This document shows, piece after piece, positions 1 to 64,000 of a stretch of 64,000 nt of DNA. The stretch is taken from assembly GCA_937871915.1 (NCBI GenBank), contig CALMPG010000095.1, forward strand, positions 1 through 64,000, written 5' to 3'. Numbering within the stretch: position 1 is the first letter of the stretch; every line of letters starts with the position of its first letter. Source of the DNA: an uncultured Phycisphaerales bacterium (GTDB lineage: Bacteria > Planctomycetota > Phycisphaerae > Phycisphaerales > UBA1924). Under the pieces are notes generated by a model, which was not told the DNA's origin, did not search any database, and was given only the letters and a program-made list of their open reading frames with translations. The position numbers and the translations under genes are program-made.

Positions 1-1
1 G

Positions 2-430
2 CGCGGCGGGGACGGCCCCGCGTCCCGCCGCGGGCGCGGGCCCGGGGAGCACGCCGCCCTGGAAACGCTGACTCCATCCGGTCGGCTCCTCGAGCTCCCG
101 TACCCGCCGAGTGTCAATCACATCTGGCGGCGCGTGGGCGCGAGAACCATCATCAGCCGCGAGGGCCGGCGCTACCGCACGGACGTGTGCGCCGCCCTCG
201 CGGCGATGCGAGTGGCGCGGATGAACGGGCGCTTGGCGGTGCGTGTCACGGTCTGCCCGCCCGATCATCGCCGGCGCGACATCGACAACGTGCAGAAGGC
301 GCTGCTGGACGCGCTCGCCAAGGGCGGCGCGTACCGCGACGACTCGCAGATCGATCGGCTGGAAGTTGAACGCGGCCCGGTGACGCCGGGAGGCAAGGTG
401 CTGGTGGAGATCACGGAGATCAATGCGTGA
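2..430 (+). CDS. RusA-like Holliday junction resolvase, 5' end outside window
   Basis: The frame is open from the first bases of the window, so the start lies upstream. From about position 62 it reads ETLTPSGRLLELPYPPSVNH, and the LPYPPSVNHIWRR stretch is typical of the N-terminus of the RusA family. Downstream the core DIDNVQKALLDAL and DDSQID segments carry the acidic residues that bind metal in RusA. RusA enzymes are small, usually phage-encoded endonucleases that cut four-way DNA junctions. A GTG at 134 would start too late, because it removes the conserved N-terminal motif. The gene sits ahead of a phage-type helicase, which fits a replication and recombination module. Confidence 0.82.
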   Translation, partial: RGGDGPASRRGRGPGEHAALETLTPSGRLLELPYPPSVNHIWRRVGARTIISREGRRYRTDVCAALAAMRVARMNGRLAVRVTVCPPDHRRRDIDNVQKALLDALAKGGAYRDDSQIDRLEVERGPVTPGGKVLVEITEINA

Positions 431-456
431 TGCGGATTGCCACAGACCGGTTGAGA

Positions 457-846
457 TCAGCGAGCAGTGGCTATCCGCAGTCGCGCAGTGATCGCGTCTT
501 CGTTGGGCAGTCCGCCCTCATACATTCGGCAGCCCATGCTCGGCGTCGTTGGAACAGGAAGCCCAAACAGGTCTCGTCCGTTCGCCAGCGCCGTCGGCGT
601 TGGGTATCCGCGACGGACGTCATGCTCGGGCAGTGCTTCCTGATCGACGTACACAACTCGCGCGCCGTCCACACGAGTGGCCGCCATCTGCACGCGCCGG
701 AGAAACTCTGGGGTGTTCGGACAGTCACCGAAACCCAGAACCTCAACTTGAATCATGGCCGCTCCCGTCTCCAGTACGTCGGGCGTCGAACGGCACGCCG
801 AAAGCGAGGCTGCCGCGAGCGTCAGGATCAATACGGTGACTCGCAT
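457..846 (-). CDS. Small lipoprotein, thioredoxin-like, possibly metal related
   Basis: This 129-residue protein starts at an ATG followed at once by a short hydrophobic signal and a lipobox ending LSAC, with Cys18 as the likely lipidated residue. A longer reading frame upstream would bury the signal, so this start is preferred. The mature part has a beta strand and a CPNTP motif (GFGDCPNTPEF), which resembles small thioredoxin-fold proteins found near mercury and other metal resistance genes. That family link is an impression, not a demonstrated match. The gene is on the opposite strand between two phage replication genes and fills the space between them, which is the usual position of an added cargo gene. 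Confidence 0.68.
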   Translation of the reverse strand: MRVTVLILTLAAASLSACRSTPDVLETGAAMIQVEVLGFGDCPNTPEFLRRVQMAATRVDGARVVYVDQEALPEHDVRRGYPTPTALANGRDLFGLPVPTTPSMGCRMYEGGLPNEDAITARLRIATAR

Positions 847-890
847 CAGGTGATTGTAGAGAGCGGCGTTCACGAAGTGGGAGTCCCCTG

Positions 891-2270
891 ATGGAGCTTC
901 GTCCCTACCAATCCGATGCCATCGCCGCGGTGTACGAGCACCTGCGGGCACGCGATGACAACCCGTGCGTGGTGATCCCCACGGGCGGCGGTAAGACGCC
1001 GGTGATCGCCACCATGTGCCGCGACGCGGTGTCTCAATGGAGCGGCCGCGTAGTCATCCTGGCCCACGTCAAGGAACTCCTCGAGCAGGCCGCCGACAAG
1101 TTGCAGGTGATTGCGCCCGATGTGCCCATGGGCATTTACTCGGCAGGTCTTAAGCGCAAGGACCTCGGCTACGCCGTCACGATCGCCGGCATCCAGAGCA
1201 TCTGGAAGAAGGCGTGCGACCTGGGCCCGGTGGACCTGATCATCGTAGACGAGGCGCACATGGTCCCCGCCGAGGACGACGGGATGTACCGCCAGTTCAT
1301 CGCCGACGCCAAGGTCGTCAATCCTCACGTCCGCATCATCGGGCTAACGGCCACGCCCTACCGGCTCAAGTCCGGCCCGATCTGCGCCGCCGAGAACATT
1401 CTCAACCACATTTGCTTCGAGGTCGGGGTCCGCGAGCTGATCGTGCAGGGTTTCCTGTCGCCCCTGAGGACGAAGGCGGGACTCCAGAAAATCTCCACCG
1501 ACGACCTGCACGTCCGCGCCGGAGAGTTCGTCGCCAGCGAGGTCGAGGACCTCATGGACAAGGACGGCCTGGTCGAGGGCGCCTGCGCCGAACTCGTTGA
1601 GCACACGAAGGACCGCAACGCCACGCTGATGTTCGCGTCGGGCATCCGGCATGGACAGCACATCGTCGAGGTGCTGAGGTCCAAGCACGGAGTTGAGTGC
1701 GGGTTCGTCTCGGGCGAGACGCCCTCGGGAGTGCGCAGCGCGATCCTCGATCGTTTCCGCGCTGGGGCGCTCAAGTACCTGTGCAACATGAACGTGCTCA
1801 CCACGGGGTTTGACGCCCCGCACATCGACTGCGTCGCGCTGGTGCGGCCGACGATGTCGCCCGGGCTGTACTACCAGATGGTGGGCCGGGGTTTCCGCCT
1901 GCACCCGGGTAAGGCCGACTGCCTCGTGCTCGACTTCGGCGGCAATGTCCTGCGGCACGGGCCCGTGGACGCCGTGCGGGTGGAGACGTTCGACCGCGGG
2001 GAGGGCGAGGCGCCGGCGAAGGAATGTCCGCAATGCCAGGCGTTGATCGCCGCCGGGTACCAGACCTGCCCGCAGTGCGGGCACCAGTTCCCGGAGCCGA
2101 GCAAGCAGAAGCACGAGGCGCAGGCCAGCACCGAGGGCATCCTCTCCGGACAGGCCACCCGCGAGGAGCACCACGTCAGCGAGACGACGTACCACGTCCA
2201 CATGAAGCGGAGCGACCCATCCCCGTCTATCAGTTCTCCGAGACGCACTACTTCACCAACGACCAGGTGA
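891..2270 (+). CDS. Phage-type DEAD/DEAH helicase, C-terminus replaced at a deletion junction
   Basis: Superfamily 2 helicase of 459 residues with PTGGGKT (Walker A) near the N-terminus, VDEAH (Walker B), GLTATPYR (motif III) and QMVGRGFRL (motif VI). A zinc ribbon with two CPQC pairs follows near residues 380-400. The ATG has a GGAG ribosome site about 8 bases upstream. Phage helicases of this type normally continue past YHVHxKR. Here, after MKRSD, the reading frame enters a different gene out of frame and stops about 18 residues later. The motor domains are intact, so the protein may still be made, but the native C-terminal domain is gone. Confidence 0.85.
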   Translation: MELRPYQSDAIAAVYEHLRARDDNPCVVIPTGGGKTPVIATMCRDAVSQWSGRVVILAHVKELLEQAADKLQVIAPDVPMGIYSAGLKRKDLGYAVTIAGIQSIWKKACDLGPVDLIIVDEAHMVPAEDDGMYRQFIADAKVVNPHVRIIGLTATPYRLKSGPICAAENILNHICFEVGVRELIVQGFLSPLRTKAGLQKISTDDLHVRAGEFVASEVEDLMDKDGLVEGACAELVEHTKDRNATLMFASGIRHGQHIVEVLRSKHGVECGFVSGETPSGVRSAILDRFRAGALKYLCNMNVLTTGFDAPHIDCVALVRPTMSPGLYYQMVGRGFRLHPGKADCLVLDFGGNVLRHGPVDAVRVETFDRGEGEAPAKECPQCQALIAAGYQTCPQCGHQFPEPSKQKHEAQASTEGILSGQATREEHHVSETTYHVHMKRSDPSPSISSPRRTTSPTTR

Positions 2271-2617
2271 CACCTTCGTACAAGGGCACGCTCTTCTCGC
2301 TCACCGGCAAGGTGAACACCGGCGCGTTCAAGGGGTTCCAGCCGGGCGAGGTCCTGTTCCTCGGGGCCTCGGGATCGCGGCGCGGCACCGATCCCGACGA
2401 CGACTGGGAGATCACGTTCCGGTTCGCCGCCAGTCCGAACGCCAGCGGGATCTCGGTGGGCAGCATCAGCGGCATCAGCAAGAAGGGGTGGGAGTACCTC
2501 TGGGTGCGGTACGCCGATCAGGAGGACACGGGATCGCACGCGATCGTGAAGCGTCCGGTCGCGGCGTATGTCGAGCGCGTGTATGACGAGGGCAACTTCG
2601 CTGGGCTGGGAATCTGA
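2216..2617 (+). pseudogene. 5'-truncated phage-like structural gene fused to helicase 3' end
   Basis: In the frame starting PIPVYQFSETHY this stretch encodes about 133 residues that align along their whole length with the C-terminal half of the 273-residue protein at 49978-50799 (VPVYQFAETHY at its residues 141-150). Shared blocks include PGEVLFLGASGS, WEITFRFAASPN, ISKKGWEYLWVRYAD and AAYVERVY. The first 140 residues are missing and no start codon lies near the junction. The remnant ends 3 bases before the next gene. I read it as the right side of a deletion that removed everything between the helicase and this gene. Confidence 0.8.
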
Positions 2618-2620
2618 ACG

Positions 2621-3649
2621 ATGGGTGACATGTTCCGCAAAGTCCGGTCGGGCTCACCGCTCCGCATCCCCGCGGCGGCGTACAACGCCTTCGTCGATGC
2701 AGCGGTCGATCTGCGCCGGCGGGAGCGGACCGCCAACGCCGGCCCGGCGCTCGAACCCGCGCAGCGCGGCATCGTGCTCGTCCGCAACGACTCCGACGAT
2801 GAGATCGAACCGTACCACGCGCTGGCGATCACGGGCGTGCTCGTCCAGCCCGACAGTGAGGACCAGGAACGGACGTTCCACAGTCGAACGCCACTGACGG
2901 CCGAGGTCGCCACGGAGGACTCGCCGTCGCTCTCGTTCGTCCTGGCACTGCAGCCGATCAAGCCGGGCGACCTTGGGCGGTGCGTGCTCACGGGCGTCAC
3001 GCCCGCGCGGGTCTTCATTACCAACGAAACGGACACGACCTGCGAGCTCGCCCCCGAGGAGACCGTGCTGGCAAGCACGCCCATGGGTGGCATCCCGATC
3101 CTGTGGAAGGAGGAAGGCGTCGGCGAGAAGTGGGCGGTCATCGAGATGGGCCAGCCGTCGCCGGGGCGCGTCACCGCGATCCTCGGCGCGGCGCAGCCGA
3201 TCCCCACCGAGAACAACCGCTGGCGCTACCCGTGGGTTGAGGCCAGGATTGACGGCGATCCCGGCAGCGACACCTACCTCCGGTACGTGCCCGTGCCGGA
3301 AGGTCTGACCTCGCAGCTGCCCGGTGGCGGCGAGGACCCGACGCGGCTGGCGATCAACCGCTTCGAAGCCCACCACATGAACAACTTCGACGCCGGGTCC
3401 GGCTTCGGTGGGCTGCTGGGTCTCGGGCCGGTGTGCGAGTTGCCGGGCGTGCTCCCCAAGTGCCCGCCTGCGCGGTCGCTCAAGCCAAAGCTCGTGCCCA
3501 TCCCCGAAGGTGTCTGCGTGCAGCTCACCTGCGAGCGCAACAGCAAGGGCAGGCCGGTGTGGGTGTTCGAGGCCATGAGCCTGATCGAGATCGCCGACCC
3601 AGCGGACGAGGACCGCAAGTTCAACATCTACATCGAGGGGGGCGCATGA
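2621..3649 (+). CDS. Phage-like structural protein, 342 aa (cassette A), function unknown
   Basis: Unrecognised protein that begins MGDMFRKVRSGSPLRIPA and is matched by the gene at 48956-49975, which begins MGDDLRKVRAGEPLRIPA. Conserved blocks shared by the two include AYNAFVDAA, ETVLAS, GEKWAV, WRYPWVEARIDGDPGSDT and INRFE.HH. There is no signal peptide and no membrane segment, and its position between a structural gene and tail-region modification genes suggests a virion or tail component. The stop codon overlaps the methyltransferase start by four bases (ATGA), which implies translational coupling. Confidence 0.68.
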   Translation: MGDMFRKVRSGSPLRIPAAAYNAFVDAAVDLRRRERTANAGPALEPAQRGIVLVRNDSDDEIEPYHALAITGVLVQPDSEDQERTFHSRTPLTAEVATEDSPSLSFVLALQPIKPGDLGRCVLTGVTPARVFITNETDTTCELAPEETVLASTPMGGIPILWKEEGVGEKWAVIEMGQPSPGRVTAILGAAQPIPTENNRWRYPWVEARIDGDPGSDTYLRYVPVPEGLTSQLPGGGEDPTRLAINRFEAHHMNNFDAGSGFGGLLGLGPVCELPGVLPKCPPARSLKPKLVPIPEGVCVQLTCERNSKGRPVWVFEAMSLIEIADPADEDRKFNIYIEGGA

Positions 3650-4257
3650 CCACGGCTCCCGTCACTGCAACCGCACCGACTCTGGATGCCCGCCGCGAGC
3701 ACGAGCGGAAGAAGTACGTCGCGCTGGCGTCGCGGCCCGCCGCGTCCGGCGGCGGGGCGGGGTACGGCTCGACCAACCACGGTGCGGCGGCGCTCCCGAT
3801 GGTGCAACGACTAAAGCCACGCTTCGTGGTGGATTTCGGGTGCGGGCGGAACAACTTCATCGGTGCTCTGCGGCGCGTCGGCATCGATGGCCTCGGCATC
3901 GACTTCGCCTTCCCCGAAGCGGACATCCCGCGGGCGATGCACAAGACCGGCCTCCTAGACGGCGTGGCCGACGTGGTGACGAGCTTCGACGCTCTGGAGC
4001 ATCTGCTCCCGGAGGATGTGGACGTGGTGCTCGCGGAGATGCGGCGCGTCGCACGCCCACGGGCACACTTCGTGTTCTCAATCTGCACGCGCCCGAGCCG
4101 GATGACGGTCGCCGGCGAAGGACTGCACCCAACGGTGAGGCCGCTTCCGTGGTGGCTGGAGCGCATTGGTCAGGTTGGCACGGTGACGGCACCGAAGGCC
4201 GAGGGTCGGTACATCGTCGGACGCTTCGCTGCCAAGGAGGGCTGCGGCTGTGCGTGA
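3646..4257 (+). CDS. Class I SAM-dependent methyltransferase (cassette A)
   Basis: 203 residues. The SAM-binding motif I is FVVDFGCGRNNF near residue 64, followed by GLGIDFAF (motif II) and FDALEHLLPEDVD (motif III region). Later segments FSICTRP and GEGLHPTVRP are shared with the paralogue at 48379-48963. The ATG used here overlaps the previous stop; a longer open frame upstream has no similarity to the paralogue. The substrate is unknown. Because it is always paired here with the MptE/DUF115-like gene next door, a small-molecule or glycan methylation role is possible, but this is inference. Confidence 0.85.
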   Translation: MTTAPVTATAPTLDARREHERKKYVALASRPAASGGGAGYGSTNHGAAALPMVQRLKPRFVVDFGCGRNNFIGALRRVGIDGLGIDFAFPEADIPRAMHKTGLLDGVADVVTSFDALEHLLPEDVDVVLAEMRRVARPRAHFVFSICTRPSRMTVAGEGLHPTVRPLPWWLERIGQVGTVTAPKAEGRYIVGRFAAKEGCGCA

Positions 4258-5152
4258 GAACCAGTCGGACATCGCGGCGCTCCAGGCGGGGCTGAAGGCG
4301 CGGAAGCCCGCGCGCGATGGCCTGCGCCTCTACACCGCCGACTTCGACTCGGTCTCCCTGGCCGGGTTCTACCGCGGGCGATCAGCGTTCTTGATTCTCT
4401 CGGGACCATCGCTCACCCAGGTGGACCTCACGCAGCTCAACAAGCGCGGCATCGTCACGATGGCCGTGAACAACGCGTGGTCGGTGCATCGGCCAACGCT
4501 CTGGACGTGTGTGGACGATCCGGGCCGCTTCATCGACACGGGCTGGAAGGACCCGGGCATCCTGAAGTTCGTGCCGACGTGCGCTTGGGACAAGCGTCTC
4601 CGCATACAGAACCCCGACGGCACCATGCGTAACAGCGCGTTCCGCGTCCGGCAGATGCCGAGTGTGCTGTTCTTCCGCCGCGCGGACCACTTTGACCATG
4701 AACGGTTCCTGACCGGAGATTCGGTCCCGTGGGGGAACGATGCCAAGCACGCGGACTCGCTCGGCATCACAGGCAAGCGAAGCGTAATGCTCGTGGCGCT
4801 GCGTCTGCTGCACCACCTTGGGTTCGGCACGGTGTACCTGCTCGGGTGCGACTTCAAGATGGCGGCCGATCGGAAATACGCCTTCGACGAGCACCGTGCC
4901 CCGAACGCCATCCGGCACAACAACGTCTTGTACGACTCGCTGGCCCGCCGATTCGAGGCCCTGCGGCCGCATTTCGATCGGCACCGCTTCCGCGTGATCA
5001 ACTGCTCCCCCGGCAGCGAACTCCTGGCGTTCGAGCGCATGGAGTTCGATGCGGCCGTCAAGGCCGCCTCCGCGGAGTGCGGCAAGCCCATCAGCACGCA
5101 GGGCTGGTACGAACCCAATCCGAAGCCGACACCACAGGAGGCCGCCCGATGA
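4250..5152 (+). CDS. MptE/DUF115-like protein, possible glycosyltransferase-type fold (cassette A)
   Basis: 300 residues from a GTG start that overlaps the methyltransferase end by 8 bases. It has a glycine turn FLILSGPSL after a beta strand, then TMAVNNAW, WTCVDDPGRF and, near the C-terminus, VYLLGCDFKM. This SGPSL ... NNAW ... DDP ... LLGCDF pattern is what I recognise from DUF115/MptE-like and related sialyltransferase-like proteins, which bind nucleotide or sugar-nucleotide ligands. The paralogue at 47499-48386 keeps all these motifs. The reaction is unknown. Its neighbours suggest that the pair modifies a surface or tail molecule. Confidence 0.62.
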   Translation: MRENQSDIAALQAGLKARKPARDGLRLYTADFDSVSLAGFYRGRSAFLILSGPSLTQVDLTQLNKRGIVTMAVNNAWSVHRPTLWTCVDDPGRFIDTGWKDPGILKFVPTCAWDKRLRIQNPDGTMRNSAFRVRQMPSVLFFRRADHFDHERFLTGDSVPWGNDAKHADSLGITGKRSVMLVALRLLHHLGFGTVYLLGCDFKMAADRKYAFDEHRAPNAIRHNNVLYDSLARRFEALRPHFDRHRFRVINCSPGSELLAFERMEFDAAVKAASAECGKPISTQGWYEPNPKPTPQEAAR

Positions 5153-6555
5153 GCGACGGCCCGACCCGGTACTACTTATACATCCCCGTGTGGGCGACGG
5201 GCCGGCCGCCCACGGGTGGCGGGTCGAGCAACTACTCGACACCCTCCGGCACAGACACGCCGGACAGCTCGTATGTCACACCCACGAGCACCCCCAGCAT
5301 GCCCGCGAGCTACTCGACCACGGGCGATGTGATCTACACGACCGGTCCGGGCGGAACGCCGACGCTGACGTTCTACACCACCGGTGCCTTCACGAGCAAC
5401 ACGCCGGGCACGACGCACACCCCCTCAAGCAGCGGCACCACCGACACCATGCCCTCGGGCTCCTCGGGTTCGAGCAGCGGAATGCCGAGTTCCTCAAGGT
5501 CGATGTCCTCGGGCGGATCGTCCTCGTCCGGGTCGCCTTCAAGCGGGTCATCGAGCAGCGGGTCCGGGTCCTCGAGTGCTTCGGGCTCCTCTGGTTCGGG
5601 CAGCAGCGGGATGTCGAGCGGCGCGTCATCTGGCGCGAGCAGCGGCACGAGTTCCGGAGCCTCGTCCGGCCCATCGTCCGGCGGCTCATCTGGCGGCGGA
5701 TCGTCGGGTGGCGGATCTTCCGGTGGTGGTTCCAGCGGGGGCGGTTCTGGGCCGGGCGGCAGCGGCCCCGGTGGAAGCGGCCCGGGTGGGTCCGGACCCG
5801 GTGGCTCAGGCCCCGGAGGCAGCGGCCCTGGTAGCAACTGCCTCCTGTTCGGCACGCTCGTGCGGCTCGAGGATGGCCGCCTCACGCCGATCGAGAACCT
5901 CAAGCCCGGCGACCGCGTGGCATCCATCCAGGTGCCCGGGCTCGAGGTCGATGTCCCGTACCGGGCCCAGTACAACTGGCTCTCGCATCACGGCCTGCAC
6001 GGCGCGAAGCCGGTCGCGGCCCGCGTTGCCAGCATCCGCCTCGGGGAACACCACGGCTTCATGGTCATCAACCGCCGCCTGAAGGCGACGCCCGAACACC
6101 CGTTCATGATCCGCCGCGGCGATGAATGGGGCTTCGCATCCGCCGAGTTCATCCAGCCCGGCGACTTCCTGATCGACGAGCACATGAACGAGGAAGAGGT
6201 CGATTCGGTCGTCCGGATCGACGCGCCGACACGCACCGTGGCCATCCACATCCCCGGAACGAACACGCTTCTGGCCGAGGGAGTCTGGGTCCACAACGAC
6301 ATGCCCGCCACGGCCCACAGCGGTTCGAGCGCCTCGTCGTCCGGATCGGCCTCGGGTTCCGGCTCGGGATCGGGGTCAGGGTCAGGCTCGACGTCTGGAT
6401 CGACCAGCGGCTCTTCCAGCAGCGGATCGTCGGGCAGCAAGTCCAGTGGGTCGTCCTCGTTCTCGACCTCCGGATCGTCCTCCGGCAGCGGCTCAGGCAG
6501 CGTGAGCGGGTCAAGCTCTGGTGGAACCGGTTCGGGGTCGGTTGTGGAGCAGTAG
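5149..6555 (+). CDS. Ser/Gly-rich protein with an internal Hint/bacterial intein-like domain (cassette A)
   Basis: 468 residues from an ATG overlapping the previous stop. The start RYYLYIPVWATG is shared with the gene at 46219-47502. Residues 60-230 are low-complexity Ser/Gly/Thr sequence ending in five GPGGS repeats. Residues 231-383 form a Hint domain: it opens NCLLFGTLV with Cys231 at the first position, has TPIENLKPGDRVAS and TPEHPFM blocks, and closes NTLLAEGVWVHN with Asn383. The Cys start, the TxxHP block and the His-Asn end are the residues used by inteins for self-cleavage or splicing. A second Ser/Gly-rich arm follows. I expect self-processing, with the role of the arms unknown. Confidence 0.82.
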   Translation: MSDGPTRYYLYIPVWATGRPPTGGGSSNYSTPSGTDTPDSSYVTPTSTPSMPASYSTTGDVIYTTGPGGTPTLTFYTTGAFTSNTPGTTHTPSSSGTTDTMPSGSSGSSSGMPSSSRSMSSGGSSSSGSPSSGSSSSGSGSSSASGSSGSGSSGMSSGASSGASSGTSSGASSGPSSGGSSGGGSSGGGSSGGGSSGGGSGPGGSGPGGSGPGGSGPGGSGPGGSGPGSNCLLFGTLVRLEDGRLTPIENLKPGDRVASIQVPGLEVDVPYRAQYNWLSHHGLHGAKPVAARVASIRLGEHHGFMVINRRLKATPEHPFMIRRGDEWGFASAEFIQPGDFLIDEHMNEEEVDSVVRIDAPTRTVAIHIPGTNTLLAEGVWVHNDMPATAHSGSSASSSGSASGSGSGSGSGSGSTSGSTSGSSSSGSSGSKSSGSSSFSTSGSSSGSGSGSVSGSSSGGTGSGSVVEQ

Positions 6556-6789
6556 GGTGGGCCGTTTCGGCACTTCTCAACCAGGGGTTCGTGTCGGCCC
6601 GATGCGGCCGACCAGAGATCCCGGCTGCCGGCTCCATGAGGCCCGCATGCACGCCAGATGGGGGATGCGGCACTCTCGGCAGCCCAGCGTCGCCGTATGT
6701 GCCGTCGTTGGTCGGAGCGAGCTATTGGCGCCTCCTGGCGGCATCGGTTGCCCGTGCCGTCGGAGACAGCGTACAGTTGACCCTGACGA

Positions 6790-7221
6790 ATGCGACGCAA
6801 TGGACTCAATCTCGCCCTTTCTTGGCTCTGCCTAATCTGGTTCGGGCTGACCAGTACGCTGCTCAACGGCGGGTTGGTTGTCTGCAGTGATGGTGATGGC
6901 GGGGCTCGGATCGAATGGGGGTGCGTTCGTGGCGCCGACGGCGAGTGCGCCACGAGTTGCCGAGCGGACGCCGGTGAATCCGACGACCGTGATAACCGGC
7001 CCGAGCCTTGTAGGGATACGCCCATACAAGGCGACCTTCAAATCGCGAAAGCGCCCCCGCGAACGACAAGCGATGCGCCGGTCCTCGCGCCGGTGATATT
7101 CGCGGTGGTCGCCATGCTCATGGATGTGCCGCCCCCGGCCCAAATTGCATGGGACCGCGTGCGACCGCAGCGACCGCCGGACACGCTTCAGCGCCTGCGA
7201 TCCGTAATTCTCGTTGTCTAG
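6790..7221 (+). CDS. Small exported Cys-containing protein at head of metal island
   Basis: 143 residues with an N-terminal hydrophobic signal (LALSWLCLIWFGLTSTLL) followed by LVVCSDGDGG and a Cys cluster (GCVRGADGECATSC). A second hydrophobic stretch (VLAPVIFAVVAMLM) lies near residue 100. The protein has the same style as the one at 26865-27284, which heads the other metal operon: signal, Cys-rich middle and a later hydrophobic stretch. Small proteins of this type are often seen before RND metal efflux genes. The function is not known. Its stop codon lies inside a perfect palindrome. Confidence 0.5.
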   Translation: MRRNGLNLALSWLCLIWFGLTSTLLNGGLVVCSDGDGGARIEWGCVRGADGECATSCRADAGESDDRDNRPEPCRDTPIQGDLQIAKAPPRTTSDAPVLAPVIFAVVAMLMDVPPPAQIAWDRVRPQRPPDTLQRLRSVILVV

Positions 7222-7227
7222 ACAACG
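7212..7227. promoter_or_regulatory. Perfect 16-base palindrome, possible operator for the metal operon
   Basis: CGTTGTCTAGACAACG reads identically on both strands. It spans the end of the small exported protein gene and lies about 140 bases before the outer-membrane efflux gene. The size and symmetry suit a dimeric metal-responsive repressor site. No regulator gene is visible nearby, so the binding protein is unknown. Confidence 0.4.
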
Positions 7228-7365
7228 TGTGCCTCGCTGCGCCTCCCGTTGGGAAGCGTCTGAGGTATGGTCGCGCCCGTGTACTGGTCGCGGACCGTGG
7301 TGGCCCTTGGCCATCCATTCTCTGAAACTCGCTCGAACACCCACCGATCCTTCCAAGGAAATTCG

Positions 7366-8817
7366 ATGCACACACGCGCCATCCAAGCCGCGCTTGCGGG
7401 CCAACCGCTCGCTCAATGCGCCGTGATCCTGGCCTTGATCAACCTCAGCGGCTGTGCCGGTAGCCGGCCCGATCCCATGACCGAAGCGGCTGTCTCAGCA
7501 GCGGTCGGCCTGGGCCAACCCATTGAGTTCCGCACGGAGGCTGGTCTATTGGACGAGCCTTCTCAAGCACGAGATGATCTGACGCTGGTCGACGCCGTGC
7601 GCCGCGCCGCGACCACCAGCCCGGGGCTCCAAGCGGCGCTCGCCCGCGTGCGCATCGCGATGGCCGAGGCCGACCAGGCACGGCTCCTTCCCAATCCTGT
7701 GCTCGACTTCGTCCTGCGCTGGGGGCCCGGCAAGCCGCAAATCGAGGTCTCGCTCGCGCAAGACCTGATTCAGATGTTCAAGATCCCGCGCCAGGCGGGC
7801 GCGGCAGATAATCGGCTCCGGCAGGCCGCATCCGATGCGGTCACTGTGGCCCTTGACACTGTGGCAGAGGTCCAGGAGCGGTACGTCGCGGTTCAAACCT
7901 TGGAATCGCTGGTGCCTGTGCTCGCGGAGCGCCGGGGTCTGCTCGACAAGCTCGTGGCCACCGCCCGTGCGAGACTGGAAGCGCAGGAGGGCACTCGAAG
8001 CGACCTGACCACGCTCGAAGCACAGCGAGTGGAACTCGACGTTGACATCGCGGAGGCAAAGAGGCAACTCACCGAGGAACGTCTTCGTCTGGCGCGATTG
8101 ATCGGCGAACCTTCCGGTTCAGCTTCCTGGCGCGTCGATTCTTGGACCGCGCCTGCCCTTGCCTCCAGCCTGGAATCGCATTGGGTCGAGGCCGCGCTGC
8201 AGCATCGGCCCGAGGTGCAATCCGTGGCTTGGATGCTGGCGGCGCTCGGTGACGACGAAGCCCTCGCGCGGCTCCTGCCGTGGGAGGGGCTTGGCGTTGG
8301 TGTCGATGCTCAGCGCGATCCCGACTGGACCGTGGGTCCGTCGGTTTCGACGCCAATACCCATCTTCGACATGGGTCAGGCCGGACGCGCTCGCGTGACG
8401 GCCGAGCAGATCGAGGCTCGCCACAACCTGACTCTGGCCAAGCGCAAGGTCGTGGAGGAGGTTCGAGTTGCGTTCCAGTCGCTAGACGCCAGCGCCGACA
8501 ATCTGAAGCGCATCCAGTCAGAGCTGATCCCTCTCCAGCAGCAGCGCAGGCAGCAGGCCGAGGATGCCTATCGGGCGGGACAGACCGACGTGACGGCCTT
8601 GTTCCTCGCGGAGCAGGACCTCCGCGCCGCCCGCGCCAAAGCCATCGAAGTGGAACAGCAGATGTCAATCTCGCTGATCCGCCTGCAACGGGCGGTTGGC
8701 GGCCCGGGCGTGGCCGCGTCGGTCGGTGAGTCCCCGGCCACCACCGAGCACAACACGCCAGTCTCCGTCAGCCCCCTCGCCATCACACCGATCAACTTGC
8801 ATGTATCGAACCACTGA
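7366..8817 (+). CDS. TolC-family outer membrane factor of an RND metal efflux system (CzcC/CusC-like)
   Basis: 483 residues. The ATG at 7366 has an AAGGAA ribosome site and leads into a signal ending LSGC, so the protein is probably a lipoprotein. The mature part is long alpha-helical coiled-coil sequence with repeated Ala/Leu/Glu/Gln heptads and the pattern of the two-repeat OEP family, including PNPVLDFVLRWG near residue 110 and PIPIFDMGQAGRA in the second half. The longer reading frame upstream lacks a signal. It is first in a row with the adaptor and pump, so it should be the outer membrane exit duct of that complex. Confidence 0.85.
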   Translation: MHTRAIQAALAGQPLAQCAVILALINLSGCAGSRPDPMTEAAVSAAVGLGQPIEFRTEAGLLDEPSQARDDLTLVDAVRRAATTSPGLQAALARVRIAMAEADQARLLPNPVLDFVLRWGPGKPQIEVSLAQDLIQMFKIPRQAGAADNRLRQAASDAVTVALDTVAEVQERYVAVQTLESLVPVLAERRGLLDKLVATARARLEAQEGTRSDLTTLEAQRVELDVDIAEAKRQLTEERLRLARLIGEPSGSASWRVDSWTAPALASSLESHWVEAALQHRPEVQSVAWMLAALGDDEALARLLPWEGLGVGVDAQRDPDWTVGPSVSTPIPIFDMGQAGRARVTAEQIEARHNLTLAKRKVVEEVRVAFQSLDASADNLKRIQSELIPLQQQRRQQAEDAYRAGQTDVTALFLAEQDLRAARAKAIEVEQQMSISLIRLQRAVGGPGVAASVGESPATTEHNTPVSVSPLAITPINLHVSNH

Positions 8818-8853
8818 ACGCGGCCGTCCGCGATCCGCCCGGAGAACTTAGTC

Positions 8854-10194
8854 ATGAACCACAAGAAAATGAGCCGCCGCACACTCTCTCCATGTCTCAA
8901 GTCCATGGGCGTGTTCCTGCTCGTCGTCGGCCTCGTCGTGCCCCTGGAATCCTGCAAGAAGCACGAGGACGGAGACGGACACGATCATGCCGCACCCGCC
9001 GCCAAGGATCAGCATGCCAAGAGCGACGGCCATAACCACGGTGCAGGAGAAGAGCACGTTGACGAGGTCAAACTCACGGGTGAGGCTGTCGAACGCTACG
9101 GCGTGAGGGTTGGCGAGGCGCAGATGTGGGCTCTCAAGCCCACATTCGTGGCCCCGGCTCGCGTGGGGTTCAACACCGAGGCGATGGCGCATGTGGGATC
9201 GTTCGTGCGTGGTCGGGTCGTTGAGATCCGCGTGCGGCTCGGTGATCAGGTCAAGAAGGGCGATCCACTCCTGGTGGTCGAGAGCCCCGAACTCGGACAG
9301 GCACAGTCGGACTTCCTTCTCAAACGATCAACCGCAGAAACGGCGGTTCCGCAGGCGGACCTGGCAAAGGCAGCGTGGGACCGAGCCAAGGGTCTGCTCG
9401 ATCAGTCACAGGGGATCTCGCTCACCGAGGTGCAGAAGCGAGAGGCCGAGTACAAAGCTGCCGTGGCGAACGTCAAGTCTGCTCAGGCTTCGGCTCTCGC
9501 TGCCGAGAACGGCCTGCATCTGCTGGGGATGGATCAGGAGGCCGTGAACAACCTCGTATCGACCGGCGAGATCGCCCCGAAGTACACCATTCGCGCCGCG
9601 ATCGACGGTCAGGTCGTGCAGCGCGAGATCACGCTTGGGGAGTTGGTCAATCCCGACCGAGAGTCCTTGATGGTGCTGGCGGATACCAGAGTCCTTTGGG
9701 TTCTGGCGGATGTACCGGAGGCCAGACTGCCCTCGACCTCACAAGGGGCACAGGCCTGGATCACGGTCGGATCAAACATGAACAACAAGTACGAAGGGAC
9801 AGTCGCGTTCATCGCGCCGGTGGTGGACCCTACCACCCGAACCGCCCAGGTCCGCATCGAGGTCCCGCGCGCTGCACTCGGGAATGGCGCGATGAAACCC
9901 GGCATGTTCGCCCAGGTCGAAATCGTCGCGGCCGAGCCGGGCGGCGCGGAACCCGTGCCGCAAGTCGCGGTCCCGCAGGAGGCGGTCCAGACGGTCGAAG
10001 GAGGCCCCGCGGTCTTCGTGCCGGTGGCGGGCGAGCCCAACACATTCCAAAAGCGGGCGCTTTCCGTCGGGCCGGCGGTGGGCGGTCTCGTACCGGTCCT
10101 GGCAGGTCTGGTCGAGGGCGAGAGGTTCGTCGAGGCCGGGTCGTTCATTCTGAAGGCCGAGCTCGGGAAAGGCTCGGCCGCCCACGAGCACTAA
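8854..10194 (+). CDS. RND periplasmic adaptor protein (CzcB-like)
   Basis: 446 residues. A signal and lipobox LESC are followed by a His-rich linker (HDHAAP, HNHGAGEEH) that may hold divalent metal. The core shows the membrane-fusion fold: barrel-sandwich half-motifs around GRVVEIRVRLGDQVKKGD, a helical hairpin region, then YTIRAAIDGQVVQREI and a beta-barrel with VPQEAVQTVEGG. A GGAG ribosome site precedes the ATG. It sits between the outer membrane factor and the pump and should bridge the two in the periplasm. Confidence 0.88.
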   Translation: MNHKKMSRRTLSPCLKSMGVFLLVVGLVVPLESCKKHEDGDGHDHAAPAAKDQHAKSDGHNHGAGEEHVDEVKLTGEAVERYGVRVGEAQMWALKPTFVAPARVGFNTEAMAHVGSFVRGRVVEIRVRLGDQVKKGDPLLVVESPELGQAQSDFLLKRSTAETAVPQADLAKAAWDRAKGLLDQSQGISLTEVQKREAEYKAAVANVKSAQASALAAENGLHLLGMDQEAVNNLVSTGEIAPKYTIRAAIDGQVVQREITLGELVNPDRESLMVLADTRVLWVLADVPEARLPSTSQGAQAWITVGSNMNNKYEGTVAFIAPVVDPTTRTAQVRIEVPRAALGNGAMKPGMFAQVEIVAAEPGGAEPVPQVAVPQEAVQTVEGGPAVFVPVAGEPNTFQKRALSVGPAVGGLVPVLAGLVEGERFVEAGSFILKAELGKGSAAHEH

Positions 10195-10251
10195 TCCACT
10201 CCGCCACCCCTCGCCCCCCGAACGACTCGCTGCAACCCACAGAGGCCCCCC

Positions 10252-13200
10252 ATGCTTGAAGCCGTGCTGCACTTCTCCATCAAGAACCGCTGGTTCATTG
10301 TCATCCTGACGGCGCTCGTGGCCGCGGTGGGCGCCTACTCGCTCAAGAAGCTCCCCATCGATGCTGTGCCCGACATCACCAACAACCAGGTCCAGATCAA
10401 CGCTGTCGCCCCATCGCTCTCGCCCGTCGAGGTCGAGAAGCAGGTGACGTTCACCATCGAATACGCCCTGGCGGGCATCCCGGGACTGCAGTCGACGCGA
10501 TCGCTCTCGCGCAACGGGTTCGCCCAAGTCACGGCAGTCTTCGAGGACAACGTCGACATCTACTTCGCCCGCCAGCAGGTGGGCGAGCGTCTCGGCGAGG
10601 CGAAGGAATCCCTGCCGCCGGGTGTGGACCCCATCATGGGCCCGATTGCCACCGGACTCGGCGAGGTCTACATGTACACGGTCGAGTACGAGCACCCGCA
10701 TGGAAAAGGCGCGAAGATCCAGGACGGCATGGCCGGGTGGCAGTCCGACGGTTCGTACCTCTCCGCCGAGGGGCGGCGCCTGAAAACCGATGTCGAACTC
10801 GCGTCCTATCTCCGCGAGGTGCAAGACTGGATCATCCGTCCGCAGCTCAAGGGGGTGAAGGACGTCGCGGGCGTGGACGCCATCGGAGGGTACGTCAAGC
10901 AGTACCACGTCGAGCCCGACCCCATGAAACTCGTCTCGTACGGGCTCACCTTCTCCGCGGTGATAGATGCCATCGAGAAGAACAATGTCTCCACGGGCGC
11001 CGGCTACGTCGAGCACAAGGGCGAGTCGTACCTGGTTCGGGCCACCGGGCGAATCGAGAACATCGACCAACTCTCCACGATCGTGGTTGGCACGCGCAAC
11101 GGGATTCCAATCTACATCCGGGACATCGTGGTGCCGGGCGGTGTCGGTGTCGGGAGAGAGTTGCGGACCGGGTCGGCCAGCGAGAACGGAGAGGAGGTCG
11201 TGGTCGGCACCGCCATCATGCTCATCGGGGCCAACAGCCGCACCGTTGCGGCCTCGGTGGACAGGAAGATGGCGGAGATTCAGAAGAGCCTTCCGTCTGG
11301 AATCCGGGCGAAGACTGTCCTCAACCGGACGAAGCTCGTAGACGCCACGGTAAGAACAATTCAGAAGAACCTGCTCGAGGGTGCGGTCTTGGTGATCGTC
11401 GTCCTGCTCCTGCTGCTGGGCAACATCCGCGCGGCGCTCATCTGCGCCGCGGCGATCCCGCTGTCCATGCTTATGACCGCCACGGGCATGGTTCAGAACA
11501 AGGTGAGCGGCAACCTGATGTCGTTGGGAGCGATCGACTTCGGGCTGATCGTGGATGGTGCGGTCATCATCGTCGAGAACTGCCTGCGGCGCCTAGCCGA
11601 AGCCCAGCATCACAAAGGCCGGGTGCTGAGTCTCCAGGAACGGTTGCACGAAGTCATGGTCGCGGCCAAGGAGATGATCCAACCATCGGTCTATGGCCAG
11701 GCGATCATCATCACGGTGTACTTTCCTATCCTCGCGCTCACCGGCGTCGAGGGCAAGATGTTCCACCCGATGGCGATGACGGTCATCTTCGCCCTCATCG
11801 GCGCATTCATCCTGTCGCTGACCTTTGTGCCAGCGATGGTGGCGATACTGATCCGCGGCAAGGTCACGGAGAAGGAGATGTTCCTGGTCCGTTGGGCCAA
11901 GGTCGCGTACGAGCCCGCCGTCCGCTTTTCGGTGCGCTTCCGCTGGATGATCGTGGCGGCAGCGTTCGTCGCATTCCTCGGGTCGGCTGTGCTGTTCACG
12001 CGGCTGGGCCAAGAGTTTGTCCCCACGCTCGATGAAAAGGACCTGGCACTCCAGGCCCTGCGCATGCCCAGCACCTCGCTTACGACTTCACAAGACATGC
12101 AGTTCGACCTGGAGCGAGCGCTCTCGCAGTTCCCCGAGGTGGCGTTCGTCTTCTCCAAAACCGGCACGGCGGAACTCGCGGCGGATCCCATGCCGCCCAA
12201 TATCTCCGACACCTTCGTCATCTTCAAGTCCCCGGACCAGTGGCGGAGCGAGGCGGAGTTGGACAGCCTCATTGTGGAGGAGGAGAAAGCGATCGCCAAG
12301 CTGTCCGAAGGTCATGCCGAGGAAGGGCACGAGGAGGGCGAGGAAGGGCCCAAGCTCGACGGCCACAAGGGCAAACTCATCAAGCTCATCGAGCTGACCG
12401 TACGGGCTCTTCCCGGTCAGAACTACGAGTTCACCCAACCGATCCAGATGCGGTTCAATGAACTCATCTCCGGCGTGCGCGGCGATGTCGCCGTGAAGGT
12501 GTACGGCGACGACTTTGACTCGATGACTCGTACAGCGCAGGAGGTGTTGTCAGCAATCCAGTCGGTGCCCGGCGCGGCCGATGCCAAGATGGAACAGGTC
12601 GAGGGCCTCCCTGTCATGACCGTTGACATCGACCGAGCCGCCATCGCCCGCTATGGACTCAATATCCATGAGATTCAGCAGGTCGTCGCCGCCGCGATGG
12701 GCGGGGCCGAAGCGGGACTGGTCTTCGAGGGGGACCGCCGTTTTGATCTCGTGGTGCGGTTGCCCGAAGAGATCCGCGGCAGGATCGATGCTCTGGAGCG
12801 GCTGCCGATCCCGCTGCCCGGAGGTGAGGAGCACGGTGTGATCGGCGCACTCGCCAGCGCCGCGGACAGCGGAGGGCTGGCAGGATTGGTTCAGACGCGG
12901 GAGATGGGCTTCATCCCCTTGAGCGATGTGGCGAGGATCGAAGTTGCTGAGGGGCGCAACCAAGTCAGCCGCGAAAACGGCAAGCGCCGGATCGTCGTAC
13001 AGTGCAATGTGCGTGGCCGCGACCTGGGCTCGTTCGTACGCGACGCCGAGAAGGCGGTGGAGTCGATCTCGCTTCCCGCCGGGCAGTGGTTGGTATGGGG
13101 CGGGCAGTACGAGAACCTCGTAGCGGCCAAGGAACGCCTTACCATTGTTGTTCCGATCTGCTTCTTCCTGATCTTCCTGCTGCTCTTCTCGACATTCAAG

Positions 13201-13836
13201 AGCGTCAAGTACGCGTTGCTCGTGTTTAGCGCCGTGCCCTTGGGACTGACCGGCGGAATCGTCGCGCTCTGGCTTCGGAGCATGCCCTTCTCGATATCCG
13301 CGGCGGTCGGATTCATCGCGCTTTCGGGAGTGGCCGTGCTCAACGGCCTGGTCATGGTCTCGTTTATCAACCAGTTGCGGCGCGAGGGGATGGGCCGTGA
13401 CGATGCGATCATTCGGGGTTCGCTCGTGCGGCTTCGCCCCGTGCTCATGACGGCCCTTGTGGCATCACTGGGATTCGTGCCGATGGCCCTCGCTACAGGC
13501 ACCGGGGCCGAGGTGCAGAAGCCCCTCGCGACGGTGGTCATCGGCGGACTCATCTCCAGCACGCTCCTGACGCTCGTGGTGTTGCCCGCCCTCTACCGCA
13601 TCTTTACGGGATGGGACCCGAGTGGCCAACCGATGCCCCTGGCTCAAGAGTGGGAGAGACCGGAAACCGGCCCGCTGGGGGTTCATGACAGCGTGCCGGC
13701 GACAGCGGCTTCCGGAGCTGTCGCCTCCGCGAACCCCGCTCGCACTCCGTCCAGTTCCAATTCACCATCGCCGCCTTCGCCCGCGCGTACGTCGCACGGG
13801 GGCGAGGACGGCGAGTCACCCAAGGGCTCGGCCTGA
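10252..13836 (+). CDS. czcA: Heavy-metal efflux RND pump, CzcA-like (divalent cations)
   Basis: 1194 residues, slightly longer than the usual 1050 because of a charged insert near residues 680-700 (EGHAEEGHEEGEEGPK) and a Pro/Ser-rich tail. It starts VLHFSIKNRWFIVILT and has the LPIDAVPDITNNQVQINA motif typical of the CzcA/CusA group. In transmembrane helix 4 the line DFGLIVDGAVIIVEN gives Asp429, Asp435 and Glu442, with the spacing of the proton-relay residues known in CzcA and typical of zinc/cobalt/cadmium pumps. CusA lacks this set. It acts as a trimer in the inner membrane with the two preceding genes. Confidence 0.92.
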   Translation: MLEAVLHFSIKNRWFIVILTALVAAVGAYSLKKLPIDAVPDITNNQVQINAVAPSLSPVEVEKQVTFTIEYALAGIPGLQSTRSLSRNGFAQVTAVFEDNVDIYFARQQVGERLGEAKESLPPGVDPIMGPIATGLGEVYMYTVEYEHPHGKGAKIQDGMAGWQSDGSYLSAEGRRLKTDVELASYLREVQDWIIRPQLKGVKDVAGVDAIGGYVKQYHVEPDPMKLVSYGLTFSAVIDAIEKNNVSTGAGYVEHKGESYLVRATGRIENIDQLSTIVVGTRNGIPIYIRDIVVPGGVGVGRELRTGSASENGEEVVVGTAIMLIGANSRTVAASVDRKMAEIQKSLPSGIRAKTVLNRTKLVDATVRTIQKNLLEGAVLVIVVLLLLLGNIRAALICAAAIPLSMLMTATGMVQNKVSGNLMSLGAIDFGLIVDGAVIIVENCLRRLAEAQHHKGRVLSLQERLHEVMVAAKEMIQPSVYGQAIIITVYFPILALTGVEGKMFHPMAMTVIFALIGAFILSLTFVPAMVAILIRGKVTEKEMFLVRWAKVAYEPAVRFSVRFRWMIVAAAFVAFLGSAVLFTRLGQEFVPTLDEKDLALQALRMPSTSLTTSQDMQFDLERALSQFPEVAFVFSKTGTAELAADPMPPNISDTFVIFKSPDQWRSEAELDSLIVEEEKAIAKLSEGHAEEGHEEGEEGPKLDGHKGKLIKLIELTVRALPGQNYEFTQPIQMRFNELISGVRGDVAVKVYGDDFDSMTRTAQEVLSAIQSVPGAADAKMEQVEGLPVMTVDIDRAAIARYGLNIHEIQQVVAAAMGGAEAGLVFEGDRRFDLVVRLPEEIRGRIDALERLPIPLPGGEEHGVIGALASAADSGGLAGLVQTREMGFIPLSDVARIEVAEGRNQVSRENGKRRIVVQCNVRGRDLGSFVRDAEKAVESISLPAGQWLVWGGQYENLVAAKERLTIVVPICFFLIFLLLFSTFKSVKYALLVFSAVPLGLTGGIVALWLRSMPFSISAAVGFIALSGVAVLNGLVMVSFINQLRREGMGRDDAIIRGSLVRLRPVLMTALVASLGFVPMALATGTGAEVQKPLATVVIGGLISSTLLTLVVLPALYRIFTGWDPSGQPMPLAQEWERPETGPLGVHDSVPATAASGAVASANPARTPSSSNSPSPPSPARTSHGGEDGESPKGSA

Positions 13837-13860
13837 GCCCCTGTTCCCAAGGAGTCGACA

Positions 13861-14148
13861 ATGCAGACCAACCGCATGAACGTGATGCTCGGGGTAGTCG
13901 CCGGTATCGGGCTCACCGCCCTCGCCGGCATCCTGATGGGTCAGGGCGCATCCCAGCCCGTTAAGTCCGAGACCCAGTACTTCGTCACCGCCGATGGCGA
14001 GGGCGCGCACCTGTGGGTCCGGGAGGGCACCAACCTCCGCGTAATCGGGCACGGCGAGTGCAAAGAGTGCAAGGCCAAGGGGCACGACGACCACGACCAC
14101 AAGGAAGGCGACGGGCACGATCATGGGAAGGAATCGCCCAAGAAGTAG
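13861..14148 (+). CDS. Small anchored His/Cys-rich protein, probable metal buffer
   Basis: 95 residues. A hydrophobic N-terminal segment (VMLGVVAGIGLTALAGILM) anchors or exports it. The rest has CKECKAKGHDDHDH and GDGHDHGK, a Cys pair followed by His/Asp clusters that look like zinc or nickel ligands. The ATG has an AAGGAG ribosome site. The position straight after the RND pump suggests a periplasmic chaperone or sponge for the exported ion. No family name was recognised. Confidence 0.7.
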   Translation: MQTNRMNVMLGVVAGIGLTALAGILMGQGASQPVKSETQYFVTADGEGAHLWVREGTNLRVIGHGECKECKAKGHDDHDHKEGDGHDHGKESPKK

Positions 14149-14167
14149 GCGGGTACGCAGGAGGCGG

Positions 14168-14185
14168 GGCGGGCTTCGGCCCGCC
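14168..14185 (+). terminator. GC-rich hairpin after the CzcA operon
   Basis: A perfect 7-base stem, GGCGGGC / GCCCGCC, with a TTCG tetraloop. There is no T-run after it, so it could be a weak or Rho-dependent terminator, or an attenuator before the ATPase gene. Confidence 0.5.
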
Positions 14186-14230
14186 CGGCCGTCCGGCTCC
14201 AGTTCATCGGAACTGAAGGCCGAGGCGCAT

Positions 14231-14422
14231 GTGGTGACTGTCTCCGGATCGATCACCGCCGCCGGTCTGGTCGCACTCGTGTGGACAGCCGTCTCGCACT
14301 ATCGCGAGTACGGGCACATCGCAATCAACATGTACGCCGCGGTCGTTGCAGTGACCGGCGGTACGATTTGCTTCTTTTCGGCCCGGAACCGGTGGCGTGA
14401 ACTCAGGAAGCACAGGAAATGA
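14231..14422 (+). CDS. Small membrane protein, uncertain
   Basis: About 63 residues from a GTG, with two hydrophobic stretches (SITAAGLVALVWTAV and AAVVAVTGGTICFF) and a basic tail (RNRWRELRKHRK). An ATG at 14123 in the same frame would give a longer protein, but its extra part is Arg-rich and overlaps both the previous gene and the hairpin. It lies just before the ATPase gene and could be part of that transcript. Function unknown. Confidence 0.35.
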   Translation: MVTVSGSITAAGLVALVWTAVSHYREYGHIAINMYAAVVAVTGGTICFFSARNRWRELRKHRK

Positions 14423-14442
14423 ACACCGATCGGAACGGATAA

Positions 14443-16668
14443 GTGTCGGGTCGTCCCAATCGCACCACCATCGAAGTCCGCGAACTCGACTGCGCAGCCG
14501 AGGAGGAAGTTCTGCGCAGAGCACTCGGTCGGATGAAGGGCGTTGCGGGCGTTGAGTTCGACGTGATGAATCGGCGGATGACAATCGAGCATGACGCTCG
14601 GGCGTCCCGAGACGCAATTCTCGCCAAGATCAAGTCCGTGGGGATGACGCCGACGATTCAAGCCCAGGGCGAGCGGTCCCATTCGAGTGATCCGGACGGA
14701 TCGGACGTGGAAGCACGGACCCGACTCCCCGTCGCCGCGGTCGCGTCCGGAGGCGAGCTCGTGCAGCTGGGGTCGTCCGGCGTGCTGGCCTTCGCCGCGG
14801 AAGTGCTCGCGTGGTCGTCCAAGGCCGAACACTCGTGGCCGATTCTCGTGATGAGCGCGGCGGCGGTGCTGCTCGGAGGAGTGCCCACGCTGCGCAAGGG
14901 CCTCATTGCCCTGAGAACGCTCACGCTCAACATCAACTTCCTGATGACCGTCGCCGTCGTGGGCGCGTTCGCCGTGGGCGAGTATCCCGAGGCCGCGATG
15001 GTCGTGTTCCTTTTCGCGGTCGCGGAGTTGATCGAGAAGTACTCTCTGGAACGGGCCAGGAACGCTGTGCGGGGCCTGATGGAGATGGCGCCCGAGACGG
15101 CGTTCGTCAAGCATCCGGACGCGTCTGGAGGAGCATGGAAGGAAGTGCCTGCGGGCGACGTGGCCCTCGACTCAGTCGTGCGAGTGCGCCCGGGGGAGAG
15201 GGTCCCACTGGATGGCACGGTGGTCGCCGGTGCTTCCGCGGTGAATCAAGCACCGATCACCGGCGAGAGCGTTCCGGTGGACAAGGCCGAAGGAGACCAG
15301 GTCTTCGCCGGCACGATCAACGAGAGCGGCGTGCTCGAGTTCCAGGTCACGGGGGGCAAGGACCAGACGACGCTCGCCCGGATCATCCGTACAGTCCAGG
15401 AAGCCCAGTCGGCCAGAGCGCCGACGCAACGATTCGTGGATCGCTTCGCCCGCGTGTACACCCCCACGGTGGTGGTCATGGCGATTCTCGTCGCCTTGGT
15501 TCCGCCGCTCGTGTTCCAGCAGCCCTGGATGCGGTGGGTCTACGAGGCGCTCGTTCTGTTGGTCATCGCGTGCCCGTGCGCCCTGGTCATCTCAACGCCG
15601 GTGACGGTGGTGAGCGGGCTCGCAGCGGCGGCGCGCCGGGGCATCCTGATCAAGGGCGGGATCTACCTGGAAGAAGGCCGCCGGCTTCGCGTGATCGCGG
15701 TGGACAAGACCGGGACGATCACCGAGGGCAGGCCCCGCGTTCAGGATGTCCGGCCCCTGAACTCGCTGGCCTCGGACTCGATCCTGAGGCTCGCGGCGAG
15801 CATCGATGCCGGCTCCGATCATCCCGTTGCGCGCGCCGTCACCGCCGCGTGGACACAGCAGAAGACCGAGGCGGTTGGAGCACTGTTCCCCGTTCAGCAT
15901 TTCACCTCGGTCACAGGCAAGGGTGTCACGGGGATAATCGATGGCGCGCCGTACTTCCTCGGGAACCATCGCTTTGCGCACGAGCGAGGCGTTTGTACGC
16001 CCGCCGTCGAGGCGGTCCTTGGAGAACTAGAAGCCAAGGGCCAGACAGCGATCGTCCTCACCGATGATCGTTCCGCCTTGGGAGTGATCGCTGTGGCAGA
16101 TGCGCCACGGGAATCCAGCAGGGAGGCTGTTCGTCAGTTGCATGCCCTGGGACTCTGCACGGTGATGCTCAGCGGAGACAATCAACGCACGGCGGAAGCA
16201 GTCGCCCAGGGCGTGGGCATCGACGACGCCCGGGGCGAGCTTCTCCCGGAAGACAAGGTCGCGTCGGTGACTCAACTGACGGATCGGTGGGGTCACGTCG
16301 GCATGGTGGGCGACGGTGTGAACGACGCCCCCGCGCTCGCCCAGGCTTCGATCGGGTTTGCGATGGGAGCGGCGGGAACGGATACCGCCCTGGAAGTGGC
16401 TGATGTGGCCCTGATGCAGGACGACCTCGGGGGCGTGCCAGCGTTCATTCAGCTCAGCCGGCAGACGGCACGAGTGCTTCGGCAGAACATCACCCTCGCA
16501 CTGGGGATCAAGGTGGTGTTCTTCGCTCTGGCCATCACGGGGGTCGCGACCCTATGGATGGCCGTGGTCGCGGACATGGGGGCCAGCCTGCTGGTCGTCG
16601 GCAACGGGCTTCGGCTGCTCCGACCAGCGGGAGTGACGTCCAGCACGCCGCACGGCGACGCTGCATAG
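14443..16668 (+). CDS. zntA: Zinc/cadmium/lead-type P1B ATPase (ZntA-like)
   Basis: 741 residues. The N-terminal ferredoxin-like domain has LDCAAEE where ZntA-type proteins have a Cys-x-x-Cys, so the second Cys is missing. Membrane motif ACPCALVIS, phosphorylation motif DKTGTITEG and hinge GDGVNDAPALAQA are all present. The last helices contain a Lys (ALGIKVVFF) and an Asp (VVADMGASLL), which are the Zn/Cd/Pb selectivity residues of the PIB-2 subgroup. The enzyme should export divalent ions from the cytoplasm to the periplasm, where the CzcA-like complex can take over. The start is a GTG. Confidence 0.88.
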   Translation: MSGRPNRTTIEVRELDCAAEEEVLRRALGRMKGVAGVEFDVMNRRMTIEHDARASRDAILAKIKSVGMTPTIQAQGERSHSSDPDGSDVEARTRLPVAAVASGGELVQLGSSGVLAFAAEVLAWSSKAEHSWPILVMSAAAVLLGGVPTLRKGLIALRTLTLNINFLMTVAVVGAFAVGEYPEAAMVVFLFAVAELIEKYSLERARNAVRGLMEMAPETAFVKHPDASGGAWKEVPAGDVALDSVVRVRPGERVPLDGTVVAGASAVNQAPITGESVPVDKAEGDQVFAGTINESGVLEFQVTGGKDQTTLARIIRTVQEAQSARAPTQRFVDRFARVYTPTVVVMAILVALVPPLVFQQPWMRWVYEALVLLVIACPCALVISTPVTVVSGLAAAARRGILIKGGIYLEEGRRLRVIAVDKTGTITEGRPRVQDVRPLNSLASDSILRLAASIDAGSDHPVARAVTAAWTQQKTEAVGALFPVQHFTSVTGKGVTGIIDGAPYFLGNHRFAHERGVCTPAVEAVLGELEAKGQTAIVLTDDRSALGVIAVADAPRESSREAVRQLHALGLCTVMLSGDNQRTAEAVAQGVGIDDARGELLPEDKVASVTQLTDRWGHVGMVGDGVNDAPALAQASIGFAMGAAGTDTALEVADVALMQDDLGGVPAFIQLSRQTARVLRQNITLALGIKVVFFALAITGVATLWMAVVADMGASLLVVGNGLRLLRPAGVTSSTPHGDAA

Positions 16669-16695
16669 GGGCGGAGGGATTCCCGCACATCGCCG

Positions 16696-17439
16696 CTACA
16701 TACCGCCTTCCGATGGTGTCTCGCGGGGGGCGTCCTTGCCATCCGCGTTGGGCTTGCGGGCCGCGTCGATCACCGCGATGTACTTGGCCGGTTCTTTGAG
16801 AACATCCTTCACACAGCCAGCGCAACAAAGCCGGATGAGACGGCCCGCGATGACAAGGTCCCTGGTCTCGCTCATATCGCCGAGCTTGTCCTTGCTGACC
16901 GGACAGGTGGTTAGCGGATAGTCCGTACCTTGTTTTTCGACTACCGATCTGTCGAGGGAGGCCATGTACTTCTTCGGGTCCTTGAGAAACTCGGCCTTCT
17001 CCGTCTCGTCGGTGAGACGCACGAGACGGTTGTTGTAGACCCAGTCGATGGGCTTCTCGGGGAGCTTCTTGCCCGAGACGACAGAAGACTGAATCGGGTA
17101 GAGCGGGGCCTGATCCTTCACGATCGCACTGTCGAGCTTGTCGAGATTCTTGGTGAGGTCCTTCTCGAACTTGGGTGGGCACGACCCGCAGCAGAAGCGA
17201 ACCTCGCGACCCTCATAGAGCTTCACGACGGGCTCGCCCATGGACCCGAGCTTGCCGGTCGAGACCGGGCACGTGGATAGCGGGTAGGGATCGCCGATGC
17301 GCTTCGCGATGGCCTCCTCCCGGGGTGCCGGTTGAGTTGACGGATCAGTAGACCTGCCCGCTTGGCCCAGCGCGGGCGCGGCGGCGCCGGCGAAGAGAAG
17401 TACGAGGCTCATGACCGACGACTTGCACAACTTCAACAT
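16696..17439 (-). CDS. Exported protein with three tandem metal-binding (YHS/TRASH-like) repeats
   Basis: 247 residues. The ATG with an AAGGAG site leads into a signal peptide (VMSLVLLFAGAAAPALG). Three repeats follow, beginning YPLSTCPVS, YPIQSSVVS and YPLTTCPVS, each ending in an alpha-helical KYxxxxD segment. Repeats 1 and 3 keep a CPVS Cys and a CC..C cluster (RFCCGSCPPKF and RLCCAGCVKDV), while repeat 2 has lost all its Cys. The spacing matches heavy-metal binding YHS/TRASH folds. It is last in the copper operon after the CusA-like pump and is probably a periplasmic copper-binding protein. Confidence 0.7.
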   Translation of the reverse strand: MLKLCKSSVMSLVLLFAGAAAPALGQAGRSTDPSTQPAPREEAIAKRIGDPYPLSTCPVSTGKLGSMGEPVVKLYEGREVRFCCGSCPPKFEKDLTKNLDKLDSAIVKDQAPLYPIQSSVVSGKKLPEKPIDWVYNNRLVRLTDETEKAEFLKDPKKYMASLDRSVVEKQGTDYPLTTCPVSKDKLGDMSETRDLVIAGRLIRLCCAGCVKDVLKEPAKYIAVIDAARKPNADGKDAPRETPSEGGM

Positions 17440-17511
17440 GACCGAACTCCTTTGCCTGAATGAATCAAGGAACAACTGCGAGGCCCACTTACACGGTGAA
17501 CGTCGCCACGA

Positions 17512-20500
17512 TCAGGATCGCACGATCGACTTGCGGTGCTGCCACCGCTTGATGAGGTAGAACACGACGGGGTAGATGAGCAGTTCCATGACAAAGCTGA
17601 TGAGCAGACCGCCGATCATCGGGGCGGCGATGCGGCGCATGGTGTCGGCACCGGTTCCGTGCGCCCACAGAAGAGGAACGAGCCCGATGAATGTGGCGGC
17701 GACGGTCATCGCCTTGGGACGGATGCGCATGACCGCCCCGTCATGGACCGCATCCCACAGGTTGTGCGTGGTGCGCATGCGGCCTTGCTCCCTGAACCGG
17801 TCGAAGCTGTTTTCGAGGTAGAGCAGCATCACCATGCCGGTCTCGGCATCGAGACCCGCGAGCGCGATAATGCCGATGACAACGGCGAGCGACAGGTTGT
17901 AGTCCAGGGCGTGCATGAACCAGAACGCTCCGACCAGGCTGAACGGGACCGCCATAAGCACAATGCCCACCCGCACCCACGAGCGGCTGCTGACGTAGAG
18001 CAGGAAGACGATGGCGAAGAAGGCCAGCGCACTCGCGGCGATCAGCCGTGGGATGGTCTTTTCCCAGAACTCGAACTGACCGGAGAACACCAGCGTGTAT
18101 CCAGCCGGCAGTTCCACCTCTTGGGCCACGACGCGGCGTGCCTCGGCGATGTATCCGCCGAGGTCGCGCCCCGCGATGTCCACGTAGATCCACGCCGTCC
18201 GCATGGCATTCTCTGAACGAATCATGGGGGCGCCGGGATTGATCTTGATCGTCGCGAGCTGTCCCAGCGGCACCTGGAGTTTGTTGCCTCGCCCGTCGGA
18301 CATCGGGGCGGTGACGAGGACGTTTTCCAGCGCCGGCAGGTCGTCCCGGAAGTCGCGGAGGTAGCGCACGTTGAGGGGATAGCGCTCGGGGCCCTCTACC
18401 GTTGTGGTGACATTCATCCCGCCGACGGCGGATTGGATCACGTCCTGCACGTCACCGACCGTGAGCCCGTACCGGGCCGCCGCCTCACGGTTCACGTCGA
18501 CGTCGAGGTAGTAGCCCCCAAAGGTGCGTTCGGCGTAGGCCGAGACGGTGCCTGGAATGGTGCGCACGGCATTGGACGCTCGCTCGGCAAGATCACTCAG
18601 GACCTTCAGATCGGGTCCCATGATCTTGATCCCGACCGGGGTCTTGATCCCCGTCGCCAGCATGTTGATCCGGTTCTCGATTGGGTACGGCCATGCGTTG
18701 GCAACTCCGGGGAGCATCACCACGGTGTTGAGCCCGTGATGCATCGTGCCGTCGGGGTCCTGCCAGCCGAACTTGAGCTCCTCCGTGGTGATGGGCCGCG
18801 ATTCGGGCCAGAAGGTTGCGGTGAAGGGCCTCTTGAGCCATCCGGGCCAACCGCTGAACCAATAGGCCACCGGTCGTGCGCGCCACTGAGATCGATCCGG
18901 ATTTAGCTGCGCCACTGTCTCGATCATCGAAAGCGGCGCCGGATCGGTCGCCGTGTCCGCCCGCCCGATCTTCCCGTGGACGCTGATGACTTCGGGAAAC
19001 GTCGCGATGAGCTTGTCGGTCTGCTGAAGCAGCTCCTTGCTCTTGGTGATGCTGATCGAGGGGTCGGTCGTGGGCATGTAGAGCAGGTCACCCTCGTCCA
19101 GAGGGGGCATGAACTCGGTGCCCATGCGGGTGATCGGGTAATATGTGGACGCCAGGACCAGAACCGCGGCGAGCAGCGTGATCCACGGGTGCGCCATGAC
19201 CGCCCGGAAGAATGGGGCGTACATCCATTGGAGAACCCGGCTGATCGGGCTGTGCTTCTCGTGAATGATCTTCTGCGGCAGGAGCAGCATCGCCGTAAGC
19301 ACGGCCCATCCGCCGGCGAACCACCAGCGGTAGGGGGACAGGTGGGGCATGTTGCTCGCGACGGCATAGAGAGCCGCGGCGGGAAGGAACATCGACGCCA
19401 GCGTGATAAGGGTGTTGCGGGGGACACCCCACGCTTTGGGGAGGACCCGGCTGGTGATGAAGTAGTACATCAGCACGGGGATGATGGTGATCGACAGCAG
19501 CGCCGCCGCGGCCATCGCGAATGTCTTCGTGAAGGCCAGCGGCTTGAACAGTCGGCCGGCCTCGCCCCCGAGCACGAAGACCGGTAGGAACGAGACGGTG
19601 ATGATGAGGAGTGAGAAGAAGAGCTGCGGCCCCACCTCCTGAGCAGCCTCCAGCATGATCCGGTGCCGCGGCGTCGGCGTCGCCTGGGGATCGGCGTGAA
19701 GCCGCTCCTCCTCGCGGTCCAGGTGCTTGTGGGCGTTCTCGACCATGATGATCGCCGAGTCCACCACCACACCGATGGAAATGGCGATCCCGCCCAGGGA
19801 CATGATGTTGGCGTTGATCCCCAGAAGGTTCATCACCAGAAGCGACGCCACCACACTCGAGGGGACGACGAAGACCGCGACTAGCTCGCTCCGCAGGTGG
19901 AGCAAGAACAGGATGCAGACCAGCCCGACGACGATGATCTCTTCGACGAGTGTGTTGCGCAGCGTGTGGACCGATCGGCTGATGAGCTCGGAACGGTCGT
20001 AGGTGGGCTTGATAAACACACCCGGCGGCAGCCCCTCTTCGAGGGCTGCGAGCTTGACCTTCACGTCGCGGATGACTTTGTACGCGTTGGCCCCGAATCG
20101 GGCGATCACGACGCCTCCGACGGCCTCACCCTTCCCGTCGAGCTCGCCGACGCCGCGCCGAGCCTCGCCGCCGAGCTGAAGGGTGGCCACATCGCCGAGC
20201 ATGATCGGCGTGCCCCTGTCGCCGAGTCCGATCGAAACCTTGGCGAGGTCATCGAGCCCCTTCAAGTATCCCCGGCTGCGGACCATGTACTCGTTCTCGC
20301 TGAGTTCAAGCACCGACCCACCCACATCGTTGTTGGACCGCTCGATCGCCATGATCACATCGCGGAGCGCGAGCTGATACGCTTGGAGTTTCTGCGGGTC
20401 GAGGACAACCTGGTACTGCTTGACGAAGCCGCCGATGGACGCGATCTCGGAGACATCCTCGACCGAGGTGAGCGGGTAGCGCATGTACCAGTCCTGGAGG

Positions 20501-21174
20501 CTGCGGAGCTGCGCCAAATCCTGGTTCGCCGTGACGAGCGCCGTGCCTGTGAGCGGGTCGGTCCCCGGCTCCTCCCACGCGCGCACTCGGACGAGCCGGT
20601 CGCGCACGCCACCCTTCTCGGGTGCCTCTTCGCGCGTGGCGTACCACTCTCGCCCAGCGCTCGCCCTTTCGCCCGCCGCATCGGCCGAGCCAGGATCACG
20701 CCACAATCCCTTCGGATGGTCGGGGCTGTAGTAGCCGGGATACAGCACGTACTGGTACACCCAGCCAACGCCCGTCGCGTCTGGGCCGAGCTTGGGCTCG
20801 ACGCCCTTGGGAAGCCGGTCGCGTGCGAAGTTCAGATACTCCAGCACGCGGCTTCGCGCCCAGTAGATGTCGGTGCCGTCCTCAAACAGCACGTATACGA
20901 ATGACTGCTCGAACATGCTGTAGCCGCGGACCACAGTCGAACCGGGTACCGCAAGCATCGCGCTGGCAAGGGGGTAGGTGACTTGGTCGTCCACCACCTG
21001 TGGGTTTTGACCCGGATACTCGGTGGTGACGATAACCTGCACGTCCGACAGATCCGGGATCGCGTCGAGGCGGATGTTGAAGATGCTCCAGATGCCTGCG
21101 CCCACGAGCGTCGCCGTGAGCAGAAACACCATGAGGCGATTCTTGAGGGAGATCTCGATAATGCGAGCGATCAT
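17512..21174 (-). CDS. cusA: Copper/silver efflux RND pump (CusA-like)
   Basis: 1220 residues, about 170 longer than usual, the excess lying in a charged insert after [13 protein letters not shown] near residues 150-235 and elsewhere in the periplasmic part. It opens with [16 protein letters not shown] and has [14 protein letters not shown]. Helix 4 carries [20 protein letters not shown], the CusA type, and not the DFG type of the other pump in this window. Its start overlaps the end of the CopA-like gene by four bases (ATGA), so the four Cus/Cop genes are translationally coupled. It would remove Cu+ or Ag+ from the periplasm. Confidence 0.92.
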
Positions 21175-23285
21175 GCTTTGGGTCCTCGAAGTCGCAGAGC
21201 ATTGCCGACCACGGAGACTGAACTCAGGCTCATGGCGACGGCGGCGAAGAGAGGCGAAAGCAGAAGGCCGAATGCCGGATAGAGGATGCCGGCCGCAAGA
21301 GGGACGCCGAGGGCGTTGTAGATCAGCGCGAAGACGAGGTTCTGCTTCATGTTGGAGACCGTGGCTTGTGAGAGTCGGCGAGCCCTCGCGATGCCTCGCA
21401 AGTCTCCCTTCACCAACGTGACGTGCCCGCTGTTCATCGCCACGTCTGTTCCCGTTCCCATCGCGATGCCGACATCGGCACGGGCAAGAGCAGGCGCGTC
21501 ATTGATCCCGTCGCCCGCCATCGCAACGCGTTTTCCCTTCTCTTGGAGAGCGGCTACGAGCTCGACCTTGTCCTGCGGCCGGACCTCCGCGTGCACCTCA
21601 TCGATGCCGAGTTGTTGTGCGACCGATTGGGCGGTCGTGAGCCCGTCCCCTGTAGCCATGACGATGCGAATGCCGGCGTCGTGGAGGTCGCGGATGGCTT
21701 CTGGTGTCGATTCTCTGACCGGGTCGGCGGCCGCGAGCAAACCCGCCGCTTGGCCGTCCACCGCCGCGTACACGACGGACGCTCCTTGCAAGCGGTGAGA
21801 CTCCGCCGCCTCCCGAAGCGACGTGATGTTCACGCCCAACTCGTGCATGAGCGGCGCATTGCCGAGCGCGACCTGCTTGCCGTCCACATGCCCACGCACA
21901 CCGATCCCGGTGCTGGACTCAAACCCCTCGGCCCTGCTGAGCGTGAGTCCGCGCCGTCCTGCTTCCGCAACGAAGGCATCGGCGAGCGGATGTTCGCTGC
22001 CCTGCTCGAGGCTGGCGGCAAGTCGCAGCACCTCGTTTGCGGTCATGGGCGGGACCGCAACAACGATCTTGAACACGGGCTTACCCACAGTAAGCGTGCC
22101 AGTCTTATCGACGATGAGCGTGTCGATGGTGCGCAGGGACTCGAGCGCTTCCGCGTCGCGGAAGAGGACACCCGATGCGGCCCCGCGTCCAGTTGCCACC
22201 ATGATGGACATCGGCGTTGCAAGGCCCAGCGCGCACGGGCAAGCAATAATCAGTACCGAGACAGAGTTCAAGATGGCGTAGGCCCAGCGTGGCTCCGGGC
22301 CGAGCAAGCCCCACACCAGCAGCGTAACGGCCGCGATCGCGAGGACGGCCAGAACAAACCAGTACGACACCGCATCTGCCAGTCGTTGCAAGGGAGCGCG
22401 GGAACGCTGCGCCTGCGCCACCATCTGGACGATCTGCGAGAGCATGGTTTGCGCACCGACCTTGTCGGCCCGCATCACCAGGCTCCCCCCGCCGTTGATC
22501 GTCGCGCCGATGACGCGGTCTCCGGCCTGTTTCTCAACCGGCATCGATTCGCCGGTCAGCATGGACTCGTCCACGCTGGAGCGACCTTCGAGGACCACGC
22601 CATCCACCGGGACCTTCTCGCCGGGTCGTACGCGGAGTGAGTCTCCGATGTGCACATGCGTGAGCGGGACATCCTCCTCACCACCGTCCTCGCGAATCCG
22701 ACGAGCCGTCTTGGGCGCAAGCCCCAGCAGTGACTTCAACGCCGCGGAGGTTCGGGATCGTGCGCTCAGCTCGAGGACCTGTCCGAGTAGAGTGAGGGAC
22801 ACGATGACGGCTGCAGCCTCGTAGTACACACCAACTCTGCCATGCGACTCGAACCCGCGAGGGAAGGCAGCGGGATAGAGAGTGGCAGCGAGGCTGTAGA
22901 GAAAGGCCGCGCCAACGCCGGTCCCGATGAGCGTCCACATGTTCGGGCTGCGTCGGCGTATCGAGTTGGCCCAGCGTACAAAGAACGGTGCCCCAGCCCA
23001 GAGCACGATCGGAATCGTGAACGCAAGTTCAATCCAGGTTCGGACGGTGCCCGACAGACCCGGCAGATAGTGGCCCGCCATCGCCAGGACCGTCACGACG
23101 ACGGTCAGCGGAAGTGTCAACCAGAAGCGACGCTTGAAGCTGACCAACTCCGGGTCTGGCCCCTCATCAAGAGTCGGGAGCAAGGGTTCCAGTGCCATTC
23201 CGCAGATCGGGCAATCGCCAGGACCCGGCTGACGGATCTGCGGATGCATCGGGCAGGTGTACGTGGTGGCAGCAGTACTGCTCAT
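21171..23285 (-). CDS. copA: Copper-exporting P1B ATPase with N-terminal metal-binding domain
   Basis: 704 residues from an ATG with an AAGGAG site. The N-terminus has [20 protein letters not shown], the heavy-metal-binding domain that occurs in CusB- and CopA-type proteins of environmental bacteria and replaces the usual MxCxxC domain. Core motifs are [22 protein letters not shown], the [10 protein letters not shown] motif and [20 protein letters not shown]. The last helices contain the [10 protein letters not shown] and [15 protein letters not shown] segments typical of the Cu+ PIB-1 group. The product should pump Cu+ out of the cytoplasm. Confidence 0.92.
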
Positions 23286-25321
23286 GGTCGCGCTCCTTTC
23301 GTCGTCACCTCGCGGACCAGAGCGCCGCACGCCTTCATGTCGCTAGCAAAGAACGGGTTCGCCACATCGGGCGAAATCTGAAGCCAGTCCCCCTTGGCGC
23401 CGCCCGGGGCCATTGGGCAGTTCATCACATACAAGTCCTTTGCTACGGCGGTCGTCGGTGGCATCACATCCACCAGCGATATGACCCGTTCTCCCAGCGC
23501 GCTGAACATCTGGCGCTGATGGTCGAGCGGATGCCCCTTCATGGCCTCCGCCGCCTTGGCTACTCCCACGGCGAGCGGCTCGTGATTCGTCCCGGATAGG
23601 GTGCCGTGGAGGGCGTGGGCCGCGGACAACAGGGGAGCCATCTCGAGCGGCGTGGCCTGGTCCTGCACAGCGCCGAGCGCACCGGACAGTTTCAAGTACT
23701 CCGAGACCACCATGTCGATCTTTTGCTGTTGGTCCGGGGTGACCTCGACCGAGGCGGCCAGGGGCGAGGAAGCGGCGCTCGTCCCCCGGCCCGTGCCAGC
23801 CGGTGCCTGTTGGCTGAGGAACTTCTGGATCGCCTCGCGCAGGCGGCTTTCCGAGTCGATCAGGAACTGCCCGCTGGTCACCACTGCTTCGCCGGGGGCG
23901 AGCCCCTCGAGCACCTGCACCAGCCCGTCGCTCCCCGCGAGCCCCATCTTGACGCGGCGGGGCTGGAACCTGCCGACGCCCTCGGCAACAAAGGCCACCT
24001 GTGATTCACCGGTATCGATGATCGCCTCGCGCGGCACCATCACGGCGCGATCGGCGACCTGCGACTCAAGCCGAACCGTGGCGTACATCCCGGGCTTGAG
24101 CGTCAGCGAAGGGTTCGGAATGGCAATGCGCACCAGCGACGTGCGCGTCCTCGGGTCTACCCGCGGGTCCACGAACATGATCTCGCCGTCCACGGATCCC
24201 TCGGGGCGAGATGCGAGCATGGCGGTCGCGTGATGACCGACTGCTACGAACGGAAGGTCCTTCTCGAAGACCCGGGCGTCCAGCCAAAGCGTGGAGTGAT
24301 CGACGATCCGCAGGACGCGGTCGCCCATCTTCACTGCCGCTCCCTCCACCACCGGCTTCTCGGTAATGTCGCCCGTCACAGGGCTTGTGAACGTAATCAC
24401 CGCCGGCGCTTTGTCCAGCTTGGAGAGCGCCTCGATCTGCCGAGGGTCAAGCCCGAACAGTTCCAGCTTGTTCGCCGCGGCGTCATAGAGCGCGCCGGCG
24501 ACGGCGCCTCTCTCGCCGCCGTCACTATTGGTACCGGCCCGGGCCCGCCGTGCGGTAATGAGCTCCTCGACCGCGACCTGGAGCTCGGGGCTGTAGAGAT
24601 CAAACAGCGGATCGCCGGCTTCGATGCGCTGACCCTCGACATTCGCGTGCAGACGGCGAACCCAACCAGACACGCGCAGGTTGATGTCAACGATGTTGGG
24701 CTGGGCCTCGTCGAGGTAGCCGACGAGCCGCACCGACCGTGCCAGCGGCGCTTCCGTCACCATCGCCACCCGCACGCCCATGTTCTGGACGACCGCGGGA
24801 TCGATGGTGACCGCGCCCCCTACTCCTCCCGGGCCGCCGCCGGCCCGTTCGTCCTCGTAGACCGGGATTAGGTCCATCCCCATCGGGCTCTTGCCGGGTT
24901 TGTCGGAGATGTACGGCGGGCTGAGCATCGGGTCCCACCAGTACTTCACCTTCCGGTCCGCCTGCGGCTGACCATTGTGTGCCATGCTCGCGCTGTGGTC
25001 GTGGCTCGCTCCGTCGGACGGCATGGCCGTGTTGTCAACGTTCAGCGGCGTGAGCTTCATGTGACAGATCGGGCAGTCGCCCGGCTTGTCCTGGATCACC
25101 TGCGGGTGCATCCCGCACGTCCAGAGCTGCTTGGCGTCCTTCTCGGCACCTCGCTCTCCCGATTCTTGCGATTGATCCGCGGCCTTCATGCCGAGCATCG
25201 GCCTGACGGACGAATGCCAGCGTGAGCCGACGTACACGCCGCCAGCGGCGGCGAGGAGAACGAGCACGTAGAGGCTGGCGCGGCGGGCCGGGCGCGAGGA
25301 TGTGGTGACTGGGTGTGTCAT
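23282..25321 (-). CDS. cusB: Cu/Ag RND adaptor with metal-binding N-terminus and DUF3347-like C-terminus (CusB-like)
   Basis: 679 residues, large for this family. A membrane anchor is followed by [18 protein letters not shown], then a second region [20 protein letters not shown] with [10 protein letters not shown], both copper-handling modules of CusB-type proteins. The adaptor core follows ([20 protein letters not shown]). The last 170 residues look like DUF3347, with [18 protein letters not shown] and a final Met/Cys pair (MKACG). All these extras support copper rather than zinc. It overlaps its neighbours by four bases on both sides. Confidence 0.9.
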
Positions 25322-26754
25322 GGACGGGTCTCCTGCAGAATCACAGTCGCCGTGGCACTTGCCGTCGGCGCGTGGTTGGGTGTGGGGCTTGCTGCGTGGG
25401 AAGGCATGGGCGAGGCGAGGGTCTCGACATCGGTACCCATGAGCGCTTCGAGCTCAGCGAGCCGCTTCTCGCGCATCCCACGGACCTCGGCGACGACGAG
25501 CCTCGCATCAAGCAGCGCACGCTCGGAGCCGATCATGTCGAGATAGGCGGCCCCACCTGCCGAGTAAGACTGACGGGTAATGGCCACGATCCGCTCCGCC
25601 GCGGGCACAATGCGGGATTCGAAGAGCGCCGCCTGACGCTCGGCATCACGGAGGGCAATGAGGGTCGCCACGAACGAAGCGGCGCGGTCGTTTCGTGCTT
25701 GCCGGAGCACGGCCTCGCTCCCCCGCAACATGGCGCCCGCGTCCTTGATGCCGCCCTCGATCTCCTTGATCGTGGTCGGGAGCATGACCGCAGCGCCAAC
25801 GGCCTGGGAAGCGCTACCGGTGAACGCAAACATGGGATTGATGTCGGGGAGCCACTCAAGGCGGGCACGTTCGAGCGCATCGGCGCGACCTTGAATACGC
25901 TGGGCCAGCGCCTCCAGCTCCGGGTTCTGCTCCACGGCTGTTGCAATTAGGACCGCGTCATCGACGGGGATCGGCCGTGGCGGAGGCGTCAGTTCGGGCG
26001 CCGACAACGGCGCCTCCGGTTCACGGCCGAGCAAGCCGTTGAGCATCGCACGCGCTGCGGCCAGGTTCGCCTCGGCAGTCCTCACCGAGTCCCCGGCCGC
26101 CTCGGACTCGACGTCTGCCTTGAGCAGGTCCTGCTGGATGCCACCCGCCCGGACTCGGGAGCCCGCCGTGTCGAGCGTGAACCGCGCGAGCAGCTCCCGT
26201 TCTCGTGCTATGCGGAGGCGTTCGGCCTGCACCGCGTAATCAGCCCACGCGCTCAGCACTCGACGCTGCAGCTCGAACTTCGCGGCCCGGAATCGCGCCC
26301 CAGCCTCCCGGGCCTGAGCCAGCGCGACCTCGCCCTGCTTCGCCGCCTTCGATGGCCAGAGGAGGCTCTCCATCGAATCCGGACTGAAGGAGAAGGTGCT
26401 GCGGTCGAACGCCTTCATGTTGCCGGCGGAGAGGGTGTACGAGTACCCGAGCATGAGCCGCGAGTTCGGCCACGCCGCCGCGACGTCGATGCGCTCGACC
26501 GCCGCCTTCCAGTCGAAATAGGCAGACTCCAGATCGCCATTCGCAAGGAAGGCGCGATGCAGCACTTCCGACCAAGTGGGCTCTGGCGGCAGGTCTGGGA
26601 GTACCCGATCCTCGAATCTCGGTTCGTATGGCTTCCCTGTCTCGGCAAGGCGAGCCCGCTCCTCATTCGTGCCCTTCGGCGTGAGGGAACAGCCCGCGAG
26701 AGAGGCTGCCGCGAGGGCGGTCAGCGCGGCCACCGCGGCGCGATTGGAATACAT
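25318..26754 (-). CDS. cusC: TolC-family outer membrane factor (CusC-like)
   Basis: 478 residues. The ATG at 26754 leads into a signal and a lipobox SLAGC, so it is a lipoprotein. The rest is helical with two OEP repeats, including AAWPNSRLMLGYSYTLSAG and the second-half coiled coil. The product should be the outer membrane duct for the adjacent adaptor and pump. It is separated by 110 bases from the small Cys-rich gene upstream, so the two may share a promoter. Confidence 0.85.
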   Translation of the reverse strand: MYSNRAAVAALTALAAASLAGCSLTPKGTNEERARLAETGKPYEPRFEDRVLPDLPPEPTWSEVLHRAFLANGDLESAYFDWKAAVERIDVAAAWPNSRLMLGYSYTLSAGNMKAFDRSTFSFSPDSMESLLWPSKAAKQGEVALAQAREAGARFRAAKFELQRRVLSAWADYAVQAERLRIARERELLARFTLDTAGSRVRAGGIQQDLLKADVESEAAGDSVRTAEANLAAARAMLNGLLGREPEAPLSAPELTPPPRPIPVDDAVLIATAVEQNPELEALAQRIQGRADALERARLEWLPDINPMFAFTGSASQAVGAAVMLPTTIKEIEGGIKDAGAMLRGSEAVLRQARNDRAASFVATLIALRDAERQAALFESRIVPAAERIVAITRQSYSAGGAAYLDMIGSERALLDARLVVAEVRGMREKRLAELEALMGTDVETLASPMPSHAASPTPNHAPTASATATVILQETRP

Positions 26755-26864
26755 GGGGTGACACTCCTGGTTGTACTGGTTGGACGCGCAGCCTGGCGGC
26801 AGCACGGTGATGGACCACTTTGACGGTTCGGTGAGCGCGCAATGCCGCTCAGGACCGTTTGGGT

Positions 26865-27284
26865 CTACATCAACCAGACACAGAGGAGCGATTGAATCGA
26901 GGGGGACGAACGCCGGAGCAAGGCGTCGTCGCCATGCCACACGAACGATCGCGCGGCCGGCTCGGGCACGAGCATGATCAACACGGGCACAAAGGCCAAT
27001 AGCTGGGTCAGGGGCTTGTGTTCCGGCCCCGGTGGCGGCGTTTGGGGAGCCTCCTGCTGCGACGCCTTGCAGTTACAGCCGACGTAGCTGTCCTTGGCCA
27101 TCGGGCACTCGACCGAGCCGCCATCCGCATCCCCGCCGCAGCAGTCGCACGTCGCGCCCGCCGGCATCCCCATCGATACGAGTGCCGCCGCATCCGGCAT
27201 GCCGACGCACCGCTGCGGCAGCAGCCCCGCGAAGGGCTGAAGAAGCAGCGACGCGATCAGGATGGCTCGAAACACCAGATACAC
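26865..27284 (-). CDS. Small exported Cys-rich protein heading the copper operon
   Basis: 139 residues from a GTG. A signal (LVFRAILIASLLLQPFAGLL) is followed by a Cys/Met/Asp-rich mature part with TCDCCGGDADGG, VECPM and GCNCKA, then a second hydrophobic segment (LLAFVPVLIMLVP). Cys pairs with Met suit Cu+ binding. It has the same style as the protein at 6790-7221. Its place as first gene of the copper operon suggests a periplasmic or membrane sensor, or a copper carrier. The function is not established. Confidence 0.6.
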   Translation of the reverse strand: MYLVFRAILIASLLLQPFAGLLPQRCVGMPDAAALVSMGMPAGATCDCCGGDADGGSVECPMAKDSYVGCNCKASQQEAPQTPPPGPEHKPLTQLLAFVPVLIMLVPEPAARSFVWHGDDALLRRSSPSIQSLLCVWLM

Positions 27285-27986
27285 GGTAGTTGGATGCTCC
27301 AGGGTCCTCGGTGGGTTCCCGCCTAATGGTTATCGGCGAACGTTCGGTCATTGAGTACCATTAAGGATACGCCCTTCCGCAGACGGAGGTTCAGGGGGTT
27401 CGCCCCGAGCGAATTCGGCGTCCAACCGACGGTCGTCGCGCGTCAACCGGCGATTTGATGACGAAATCCACGCCTCCCTGGCGAGAATCGGTTCGCCTGG
27501 GTTGTGGATACGGAGCTTCAAGCCGCCACGCGAAAGCGTGGCGGTTTTCGTTGGGGAACGCGAGAGCGGCACTGGCCGGCGGCGGACGGCCAGAACCCGT
27601 GGGATTTGCGGGGGATTTGGCGCGAGTGGGCCTTCGTCCGGGCGCTCTCGCCCGGAGCGTCATGAACGAGGCTCGGTCAGAACACCACGGTGTTCGTCTC
27701 GGACACGGTGCCAAAGCTCTCGACCTCTCGAACTCTCTGGTTGACAACCTCAACTGGTTAGCGCCGCCGAGACGCGTCGTGCCGTACCCCGCGTGACCCC
27801 CGCGGTCTCACCGGGCAGCAAGGTTGAGACGGCGACGGATCGCCGAACCCAAGCGGTTGGTGCCCATTGTCGCAAAGTCTCAAGGATTGTCCGGTTTCCT
27901 CGTGAGGTGTCGCTGCCGGCGAACTCTCGCTTTCTCCGTTCGCTCGCACTGCGCCTGTCCGGATGACACTGGCATCCCCATTGGAG
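27285..27986. other. About 700 bases with no convincing gene
   Basis: Short open frames exist on both strands, but none has a recognisable motif, signal or ribosome site. The part near 27285-27360 should hold the promoter of the copper operon, and a strong hairpin terminator lies at 27523. This gap marks the border between the metal island and the secretion operon. I saw no tRNA or clear attachment site. Confidence 0.6.
27523..27548 (+). terminator. Rho-independent terminator
   Basis: Perfect 9-base stem CCGCCACGC / GCGTGGCGG with a GAAA tetraloop, followed by TTTT. This is the classic intrinsic-terminator form. No gene was recognised just upstream of it on the plus strand, so it may be left over from a lost gene. 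Confidence 0.65.
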
Positions 27987-28616
27987 TCAGTCACTAGGCC
28001 GCGCGGTAGAGGTGGCCGAGTTTCCCAGCAGGAGCGTTCGCTTGGCCCATTCTCGCCAAACCGCGCCGTCGCCTTCCAGCGCGATCTTGGCCAGCTGGTC
28101 GCGCGTGTGATCGTCGGCAAGGTGGTGCTTGACCTCAAGGCGCGTCAGGGCCTGCAACGTCGGGATGTGGCCGGGATAGACCTCGAGCGCCGATGCGTAT
28201 GCGGATTGCGCGTCGGTGGTCCGCCCGGCCCGCTCCAGCGTAAGCCCGAGGTTCAGCCGAGGGTCCGGATGGCTGGGCATGAGCTTCTTGGCCCACTCAA
28301 ACTCCGAGGCGGCCGCATACAGATCGCCTTTCTTGAGACAGACAACTCCGAGGTCGTTGTGGGCGGGGCCATGATACAGGTCGGCGGTGAGAGCTTGCCG
28401 GAGGAGCTTCTCGGCGTCATCGAGCTTAGGTGGGTTCCGCGAGAGCGCGTCGGCGGCCCGCATCGTGAGGCGCTGGGCCTCGATCGGGTTGCGATCCACG
28501 TCTGTCTGCGGTGCGTAGGGGCCGCTCGATGCACGGCACCCGACGAAGATGAATACGCAGGACACCGCCACGAGAAACGCGACGGCGTGGAGGATGCGGG
28601 CGATGGAGCGGGGCAT
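27987..28616 (-). CDS. TPR-repeat lipoprotein at the end of the secretion operon
   Basis: 209 residues. A hydrophobic signal ends VFIFVGC, a lipobox. The mature part has tetratricopeptide repeats: AEKLLRQALTADLYHGPAHN, then AASEFEWAKKLMPSHPDPRL and AQSAYASALEVYPGHIPT. The ATG sits at the stop of the previous gene with no gap. It may be a pilotin-like or scaffold partner for the secretin in this operon, although that role is only suggested by position. Confidence 0.75.
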   Translation of the reverse strand: MPRSIARILHAVAFLVAVSCVFIFVGCRASSGPYAPQTDVDRNPIEAQRLTMRAADALSRNPPKLDDAEKLLRQALTADLYHGPAHNDLGVVCLKKGDLYAAASEFEWAKKLMPSHPDPRLNLGLTLERAGRTTDAQSAYASALEVYPGHIPTLQALTRLEVKHHLADDHTRDQLAKIALEGDGAVWREWAKRTLLLGNSATSTARPSD

Positions 28617-29212
28617 CAGCGATGTCCTCCGATGCGTTTGGGTGCTTGGCCGTCGGTGCGTTGGCGTAGGCCTTCGAGGAATACGGACTCGAGCGTGAGG
28701 ACCGCGCGGAGGGGTAAGTCGCCTCCGGTGACGGCCTTGACTTTCTCGCCTCCCGGCTCGGGGGCGAGGTCGATGGCCGAGACCGCCCAGGCCGGTTGGC
28801 GGAGGTGCCAGCGGTCAAGAAACGTTCCCAATTGAGGCAGCGTCACCGCACCCAGAACGAGCGTGGCACGGCGAGTGCGGGCCTGCACGGACGTGCTGGG
28901 AGAGGTGCTTGAGCTCGACTCGGGCTCGGCCGAGAGCGAACTGAGGGCAGAAGCCGGGAGACCAGCGCTCGCCAGCGCAGCGCTAACTTCGGGCGCGAGA
29001 GTGCCGGTGGGCCGGGGCGCGGTCGCCCATGCTGGCAAGGAGTCCATGAGATCGGAGATGGTTCGGGCGTGGGACGCCAGCTTAGCAAGGCGCTCGTCCT
29101 GGGCGCGTTGGGCCGCGCGAGCGGCCAGCCACGCCCCGGCGCTACAGAAAAGAAGCACCGCGGAGATCAGGGCGCTCCCCAGCCAGAGTGTGCGAGGCGT
29201 TGGGAGGGTCAC
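28616..29212 (-). CDS. GspM-like inner-membrane protein of a type II secretion-like system
   Basis: 198 residues from a GTG that overlaps the previous stop. A short cytoplasmic start is followed by one transmembrane helix (SALISAVLLFCSAGAWLAA), a helical segment rich in Ala/Arg/Asp and a C-terminal alpha/beta part (ATLVLGAVTLPQLGTFLDRW and WAVSAIDLAPE). This one-TM, coiled-coil, ferredoxin-like layout matches GspM/PilO proteins, but sequence similarity is low. The assignment rests mainly on operon order. Confidence 0.5.
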   Translation of the reverse strand: MTLPTPRTLWLGSALISAVLLFCSAGAWLAARAAQRAQDERLAKLASHARTISDLMDSLPAWATAPRPTGTLAPEVSAALASAGLPASALSSLSAEPESSSSTSPSTSVQARTRRATLVLGAVTLPQLGTFLDRWHLRQPAWAVSAIDLAPEPGGEKVKAVTGGDLPLRAVLTLESVFLEGLRQRTDGQAPKRIGGHR

Positions 29213-30072
29213 TTGGCGCCTCCGGGCGATGGACGTAGGTGGAGGGACAGACGAGTGACGGTCCCGGCGGAGCTGAGTCGCGGCTCGTCGATGACGTAGC
29301 CCGGCGGCGGCTTGAACGCGGCGAGGAGCGGAGCGGCATCGCCATCGAGCACCACGGAGAGCGAGATGCCGTCGGGCGTGATGGAGATCGATTGCGGCTT
29401 GGAGGGAACGCTCGTTGGCCAGGACTTGAGCAGTTCGGCGAGAGCGGGCGAGGCGTCGGTGGGAGGGCGCACCCGGCGAGCGGCGTCGGCGATGGCCTGC
29501 ATGGCGCGGGCGTTTCGGGCCAGGGCATCGTCGCGGTGTTCCGGAGCTGACCGCAGGATCTCGTCGGACGCTCTCGCGGCTGCGGCGCCCGCGGCGCTGG
29601 CGCAAACGCCGCGGCGAACGAGACCGGCGGCAAGCAGAGCGGCGCAGAACAGGAGCGTGAGAGCGAAGTGCGCATGGCGGGCGCGCCGGACCGCGCGGAC
29701 AGGGGCGGGCTCGAACTCCCCAACGAGGAGGTTCAGGTCGTTGACGCTGGCGCCGGCCCCAGTCCCGGGAGGGAGCGCGGCGGGCTTGAGTTCCAGCATG
29801 GATGCGTCAAGCTCGGCAAGGGCCGCGCGAGGCACAGCGCAGATGAGCACCCGGTCGGTGTCGAGTCGCGCGGCGACGGGGTGTACGTCCGCAAGCTCAA
29901 CCGGAAGTTGCTCGGCGAGCGGTGCGAGCAGTCCGGGCGGGAGCGGACCGCGTCCGGACCAGCCGCACGCATCCAGCTCCGCCCAGTAGAAACACTCCGG
30001 AGGCCAGACCGTGACCTTCGCGGCGGCGGCACCCGTATTTGGATCAGTCGCGGCACGATCGGCGGCGGTCAC
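29209..30072 (-). CDS. GspL-like protein of a type II secretion-like system
   Basis: 287 residues. It has a soluble N-terminal region (TVWPPECFYWAELDACGW, then the LPPGLLAPLAEQLPVE segment), a transmembrane helix around residues 136-153 (FALTLLFCAALLAAGLV) and a periplasmic C-terminal part with repeated short strands (SISITPDGISLSVVLDGD). This resembles the two-part layout of GspL, whose periplasmic domain contacts GspM. No diagnostic motif could be found, so the name is tentative. Start and stop overlap both neighbours. Confidence 0.45.
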   Translation of the reverse strand: MTAADRAATDPNTGAAAAKVTVWPPECFYWAELDACGWSGRGPLPPGLLAPLAEQLPVELADVHPVAARLDTDRVLICAVPRAALAELDASMLELKPAALPPGTGAGASVNDLNLLVGEFEPAPVRAVRRARHAHFALTLLFCAALLAAGLVRRGVCASAAGAAAARASDEILRSAPEHRDDALARNARAMQAIADAARRVRPPTDASPALAELLKSWPTSVPSKPQSISITPDGISLSVVLDGDAAPLLAAFKPPPGYVIDEPRLSSAGTVTRLSLHLRPSPGGAK

Positions 30073-30530
30073 GGCGAGCCTCCTGTGGACTCGCCACGCA
30101 GAGCAAGCACTCGCTCGCCGGCGCTGTCCCGAATGTGGACCTTGTCGAGGGTGATCTTCTCGACCTTGCGGCCGCCGATGGTGTCTCCCGCGTGAATCGC
30201 CAGGAGCTTGTCCTGGTCGGGGTCGTACACAAGAGCGGCGGGGACGTGCTGCTCGCCTTCAGTCGTGATGGCGATGAGTTGGAGCTTGAGTGGCGGGGGA
30301 GGGGGCGGCGGCGCGGGCGGGGCGGGAGGCGGGGGCGGGACGACCCAGATGGGCGTGCGGAAGGCGGCGAGATCGAGCGGTCTACGGGAGGACACCTGAT
30401 TCGCTGTGGGGTCAGACACTTGTGGCGGTGGAGCGGGTTTTGGTGTAGTCGGGGCTTCCGGGCCAAGAGAACCAACCGCCCCGGGGGGGGTCCGGACGGC
30501 GCAGAAGGGCTTGAGGCGCACGAGCGTCAT
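30069..30530 (-). CDS. GspC-like protein, HR domain
   Basis: 153 residues. The first third is Pro-rich (about 20 Pro between residues 30 and 85), and no clear membrane helix is visible, so any membrane attachment is unproven. The C-terminal 65 residues form the HR pattern LIAITTEGEQHVPAALVYDP then IHAGDTIGGRKVEKITLDKV, as in GspC/PulC, where the domain connects to the secretin. It overlaps the ATPase gene by four bases. Confidence 0.6.
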   Translation of the reverse strand: MTLVRLKPFCAVRTPPGAVGSLGPEAPTTPKPAPPPQVSDPTANQVSSRRPLDLAAFRTPIWVVPPPPPAPPAPPPPPPPLKLQLIAITTEGEQHVPAALVYDPDQDKLLAIHAGDTIGGRKVEKITLDKVHIRDSAGERVLALRGESTGGSP

Positions 30531-32224
30531 GTCTCCAGATCTCCCAGCGTCTCGATGACACGCGCGACCTCCGCCGCGGTCGTGAGGCCGGCGCGGACGA
30601 GGTCGCCGCCGGCTTCGCGGAGGCAAACCATGCCGGACTGCTGGACGACGGACTTGATCTCCATGGCGCTGGCGCGCTTGACGACCAGGTCGCGCAGAGC
30701 CGCGTCCATGACAAGGAGCTCGAAGACGCCGGTACGCCCCCTGTAGCCGGTGCCCAGGCAGTGCTCGCACCCTTCGCCCCGGCAGTCAGGGTGGAGCTTG
30801 CGGACCAGGCGCTGGGCCAGGACCGCGGCCAAGGACGATGCCACGAGAAACGGTTCGACACCGAGGTCGATCAGACGCACCACGGCGCTGGGAGCGTCGT
30901 TGGTGTGCAGCGTGGAGAGAACCAGGTGACCGGTCAGCGACGCCTGCACGGCGATGCGGGCGGTCTCTTCGTCGCGGATCTCACCGACCATGATGACATC
31001 GGGGTCCTGGCGGAGGATATGCCTGAGGCCTGTGGCGAAAGTGACGTTCTTCTTGGGATCGACCTGGGTCTGGGAGATGGAGAGACCGGAGGAGGACAGG
31101 TCGTACTCGACTGGGTCCTCGATGGTCATCATGTTCAACTCGCAGCCCCTGCCGGCGTGCTGGGTGTTGGTTGCCGCAGAGTTGACGGCGCTGATCCAGG
31201 ACAGGGTCGTGTAGAGCGTCGTGGTCTTGCCGCTTCCGGTTGGCCCGGTGGACAGGACGATGCCAGTGGTGCGGCTGACTTGGGAAAGGTACCTGGCCTC
31301 AAGCTCGGGGGGCATCCCCAGTGTGGCGAAGTTGAGCAGGTACGCCGAACGCGCAGGATCAAGAAGGCGGAGGACGACGCGCTCGCCGTAGGTGGACGGC
31401 AACGTGCTCACCCGGAGATCGATCCGCCTGGCGCCGCGTGACCCGCCGGAGCCGCCGATGGTGACGGCGGCGCGGCCGTCCTGGGGGGCCCGGTGCTCGG
31501 CCACATCCAAGCGGGCCATGACCTTGATGCGGCTAACGACGCTCGCGGCCAGCGATCCGGGCAACTCTCGCACCGTGCGCAGAGCCCCGTCGAGGCGGTA
31601 ACGCACCAGCGTCTTGTCGCGTACGGGCTGGACATGCACGTCGGAGGCGTCCCGCTGCAGGGCCTCGAACAAGATCAGGTCCACCAGCCGGACGCTCGGG
31701 GCCTTGCCGTCGAGATTGAGCAGATCGCTCTCGGCCTCGCGCACCGCCTGCGCCAGGTCGGCTTCCACGTCGCTGGAGCCCTCGACGAACTGGGCGGGCA
31801 GGTCGATGGCCCCAGCGATGGGCCTTTGCTGGCTAGAGTCCGACGCGGTTCGGGCCTGCTCGTAGGCTCGATCGATGGCCGATGCGATGATCTCGGCGGC
31901 GGCGAGCGAGGTCACGACCGGGCGCGACAGCCGCACGGAGGTGTTGAAGACCGCCGTCGAGCTTGTCTGCCCCGAGACGGCCAGCGCCTCACGGCCTTCG
32001 AGGCAGCCGAGACTTAAGAGCAGGTGCCTTCGTGCGTAGTCATGGGGAATGAGGCGCAGAAACTCCTCACTGGGAGCGGACAGCTCTGGGTTCTCTGGCG
32101 GCACTCGGTGTGCGGACGCCATCTCGTTGATATCCCCGGCTATTTCTTGGGGCGCTAGGATTACGCCCGCTTCGGGCTCGACCGAGATCGCCGGGTACGC
32201 GGAGTCGGCAACCCTTGTGCTCAT
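30527..32224 (-). CDS. gspE: Type II secretion ATPase (GspE-like)
   Basis: 565 residues. The N-terminal part is variable. The ATPase core has the Walker A STGPTGSGKTTTLYTTL, an Asp box, Walker B region MVGEIRDEETARIA and His box TGHLVLSTLHTNDAPSA. A Cys tetrad CRGEGCEHCLGTGYRG near the C-terminus is the zinc site of GspE/PilB enzymes. It overlaps the secretin and GspC-like genes by four bases. It powers pseudopilus assembly, but no pseudopilin or GspF gene is seen in this window. Confidence 0.9.
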   Translation of the reverse strand: MSTRVADSAYPAISVEPEAGVILAPQEIAGDINEMASAHRVPPENPELSAPSEEFLRLIPHDYARRHLLLSLGCLEGREALAVSGQTSSTAVFNTSVRLSRPVVTSLAAAEIIASAIDRAYEQARTASDSSQQRPIAGAIDLPAQFVEGSSDVEADLAQAVREAESDLLNLDGKAPSVRLVDLILFEALQRDASDVHVQPVRDKTLVRYRLDGALRTVRELPGSLAASVVSRIKVMARLDVAEHRAPQDGRAAVTIGGSGGSRGARRIDLRVSTLPSTYGERVVLRLLDPARSAYLLNFATLGMPPELEARYLSQVSRTTGIVLSTGPTGSGKTTTLYTTLSWISAVNSAATNTQHAGRGCELNMMTIEDPVEYDLSSSGLSISQTQVDPKKNVTFATGLRHILRQDPDVIMVGEIRDEETARIAVQASLTGHLVLSTLHTNDAPSAVVRLIDLGVEPFLVASSLAAVLAQRLVRKLHPDCRGEGCEHCLGTGYRGRTGVFELLVMDAALRDLVVKRASAMEIKSVVQQSGMVCLREAGGDLVRAGLTTAAEVARVIETLGDLET

Positions 32225-34581
32225 CGTCCACCCCCGATCACGCGCGGCTCGACGACCGGCCATCCCCCGTCCACGTCCGCCGCGGCGGTGTCCCGGTCGG
32301 AGATGTACTTCAGATCCTCGAAGCCACCCTGTCGGAGCACCGTGGCGCGGATGAATACGAAAAATCGCGTGTGAGATCGAGTGCGGCTGCGGTCCTTGAA
32401 CAGTTCACCCACCAAGGGGATGTGGCTGACAAGCGGTGTCTGCGTCGTGTTCTCGCCGTCGCTGGTCGCTTCGAGCCCTCCGACGACGACCGTGTAGGCG
32501 TCGGGAACCGTGGCGATGCTCTGGACCGTGTTCTGCTGTCGCGGTGGGGGCAGGTTCGGATTCGAGGCGGCGCCGGTAAAGGAACTGAGCGAGACGCTGT
32601 AGGTGAGCGAGAGATGGTCGCCTTGGGCGATCTGCGGCTTGACGGAGATGGTGGTGCCGGCGTCCTGGGTACCACCGAAGGAGGTCGTCGAAACAGTGGT
32701 CGAGGCATTGGTTGAGGCGAACGGCTGCTGAAGAACGCTGTTGAAGGTCGCCTGCTGGTTGTTGCTCACCAGCACTCTCGGACTGGAGAGCGAGCGTCCG
32801 TGATTGACGGATTCCAGCGCCTTGACGACAACGGAAAAATCGCCCGGGTCGAGCACCACGCCGGTGAAGCCCGTGGAATCGCCGACGGCCCGTGTCCGCG
32901 CCGCGCCGCTGCCCGCGGCGGTGGAGAGCCCGAAGAGGCTCGACAGACGGATGAGCGTGTCCCCCGTGATGTGCAGTTTCTCGAGCTCTACGCCCAGGTC
33001 AAACGATTGGCTGTCCGAGAGGCTCACGAGGAACGCTTCGAGCATGACCTGGGGTTGGCGCACATCCAGCGTCGGCAGCAACTTCTCGAGCTGGGCCAGC
33101 AGTCTCGGTTCGCCCACGGCGATGAGCGTGTTGGTCGGCTCATCGCTGGTGAGTGTGAGCGGCGCGGAGTTTGCCTTTGTGGAACCGCCGATCGTCGGGC
33201 GTGCCGGCCCACCGCCCAGCCCGGCCGGCATGAGCGATTCGGTAGGATTGGCCGACGCTCCGCTCGCAGCGCCGGTGGACGACCCCGATTGGCCACCCGG
33301 AGAGAAGGGGCGCGGCGTCGTTTGCGGGGCGACTCCTTGAGTTTGGCCCAGAGGACCCGGAACATTGGCGGGAGAGGTTGTGTCGGCGCCGACAACCTCC
33401 AGCGCCCCGGCGCGAAGGAGTTCCTCGACCACTTGCTGCAGTTCTTTCACCGGGCGGTTGCGAATCTTGAACGTCTTGACGGGTCGGCGGGCCTCCGCCG
33501 GAACGCTCGCGAGCCGCACCAGGAGTTCGGCTATCTGGTCGTGCTGGGCGATCGAACAGGTAATAATGAGCGTGCCGGTGAGATCGTCCTGCACGATGCG
33601 CCATCGGTCGTCGCCGCTCGGCGCACCGGAACCTGTACCGGCCGGCCCAGCCGATGGCCCGGCGTTCCCGCCTCGGACCGCCTGCTCGATCAGGTTGGCC
33701 ACCTCACGAAGCCCGAAGGGCCCGGTCGTGTACGTGCGGCGTTCCACCGGCTCGCGCTGGTCGGCATCGGCGATGATCCCCTCCCATTGCTCGACCAGCG
33801 CGGGCGGTGCGAGCAGCGTCAGCGTCGCGGCCCCTGGGACGGCGATCAGGTCTCCGCGTAGGTCACGCCCGCCAACTGACTTTCGCTTCTCGATGAGTTG
33901 CTTGACCAGCGCGGCAAGACGCGCCGCATCGACGTTGCGGACAGGAACCTGTCCGACCACCACACCGCCCTGTTCACCATCGAGCTGCTCGACGAGCTTG
34001 AGGGCCGCATCCAGATATGGGGAGAGATCGGCAATACTCACCAGGCCGGCCTGCTCGGCCTCGATGACGACACCGGCGGGTTTGGAGAGCACGAGCTGGA
34101 CCGCCGCGATCACGTCTTTGCTGGAAGCCCGCCGGAGTGGAACAAGAACCCGCCGAAATCCCGGGGTCACTGTCTTGGCCTCATCGGCACCCGGCGGCCG
34201 GATTGGCAGTTCGATGCGCTCCACGCGGGCCGTTTGCGCTGCCACGGCGAGCTTGACGACCGCCAGCGTCTGGTCGTCCCCCGCGCGGATGGTGGTCAGG
34301 CCCTGCTCGGCCAAAACCCGGTTGGTCAGCAGCCACAGGTCCGGGTCGCCCACGGGCTTGTCCTGCCGGATGGTGATCTTGGCCTTGACGAGCGAGTCGT
34401 CGTAGGTGATGCGCACCCCAAGCCGCTGCGCGGAGAGATCGATGAGACGTGCGAGCTCGACCTGCCCGCTGAGCACGACCTGTGCATGGGCACTCTCGCC
34501 GCACAGAAGCGCGGCCACCAGGAATAATGATGATGCCCGATGGGGCAGCGCCCGATGACGGCCCCGGCGGCAAGTGTTCAT
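32221..34581 (-). CDS. gspD: Type II secretion secretin (GspD-like)
   Basis: 786 residues from an ATG; a longer frame upstream lacks a signal. A Sec signal ends AQVVLSG. The first domain (LIDLSAQRLGVRITYDDSL) is an N0-type module, followed by N1-type repeats. The C-terminal 250 residues show the secretin pattern VLVSNNQQATFNSV and VAVGGLE/PLVSHIPLVGELFKD equivalents. The protein should form the outer membrane ring. It heads a co-directional, overlapping operon and is divergent from the giant YD-repeat gene. Confidence 0.88.
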   Translation of the reverse strand: MNTCRRGRHRALPHRASSLFLVAALLCGESAHAQVVLSGQVELARLIDLSAQRLGVRITYDDSLVKAKITIRQDKPVGDPDLWLLTNRVLAEQGLTTIRAGDDQTLAVVKLAVAAQTARVERIELPIRPPGADEAKTVTPGFRRVLVPLRRASSKDVIAAVQLVLSKPAGVVIEAEQAGLVSIADLSPYLDAALKLVEQLDGEQGGVVVGQVPVRNVDAARLAALVKQLIEKRKSVGGRDLRGDLIAVPGAATLTLLAPPALVEQWEGIIADADQREPVERRTYTTGPFGLREVANLIEQAVRGGNAGPSAGPAGTGSGAPSGDDRWRIVQDDLTGTLIITCSIAQHDQIAELLVRLASVPAEARRPVKTFKIRNRPVKELQQVVEELLRAGALEVVGADTTSPANVPGPLGQTQGVAPQTTPRPFSPGGQSGSSTGAASGASANPTESLMPAGLGGGPARPTIGGSTKANSAPLTLTSDEPTNTLIAVGEPRLLAQLEKLLPTLDVRQPQVMLEAFLVSLSDSQSFDLGVELEKLHITGDTLIRLSSLFGLSTAAGSGAARTRAVGDSTGFTGVVLDPGDFSVVVKALESVNHGRSLSSPRVLVSNNQQATFNSVLQQPFASTNASTTVSTTSFGGTQDAGTTISVKPQIAQGDHLSLTYSVSLSSFTGAASNPNLPPPRQQNTVQSIATVPDAYTVVVGGLEATSDGENTTQTPLVSHIPLVGELFKDRSRTRSHTRFFVFIRATVLRQGGFEDLKYISDRDTAAADVDGGWPVVEPRVIGGGR

Positions 34582-34780
34582 GGATGTGGCTCCGTGCCGG
34601 CAGCAGCATACTACCGCGGCGTCGCGCGCACGATGCACAGTTCGTCACCCCACTAGCGACATCAACCGACAGTCAGGAAAATTCCTGAGACCTTTGCAAC
34701 CGGGCACCCGCGTCCGTCGGTATTCTGTCCGAATTGGGACGTGAGGTTTGGTTCGAGCTCTGCGACCGGGGTAACAGATC
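34582..34780. promoter_or_regulatory. Shared divergent promoter region of the secretin operon and the giant YD-repeat gene
   Basis: About 200 bases separate two start codons facing apart, the only space available for promoters in both directions. No obvious inverted repeat or strong sigma-70 site was identified. Divergent placement makes co-regulation of secretion and cargo plausible. Confidence 0.5.
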
Positions 34781-37700
34781 ATGATCACAAGCTCTCCAAA
34801 GTTGGCTCCGCTCCGTTCGGAAGTCTGCGGTCAGGCGCGGCGCACGTGCTCGGGTCGGCCACTGCGACCGTCTCTGTGCCGGAAGTGGTTGCTCGGCGGG
34901 TTGCTCGGGCTCGGCGCGGTCACGCCTTCTCGGGCACAGACCTGCAGTCCGGTGCCCCCGGAACTTCAATCGCCCCCGATCTGCAGCCAGCCCATGGTCC
35001 GGGTGCCGCTGACCTCGACCGTCGGCGGGAGCACTGGAGACTGGTACGGCGGCATCCAGCCCGGCACCGCCTGGGACGGAAGATGGTGGGCGTGGAATGT
35101 CGGGCTGGGGATGTCACCCTGGCACTCCAACAACCCACAGGTGGCTCCGGAGGGGACCGCGAGCCGGACGGCGTGCGCGTCGCAAGACTCGGCCTGCTGG
35201 CGCCTCTCTGAAGACTCCATGCCGGTGCTGGCCGACGCGACTCGTCCGGTCTGGGGCGACACCCGCGGATTCCCGCTCAATTTGGACTTCTACAACCTCC
35301 CGGCCACGACCAACTTCCCGCCGTTGAGCCAAGAGGCTTGGGCGAGCACGGCGCCGTTCGTGAGCGTTCCCGGCGATCAGACCTACCGGCCTCTGTTCTT
35401 GGCGGATCGCAAGGTCGTCGCCGGCGTGGTTGACGCCATCACCGGCCAGCCCCTTATCCGAGAGCAGGACCTGGAGCTGCCCGTGGGGCGCGGCACGTAC
35501 CGGATGATCCGAACCTACGGCGGGAATGGCGACGGATCGTGCGGCGAGTTCAACAAGACCATCGACGGGCAGGGCGATCGTCTGGCCATCGGCAAGCTCT
35601 GGGACTGGGCCGGGACGGGCTGGATGATCTCCGAAAACCCCATTCTGCTCTTCGACGCCCAATACATCCAGCACGATCCGACGCTCCCGCCTCGATGCTA
35701 TCTCATACTCGACGCGCACCACAGCATCCCCTTCACGCAGGACGTGGCCACCGGCAACTACATTGCGCCGGCCTGGTTCGACGCCATTATGTCCTGGCAC
35801 GTGCCGGCAGGAACCGCCGTGGGCCACAAGGTCGACGCCACCGCGTCGCAGCCAGCCAAATGGGTCTGGGATGTCCCGCCGCAGATTCTGAAGGTGCGCC
35901 TGTATGGGGAGGCGGTGACCTACGTCTTCCATGTCAGCTACGAAGACATGGCCAAGCTGCCGGCGACCGGCAACTCGCCTGCGACGCGGCTCGATGCGCA
36001 CGCGGCGCCGCGGCTCACGCAGGACGATGGGGTAACAGTGCATGAGCCTGGAGCCGACGGCGGTGGTCTAGGCACCCCCTACGCCGCGTTCCTCGAGCGT
36101 ATCGAGGATCGATTTGGCAACAAGGTAGTGATCGATCACTGCCCGCACCGCAAGTACAGTGTCGATCCCGACCCGACGTGCGAATCCTGCGTGCATACCT
36201 GCGCCGAGAAGGGTCAGATCAAGACCATCCGGCTCTTCCACGCTGGGGACGACCAGAACCCCGACTGGACGCTCGTGTATGTGCATCGCTCGTTCCGAAC
36301 TTGGGCCCCCAGCCTCGACCAAGTTCCCTGCGCCTCCCCGCCGCTGCCTCCCGACGCCGCCGCGGGCGGAGCCCTGCAGGTCGGCTATGGGGCCAATGTC
36401 ACGGCGTCAAAGGACCAGGAATCGAAGTGGTTCCTCCAGAACGCCGTGCATGCGGTGTACGTGTACAAAGGCAGCGTCTCAGGCTTGCCCCAAGATGATG
36501 CCACGACAACAGCTTCACGTTGGACCCTTCCAGCGGAGGCCTTCGTCGGGGAGTATGCCGGCCCGGGCCCGGCCGATTTCCAATCGACGTACAACTCGCT
36601 CGATGACCAAGACACTACCTTGAACGGAGTGGGCTGGACCGAGCGCAAGATTGCCCAGCACTTGGGATGGGGCGTGCCGTCGGGCTGGACGTACCGTCTG
36701 CGCTACACCTACGACGAGACGCTCAAGCCCATCGCGGGCTGCACCAGTCCCGGCGATCACTACCGGGACATCAACGGCCTGTGCGTTGAAGACCCACACC
36801 CGCAGCCGTTCGAACCATATTTTCCCATCCCCTCGGTGACTCCGAGCTTGTACACGGCCTTCGGCGCAACGATGGAATCGGTGCCGCGCATCTTCCACTG
36901 GGGGACGCCGTTTGTGCTCGATACCGATATCGGGGGTGGCCCCGTCAACACGCGCATCAGCCCATGCCTGCTCAGGGTCGAAAAAACCGAGAGGCTCAAA
37001 GGCGCGAGCGGCCCTGAGGGCAAGAGCTACACGGGCTACGTCTACGCCACCCACCTCGACAAGCCCACTCGGCTCTTTGATCCATCGGCGCCGGAAACCC
37101 TCGACAATCACGCGACCGCCGCCGCGTTCGAGAAGGCCAACGTCATGACCGCCGACGACGACCACACGTACCAGCGGGTGGTTCCCAAACTCAAGCACAT
37201 CCTCCGCGACGATCGGCTGCGCGCAGCGATGACGGCCAACCAGAGCACAAGCATCAACAGCGTGTTCGACCCCGGCCTGCCCCCAAGCGACACCAATCCG
37301 GACCCGGTCCGGCCGAACCGGTTGTGCTACGCCCAGCAGGCCAATCTCACTTTGGACTGGTCTCCTATCGGTCGAGCGCCGCCGGGGTACGCAGGGGCTG
37401 GGGGACCGGGCGGGCCCTGGGTGGTGGGTGATCTCGTAGGCCACTGCGTCCTGACGCAGGTAGCTCGCAACCGGCTGTTCGTCCGGGATGCCACCACGGC
37501 GCTGGTCGGACGAGTCAAGCTCAACGATGGCGCCGCATCGGACGGTATTTACGACCTGGTGTATCTGGGCGTCCGCCCCATCAGCGATTCGGGTTCTCCG
37601 TTCCCGCAAGATTGGTCGCAGTTCGACGGTCTTCCCGGCCTGAGTTCGCAGGGCCTTTCGTATCCCAATGATCTGCCGGACGCCTACACGTTCTTCCCGT

Positions 37701-40700
37701 TCTCCTGGAAGCGGCTCGCGCGGAACAGCTGGGCCGACTGGAGGTATTCGATCGGCTCATCCAGTGGCGGCCTGCTCCCGTCCTCGCCGCTGGACCAGCC
37801 GGTGTTCATGACACTGGTCGACCGGCACGACGGCGCTTGCTTCGGCGAAGGAAAGGTGCAGGAGCGGGCACCCTACATGGCGCGATTCCTGTACTGCGGT
37901 GACGAGGATGGGATCAAGCGGCACGACAAGGATGGTCTGCACCAGGACATCATGCTGCCGCAGCAGCGGCAGCTGGTCGGGATCAACGCCGCGGGATTCC
38001 TGCTCTTTGAGCGGGGCTGGGACTATCAGACGCAGGGCGTCACCGCGGTCGGGCCGACCGAGCAGTTTGTCTACGAGGAGACTCACAAGCACACGGACTC
38101 GTCGGACGCGAGCTCGCCAGAGATTCTTTCGGGGTTGCGCTTGACAGAGCACCGCTCTCTCGGGTGGGGCGTGGGGTATGTCTACGACGTGCAGCATGGA
38201 CAAGTCTCGGGCGGTGGTTGCATTCCGGTTTGCACGGGGTCGTGTGTCCACCAGCAGCGCGGTCTGATCACGCTATACGACTACTTCGACTACGACGACA
38301 CGACCCAGACCCCCGCTCCGCACATCCAGACCAACCTGGTGAGCAGGATCCGGATCAAGGAGGGTCTGGCCGGGACTCCCAAGCGCTTGCAGGAGACGGA
38401 CTTCGACCTGAATGAGCAAGCCACACAGCAGCGCCGGTACCGGCTCGATGAGAGCGGCGACGAGCACCTGACCATGACGAGCAATCGTTATGTGCAGTAC
38501 TACCCACCGGATGCGAGCGATCCCGAAGCGCCCAAGAAGGTCAACTGGGAGAGCGTCTGGCAGTCGGCTGCGCGTCCCTGGCCGGGAGCGCCCTCCGAGC
38601 TCACGCCCTTCGAATCCACCTTCTACAACGACAAGGGACTCATGATCGGCCGGGCTTATGGCCTCTGCACGAGCATGGCCTCCAACGGTGTCGCCCAAGC
38701 TTCCGGCGGAGACGGCTCGACAATCTTCGTAGATGTAGATGGCTACAACGAACAAGGCCAGAAGATCGTTGAGATCGTCGATGCCGACATCCAGGACAGC
38801 CAAGGGAGTGGCGGGGCCGCCGCGGCGGCGCACCGGACGGCATGGGACCTTCTGCACACCGAGGGCGACACGCCACAGCCGCGTCTGCCGACGGCTGCGC
38901 AGCTCGATACCTTCGTGAGCGCGACGGCCGAGTACGCCCATCGCGTGGTCCCGCAGTCGATCGCGCATCTTATCCCACCGCTCAACCGGGCAACCGCGTA
39001 TGGCTATTCCGCCGACAACAACCTTGAGATCCTCGCCAAGCCCGGCGACCGATTCGACTTTTACGTCGCCCGGCCCGTCGGCGTGCCGGACGCCGGGCCC
39101 GAGGATCGTTACAGCCAGTTCATCCTGTCCACGGTTTACTTCGACGTCGCTCTCTCCGGGACGGCCGCATCCCCGACCGGAACGGCGCGCAAGGCCGGCC
39201 AGATCGCGACGGTGCGCGACGGCCGTCTCATGCGCAGCTGGAACGTCCAATGGCCAACCGGCTCATCATCGCTCGCCATCAGCGGTGGCATACCGGCGTT
39301 CGGCGATCCGAACTCTCTCGCGATGCCGCTGGCGATGTTCACCTCCTCGGCCAGCCTCGATCCGCCTCAGATTACCGGCGGCGGTTCCTTCACCGCTCTG
39401 GCCGCCGTCCGAATGCAGTATGACGAGCTGGGCCGTCCTAGTGGTGCCAAGGCCGTCGGCCTCCCGGTGACTGCGGCGGATCGTACCGAAGAGCTGGAGC
39501 GTGTGGCGACTTATACGGACTTCGGGCTTGTCGCCAAGCGGATCGAGCCATCGCAAACCCTCCATCGCACGGTCACCAACCCGCTCGGCCAGCTCATCGC
39601 CGAGTTTAAGGGAACCGGTGACAATTCCGACTGTTGGCAAGATGGCGGCCAAGGGAACGTCCCGAACAACATGGTCTTGACCGCACGCCACTTCTATGGG
39701 GATGGGATCAACAACATCCGCCAGCCGGTGCTTACCCGCCACTATCGCAACGCTCTGTACTGCGCCGATACGGACTACCACGGACACGGCAACAGCGCGT
39801 TCGCCTCGGATCGCACGGGCTGGGAAGATGCCTATGGCTATGACCGGCGCGGGCGCCGCTGCGTCGTCGAGATGTACGGAACGCCCACGCACGAACAGCT
39901 CGTTGGCGATCCGCGCCCCCAGCCCGACCAGACCCAACCGACCGGCTCGATGTACGGCGAAGCCGACTGGAACTCGGCCAATCCAAGTCGCCTGCTGCGG
40001 GCCGAGTATACCTGGTACGACCATCAGGATCGGGTCCGCTTCAACGCAACCTTCGCGCCCGCCGATGCGGAGGCGCTGCGAGGTCAGGGTGACGATAACG
40101 CGGTGAATCCACGCGCCCGCAACGTCTACGCAAAGGGTGATCCGACCGCCGCCGATATCTTGGCCTTCAATCCACTGCGGCTGACCGAGAATGTCTACAA
40201 CGATCGCGGCGAACTCGAGGAGGTCCTTGAATACGACGTAAAGGACTCATCGCGACAGGGCACACTGGCGCACACCTCCACCCGGATGTACTACGACCAC
40301 AAGGGACGAGTGATCAACCGGCTCACCGCGGGGGGCCGCTGGGAGCGAATGACCTACGACGCGATTGGCCGATTGGTTTCAACCTCCGTGCTGCGCGGCG
40401 AGATGATCGAGGTGCCCGGCGAGAACGCCTACGAGATCGAGCGCACCGACAACGTGTACCACGAAAACGGTCAGGTCGAGCGATCGTCGCATGTGGTCCG
40501 GGTGGTCCCGGCGGAGGATCCGTCGAGTATCGCCACCCTGATCGCCGGCCCGCAAGGCAACGCCGTCCGTTCCGACACGCTCACATGGTTCGACGACGAT
40601 GCCCGTCCCATTGCCATGGCAAGTTTGGGCACCGGCTCTCCCGGTTCTTCCGATGCGCCCAACGGGACTTTCTCCAATCAGTCGGCGGACCCGCCACCAC

Positions 40701-43700
40701 GGCCTTCGGACCCAGGCAACACCATCTATCAGACACCACCCGAGTGGGATGGAGCGACCCATCAGTGGAACGGACACGGGCTGCCGGACTATGCGCAAAT
40801 CTCCACGACCTCCTACGACGACGCCGGGCGTGAGCGCACGGCGCGCGCCCCGGATGGTGTTCTGACGGTCAAGGAGTACGACGGTCTTGGACGCGTGGTT
40901 CTGGAGAAGACCTTCCCGGCGGATGCCGATCCGAGCACCGACATCCAGCGCGCTCAGGTCGTTGCCTACGAGTACCGCGATGGAAAACTAGTCAAGATTG
41001 CGGCCCCGCGGCCCGGCCACCTGTCCAGTTCCAACTCGCGCCCGCGATTCACGAACAACACCGACCCGAGCATCCAGATCACCGAGCTCGTGTATGGAAA
41101 CGCGCCCTACACGGACCGCTACGGGTTCCACCACGACGAGCTCAGCGCGGATGTGCTGGATGAATCCGGTAGTCCGGTCAGCAAGGACTATGACCTGCTC
41201 TACGGCATCCGATTCCCCGCCGGGGGTTGTCGGTGCGATGTCAACAACAGCGGAGACATCACGGTCCAGGACATCTTCGACTTCCTGAATCTATGGTTCG
41301 CCAACAACGACCCGAGAGCCGATTTCAACGGCGACGGCCAGGTCTCCGTTCAGGACATCTTCGACTTCCTATCTTGCTGGTTCTCCCCGCCGCCGGACTG
41401 CCGGCGCGTCTGGAACACCGCGCTCAATGGGGGCGTCGACATCAAGTTCGACTACACCATCGATGGCCAGATCCATTCGCGTTCGGACCTCACCCGGGTG
41501 AGCGGGAGCCCGAACCTCGTCAGACGGCAGATCGCCTTCTCCTACGACCATCTCGGCCGCCGCGTGGGCATCGACGTGACGAGCGGGGGCGTTGAGATTG
41601 CCGACTCCGTCGAACGCACGCGATATTTCTACGATCCCCTGGACCGGCTGCTCAAGGCCACCGCCGAAGCCCGTGACCACGCGCTGGACTGCTTCTACCC
41701 TGTCGCCACGAGCGTCTTCGATCACGACTCGTTCGGCGACCTGGCCTCCGAGCTCCTGCTGCACGGCCCGGAGCGACGCGAACTCGTCGATCCGCTGCGA
41801 TACAATTGGCAGTATCTGATTACGGCCAGTGGGTCTTCGTCCACCAACGGCGCCGGCCCGGTGATCGTGCCGAGACTTCAGTCGATGGTCAACCCCTGGG
41901 GGTCCGGCTACGACGGTTCGGCGCGCGCGGACGGTTCGCACAGGGCCAGTGTCGGTTTCAGCTACGCGCCTCCCGATCCGCAGGGATATTCGGCTCCGTG
42001 GCTTGATTCGGCGATGCACCGCGTACGGTCCCTCGCGTGGAATGCAACGAGCGACGGGTCGGGCACTTCGATAGCGATAGCACGCTACGCCTACGCCGGG
42101 GCGGCATTGCGCGCCGCGCTTGTCCTCGGGCCGGGGGCAAACCCCAGCACCCAGCAGGATGCGGTTACTCAAAGCAACTACAGGCCCGGAACGACGACGC
42201 TCGGCACCAGCGATGGTTCCCTTCCCGGTCTTGACCGATTCGGCAGGGTATTCGACCTGGCCTACGTCGGCGGCGTCTCCGGCTCGGACGTGCTCGCCCG
42301 CAGGCAGCTCAAGTACGACGATTCGCGTGGGGGCCTCCTCGTCGCCGAGCGCGTGACCCAGCAGTACGTCGGCGGAGGGCCGCCGCATGGAACCACCGGC
42401 GCGGATCGTTCGTGGTTCTACGGCTACGACACGTTCGGCCGCTTGGCCAGCGCCGCGACGGGCACGCTAAACGCCACCTGGGAGTTCGACTCAAACAACC
42501 ACAGAGTGATGGAGCAGGCCTGGAAGCTTGACGAGCTCGGCAACTGGTTTGGCACCGGATCGGGCAACGCCTTCGATCCCGCGGGCATCCGCGAGACGCT
42601 CTTCGATGTCTCGGGCAACCCCGCCACGGACATTCTCCGGACTCACAAGACCAACGCTCGCAACGAGATCGACTCGCAAGTCTACCAGGGCCGGGACCAC
42701 GGGACGCCCGCCACGCCCGTCGAGGTCAAGTACGCCTACGACCCGGCCGGACGCATGGTCTACGACGGCCGCGTGGTCTACGAGTACGACGCGTTCGGCC
42801 GACTCGTGCAGGTTCGCGAGGTGCTCAAGGGCTTCTCGATCGACCCCAGCGGCAGCTTCACCATTCCCACCGACGCCTACACGGGCCGGCTCATCGCGCA
42901 CTACTCCTACGACGCGCTGGGGAGGGTCGTCCGTACCCAAAGACCAACGGACCAGCAGGCGCACCAACTGACCATCACGGACCTGTATTACGACGGGGTG
43001 CGTGTGGTGCAGGAGGTCGGATGGGCGAGCGTGACCGGGCGAGATCCCGGCAACGGCGGGTACTACGGGTATTTGCCCCGCATGGCCAAGGAGGTCTCCG
43101 GCGACGGCCTGGACAACGCTGGCGAGAGCGACGAGGATCGCACATGCGAGGTCAACCCGCCGGGCGACTGGCGCTGGGATGCGCGGCGGCTTGAACGCGA
43201 GTACGTCTGGCACTCGGACCCGAGCGCCTACGTCGATGAGTGCGCAGCGCAGCTTGTCTACACCGATGCCCACTCCTGGGACGGCTCCTCCGAGCACGGC
43301 GACGACACCACGCCGACGGTGCTGTACGTGCTGACGGACCACAACGCCAACGTCGTCGGCCTGGCCGACATCGCCGGGACTTTGCGCGCACAGTATTCGT
43401 ACACGCCCTATGGCGAGTGCCGTGCGGCAGAATATTTCGCCGACGGCTCGAACTGGTCCGTCGAGGCGATCGCCGCTGCGCGTTCGAATCGGCTCGGCCA
43501 CCAGGGTCTGCGCACCGAGCGCTTTGACCGGCCCTGGGAGGGGCCGCTGGACGTCGATGCTCAGGATGTCGAACACACCGGGCCGTATCGGGCCGTGTGC
43601 CACAACCGCAACCGAATCTACGACCCCGTGGAAGGGAGATTCACGGGAAGCGATCCGAATGGATTAGGCTTGCCAGTGCTCGATGACCTTGCGTTCCGCG

Positions 43701-44575
43701 GTCATGCCATTACCGCCAGCGACATTGCGTCGGATATTCCACAGCATTATGGCGACGGCATGAACGCGCATGTCGCCTACGGGACAAATCCGCGGGGCCA
43801 GCGCGACGCTTTTGGACTGTTCTTCGGTGCCTACATGAGCGCGATGGGCGACTCGAACGGCGACGCGTTTGACATAGTGGACGACTTCATCGCCGAAGAC
43901 ATCGGAAGCAAGCTGGCGTTCTTGGAGCGAGTGACCAGCGGAGCGCACACGGCCGCTTACGTCGCTACGTATTTAGGAAGCTGGCTACCGGGTCCCGTGG
44001 GGTGGGCCTCCGGGGCGGCAAACGTGGCGATGGGGATGCCCGACAGCATCAGGGGCACATGGGTCGAGACAGGAATGAATGCTGCCGACGCCATCGCGAT
44101 GCTCTACGGAGCGGGCCGCATCGGCGCCCGGGCGATCATGGCCGCCACCGAGTCGGCCGCGCGGTATTCCGAGCGCTTCGGTGCCCGAGCAATCGCCGGA
44201 GCGGCCGCTCGGGAAGAAGGCGCCATAACCAGGACCATCGAGTCCGCGGGTCGTTATGCCGAGCACGTCGGCAAGATCATGCCTTACAGCCAGGCTCAGA
44301 AGTTGACCGCAGGCGCTAAGCACGCGATCGAGGCACACAAGCTCCTCGAGTGGAGGCATGTTAAGAACGGAGGGTTCGGCGCGCTTGCCAAGGGTGACAT
44401 TCCGGCAGTAATTCTCACACAGGCGCAGCACTCGGCAGTCACAACCAGATTGCGGCAACTGTTGCCATACGGAGGAAAGTATTCTCCTGCGCAGATCATT
44501 CAGGGCTACGAAAGGGCCTACCGTGAACTCGGTCACCCAGAATGGCTCGACCACATTCGGCAGTTCTTTCCATGA
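34781..44575 (+). CDS. Giant exported YD-repeat/RHS protein with dockerin-like insert and C-terminal toxin-like tip
   Basis: 3264 residues. A Sec-type signal (RKWLLGGLLGLGAVTPSRAQ) lies near residue 35. A long N-terminal region follows, with VGRGTYRMIRTYGGNGDGSC near residue 230. YD-type repeats lie mainly between residues 1550 and 2720, for example TYDAIGRLV, SYDDAGR, SYDHLGRR, YDPLDRLL and AYDPAGRMVY. Between them, near residues 2147-2208, sits a dockerin-like doublet (DVNNSGDITVQDIFDFL, then DFNGDGQVSVQDIFDFL). A C-terminal RHS core (RNRIYDPVEGRFTGSDPNG) marks where the variable tip begins. The last 85 residues (EAHKLLEWRHV, DIPAVILTQAQHSAVTTRL, LPYGGKYSPAQII) resemble a His-containing toxin nuclease family. 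The tip is visibly less GC-rich than the repeats. Confidence 0.88.
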   Translation: MITSSPKLAPLRSEVCGQARRTCSGRPLRPSLCRKWLLGGLLGLGAVTPSRAQTCSPVPPELQSPPICSQPMVRVPLTSTVGGSTGDWYGGIQPGTAWDGRWWAWNVGLGMSPWHSNNPQVAPEGTASRTACASQDSACWRLSEDSMPVLADATRPVWGDTRGFPLNLDFYNLPATTNFPPLSQEAWASTAPFVSVPGDQTYRPLFLADRKVVAGVVDAITGQPLIREQDLELPVGRGTYRMIRTYGGNGDGSCGEFNKTIDGQGDRLAIGKLWDWAGTGWMISENPILLFDAQYIQHDPTLPPRCYLILDAHHSIPFTQDVATGNYIAPAWFDAIMSWHVPAGTAVGHKVDATASQPAKWVWDVPPQILKVRLYGEAVTYVFHVSYEDMAKLPATGNSPATRLDAHAAPRLTQDDGVTVHEPGADGGGLGTPYAAFLERIEDRFGNKVVIDHCPHRKYSVDPDPTCESCVHTCAEKGQIKTIRLFHAGDDQNPDWTLVYVHRSFRTWAPSLDQVPCASPPLPPDAAAGGALQVGYGANVTASKDQESKWFLQNAVHAVYVYKGSVSGLPQDDATTTASRWTLPAEAFVGEYAGPGPADFQSTYNSLDDQDTTLNGVGWTERKIAQHLGWGVPSGWTYRLRYTYDETLKPIAGCTSPGDHYRDINGLCVEDPHPQPFEPYFPIPSVTPSLYTAFGATMESVPRIFHWGTPFVLDTDIGGGPVNTRISPCLLRVEKTERLKGASGPEGKSYTGYVYATHLDKPTRLFDPSAPETLDNHATAAAFEKANVMTADDDHTYQRVVPKLKHILRDDRLRAAMTANQSTSINSVFDPGLPPSDTNPDPVRPNRLCYAQQANLTLDWSPIGRAPPGYAGAGGPGGPWVVGDLVGHCVLTQVARNRLFVRDATTALVGRVKLNDGAASDGIYDLVYLGVRPISDSGSPFPQDWSQFDGLPGLSSQGLSYPNDLPDAYTFFPFSWKRLARNSWADWRYSIGSSSGGLLPSSPLDQPVFMTLVDRHDGACFGEGKVQERAPYMARFLYCGDEDGIKRHDKDGLHQDIMLPQQRQLVGINAAGFLLFERGWDYQTQGVTAVGPTEQFVYEETHKHTDSSDASSPEILSGLRLTEHRSLGWGVGYVYDVQHGQVSGGGCIPVCTGSCVHQQRGLITLYDYFDYDDTTQTPAPHIQTNLVSRIRIKEGLAGTPKRLQETDFDLNEQATQQRRYRLDESGDEHLTMTSNRYVQYYPPDASDPEAPKKVNWESVWQSAARPWPGAPSELTPFESTFYNDKGLMIGRAYGLCTSMASNGVAQASGGDGSTIFVDVDGYNEQGQKIVEIVDADIQDSQGSGGAAAAAHRTAWDLLHTEGDTPQPRLPTAAQLDTFVSATAEYAHRVVPQSIAHLIPPLNRATAYGYSADNNLEILAKPGDRFDFYVARPVGVPDAGPEDRYSQFILSTVYFDVALSGTAASPTGTARKAGQIATVRDGRLMRSWNVQWPTGSSSLAISGGIPAFGDPNSLAMPLAMFTSSASLDPPQITGGGSFTALAAVRMQYDELGRPSGAKAVGLPVTAADRTEELERVATYTDFGLVAKRIEPSQTLHRTVTNPLGQLIAEFKGTGDNSDCWQDGGQGNVPNNMVLTARHFYGDGINNIRQPVLTRHYRNALYCADTDYHGHGNSAFASDRTGWEDAYGYDRRGRRCVVEMYGTPTHEQLVGDPRPQPDQTQPTGSMYGEADWNSANPSRLLRAEYTWYDHQDRVRFNATFAPADAEALRGQGDDNAVNPRARNVYAKGDPTAADILAFNPLRLTENVYNDRGELEEVLEYDVKDSSRQGTLAHTSTRMYYDHKGRVINRLTAGGRWERMTYDAIGRLVSTSVLRGEMIEVPGENAYEIERTDNVYHENGQVERSSHVVRVVPAEDPSSIATLIAGPQGNAVRSDTLTWFDDDARPIAMASLGTGSPGSSDAPNGTFSNQSADPPPRPSDPGNTIYQTPPEWDGATHQWNGHGLPDYAQISTTSYDDAGRERTARAPDGVLTVKEYDGLGRVVLEKTFPADADPSTDIQRAQVVAYEYRDGKLVKIAAPRPGHLSSSNSRPRFTNNTDPSIQITELVYGNAPYTDRYGFHHDELSADVLDESGSPVSKDYDLLYGIRFPAGGCRCDVNNSGDITVQDIFDFLNLWFANNDPRADFNGDGQVSVQDIFDFLSCWFSPPPDCRRVWNTALNGGVDIKFDYTIDGQIHSRSDLTRVSGSPNLVRRQIAFSYDHLGRRVGIDVTSGGVEIADSVERTRYFYDPLDRLLKATAEARDHALDCFYPVATSVFDHDSFGDLASELLLHGPERRELVDPLRYNWQYLITASGSSSTNGAGPVIVPRLQSMVNPWGSGYDGSARADGSHRASVGFSYAPPDPQGYSAPWLDSAMHRVRSLAWNATSDGSGTSIAIARYAYAGAALRAALVLGPGANPSTQQDAVTQSNYRPGTTTLGTSDGSLPGLDRFGRVFDLAYVGGVSGSDVLARRQLKYDDSRGGLLVAERVTQQYVGGGPPHGTTGADRSWFYGYDTFGRLASAATGTLNATWEFDSNNHRVMEQAWKLDELGNWFGTGSGNAFDPAGIRETLFDVSGNPATDILRTHKTNARNEIDSQVYQGRDHGTPATPVEVKYAYDPAGRMVYDGRVVYEYDAFGRLVQVREVLKGFSIDPSGSFTIPTDAYTGRLIAHYSYDALGRVVRTQRPTDQQAHQLTITDLYYDGVRVVQEVGWASVTGRDPGNGGYYGYLPRMAKEVSGDGLDNAGESDEDRTCEVNPPGDWRWDARRLEREYVWHSDPSAYVDECAAQLVYTDAHSWDGSSEHGDDTTPTVLYVLTDHNANVVGLADIAGTLRAQYSYTPYGECRAAEYFADGSNWSVEAIAAARSNRLGHQGLRTERFDRPWEGPLDVDAQDVEHTGPYRAVCHNRNRIYDPVEGRFTGSDPNGLGLPVLDDLAFRGHAITASDIASDIPQHYGDGMNAHVAYGTNPRGQRDAFGLFFGAYMSAMGDSNGDAFDIVDDFIAEDIGSKLAFLERVTSGAHTAAYVATYLGSWLPGPVGWASGAANVAMGMPDSIRGTWVETGMNAADAIAMLYGAGRIGARAIMAATESAARYSERFGARAIAGAAAREEGAITRTIESAGRYAEHVGKIMPYSQAQKLTAGAKHAIEAHKLLEWRHVKNGGFGALAKGDIPAVILTQAQHSAVTTRLRQLLPYGGKYSPAQIIQGYERAYRELGHPEWLDHIRQFFP

Positions 44576-45492
44576 ACACTATTGCGTACGTCTTCACCGG
44601 TCTCAAGGACTTTGAGGACAGAGGAGAACCGGAGCGCCTGATCAGAAGGCTCAATGCGTTGCAGCTCATCAAAGTGTCTGTACAGCCCTTCGGAACGGAA
44701 GGGTTCGGGTCTGTGACATTCGACTGCGACAGTGAGGCCGTTGGGCGGCTCCATGATTTACTTGATGCTCGTGGAATTCAGCACTCTACCCGCTGGGAGA
44801 CACGCTACTCGAACGTCGAACTCGACGGCGCGCAGCTCCTTGATGTGAGCCTGGACCTGGCTCCATCTGCTGATCTAACTGGGGACATCGGCATTTCTCT
44901 AGCCGAACCAGGAATCTGCCCCGAATGCTGGTCCGGCGCACGCGTGGTGCCGCCCGCAAGCATCGAGATAGAGCGGCTCGCCCTCAGGCACCCGATCAAT
45001 CAGACGAATGACAACCGCCTGTTTGTCGATGACGGCGTGCGGGCTCGGCTGATTGAGTCTGGCGCGGGCGAGAGCGATTTCCTCGAAGTTGCTGCCGTTG
45101 CCGAGTCGAGCCGTCAAGATATGGGAACGTTTCACATCATCCAGCCCCTTGCCGTCCTACCTCCCCTAGATGTTTCGACTCGCGGCCTGATTCGTTCAGG
45201 CAACCCGCAGGATGCACCCTGCGCGCGGTGCTCTCGTGACGGGTTCTACCATACACCGAACGAACCATTTCTGCCGGTGCTTAAAGTTGCCAATATCAAA
45301 TCGCTCTTGGCCGACTCCGAGTCTCGGCCATTTCTGGCTCGAACCTGGGAGTGTTATGGAATAGGACGCCGGCCAGGTCGTCCCCGGAGTGACCCGCCTG
45401 TTTCAGGGCTTGTCATCAACCAGGCCGCTCGGCAAGTCTTGCGAAAGTGTTGCAAAGCCAGATTTCGTTGGACCCCGATCGCACTCATATAG
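44572..45492 (+). CDS. Likely immunity protein for the YD-repeat toxin tip
   Basis: 306 residues from an ATG that overlaps the toxin stop (ATGA), the classic place for an immunity gene. It contains two Cys pairs, CPECWSGARVVPP and CARCSRDGFY, likely a zinc-binding fold, similar to the double-CXXC proteins I recall from Myxococcus-type toxin loci. No signal peptide is present, so it would act in the cytoplasm. Its DNA is less GC-rich than the repeat region, as is the toxin tip. I cannot assign it to a named immunity family. Confidence 0.6.
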   Translation: MNTIAYVFTGLKDFEDRGEPERLIRRLNALQLIKVSVQPFGTEGFGSVTFDCDSEAVGRLHDLLDARGIQHSTRWETRYSNVELDGAQLLDVSLDLAPSADLTGDIGISLAEPGICPECWSGARVVPPASIEIERLALRHPINQTNDNRLFVDDGVRARLIESGAGESDFLEVAAVAESSRQDMGTFHIIQPLAVLPPLDVSTRGLIRSGNPQDAPCARCSRDGFYHTPNEPFLPVLKVANIKSLLADSESRPFLARTWECYGIGRRPGRPRSDPPVSGLVINQAARQVLRKCCKARFRWTPIALI

Positions 45493-45495
45493 CTG

Positions 45496-46158
45496 ATGGC
45501 GGCGTCCTCTCCAATGCCCGACCATGTGCTCGCCGTCTACAGTCGTGGCGACGACGCGGCGATCATCCACCCTCGGTGGCTGGATGACCAGAAGAAACTT
45601 GCAAACTTTTGCCCCAGATGCTCGCTTATTCAGCACAGACTCAATCGTCCATTGTACAGGCCGCGGTTCTTGCAGCTCCTACCTAGTCATATTGCCGAAT
45701 GTTCGAAGGGGTATTGCGTCATGCGCAAGACGCTTCTCAAGGTGCTGCAGCCAGTCCCCGACAGTTGGGTTGTGGATGTCGCGATCGAGTCCGCGACCGG
45801 GCTTGAGCATTCCCAACTTTGCTGCGTGTACCCGACCTATGTTCTTGACTCTCGGCCGCGCCGGATTGACATCGTGCAAGTGTGTTCTGGGTGTGGAAGG
45901 TACATGCTCGACGGGAAAACCAAAGAGACCGATTATCTCTTGAAGTACGAGATGAACCCCGGCGACCGGGCGTGGATCAATCTCGTCGGAACGCTGTACA
46001 TCCGCCCCGAAGATAAGCGATGGGTCCGGGATGTAGCCCCTGGAGCCTGGATGCCCCGGTACGAGGTCCTAGACAAGCCCCTGACCGGCCCCAGCTTCCC
46101 CCAGGATCCTCCGGATACTCCCGGGCCGAGCGTCGCGGAAGTGACCGTGCCGTGGTAG
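45496..46158 (+). CDS. Second Cys-rich protein after the toxin, possible second immunity or accessory protein
   Basis: 220 residues, starting 3 bases after the previous stop. It has CPRCSLIQHRL, a central KGYCVMRK and CSGCGRYML, again two Cys-x-x-Cys pairs. The layout (N-terminal Cys pair, central region, C-terminal Cys pair) is similar to that of the upstream gene, though direct identity is low by eye. A diverged duplicate of an immunity gene is one possibility. The coding sequence is again less GC-rich than the repeats. Confidence 0.45.
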   Translation: MAASSPMPDHVLAVYSRGDDAAIIHPRWLDDQKKLANFCPRCSLIQHRLNRPLYRPRFLQLLPSHIAECSKGYCVMRKTLLKVLQPVPDSWVVDVAIESATGLEHSQLCCVYPTYVLDSRPRRIDIVQVCSGCGRYMLDGKTKETDYLLKYEMNPGDRAWINLVGTLYIRPEDKRWVRDVAPGAWMPRYEVLDKPLTGPSFPQDPPDTPGPSVAEVTVPW

Positions 46159-46218
46159 GAGAGGACCCGATGCGTGGTCGCGGCGTTTCTGGAACAGCCG
46201 ATGCGAGTGGGCGGCATG

Positions 46219-47502
46219 TCATCCGATCGCGGTGCGAACGGTGCCGGACCAATGGCCGGAACTGTGGAACGAGGACCCGCTGTGCTTGCCGGAGCCGGAG
46301 TGAGAACTCGCGTGGCTCCCCGAGTGATGGCTGCCGGAGGCGCTGTGCGACCCCGACTTCATCGACGACTGCGCCGTCGCCTCCGCGGCGGCGTCGGACT
46401 GCCGCATCTGGCTGTAGTTGTCGTGGACCCAGATGCCCTCGGCCAGGAACGTGTTGGTGTCGGATACGTGGATCGAGACGGTGCTCACCTTCTCGTCGTA
46501 CCGCTCGATCGACTCGATCTTCTCCTCGCTCTGGTCCTCACGGACCAAGTAATCGCCGAGCTTGAGCAGGTCGGCAGAACAGAAGCCCCATTCGTCGCCG
46601 CGCCGCACCATGAAGGGGTGCTCGAAGGTGACCTTGATCCTGCTGTTGATCACGAAAAACCCGGTGTGCTCGCCGAAGGTGACCTCGGCCACGGTCGCGG
46701 ATCGGGGGACGCTCGTGGAGATGCCGAAGGAGGAGAGCCACTGGTACTGCGCCGGATAGGACGCATCGGTGGACATCCCGGTGATCTGGAGCGACGCGAG
46801 CTTGTCGCCGGCCTTGAGGTTCTCGATCGGCGTCTTGCTCCCGTTTTCGAGCTGCACGAGCGTGCCCAGGAGCAGGCAGTTGCTCCCTCCGCTGCCGCCA
46901 CCTCCTCCGCCCCCGCCGCCCCCTCCACCGCCCCCGCCACCACCCCCTCCGCCGCCCCCTCCGCCGCCCCCTCCGCCACCGCCGCCGGATTGGCCGCCAC
47001 TGCCTCCGCTGCCACCGGAGTAGCCACCGCTGCCGCCTCCTGAATGTCCCCCGCTCCCGCCAGAGAATCCGCCGGACCCCGAGTGCGGCAGTGACCCGGA
47101 GTGTCCGCCGGAGCCCGAGAACGGATGCGACGCGGAGTTGCCGCTGCTGTGCGCGCCGGACGTGTGCCCGCTGGAGCCTCCACCACCGGAGGAATGCCCC
47201 GAGGCGTGGCCGGAGCTCGCGTCCGACGACCGATCGCTGCTGCGCCCCGAGGATGCGCTCGTGCCGGACGAGGAATCGCTGCGCCCGGAAGAGGACCTCG
47301 ACGAGGCACCGCTCGAAGACGGCGAGCTCGATGAACTTGACGACGAGCTGGAGGAACTCGAGGAGCTCGAGGAACTGCTCGACGAGGAGCTGGACGACGA
47401 CGAGCTCGATGTTGAGCCCGAGGATGACCCGGACGAGCCCTGGCCTTGGGTCGTCGCCCACACGGGGATGTAGAGGAAGTACCGGCGGGGAGTGTCGCTC
47501 AC
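46219..47502 (-). CDS. Ser/Gly-rich protein with internal Hint/intein-like domain (cassette B)
   Basis: 427 residues from a GTG that overlaps the previous stop. It opens RRYFLYIPVWATTQGQ, as in cassette A. Residues 18-60 are almost all Ser, then mixed Ser/Gly/His sequence, then a run of 31 consecutive Gly ends just before the Hint domain, which starts at Cys209 (NCLLLGTLVQ). The domain keeps TPIENLKAGDKLAS and FEHPFMVRRGDEWG blocks and closes EGIWVHDN with His360, Asp361 and Asn362. In cassette A the closing order is VHN then Asp, so here Asp stands before the Asn. A second Ser/His/Gly arm follows. Confidence 0.82.
   Translation of the reverse strand: MSDTPRRYFLYIPVWATTQGQGSSGSSSGSTSSSSSSSSSSSSSSSSSSSSSSSSSSSSSPSSSGASSRSSSGRSDSSSGTSASSGRSSDRSSDASSGHASGHSSGGGGSSGHTSGAHSSGNSASHPFSGSGGHSGSLPHSGSGGFSGGSGGHSGGGSGGYSGGSGGSGGQSGGGGGGGGGGGGGGGGGGGGGGGGGGGGGGGSGGSNCLLLGTLVQLENGSKTPIENLKAGDKLASLQITGMSTDASYPAQYQWLSSFGISTSVPRSATVAEVTFGEHTGFFVINSRIKVTFEHPFMVRRGDEWGFCSADLLKLGDYLVREDQSEEKIESIERYDEKVSTVSIHVSDTNTFLAEGIWVHDNYSQMRQSDAAAEATAQSSMKSGSHSASGSHHSGSHASSHSGSGKHSGSSFHSSGHWSGTVRTAIG
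46894..46986 (-). repeat. Poly-glycine codon repeat, 31 consecutive Gly codons
   Basis: On the coding strand this is a near-perfect run of GGN codons just before the Hint domain of the cassette B protein. Mixed third bases (G, C, A, T) show that it is not one simple trinucleotide repeat, but slippage could still change its length. Read-through errors in such a stretch should be considered in any assembly. Confidence 0.85.
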
Positions 47503-48386
47503 TTCTTGGCCTCCTTGTTCAGCTCGTACCAACCCTGCGTGCTCACGGGCTTGGCGCACTCACTGCCGGCGCGGGCGACCGCGTCGGCAAACGCGATCCG
47601 GTCGAACGCGTCCAGCCCGCTGCCCGGCGTGGCGTTGAGCACCTTGAAACCGTGCGCCTCGAAGTGCGGCCGCAGGGCCTTGAACCTCTGCCGGAGCGAG
47701 TCGTACAGCACGTTGTTGTGCCGGATCGACTGCGGGGAGCGGTTCTCCGCGAAGGCGTACTTCTGATCCGCCCCCATCTTGAAGTCCGCGCCCAGGAGGT
47801 ACACGGTGCCGAAGCCCAGGTAGTGCAGCAGGTGCAGCGCCGCGAGCATGACGCTCCGCTTACCCTTGATCCCCAGCGAGTCGACGCTCTCCCCGTCCTG
47901 GCCCCAGTTCACCGTGTCGGCCTTCAGGAAACGCTGGTGGTCGAACTGGTCGTTGCGCCGGTAGAACAGCACGCCGGGCATCTGCCGCACGCGGAAGGCG
48001 CTGCTCGCCATCTTGCCCCCCGTGAGCTGGATGCGCAGCCGCCGGTCGAAGTGGGTCATCGGCACCAGCTTCAGAATCCCCGGGTCCTTCCAGCCGGTGT
48101 CGATGAAGCGGCCGGGATCGTCCACGCAGGTCCACAGCGTGGGGCGATGGACCGCCCAGGCGTTGTTGACCGCCATCGTGACGATGCCGCGCTTTCCGAG
48201 CAGCGACAGGTCGATCTGGCCGAGCGATGGCCCAGAGAGCATCAGGAACGCCGACCGGCCTCGGTAGAAATCGCACAGCGACACCGAGTCGAAGTCGGCC
48301 GTGTAGAGGCGCAATCCCGACCGCGCCGGCTTGCGTTGCTTGAGCCCCGCCTGGAGCGCCGCGATGTCTCCGCTGTTCTCACGCAT
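47499..48386 (-). CDS. MptE/DUF115-like protein (cassette B)
   Basis: 295 residues from an ATG; an upstream extension in the same frame lacks similarity. The motifs of the cassette A protein are kept: FLMLSGPSLGQIDL, TMAVNNAWAVHRPT, WTCVDDPGRF and VYLLGADFKMGADQ. It ends YELNKEAKK and overlaps the Hint gene start. A nucleotide-binding or sugar-transfer role is inferred from the SGPSL fold type only. Confidence 0.62.
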   Translation of the reverse strand: MRENSGDIAALQAGLKQRKPARSGLRLYTADFDSVSLCDFYRGRSAFLMLSGPSLGQIDLSLLGKRGIVTMAVNNAWAVHRPTLWTCVDDPGRFIDTGWKDPGILKLVPMTHFDRRLRIQLTGGKMASSAFRVRQMPGVLFYRRNDQFDHQRFLKADTVNWGQDGESVDSLGIKGKRSVMLAALHLLHYLGFGTVYLLGADFKMGADQKYAFAENRSPQSIRHNNVLYDSLRQRFKALRPHFEAHGFKVLNATPGSGLDAFDRIAFADAVARAGSECAKPVSTQGWYELNKEAKK

Positions 48387-48963
48387 TGTTGAACGTCCCT
48401 GTGATGTACCTGGTCGAGCCTGGTCCTTGGCCCACCCTCCCGACCTCATTGATTCGCTCGAGCCACCACGCCCGGGGCCGGACGGTTGGGTGCAGCCCTT
48501 CGCCCGCGACTTTGATTGTGCTCGGCCGCGTGCAGATCGAGAACACGAACCGCCCTCCCTCGACCCCGACCCGCCGCATCTCGGCGAGCACCTCGTCCAC
48601 CTCCTCGGGGAGCAGGTGCTCCAGGGCGTCGAAGCACGTGACCACGTCGGCAATGCCCGACGAGATCGGGACGCGGTGCATGGGCGCCTTCACGTCGGCC
48701 TGCGGAAAGGCGAAGTCGATGCCCAGCCCGTCCACGCCGCGCCTGCGCAGGTGCCGAACGAAGTCGTTGCGACCGCACCCGAAGTCCACGACGAAGCGGG
48801 GTTTGAGCCCGCGGACGAGGTCGTAGGCGAAGCGCCCGTGGTTGCTGGAGCCGTAGGTCGAGCGTGGGTCCGCCGCCAGCGCGAGGTACTTCTTCCGCTC
48901 GTGCTCGCGGCGGGCTTCGAGGTCGATCGGGGGGGCGGGAATGGCGGGCTTGGCGTCAGACAT
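48379..48963 (-). CDS. Class I SAM-dependent methyltransferase (cassette B)
   Basis: 194 residues. The N-terminal EARREHERKKYLALA segment matches cassette A (DARREHERKKYVALA). SAM motif I is FVVDFGCGRNDF, then GLGIDFAFPQADV and CFDALEHLLPEEVDEVL. The end shares ICTRPSTIKVAGEGLHPTVR with cassette A. It overlaps the MptE/DUF115-like gene by 8 bases and the 339-residue gene by 8 bases, so the order and coupling match cassette A. Confidence 0.85.
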   Translation of the reverse strand: MSDAKPAIPAPPIDLEARREHERKKYLALAADPRSTYGSSNHGRFAYDLVRGLKPRFVVDFGCGRNDFVRHLRRRGVDGLGIDFAFPQADVKAPMHRVPISSGIADVVTCFDALEHLLPEEVDEVLAEMRRVGVEGGRFVFSICTRPSTIKVAGEGLHPTVRPRAWWLERINEVGRVGQGPGSTRYITGTFNNA

Positions 48964-49975
48964 ATTCCCAGACGGGGACGTCCATCTCCGTGAGCTCGGC
49001 GGGGTTGTTGGCCTGGAACGCCCAGACCGTCTTGCCCTTGGTGTCTTTCTCGGCGGCGAGTTCGACGGCGACGCCCTTGAGCACAGGGCGCAGCATGGGC
49101 ACCGCCGCCTTCCGCGGGCAGTACCCCTGATCGCCGTCGGGATTCTCGAGTTGGCCGGGGATGAAGAGTGACTTGAGCGCCCCAAATCCATCCGTGCCTT
49201 CGGGGTCGTCGGTCGGCACATCGCTGTGGTGGCTCTCGAATCGGTTGATCGCGTGCAGCGCCGAATCGCCCGCGGACGACAGCCCGTGCTCAAGCCGCAC
49301 GTACCTGCCAAAGGTGTCGCTGCCAGGATCGCCGTCCAGGCGGGCCTCGTGCCAGGGGTAACGCCACCGGAATCGCTCGCCGGTAATCTCGACCGCCTCC
49401 CCGAGGATGGCCACGATGCGATCGCGGGGTGGGCGGCCGATCTCGACCACCGCCCACTTCTCCCCAGTGCCGCTCTCCTTCCAGAGGATCGCGGTCCCGC
49501 CGGAGGCCGCCGAGGCCAGCACGGTCTCGTCGGCCTTGAGGTCCGCGAACTCGTGATTTTCATCCTCTATGAGGATGCGGACGGGCGTGACGCCGTGGAC
49601 CACACAGAGTCCGATGGCCCCATCCCTGATCGGCCCGCGTGACACCACGAACTGGCCGGGCGGAGTGCGCTCCCCCGCTCTGACGCCCTTGAGCGCCACC
49701 GTGTTCTGGAAGGCCTGCTCACCGCCGTCATCGCTTCCCGTGGCCGGCAGGAAGAGCGGGCCATCGATCGCCAGGACGTGGAAGGCGTCGAGGTCCGCGC
49801 CCGAGTCGTTGCGAACGGGGATCACCCCGTGCTGGCGCGATGAGCCCGCGGGATCGACCGAAAGGTCCGCCTGGCCGTTGCGCAGGGCCGCCGCCGCATC
49901 AACGAACGCGTTGTAGGTGCGCGCAGGAATGCGGAGGGGTTCACCGGCTCGCACTTTGCGGAGGTCATCGCCCAT
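48956..49975 (-). CDS. Phage-like structural protein, 339 aa (cassette B), function unknown
   Basis: It begins MGDDLRKVRAGEPLRIPA and ends AELTEMDVPVWEYV. It corresponds to the 342-residue protein at 2621-3649, with shared GEKWAVVEIGRP and WRYPWHEARLDGDPGSDT blocks. No membrane segment or signal was seen. The protein probably belongs to the tail or surface of the virion, by position only. Confidence 0.68.
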   Translation of the reverse strand: MGDDLRKVRAGEPLRIPARTYNAFVDAAAALRNGQADLSVDPAGSSRQHGVIPVRNDSGADLDAFHVLAIDGPLFLPATGSDDGGEQAFQNTVALKGVRAGERTPPGQFVVSRGPIRDGAIGLCVVHGVTPVRILIEDENHEFADLKADETVLASAASGGTAILWKESGTGEKWAVVEIGRPPRDRIVAILGEAVEITGERFRWRYPWHEARLDGDPGSDTFGRYVRLEHGLSSAGDSALHAINRFESHHSDVPTDDPEGTDGFGALKSLFIPGQLENPDGDQGYCPRKAAVPMLRPVLKGVAVELAAEKDTKGKTVWAFQANNPAELTEMDVPVWEYV

Positions 49976-49977
49976 GA

Positions 49978-50799
49978 CTACAGCCCCAATCCAGCGAAGT
50001 TCCCGCTCTCGTACACACGCTCGACATACGCCGCGATGGGGCGCTTCACCAGCGCCTTGGCCAGCAGGTCAGCGTGGTCGGCGTAGCGGACCCACAGGTA
50101 CTCCCACCCCTTCTTGCTGATTCCGGTGATCCCGCCGATGGAGAGAGCCGTGCGGTTGGGGCTGGCGGCGAAGCGATAAGTGATCTCCCAGTCGGCGTTC
50201 TCGCCGAGCTGCACGCGCTTCGAGCCCGACGCGCCGAGGAACAGAACCTCGCCGGGCGCAAAGCCCTTAAAGGTGTCGCCGTTCACCTTCCCGGTCAGGT
50301 CGAACAGGATGCCCTTGTACGAGCCGGTGACCTGGGAGTCGGGCTTGTAGTGCGTCTCGGCGAACTGGTAGACGGGGACGGTGATATCCACACCCTCGAC
50401 GGCGTCGGGCGTCACGCCGATCGCGCCCTTGAAGTCCGGCGCTGTCTGTCCCGACGCCGGGAAGCGCCCGACCGTCTGCAGCGACTGCGTGATGTGCTGC
50501 GTGCCCCCGCCGGTGTCGAACGAGAACGTCGACTCCCCAGTCTGCATCTGGTTGGAGTTGTTCTCCTGGCCATAGCGCACGAGCCCGTCCCAGAGCTTCG
50601 GTCCCAGGGGCTCAACCTGCACGGACTGGCGTGGGAGGTTGGCGTAGTTGGCGGGGGACTCGGTCTCCAGAGCGTTGCGAGCGGCGATGTCGTCGTCCGT
50701 GCCGAGCACGACGAACGCGAGCTCCGCGGAGGAGTTGCTGCCGGTCACGGTCTTGACCAGCTTCCGCGACTCGAACTTCTCACGCACTTCAACCGACAC
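49978..50799 (-). CDS. Phage-like structural protein, 273 aa (full-length relative of the fragment at 2216)
   Basis: The protein starts MSVEVREKFESRKLVKTVTG. The first 140 residues have no counterpart in cassette A, which is truncated there. The second half contains VPVYQFAETHYK, PGEVLFLGASGSKR, YRFAASPNRT and ISKKGWEYLWVRYAD. It lies 12 bases downstream of the tape-measure remnant, consistent with a tail or baseplate protein, but no named family was recognised. Confidence 0.65.
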   Translation of the reverse strand: MSVEVREKFESRKLVKTVTGSNSSAELAFVVLGTDDDIAARNALETESPANYANLPRQSVQVEPLGPKLWDGLVRYGQENNSNQMQTGESTFSFDTGGGTQHITQSLQTVGRFPASGQTAPDFKGAIGVTPDAVEGVDITVPVYQFAETHYKPDSQVTGSYKGILFDLTGKVNGDTFKGFAPGEVLFLGASGSKRVQLGENADWEITYRFAASPNRTALSIGGITGISKKGWEYLWVRYADHADLLAKALVKRPIAAYVERVYESGNFAGLGL

Positions 50800-50811
50800 G
50801 GAGTCCCTCCA

Positions 50812-52104
50812 TCACGCGAACGCCAGGCCGCCGTTGGCGACCGCGTCCGCGACCTTCTTGGTGTTCTTCGCCGTCTGCTCGGTGGCCTTGGCCGTCCGAT
50901 CCGCCGCATCGCTCCCCGCCCCCAGCCCCGAGAGCGCTGCGGCGTTGAACGTGCCGCGCACGCTGATCTGCCGACCCATGAGGTCCGACAGGCTGGCGAT
51001 GCCGTCGTTGAACCGCGACATCAGATCGTCAGGTGTGCGGCCGGGGCCGGTCTGCGGCATGTTCTCGCGCTTGCGCTTGGCCTCGGCGATGGCGTCGGCC
51101 AGCCGCTGCTTGGCGGCCTCAAGGTCTGCTTGGCTCTGCGCCAGTTCCGCATCGGTCTTGTCCTTGAGTTCCTTCTGGGCATCCTCAAACCCCTGGCCGA
51201 TCTGGGCCATCGTGGCGTCGTGGATGTCGGCCGACTGCTTGCGGTCCATCGCCCGCTGCTTCTCGCGAGCATCCACATCCCGCTGGGCCTGGTTCTCCAG
51301 TTCGACCAGCCGGGACTCCAGCTGCTGGTCCACATTCTTCTTGGCGGCGTCGACATCCAGCCCGGAATCGAACAGGCCCTGGATCTCCAGCATCCGCTTG
51401 GCGACCCACGACGAGGCCTCCTCCCAGATCATCTGGAACCCGGTAGCGAAGTTGGTCCAGGTCTTGGAGAGGAACGCCGTGGTCTCGATCCAGGCGACCT
51501 CGAGGGCGTGGAAGACGATCTCCGCGGCCGCCAGCGCGCCGTACCACATGGAGTAGGCTGTCGAGACGAAGAACTCCTTCGCCGCCAGCCAGGCCTTGTT
51601 CAGCGCCGCCACGCCCTGCTGCCAGATGACCTTGAGGGCCAGCCAGAGGATCTCGGCCGCGAGAGCGATGTCCCCGGCGGCGAGTGCGTCAGCAATCCCC
51701 CCGACGACCTCGCTGACCCAGGCCTTGAGCTCGCCGAACTTGGCGCTGAGCCAGTCCAGGGCCTTGGAGCCCACGCCGGTGGTGATGACCAGCACAGTGC
51801 CGAGGGCCACAATCGCGGCGACGACGATCCCGATGGGCGAGAGCAGAGCCCCGATCACCGCGCCGATGACGCCAAAGACTGTTCCGATCCCAGTAATGAC
51901 TGCCGCGACCACACCGAGCGCCGTGCCGATGGCCCCGATGATCCACCCCAGCGCGATCAGTGCCGCGCCGGCGACGGCGATCGCGGCCGCCACCTTGAGC
52001 GCCCAGACAACCAGTTCCTTGTTCTGCCGGATCCACGCCGTCGCCGAGACGACCACGCGGGTGATCGTCTCGGCGATGGACTTGATAAGGGGAGCGAGCG
52101 CCGA
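50812..52104 (-). pseudogene. Tail tape-measure-like protein, N-terminus lost at a junction
   Basis: The frame reads LAPLIKSIAETITRVVVSAT and then two long hydrophobic stretches rich in Gly/Ala/Val/Ile (residues 20-90 of the remnant), a helical region with AALNKAWLAAKEF and a coiled coil (VDQQLESRLVELENQAQRDV). Hydrophobic helices followed by a long coiled coil are the hallmark of phage tape-measure proteins. No start codon is visible near the junction, and the upstream bases encode a different protein in another frame. Tape-measure proteins are usually much longer, so only the C-terminal part is present. Confidence 0.7.
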
Positions 52105-52177
52105 GCGTCTTCTCGACCTCCTCCATGTCGGTGTCCTCTGCGAACTGAAAGCGGTACACGAGTGAGCGAGTGTGCAT
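52102..52177 (-). pseudogene. N-terminal fragment of a small phage-type protein fused to the tape-measure remnant
   Basis: From an ATG at 52177 this frame encodes MHTRSLVYRFQFAEDTDMEE and VEKTLG before it runs out of sense. The YRFQF and MEEVEKTL patterns resemble the start of a short protein I recall from planctomycete phage-like elements. The rest of that gene is missing. With the tape-measure end it forms the second deletion junction of this window. Confidence 0.5.
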
Positions 52178-52354
52178 GCGTGCGTGCTCCGGGCGGCGTG
52201 GGATCAGACAGAGGGGTGGCGGCACCCGCTACCAGACTTCTCGCCGACGACCGGCCGATCTCACGACGGAAAACGGCTGACGTTCTCCCGCCCAAGGAGC
52301 GCACCGCAAGCGTTCGCAGTTGTGGAGCACCAGAACGACGTGCGGAGCTGTGTC

Positions 52355-53224
52355 CTAAGGATTCAGCTTGGCGATATTGGCAGCCAATTCTGAGCCAGCA
52401 ACACGATGCTCTTCGTGCGGGCTGTTGTGCTGCATGCAGTCTGCGATGACCTGGTAGTCATGAAGCACCTGGTTGAGGCGCTTGAGATTGCCTTCGGCTT
52501 GAGGGTTGTTGACGTCCAAAACGCCACCAGAGTGTGAGGCTGCAGCGAGGTGTTTCAACGACTCGATGCACGCACCGAGGAGTCGTCCCGTGAATCGCTG
52601 AGAGGTGGTCTCGAAGAACTCCCCCTCAGTAATCTCGCGACGCAGGTGTCTGACAATGCCCCACACCGCGGCGTAGAGCTCGTCCATCACGGCATCTTCA
52701 GAGTCTTTCCCGGTCGACCAGAGCCGTGCGCTGTCCACGCTCTGGGCCTGCCCATGCTTTTGAGCCAAGTCAGCGAACTCGCACGACAAACGGACGATGT
52801 TTGTCCGAAACTGTTTGAAGCGTTCGTCGACCGCATGGCCGTGAAGGCGCTCGGTCAACAGTTCAAGCCGCGACGACGCCATTGCTGAGATCCACAGCCC
52901 AATCAGGACGAGCCCGGCAGTCACTTCAACCGCGGCAATCACTCGACCACACCCGATCGGCCGGATATCTCCGTACCCCAGGGATGAAATTGTCACAATG
53001 CTGAAGTAGAGACAGTCGCAGAACCCCGGTGACACCCCTTCCGAATACCCAAGCACCAATCCGCTCTTGAACGTGACGGCGATACGGAACGCCACGGCGG
53101 ACAAGAATGCAACGAGAACGAACGCGACAAGGTACTTCAGGCCCCATCGACGCCATATGCGCGATGCCACCCGCGGCCGCCGAATAACTGCATTTTGCTC
53201 CAACCGGGGTGCTGGCATGGGCAC
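52355..53224 (-). CDS. Two-transmembrane potassium channel-like protein within the mobile element
   Basis: 289 residues, or 287 if the inner ATG at 53218 is the start instead of the GTG. Transmembrane helix 1 is YLVAFVLVAFLSAVAFRIAV, the pore loop has the filter SSLGYGDIRP (TVGYGD-type), and helix 2 is AVEVTAGLVLIGLWISAMA. The C-terminal 170 residues are a soluble helical region with no clear RCK domain. It matches the Ion_trans_2 channel layout, so potassium flow is expected. It lies between regulatory and structural genes of a phage-like element, where such a channel is unusual. Confidence 0.75.
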   Translation of the reverse strand: MPMPAPRLEQNAVIRRPRVASRIWRRWGLKYLVAFVLVAFLSAVAFRIAVTFKSGLVLGYSEGVSPGFCDCLYFSIVTISSLGYGDIRPIGCGRVIAAVEVTAGLVLIGLWISAMASSRLELLTERLHGHAVDERFKQFRTNIVRLSCEFADLAQKHGQAQSVDSARLWSTGKDSEDAVMDELYAAVWGIVRHLRREITEGEFFETTSQRFTGRLLGACIESLKHLAAASHSGGVLDVNNPQAEGNLKRLNQVLHDYQVIADCMQHNSPHEEHRVAGSELAANIAKLNP

Positions 53225-53274
53225 AGGGTACCGACATTCATGCGGACGGGCGATAGCGACGTCCAGAGCACCGT

Positions 53275-53781
53275 TCAGCCCAGATACTGATCAAGATCCG
53301 CCCGGCGGAACGTCTCGCGGACGCGCTTGAGCGACGAGTCGAGCGTGGAGCGGGGCACTCCGCGGCTGCGGGCGACGCTGCTCACGGATTCACGGCGGAG
53401 CTCGTCGCACGCCTTCCGCAGGTCGGGCGGGAGATTGCTCACCGCGAGGTCCACGTCGATGCGCAGGGCGATGTGCCGGAGTTCATCGTCGCCGACGGGC
53501 TGGTCATGGCTGTCGGCGTCGAACGAGCGGGCGCAGCGCTCGGAGCCCGCGGCGCGGCGGAGCTTCCAGGCCTTCTGCTGGATCAGGTGTTCGACGAACG
53601 CGGCGGGCTTGCCTCGGGCGGGATCGAACCGCTCCCATCCGACGACCACCTCGAGCAGGAGTTCCTGCTCCAGGTCCTCGCGGGAGCAGGTTCGGATCAG
53701 GCGTCCGAGCTGGCAGGCCTTGATGCGGGCGAGTTTGCGGGCGAACTGCAGGGTCGATGGATCGATTCGGGGGGACGGCAT
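53275..53781 (-). CDS. Sigma-factor-like transcription regulator
   Basis: 168 residues from an ATG; the upstream frame extension lacks similarity. The segment LEQELLLEVVVGWERFDPAR followed by AAFVEHLIQQKAWKL resembles sigma region 2. The C-terminal half, with LPPDLRKACDEL and VARSRGVPRSTLDSSLKRV, resembles the sigma region 4 helix-turn-helix. It is short for a full sigma factor. It probably controls transcription of the structural genes of element B. Confidence 0.6.
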   Translation of the reverse strand: MPSPRIDPSTLQFARKLARIKACQLGRLIRTCSREDLEQELLLEVVVGWERFDPARGKPAAFVEHLIQQKAWKLRRAAGSERCARSFDADSHDQPVGDDELRHIALRIDVDLAVSNLPPDLRKACDELRRESVSSVARSRGVPRSTLDSSLKRVRETFRRADLDQYLG

Positions 53782-54036
53782 GGCCGGACCTTTCTGGCAT
53801 GGCCAGAAGGCCCCGGGGAGCGACAGGTCCGGCGAAGAGCTCACCGGGGCGGGGATGGCGTGGGATGCGGGCCTGTCGTCCCCGACTGGCGACTTGTCGA
53901 TGGGGCGATGGATTTCACGGAGAACCCAAGAGCACAAAGCGATGCAACCCGCTGAAAATCAGCGGGTTGCGCACGACCTGGGTATCGCACAGTTCTTTGA
54001 GAAAACCTCGACGACGCCATCGACATGTCGATGGCG

Positions 54037-55062
54037 TCAGTGGTCGGCGTCGATCCGGAAGAGCGTCCGCCACCCGTTCCCCTCGGGCGTTATCGGGTCG
54101 CCGGCGATGCCGAAGAAGGCCTGGAGCCGCTCGGCCAGCCGCTCCCGGCGTTTCTGGTTTTTCGGCGATGCGTCCCCGCTCTCCCAATCCAGGATGCCGC
54201 GCCTCTTCGCAAACGCGAACAGGAGCGCCCACTGCACGTTGGGCTTGCGGGTTCGTGTCACCCCCATGCCCATCGACGCGTAGTCGAATGTTCCCTGTTG
54301 GTCACGAACCGTGATGGAGACGGTGTGCCCGTCCGTGAAACGAACCCGCACATCCGACCACCGCGCCCCTGTAGGCGTCGGGAATCGCGGCACGCTGGTC
54401 CGCTGCGCGGCCACCTGGACGTGCCGCTGGACGAGCGCGGTGAGGAATTGAGCCAAGGAACGCTTGGCCTCGAAGACGCCCTCGCCTTTCCAACTCAGCG
54501 TTTCATCGAGGGTAATCCACGCCGAGCCCCGGCCCTCGACGACGCTGTTGACCGCGTCGCTGACGGTGCGACGGGAGGGCGTCACCAGCACGAAGGGCCG
54601 GCGCGACAGCGCCGAGACGATCCCGGTACTCTTGAGCAGGTCGTTGGCGTCCCGTGTGGTGGCGAGGTAGACCGGGAATCGCTCGCCTTCGACGGGCACG
54701 AACTCCCCGAGCCACCACAGGCGGTTGCCCATGCCGACCGATGAGGGCGTGCCGATCAGGTCGAGCGCCGAGGCCGCGCCTGCGAAGAGCCTGTCGGCGT
54801 CGAGTTTCCAGAGCACGATGTCCTCGCGCGTGATCGGCGAGGCCTCGGACGTCTCGCGGTCGACCGCGACGATGTCGTCGCCATCGTGCATGACGACCTT
54901 CCGGCCTTCGATCGTCCCCGGCCAGGGCACCGACATCGCCAGTTCCTCGATCGGACTGAGCAGGGGTTCGAGGAACTGCAGCTCGTCGCCCATGTGCTCG
55001 CGCCACACGGAGCGGACCCCGGCCCAACCCTGGATGTTCTCAAGCGCTCGCCAAAGCCGCAT
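54037..55062 (-). CDS. Hypothetical protein of element B, winged-helix-like C-terminus
   Basis: 341 residues, not recognised. The last 100 residues (GVTRTRKPNVQWALLFAFAK, then ASPKNQKRRERLAERLQAFF and TPEGNGWRTLFRID) look like a winged-helix DNA-binding domain of the SARP/response-regulator type. The start overlaps the end of the previous gene by 23 bases. A regulatory role for the element is possible but unproven. Confidence 0.5.
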   Translation of the reverse strand: MRLWRALENIQGWAGVRSVWREHMGDELQFLEPLLSPIEELAMSVPWPGTIEGRKVVMHDGDDIVAVDRETSEASPITREDIVLWKLDADRLFAGAASALDLIGTPSSVGMGNRLWWLGEFVPVEGERFPVYLATTRDANDLLKSTGIVSALSRRPFVLVTPSRRTVSDAVNSVVEGRGSAWITLDETLSWKGEGVFEAKRSLAQFLTALVQRHVQVAAQRTSVPRFPTPTGARWSDVRVRFTDGHTVSITVRDQQGTFDYASMGMGVTRTRKPNVQWALLFAFAKRRGILDWESGDASPKNQKRRERLAERLQAFFGIAGDPITPEGNGWRTLFRIDADH

Positions 55063-56291
55063 GGGCCACCTCCCTGGTCCCCTTCACAAACCCGCGGCGG
55101 CGGAGGAAGTCCTCGATGAGTTCGGTGTCGGTATCCCGGGTGTACGAAGCGGTGTTCCCATGCCTGATGGTCACCGGTCGTGGCTTGCGGCCGTCGGTGA
55201 AGCGGACATCGAATGTGGCATTGCTGAGCAGGGCATCGGACGAGATCGTTTCGCCCGCCGCTTCGAGCGCCAGAAGCACGTCGTCCGCCTTCTCGCCCTT
55301 GCGGCGGCGGGGCCGGCCCCCCCCAACCCGCCGGCACCCCCCCGGCCCCAACGACGCCCACCCCCACCCGTCCGTGGGGGGGGTGCACCGCCCCCCCCAC
55401 CTACGCGGACACCCCCCCCAGCCGCACCGACGCCAGCCCCGCCACGTCGGTGCAGACCAGACTGCGTCGCCCCAGCGCGCGGAGCGGCTCGAGGTCGTAT
55501 CGGTCGGGATCGGGAGGGAACATCTCACGCCGGCCGAAGATGTGCAGGCCGACGAGCTCGCGGTACATCGCGCGCTCCCCTTTCGTGCCGCCGTTGATCC
55601 GCAGTTCCCAGGTGCGCCGATCGAAGACGACGACGCCGTGGGCCATCGGGCGGTAGCGGACGCACCCCGGCTCGCCCTCGTCGAGGCTCCCCTCGCGGCG
55701 GTACGGGCCGCCGTGGCGTACCAGGAACCGCAACTGGTCGCCGTGGTCGAAGAAGAGGACGCGAGCGCCCCGCCCCCGGCGGTTGGCGACGTACCACGCG
55801 GCCACGGCGGCGTCGAGGGCCGCGATCGTCTCCGGCCCGGGCGGCACCCACGCCCGCGTGGCCCCCTTTGCCGGAACGAACGTCTCAAAGCTGCGGCGGC
55901 GCATCACCGAAAGTTCGCTGTGGCAGCGGCGCAGCAGGTCGGGATCTGCCACCCAGACCCGCGTGGCAATGTCCGCCGGCGCGAGGCGGTCATTCGGGAG
56001 CGCCATGCCCGCCTGGTCCGCGGCGCTGAGCAGCGAGTCCATCCCGGCGGGCGTGGACATCTCGTGGATGTGCCACAGGGCATCGACCAACTCGACGGGG
56101 AGATCACCCACGCTGGTGAGCAGGGCGATCTCGACCCGCTCGATGTCGAGGCGGTCCGGATCGGTTGGGAGCACGACGCCGTGTGCGGCCAAGAACGCGG
56201 CGTGGGGTCTCAGGAAATCGATCAGCGCCGCGGGATCGACCTCTCGGAGCGCGTACGCGCTCGTGAAACGACGGAACGAAAGACTGCTCAT
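55040..56291 (-). pseudogene. Element B protein split by a frameshift inside G/C homopolymers
   Basis: The N-terminal part (MSSLSFRRFTSAYALREVDP ... LASVRLGGVSA, about 296 residues) ends at a stop at 55401. The continuation in another frame starts after about 55310 and reads KGEKADDVLLALEAAGETIS, then TRDTDTELIEDFLRRRGF. The reading frames change within runs of 6-8 C on the plus strand at 55310-55432. If corrected, the product would be about 400 residues. The split could be a real mutation or an assembly error. Function unknown. Confidence 0.6.
55310..55432. repeat. Cluster of C/G homopolymer runs
   Basis: Within about 120 bases there are at least six runs of six or more C or G, including gggggggg and several cccccccc. 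These are prone to slippage and to sequencing error, and they coincide with the frame break in the overlying gene. Confidence 0.75.
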
Positions 56292-56403
56292 GGGACCCGG
56301 CCTCCGCCACAGAGATAGCCCCGGTATCCAACCGGGAGCGAATGAGCCGAGTATACACCAAACGAGCGGCCCGTGTTCTGCTTTCGACCGGGTTCGACAG
56401 TCG

Positions 56404-56883
56404 CTACACAGGTTTTCCACAACCACTGCCCCGAGCGACACTTACGGGCGTGCCTGGTTGGGGCGTTACCTTCAGATTCTCAGCCTGAATGCGGGCCCAC
56501 GCACGCCGCTGCTGGGTCCAATCGGGCGTACACGTCAGGGGACGCAGGACTTGCTCAGAAATCTTGCAGCGTCCCAGGGTCACCCGCGGCAGAAACAGGA
56601 TTTCCTCCTGGATGTCCGGCGCGAGATGGTTCAGGTTCATAATCTGGCTGACGCGTGCGCTGGTGACGTGGCCCGCCTTGGCGAGGTCGCTCTGGTTGCG
56701 CACCGCGCCGGTCGTAATGAGTCGATCGAACCTGATCGCCAGCGCCATGAGCTTGGAGATGTGCGGCGTGCGCCCCTCCGGCGGCGTCACCCTCGGCGGG
56801 GCTTCGCCCTCCTTGAGTTCGCGCCGCGTCTTGGGCCCGCGCGTCAGATGGACTTTGAACGTCACAGTTGCGCCGTCGGGCAT
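56404..56883 (-). CDS. Small HTH protein downstream of serine recombinase
   Basis: 159 residues from an ATG; a longer frame upstream lies within the recombinase gene. The middle contains a helix-turn-helix of the form NQSDLAKAGHVTSARVSQIM, ending NLNHLAPDIQEEILFLP. The partner of a recombinase gene in this position, with this APDIQEEILFLP pattern, is common in planctomycete and proteobacterial mobile elements. It overlaps the recombinase stop by 22 bases. A regulatory role is plausible. Confidence 0.7.
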   Translation of the reverse strand: MPDGATVTFKVHLTRGPKTRRELKEGEAPPRVTPPEGRTPHISKLMALAIRFDRLITTGAVRNQSDLAKAGHVTSARVSQIMNLNHLAPDIQEEILFLPRVTLGRCKISEQVLRPLTCTPDWTQQRRAWARIQAENLKVTPQPGTPVSVARGSGCGKPV

Positions 56884-58421
56884 GGTGGGATCTCCTTGGC
56901 CAGCCATTCGTTCTCCGCATGAAACGTGATGCTGATCTCGCTGGCCGCGCCATCGAAAGTGATCTTGCTGATCAAGAGCTTGAGGAACGCCGCCTGCTCG
57001 CGGGTCGTGAGCGCGCTCCATAACGGCTCGAACTCGGCCATCGCCGCCTCGGTCTCCTCCCGCCCGACGATCTTCTGGCGGAGGCGCGCGACGTCGTCGT
57101 CAATCGTCAAGAGCCGCCTCCGCGCCAGGCGCTCGCGGCCGTCGATGTCCGCCAGTCTCGCCCGCGCCGCATCCGTGCCGGCCCCCTCGACCGTAAGCCG
57201 TTTCGTCTCGACCGCGTTCCACTGGCATTCACGCTGCAGGGCCCGCCGCTCGACCTCAAGCGCCTCGATCTCCGTCCGGTCCTGCCGCTGCGCGTGCTCC
57301 ACCACCAGCCGAACGAGCTGCCGGTCGCGCCCAATCGCCTTGATGCGGCCGACGACGAACTGCTCGAGTTGGTCGGCGGGGATTGATTTGCTGTCGCAAC
57401 GGTCGTACCCGCGGTCCTGCGCGTGCGAGCAGACGTAGTAGCGGTATCGTTTGGCGTTTTGGGTCGAGAACGAGTGCAGCATGTGGCGGTTGCAGCCCTT
57501 GCACCACAGCAGCCCTTTGAGCAGGGAGCCGTGCATGTTGTTGACCTCCGACCCGCCGGTCACGGCGTTGAACCGGAGCTTGGCCTGCACCAGATCCCAA
57601 GTCTCATTGTCGACGATCGCCTGGTGCTCGCCGTCGTACACATCCTTGTGGTGCGAGACCTTCCCGATGTAGAGCACGTTGGTGAGCATGGTGTAGAGCA
57701 GGGTGCGGTTGATCGCCAGCCCGCCGATGGCGCGCCCGTCTTTGGTCGTCCACTTCTTGGTCGTCCAGCCGCGTTTCTCCAGGTCGTTGACGACGCGACG
57801 GATGGTCTCGCACCGCAGGTACGTGCGGAAGACCTCTCGCACTTGGCAGGCCTCCGCCTCGTTGACGACGAGTTTGCCGCCCACGTTGTCGTAGCCCAGC
57901 ACGGGCCGACCACCCGCGTACTTGCCCCGCTTGCGGGCGGCGGCGATCTTGTCCCGCGTCCGCTCCGAGATAATCTCCCGTTCGAACTGTGCGAACGAGA
58001 GCAGGATGTTCAGCGTCAGCCGTCCCATCGAATGGGTCGTGTTGAACTGTTGGGTGACGGAGACGAACGACACCTTGTGCCGGTCGTACACCTCCATCAT
58101 CTTCACGAAGTCCGTCAGGGATCGCGAGAGGCGGTCCACCTTGTAGACCACCACGCAGTCCACCTCGCCGGCGGCGATGTCGTTCATGAGGCGGCGCAGC
58201 GCGGGGCGCTCCATGTTGCCGCCCGTGAACCCGCCGTCGTCGTACTTCGTGGGGAGGCACACCCAGCCCTCATTCTTCTGGCTCGTGATGTACGCCTCGC
58301 CGCTCTCGCGCTGGGCGTCCAGCGAGTTGAACTCCTGGTCGAGCCCCTCCTCGCTGCTTTTGCGCGTATAGATCGCGCAGCGGATGCGGGGCGTCGGCGG
58401 CGTGGATGCACGCCCGCTCAT
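56862..58421 (-). CDS. Large serine recombinase
   Basis: 519 residues. The resolvase domain begins CAIYTRKSSEEGLDQEFNSL, with the Ser of YTRKSS as the catalytic nucleophile, and continues through DDGGFTGGNMERPALRRLM, VVYKVDRLSRSL and ISERTRDKIAAARKRGK. A recombinase domain with two Cys pairs (CKGCNRHML and CSHAQDRGYDRC) and a coiled-coil region complete the large-serine-recombinase layout. It should integrate and excise element B. Its stop is overlapped by the HTH gene and its start by the DUF2924 gene. Confidence 0.92.
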   Translation of the reverse strand: MSGRASTPPTPRIRCAIYTRKSSEEGLDQEFNSLDAQRESGEAYITSQKNEGWVCLPTKYDDGGFTGGNMERPALRRLMNDIAAGEVDCVVVYKVDRLSRSLTDFVKMMEVYDRHKVSFVSVTQQFNTTHSMGRLTLNILLSFAQFEREIISERTRDKIAAARKRGKYAGGRPVLGYDNVGGKLVVNEAEACQVREVFRTYLRCETIRRVVNDLEKRGWTTKKWTTKDGRAIGGLAINRTLLYTMLTNVLYIGKVSHHKDVYDGEHQAIVDNETWDLVQAKLRFNAVTGGSEVNNMHGSLLKGLLWCKGCNRHMLHSFSTQNAKRYRYYVCSHAQDRGYDRCDSKSIPADQLEQFVVGRIKAIGRDRQLVRLVVEHAQRQDRTEIEALEVERRALQRECQWNAVETKRLTVEGAGTDAARARLADIDGRERLARRRLLTIDDDVARLRQKIVGREETEAAMAEFEPLWSALTTREQAAFLKLLISKITFDGAASEISITFHAENEWLAKEIPPCPTAQL

Positions 58422-58957
58422 GCCGACACCGCCTCGGTGGGAGCCTGGCTGGCGGCTGGGCGGTTGCCCCGATCAATCCCGAAGAAGCGGTTCCCATTCC
58501 AGTGGTTGCCCGTCGCGGCATTGGCAACCGCCGAGAGCGACCGGTAGACGCGGCCTTCCCACTCGAACCCATCGGCGCGGACGAGAACCACGAGCCGCGT
58601 TCCCTTGTAATCCTTGGTGATGATGGTGCCGACGGCCGGGCGGGCAAACTTTGGGGGCTGGCGAAAGGCACCGATCGCCGCGACCTCGGGGGCGAGCGGC
58701 GTGGGCGCGAGGGGCCGTTGGGACGGGGCCCGCACCCGCAGGTCCGCGTCGTTGGCCAGCGCGTCGGCGCGGAGGCGGGCGCGTTCCGTCAAACCACCTT
58801 CAGCGTTGGCCTGCATGCGCCACGCCACACGCTTGAGCAGGTTCTCGCGGTTGTTGGTCGACGGCTCCTCCCCGTAGACCTCGATGTACTTGTCCTTGAG
58901 CTCGCTGGTCCGTAGGTTCACCAGCGCCCGAATCTGTGCCGACAATCGTCCGTTCAT
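58418..58957 (-). CDS. DUF2924 protein
   Basis: 179 residues. The N-terminal helical part has LRTSELKDKYIEVYGEEPS and RENLLKRVAWRMQANAEGGL, and the C-terminal half has TIITKDYKGTRLVVLVRADG, YRSLSAVANAATGNHWNGNR and FFGIDRGN, which are the DUF2924 hallmarks. This family usually sits next to a large serine recombinase. The function is not established, but DNA binding or target handling for the recombinase is possible. Start and stop overlap both neighbours. Confidence 0.85.
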   Translation of the reverse strand: MNGRLSAQIRALVNLRTSELKDKYIEVYGEEPSTNNRENLLKRVAWRMQANAEGGLTERARLRADALANDADLRVRAPSQRPLAPTPLAPEVAAIGAFRQPPKFARPAVGTIITKDYKGTRLVVLVRADGFEWEGRVYRSLSAVANAATGNHWNGNRFFGIDRGNRPAASQAPTEAVSA

Positions 58958-59154
58958 GCGTCACCTCGTTTCTGGCCGTCGGGGGACGCCCCCGACCTAA
59001 GCGGACCACTGAGGCGATCATCAACGCGAGAGTCAAGCGGAGACGGCGGAGAAGATCGATGCTCGACGGCGCGGGAGCCGGGACGACCAAAGTGCCGCCG
59101 AACGGCCCGGGCGAGCAGTTCGGCGGCCCGTTCTTGGCGTTCGGCCGACGACAT
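58954..59154 (-). CDS. Small protein at the head of the DUF2924/recombinase operon
   Basis: 66 residues from an ATG that starts SSAERQERAAELLARAVRRH. The rest is Ser/Arg/Pro-rich and without clear fold. Small proteins with the ERxxxxAELLARxVxR pattern are often seen first in this cluster type. The stop overlaps the DUF2924 start by four bases. Confidence 0.55.
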   Translation of the reverse strand: MSSAERQERAAELLARAVRRHFGRPGSRAVEHRSSPPSPLDSRVDDRLSGPLRSGASPDGQKRGDA

Positions 59155-59377
59155 CGCCGCCTCGCGGGCGCAAGGCTGTGGCGCGGTGGGACGGATCAAA
59201 GGGAGTGCTCCGGTTTGAGGATGGTGGGCTCTGGGTCCCTACCAGGCATCTCGCCGGTGATGTCTCGACTTCACGACGCCACTACAGACGCGGCTGCTCG
59301 CTGAGGCCCGAAGGACCTGACCTGGGGTGACATGGAGGCCGCCGCGGTAATCGGGCCGTCGAAGATGGGCAGTCCGC

Positions 59378-59383
59378 TACAAT
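59378..59383 (+). promoter_or_regulatory. -10 box before the SIR2 gene
   Basis: TACAAT, one base from the consensus -10 hexamer. The GTG start codon follows only 6 bases later, so if this box is used, the transcript would begin at or next to the start codon (leaderless). No convincing -35 box was seen. Confidence 0.4.
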
Positions 59384-59389
59384 GATGTC

Positions 59390-60535
59390 GTGAAATGCAC
59401 GTTCCGCACGGATGCGATCACGCCAACTGGAACGGTGTTCTCCGGGAACACCGTGCTTTGGCTTGGCGCGGGATTCTCCACCTGCGTTACCAGCGGAGCG
59501 ATGCCGCTGATGGGGAACTTCTTCGACCGTCTGGAGGAGGTGGCGTGCCCCAACTTGCACTGTTTCATGCGGGAGTGGTTTGGCAACCCCCGCACCGCGA
59601 ATGTCGAAGAAGTACTGCTGTCGATCGAGCAGCTGCAAGATGCCCCGGTCGCGGCCGAGCGATGTCGAGAGACGTTCGGACCATCCTTCGCGGCGAACGC
59701 GCGTGCCGAACTCAGCCAGTACATCCTGCGGCGCTTGAGCCATGAATCATTCGATCCCAGGCATTGGGCGGTTCAGTTTCTGCAGCTCGCGGATGCGAAC
59801 ACGACCACGGTGACGACGAACTACGACCGGATCGCTGAACTTCTCCTTTCGAATCGTCCCGGCATGGTTCACCTGGGCAACGGTCAGGCTGCGCCGTCCT
59901 GCCCACACTGCAAACTCCGCTCCCTCCTCATGTGGCAATGCCAATGTTCGGGCGATCAACCCGTCCCGCCCGTCCACTGGCGTGGCGCTGTTCTGAAACT
60001 CCACGGCTCGGTGACATGGCACACATGCCGAGGCAACGGATGTCAGCAGCAGTACTGCCTGATTCCTGATCCTGGCTGTCGCCCATTCCAGATGCTCGCG
60101 TGCAACTGCTGCCACGGTCCCACAGAACCCGTGCTCGTGCTCCCGTCAATGACCAAGACGTACAAGGCCTACCCCCATCTGCAGCGAATGTGGGACGCCT
60201 CGCTTTCCGCTCTGGAGGAGGCCAGCCGCTTGGTGGTGTTCGGTTTTTCGTTTCCCGCGAGCGACGCGGCCATCTGCAGATTGTTCCGCAAGAGCATCGA
60301 GCACAGCCCGCATCTCCGGGAGCTCGTCGTCGTTGATGCCGCACCAGGACCGGTCGCGGATCGAGTACGACGACTGCTCCCGGAGGGCCGAGACCTTGAG
60401 CTGCACACCTTTGTGGTCCCAACCGACGGCTCCACACCGTTGTGGTGGAAGGGGGCGTTCCCTTCACGTCGCTCAGCATCGTGCCCCGTGAAACCATCGC
60501 CAAGCAGCGCCGGCACCGCCGCGATCGCGCGGTGA
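59390..60535 (+). CDS. SIR2-family NAD-binding protein, likely defence gene
   Basis: 381 residues from a GTG. SIR2 motifs in order are LWLGAGFSTCVTSG, TTVTTNYDRIAELL, LKLHGSVTW and FGFSFPASDAA. Several Cys are present between residues 165 and 250 (CPHCKL, CQCSG, CRGNGCQQQYC, ACNCC), more than the usual zinc site. SIR2-like proteins of this type often deplete NAD+ in anti-phage systems such as Thoeris, DSR and others, but no known partner is recognised here. The gene lies between a recombinase element and an AbiE-like pair. Confidence 0.78.
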   Translation: MKCTFRTDAITPTGTVFSGNTVLWLGAGFSTCVTSGAMPLMGNFFDRLEEVACPNLHCFMREWFGNPRTANVEEVLLSIEQLQDAPVAAERCRETFGPSFAANARAELSQYILRRLSHESFDPRHWAVQFLQLADANTTTVTTNYDRIAELLLSNRPGMVHLGNGQAAPSCPHCKLRSLLMWQCQCSGDQPVPPVHWRGAVLKLHGSVTWHTCRGNGCQQQYCLIPDPGCRPFQMLACNCCHGPTEPVLVLPSMTKTYKAYPHLQRMWDASLSALEEASRLVVFGFSFPASDAAICRLFRKSIEHSPHLRELVVVDAAPGPVADRVRRLLPEGRDLELHTFVVPTDGSTPLWWKGAFPSRRSASCPVKPSPSSAGTAAIAR

Positions 60536-60608
60536 TCCAGGCGATTCAGCGATGAGTGCCCTTGGGGATGGGCCACGCAGCCTGTATCCGTCCAAAACCC
60601 GTTCACCT

Positions 60609-60668
60609 GGGTATACTGGATCGGCAGAAGTACCGATCTAGTTGGTACTATTGCAGGAGTGCTATACC
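60609..60668 (+). promoter_or_regulatory. Nested inverted repeats, likely AbiEi-type operator
   Basis: AGTACC at 60629 pairs with GGTACT at 60644, flanking a 9-base spacer. GATCGG at 60619 pairs with CCGATC at 60633. An outer GGTATAC/CTATACC pair is partly matched. AbiEi regulators bind inverted repeats just upstream of their own gene, so this is a likely autoregulatory operator. Confidence 0.6.
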
Positions 60669-61478
60669 GTGCGGCTGGGAATCGATGAGAAAAACCGGGC
60701 GGCCTTGGAGCGGCTCCACCGCGACGTTGCGGGGCCGTTCGACATGGCCGCCGCCGCGCGGGTGCTGCGGATGCCGCCGGCCGAGGTTCGAAGGCTCCTC
60801 AGCTACCTGGCATCGCGGGGTTGGCTCTCGCGCGTCCGTCGCGGCGTCTACACCACTGTACCGCTGGGCGCTTCTGAACCCTCTGACTGGCGAGAGGACC
60901 CGTGGCGCGTCGCAGTCTCGGTGTTTGCGCCCTGCTACGTCGGCGGCTGGAGCGCGTGCGAACACTGGGAGTTGACCGAGCAGGTCTTCCGTGGCGTGGT
61001 GGTGATGACGGCGCGTCCGATCCGCGGGACCGAAGTGGAAGTGCAGGGCACCGCGTTCCGTCTCAAGCACGTCCCCGAGAATGCGCACTTCGGCACTCGC
61101 GTTGTGTGGCGCGATCGCGTGAAGGTCAAGGTGTCCGACCCAACGCGCACCGTGGTCGACATCCTCGACGACCCGCGGCTGGGTGGCGGCATCCGGCACG
61201 TGGCCGCCGTCGTGCGTGAGTATCTCAGCGGCGCTCATCGCAACGAGAAACTGCTCGTGGAGTACGGCGATCGCCTCGGGAACCGCACGGTATTCAAACG
61301 CCTCGGGTACATAATTGAAACGCTCCGTCTCGACGTTCACACGCTCACCGATGCCTGCTGCGCTCGCGTGAGCACGGGCCTGACGCGGCTCGACCCATCG
61401 GTGGACACGAACGGCCGCGTGCTCAAGCGTTGGGGGCTCCGCGTGAATGTTGAACTCAAGCGGGAGGAGCCGTCATGA
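60669..61478 (+). CDS. abiEi: AbiEi-like antitoxin/regulator
   Basis: 269 residues from a GTG (VRLGIDEKNRAALERL); a start at 60642 would lie inside the operator repeats. The N-terminal winged helix is AAARVLRMPPAEVRRLLSYL. The C-terminal domain contains WSACEHWELTEQVFRGVVVM, a signature of the AbiEi C-terminal fold. The stop overlaps the next start by four bases. In known AbiE pairs this protein represses the promoter and counters the nucleotidyltransferase. Confidence 0.85.
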   Translation: MRLGIDEKNRAALERLHRDVAGPFDMAAAARVLRMPPAEVRRLLSYLASRGWLSRVRRGVYTTVPLGASEPSDWREDPWRVAVSVFAPCYVGGWSACEHWELTEQVFRGVVVMTARPIRGTEVEVQGTAFRLKHVPENAHFGTRVVWRDRVKVKVSDPTRTVVDILDDPRLGGGIRHVAAVVREYLSGAHRNEKLLVEYGDRLGNRTVFKRLGYIIETLRLDVHTLTDACCARVSTGLTRLDPSVDTNGRVLKRWGLRVNVELKREEPS

Positions 61479-62881
61479 TCACGCGGGCCGACATCGATCA
61501 GCGGGTGCGCGAATGGGGCCTGCGCGAGGACGTGGTTGAAAAGGACTACGTGATCGGCTGGCTGCTGTGGGGCATCGGCTCCGAGGCCACACTCGGCGAG
61601 AGGTGGGCCTTCAAGGGCGGGACCAGCCTAAAGAAATGCTACATCGAGACGTACAGGTTTTCGGAGGACCTGGACTTCACGGTGCTGCCGGATGGCCCGA
61701 TCGCCCCGGCAGATATCGAGGCTCCGCTCAAGGCAGCGCTCGACCGAGTGGCAGAGGAATCGGGAATCGACTTCTCACAGCGAGCGCCCGCACTGAAGGG
61801 TCACGCCTCCGGCAAGTACACGGAGGGGCGCATCTACTACGTCGGCCCGCGCCGCACACCGCACGTGGCGAGTGTGAAGCTCGACCTGAGCTCATCGGAG
61901 AAGGTCGTCCGTCCCACCGTGCAGCGCGCTATCGCGCATCCGTACCCCGACACGCTCCCCGATCCCGGAGTGGTCCGGTGCTACTGCTTCGAAGAGGTCT
62001 TTGCCGAGAAGATCCGGGCGCTGGGCGAGCGGGGACGACCGCGTGATCTCTACGACGTGGTCAACCTTTACCGCCGAGAGGACCAGCAGGCGGCCGCTGT
62101 CGCGGCGCAAATCCGGGCCGTGCTCATCGAGAAGTGCCAGACCAAGGGCGTGCCTGTGCCATCGTTGGCCTCCGTGCAGACCACGGAGCGGCTGGAAGAG
62201 ACGAAGTCCGAGTGGGAGAACATGCTCAGGCACCAGTTGCCCGAACTCCCGCCGTTCGACGACTTCTGGAACATCCTGCCGGGGATTTTCGCGTGGCTTG
62301 AGGGGACATCGGCGGCGCCTGCCCTTCAGTCCCTCCAGGTCGCCTCCGAATCCGTCGAGCCAACCTGGGTGCCGCCGGCCACGGTCAGCGTCTGGGGCGG
62401 GACCGTCCCGATGGAGACCATCCGTTTCGCGGCCGCGAACCGCTTGTGCGTGGAGCTTGGCTACAACGACTCGCGCCGGACCATTGAGCCGTATTCGCTG
62501 CGCCGTTCACAGGCGGGCAACCTTCTGTTGTACGCAGTCCGTGCAGACACTGGTGAACCCCGCGCGTATCGAGTTGACCGCATTCAGAGCGTGCGGGTCA
62601 CCCAGCAGACGTTTGCGCCCCGCTATCGAGTAGAGTTTGCTTCGACGGGAGGCCTGCATGCACCGCCGCTCACGACGCGGCCGCCGGCAGAGCCATCATT
62701 TCGGTCGCCCCGTTCCTCGGGCTCTGGAACGGTCTACATCATTCAGTGCCCGTACTGCAACAAGAAGTTCAAACGCTCCACTGCCGGCGATTATCAGCTC
62801 AACGAGCACAAAGCGCCGGGTGGATATCGCTGCTCGGGGTCAGGACACCGCGGATACCTGGTGGACACGCAGTATTCATGA
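61475..62881 (+). CDS. abiEii: AbiEii-like nucleotidyltransferase toxin fused to WYL-like and zinc-finger-like regions
   Basis: 468 residues, longer than the usual 280-300 of AbiEii. Residues 1-290 carry the nucleotidyltransferase motifs FKGGTSLKKCY and FSEDLDFTV (the DLDF aspartates), then KLDLSSSE and EEVFAEKIRALGERGRPRDLYD. Residues about 310-390 look like a WYL domain: ELGYNDSRRTIEPYSLRRSQ, then AYRVDRIQSVRV. The last 45 residues hold CPYCNKKFKRS and a further His/Cys set (NEHKAPGGYRCSGSGHRG), suggesting a zinc ribbon. WYL domains are ligand sensors in many defence regulators, so the toxin may be ligand controlled (inference). Confidence 0.82.
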   Translation: MITRADIDQRVREWGLREDVVEKDYVIGWLLWGIGSEATLGERWAFKGGTSLKKCYIETYRFSEDLDFTVLPDGPIAPADIEAPLKAALDRVAEESGIDFSQRAPALKGHASGKYTEGRIYYVGPRRTPHVASVKLDLSSSEKVVRPTVQRAIAHPYPDTLPDPGVVRCYCFEEVFAEKIRALGERGRPRDLYDVVNLYRREDQQAAAVAAQIRAVLIEKCQTKGVPVPSLASVQTTERLEETKSEWENMLRHQLPELPPFDDFWNILPGIFAWLEGTSAAPALQSLQVASESVEPTWVPPATVSVWGGTVPMETIRFAAANRLCVELGYNDSRRTIEPYSLRRSQAGNLLLYAVRADTGEPRAYRVDRIQSVRVTQQTFAPRYRVEFASTGGLHAPPLTTRPPAEPSFRSPRSSGSGTVYIIQCPYCNKKFKRSTAGDYQLNEHKAPGGYRCSGSGHRGYLVDTQYS

Positions 62882-62920
62882 CAGCAGAGGCATGAGCGCG
62901 GGACCGAGGACACTACAGCC

Positions 62921-64000
62921 GTGGAACTAGCCGAACTCGCAACATCACCACCCGCCCCGCAACAGGTCGTGACGCCCTGGGCGGACTCCCGCGGTCAGGA
63001 TCTGCTCGGGCTTCGCGCCCCGGCAGAGCGTATCGCGGTGAAGCTGATGAACGGCGTAACGACGATATCACCGCTCATCCGTTACCTCGGCTTCCGCTCG
63101 TGGGTGATCCACCGCTACACCGATCTCCGCGGGCCGGACGACAGAAACTCGTTCAACGCCTTTGCCGGAAAGTGTGAGGCGGCGCTCGTGCTCGGCCACA
63201 AGCTCTCGGGGATTCCGACTCTGCGCATGGTGGGTGCGGACAGGGCTTCGGAGGAGTTGACTGGTTCATCAAACCCCTCCGCCAAGCGGCTCACGAAGAT
63301 TCTTGCGATGGATACCTACGCGGGACCGTCCCAGGATCTGGGCTTGGCACTCCGTAGGGGTTCGGTCCCCTCGCTGAGCAAGGAGCGCGGAGTGCCGCTG
63401 GCCCAGGAGGCCAATCGCATCCTGGGGCGGCTGTCCGCGTTGATGGGTCTCGACGTGTCGACGGCGGAGCAGCCGCTCGATCGGCAGCAAGCGATGGACC
63501 TGGCGGCGGCATTTCCGATCTCGACCCCCGCCGGTGCAGAACGGGAGATGCTCATCGATGCCATTTGCCCCGTGAGGCCGAGAGCAGGGGAGTACGCACG
63601 GGTCGCCGCCTACTGCTATCTGTTGCAGCTCGCGGCAGGTGCGGGCGCGACGTTGCTCGACGAGGACCTGGTATTTGAGTCCGTCATTGCGGGAGGTGGG
63701 CCCTCGCTACCCCCCGTGCTGCTCGATGTGGCTGACGGGTGGCTCCGTTTTCTCGTGCGCGACTCCCTCGTCGCCGTGCATGAACGTGCCGTAGCTCAGG
63801 TGCTGGGATTGCTCGCCGAGGCTCCCAATCGCACGGCGGTGGCCGATGCCCTAACAAAGCAGATTGAACAACTCGATCCGGGGCCAACTCTCGCAACCCT
63901 TGGCCTGGCTGGTTTCGGCGCGGGAACACCCATCCGGGAGCTCTGCGGCGCAGTCGACGCGGCATGCACAAACGTTCGTGCACAGGGCGGCCTGCGCCGC
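62921..64000 (+). CDS. Unknown protein following the AbiE-like pair, continues past window end
   Basis: Open from a GTG (VELAELATSPPAPQQVVTPW) for 360 codons to the window edge with no stop. It starts 39 bases after the AbiEii stop and may share its transcript. Segments such as ISPLIRYLGFRSWVIHRYTD and NSFNAFAGKCEAALVLGHKL look conserved, but no known family was recognised. The likely role is as a third component of the defence locus, judged only from position. Base composition is similar to its neighbours. Confidence 0.7.
   Translation, partial: MELAELATSPPAPQQVVTPWADSRGQDLLGLRAPAERIAVKLMNGVTTISPLIRYLGFRSWVIHRYTDLRGPDDRNSFNAFAGKCEAALVLGHKLSGIPTLRMVGADRASEELTGSSNPSAKRLTKILAMDTYAGPSQDLGLALRRGSVPSLSKERGVPLAQEANRILGRLSALMGLDVSTAEQPLDRQQAMDLAAAFPISTPAGAEREMLIDAICPVRPRAGEYARVAAYCYLLQLAAGAGATLLDEDLVFESVIAGGGPSLPPVLLDVADGWLRFLVRDSLVAVHERAVAQVLGLLAEAPNRTAVADALTKQIEQLDPGPTLATLGLAGFGAGTPIRELCGAVDAACTNVRAQGGLRR

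Follow-up and report, generated by a model that had tools for sequence, protein, structure and literature searches.

The window analysed here, the first 64 kb of a 72,027 bp contig (C95) in a metagenome assembly of 4.24 Mb and 208 contigs, raises the question of why the same genes should occur in the same order, in opposite orientations, at both ends of a ~40 kb block. The two cassettes (A, coordinates 2216–6555, rightwards transcribed; B, 46219–50799, leftwards transcribed) share the gene order g1, g2, methyltransferase, MptE-like, Hint. The preliminary description suggested a long-lived cassette with its own role. Gene content and phylogeny make it highly probable instead that A and B are defective prophages that inserted independently and belong to a single temperate, siphovirus-like family of Phycisphaerales phages, and the five genes are the distal end of this family's late operon, situated directly after the tape measure gene. 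The resemblance of A and B is real, and its cause is ordinary.

The paired proteins are alike yet diverged, as first described, with 46–73% identity and dS values of 0.7–0.95 (Table 1), and the cassettes share 68–73% DNA identity (blastn, E down to 0). The common order and the inversion are also borne out, although A encodes only the C-terminal 133 of the 273 residues of g1, such that four and a half genes rather than five are repeated. The short gene overlaps reported to be preserved are so in part: from the ORF coordinates, the methyltransferase and MptE-like genes overlap by 8 nt and the MptE-like and Hint genes by 4 nt in both cassettes, but the g2–methyltransferase overlap is 4 nt in A and 8 nt in B, and g1 and g2 do not overlap, being separated by gaps of 3 nt and 2 nt in the two cassettes. 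Two related prophage-type elements do flank the block of metal-efflux, secretion and RHS genes, with the right end of A 0.7 kb from a CzcCBA operon.

Table 1. Genes of elements A and B in the 64 kb window (aa, amino acid identity; nt, nucleotide identity; C18 and C202, prophages on other contigs of the same genome).
Element	Feature	Coordinates	Strand	Matches and relatives
A	RusA-like, phage early module	134..430	+	88% nt to C18 prophage; homologue in the same place in all intact prophages
A	Foreign insert (~467 bp) between RusA and helicase, lipoprotein/thioredoxin-like ORF	457..873	-	Absent from C18
A	Phage DNA helicase, truncated, ~residues 1-442 of 561	891..2217	+	84% nt to C18 up to 2218
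A	g1, C-terminal 133 aa only, fused to helicase by deletion	2216..2617	+	69.9% aa to B over 133 aa, 93% to C18
A	g2, 342 aa, conserved gene after the tape measure, fold unknown	2621..3649	+	45.9% aa to B over 329 aa, 95% to C18
A	SAM-dependent methyltransferase	3646..4257	+	PF13489 E 6.2e-10, PF08241, phrog_24759; 63.2% aa to B over 193 aa
A	MptE-like/DUF115-like (sialyltransferase-like)	4250..5152	+	phrog_4603 E 1.3e-11; PF01973 weak, E 0.007
A	Ser/Gly-rich protein with intein-type Hint domain	5149..6555	+	PF13403/PF07591 weak; Cys1, TxEHP, VHND motifs; 49.5% aa to B over 418 aa, a value raised by Ser/Gly low complexity (good alignment in the Hint domain proper)
B	Ser/Gly-rich Hint protein	46219..47502	-	PF07591 E 3.5e-5, below cut-off; terminal HDN instead of HND
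B	MptE-like	47499..48386	-	72.5% aa to A over 295 aa; AlphaFold pTM 0.84; Foldseek matches to viral MptE-like proteins
B	Methyltransferase	48379..48963	-	PF08241 E 2.1e-10
B	g2, 339 aa	48956..49975	-	45.9% aa to A
B	g1, 273 aa, full length	49978..50799	-	65% to C18/C202 copies
B	Tape measure protein, residues 235-663 of 664 (C-terminal 429)	50812..52101	-	68% aa to intact tape measure protein
B	Potassium/ion-channel gene at deletion junction	52355..53170	-	PF07885 E 3.3e-11
B	Sigma-70 region-2-like, phage left module	53275..53781	-	PF04542 E 5.1e-6; same position in G038-1 and own contig C168
B	Three left-module genes	54037-55062, 55401-56291, 56404-56883	-	Order next to the serine recombinase shared with intact G038-1 and with other hosts
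B	Large serine recombinase (integrase)	56862..58421	-	PF00239 E 6.1e-37, PF07508, PF13408
B	DUF2924 protein, left end of element	58418..58957	-	PF11149 E 1e-39

Intact elements of the family are ~32 kb long and of the temperate tailed-phage type, with the five genes at the 3′ end of the late operon. The gene order begins with tyrosine or serine integrase, ATPase, DUF669-like, RusA, helicase, Prim-Pol primase and ParB/N6-methylase, and continues with TerL, lambda-type portal, capsid/protease, tail tube, tape measure, g1, g2, methyltransferase, MptE-like and Hint; some lineages have two Gly_transf_sug (DXD) glycosyltransferase genes after the Hint gene. Gene families were taken from a reference element (G086:C1:3.074–3.107 Mb) and its relatives, which contain an integrase (phrog_1), DNA helicase, Prim-Pol primase, ParB/N6-methylase and TerL (GpA nuclease) as well as the lambda-type portal, capsid/protease, tail tube and tape measure. 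The window's own genome has further copies of the cassette on contigs C18, a complete prophage extending from a tyrosine-integrase homologue to Hint, and C202, complete from the helicase (at the contig end) to Hint. The closed genome G038 has three intact elements and one remnant, and closed G086 has three intact elements. Terminase, portal, capsid, tail tube and tape measure genes lie in a syntenic late operon in the family and in C18. An integrase is located at one end (a serine recombinase in B, a tyrosine integrase in G086-1 and a homologue in C18), and this module has been swapped between the tyrosine and serine types across the family. No convincing attL/attR direct repeat was found among eight elements.

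The five-gene order recurs in other planctomycete genomes, at ~100 host loci, nearly all of which have an operon running from the major capsid protein through the tail tube and tape measure to g1, g2, methyltransferase, MptE-like and Hint, with the cassette last. Most searches for relatives covered 101 genomes; the 79 loci from GTDB genomes are overwhelmingly labelled Phycisphaerales/Phycisphaerae. Among 63 IMG/VR contigs with the MptE-like gene, 62 have the capsid-to-tape measure, g1, g2 and methyltransferase genes upstream as far as the contig reaches. The genes are thus the end of a continuous phage late operon, and a long-lived cassette with its own role is not supported, although that idea is unproven rather than disproven. 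The MptE-like gene was found in no isolate phage in INPHARED. Copy number ranges from 0 to 7 per genome, with different insertion sites even in related genomes. Left halves of related prophages are present on own contigs C168 (L248), C75 (L249) and C189 (L250), such that this genome holds at least five family elements; C202 and C189 possibly belong to a single prophage, with the break between them in the helicase gene. In a relative in G008 (L161, 11412–13610), g1 is followed by two Hint genes, and g2, the methyltransferase and the MptE-like gene are missing; these three are thus replaceable.

Element A is best understood by alignment with C18, which it matches through the helicase to position 2218, the match resuming in g1 at 2217 with 20,613 bp deleted. 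The stretch from the helicase to the middle of g1, ~20.6 kb, is therefore missing from A. The two sides of the junction at ~2217 have a few bases in common, and the reading frame that precedes g1 is that of the truncated helicase (a full-length helicase homologue matches phrog_16, E 1.6e-97). The left end of A lies off the contig. There is a small residual chance of misassembly at the junction, which lies only 2.2 kb from the contig end, as the MAG contains many related prophages. RusA and helicase are 3 nt apart in C18, without the insert present in A. The best relative found for the insert ORF is a gene of a metal island in G038 (54% amino acid identity), and its match to NCBIfam NF049942 (DF family (seleno)protein) is weak and below the cut-off (E 0.0018). 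A C-terminal truncation of the A Hint gene was considered and dropped, as the viral contig L147 has the same SVVEQ ending.

Element B contains a left module as in an intact G038 prophage, then the ion-channel gene, part of the tape measure gene, and g1 to Hint. Homology to the tape measure stops at 52101 (the intact protein matches phrog_8462, E 3.7e-44), and B has lost everything between the left module and the middle of this gene. No homologue of the ion-channel gene was found in other prophages. Terminase, portal and capsid genes are absent from both A and B, so neither five-gene end is expected to yield particles alone, and a search of the own genome for TerL and capsid found only the C18 and C202 genes, so the central parts lost from A and B do not lie on other contigs of the assembly. 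A 3264-aa RHS-type ORF (34781–44575) directly adjoins the right end of B, and two small ORFs downstream of it (44542–46158) are without Pfam matches.

How the pair arose is addressed by the MptE tree, in which A groups with C18, C202, G017 and G038_2624k (support 100/97), and B is in another clade with G004, G022 and G086 (93/91). The shared order, opposite orientation and 40 kb spacing might be read as one cassette duplicated and inverted, either within the chromosome or by the assembler, and then diverged. However, the two clades are shared with other genomes, A being closer to C18, C202 and even the G038 copies than to B; dS between A and B exceeds that between A and C18 (0.33–0.59); and the elements differ in their flanks and breakpoints. 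The tree refutes an inverted duplication, which retains next to no probability, and an assembly duplication, the outcome that would have undone the preliminary description, is excluded by the nucleotide identity of 60–75%, the tree and dS. The inverted pair thus reflects two independent insertions. Cassette pairs in other genomes are in the same orientation, 31–81 kb apart, and the inverted bracketing geometry is therefore not conserved.

That the retained ends are wrecks of prophages rather than units in their own right has to be weighed against the finding that the methyltransferase–MptE–Hint end, or its last genes, persists in at least seven remnants that differ in their breakpoints: A; B; G038-3 and L231, both cut in g2; L212, cut before the methyltransferase; and two in G070, with MptE-like and Hint only. 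With intact reading frames and low dN/dS in A and B, these might represent a domesticated, self-standing cassette kept by selection (e.g. for host-surface modification or superinfection exclusion), of which A and B would be two copies. This is unlikely. The loci were found by searching with MptE, which guarantees retention of that end, and closed G086 also holds an early-region fragment without the cassette; in a count of remnants anchored on the left module, most copies run off contig ends. The breakpoints are scattered (helicase/g1, tape measure, g2, before the methyltransferase, in or before MptE), the pattern expected from random internal deletion, and the cassette lacks upstream structural genes only in such visibly truncated remnants. 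Values of dN/dS for A against C18 and C202 are 0.04–0.17 with no relaxation of selection, but these mostly record selection on the phage lineage before truncation, not on the remnant itself.

A related reading, somewhat less likely again, is that deletion derivatives with an integrase end and the right arm (B, G038-3, L231 and perhaps G070) are maintained minimal elements, either satellites that intact relatives such as C18 would mobilize, or units of lysogenic conversion in which the methyltransferase, MptE-like and Hint arm alters the cell surface. G038-3 also carries non-phage genes of the restriction/HTH type. At L044 (12187–27200; G038:C1:2.768–2.783 Mb) a prophage derivative has an integrase module and the right arm, with HTH, ImmA-like and other large genes and a small TerL fragment between them. 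It is very improbable that the elements, instead of being active temperate phages, are a gene transfer agent or a phage that has become fixed and domesticated. The presence of many related copies in a genome and the lack of an isolate are compatible with domestication, but integrases, primase and terminase are present, copy number and insertion sites vary, the integrase module is exchanged, and the family is not single-copy, vertically inherited and integrase-free as a gene transfer agent should be. Interpreted as defective prophages, the apparent repeated cassette becomes an entry to a well-sampled family of uncultivated Phycisphaerales prophages, and several intact and decayed copies per genome make it useful for the study of polylysogeny in a phylum with few known phages.

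The proximity of prophages and metal genes is not restricted to the window. The right flank could be read at 67 GTDB loci: at 17 of these, one of the two nearest genes is of the Cop/Cus/Czc type, and at nine the nearest gene is a convergent copper ATPase gene whose stop codon overlaps or is ≤13 nt from the last phage stop codon (the overlap is exactly 12 nt in five loci, and recurs identically in several genomes). Phage right ends that abut a convergent copper P-type ATPase gene at its 3′ end are seen at L184, L186, L198, L210, L211, L212, L220, L223 and L242, and also at L120 and G086:C1:263045 and 324796. In closed G038 and G086, there are six such ATPase genes, and 4/7 right ends are within ~100 bp of one of them; by a rough, after-the-fact estimate, the probability of this by chance is very low. 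This abutment corresponds either to an attachment site or to phage-linked cargo. The copA 3′ end was considered as attB and set aside: the copA genes beside the phages are complete, which leaves the two indistinguishable. The recurrence points to an integration hotspot in metal-resistance islands, which may explain the neighborhood of prophage and metal genes in the window, but neither window element sits at a copA 3′ end. At L154 (6866–6950) and L158 (4950–5016; own C189) another block, the internal phage genes on the reverse strand upstream of TerL, likewise adjoins copper ATPase 3′ ends directly. A second recurrent right flank is a convergent cluster of genes of ~323–337, 367–416 and 387–394 aa next to the phage end (L185, L190, L191, L194, L204, L208, L234, L246, L066 and L075), followed at L066 and L075 by 253 and 520 aa genes and then CopA.

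In siphoviruses, the distal tail is usually encoded just downstream of the tape measure gene, and by position g1 and g2 would be distal-tail or adhesion-device proteins. Neither has a Pfam or NCBIfam match, with at best weak matches to unnamed PHROGs in a few members; a structure model of g1 was of too low a quality to be informative (pLDDT 55). PDB sequence and fold searches with the MptE-like protein, g1 and g2 gave nothing significant, the MptE-like protein having weak sialyltransferase-like matches. PF01973 scores 16.6 bits against the A MptE-like protein (gathering cut-off 34.6) and does not match that of B, and Foldseek with the B model finds viral MptE-like proteins, several so named, with E down to 2.9e-9 and 13–19% identity. 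The MptE-like fold and weak sialyltransferase signals, together with the methyltransferase and Gly_transf_sug genes, suggest a role in sugar modification, at the surface of the virion or of the host, for the methyltransferase, MptE-like protein and DXD glycosyltransferases.

The Cys and EHP motifs are present in nearly all of 74 Hint sequences, with A ending in HN and B in HDN, and the arms flanking the domain are ~35–60% Ser in most copies. The residues needed for self-cleavage being present (conserved Cys1, TxEHP and His-Asn), the Hint protein may cleave itself and present its Ser/Gly arms, possibly as a sugar acceptor; cleavage in B may differ given its terminal HDN motif. Glycosylation of this protein is an attractive guess, with a Ser-rich acceptor encoded beside sugar-modifying enzymes. 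Most likely, then, the five genes encode distal-tail proteins, sugar- and methyl-modification enzymes and a Ser/Gly-rich Hint protein.

The family, recognized here from its genes alone, resembles temperate siphovirus-type prophages (Caudoviricetes) in module order, in its head, packaging and tail families (lambda-type portal, GpA-like TerL, capsid-protease and Phage_tail_2 tube) and in its integrase, but differs in that the g1 and g2 genes following the tape measure are without a named family, and in a right arm with methyltransferase, MptE-like, Hint and glycosyltransferase genes. Its TerL is at best ~30% identical to those of isolate phages. There is a weak match of the capsid to Mu gpT and ~27–30% TerL identity to some Mu-like phages, although integrases are found instead of a MuA-type transposase. 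Most Hint copies share with BIL and PT-HINT domains an N-terminal Cys, a TxxH-type block and a C-terminal His-Asn, the last being conserved in A-type BILs (review PMC7765530), but the family's domain sits between Ser/Gly-rich arms in a phage late operon, with Pfam scores below cut-off and HDN in B. The MptE-like/DUF115 proteins of uncultured marine phages have a similar fold, with sequences only 13–19% identical. Phage-ZRK32 of Poriferisphaera heterotrophicis (reportedly 21.9 kb, extrachromosomal and chronic; eLife RP89874), set beside the family by description only, is likewise a phage of a Phycisphaerae planctomycete, in that case with a cultured host.
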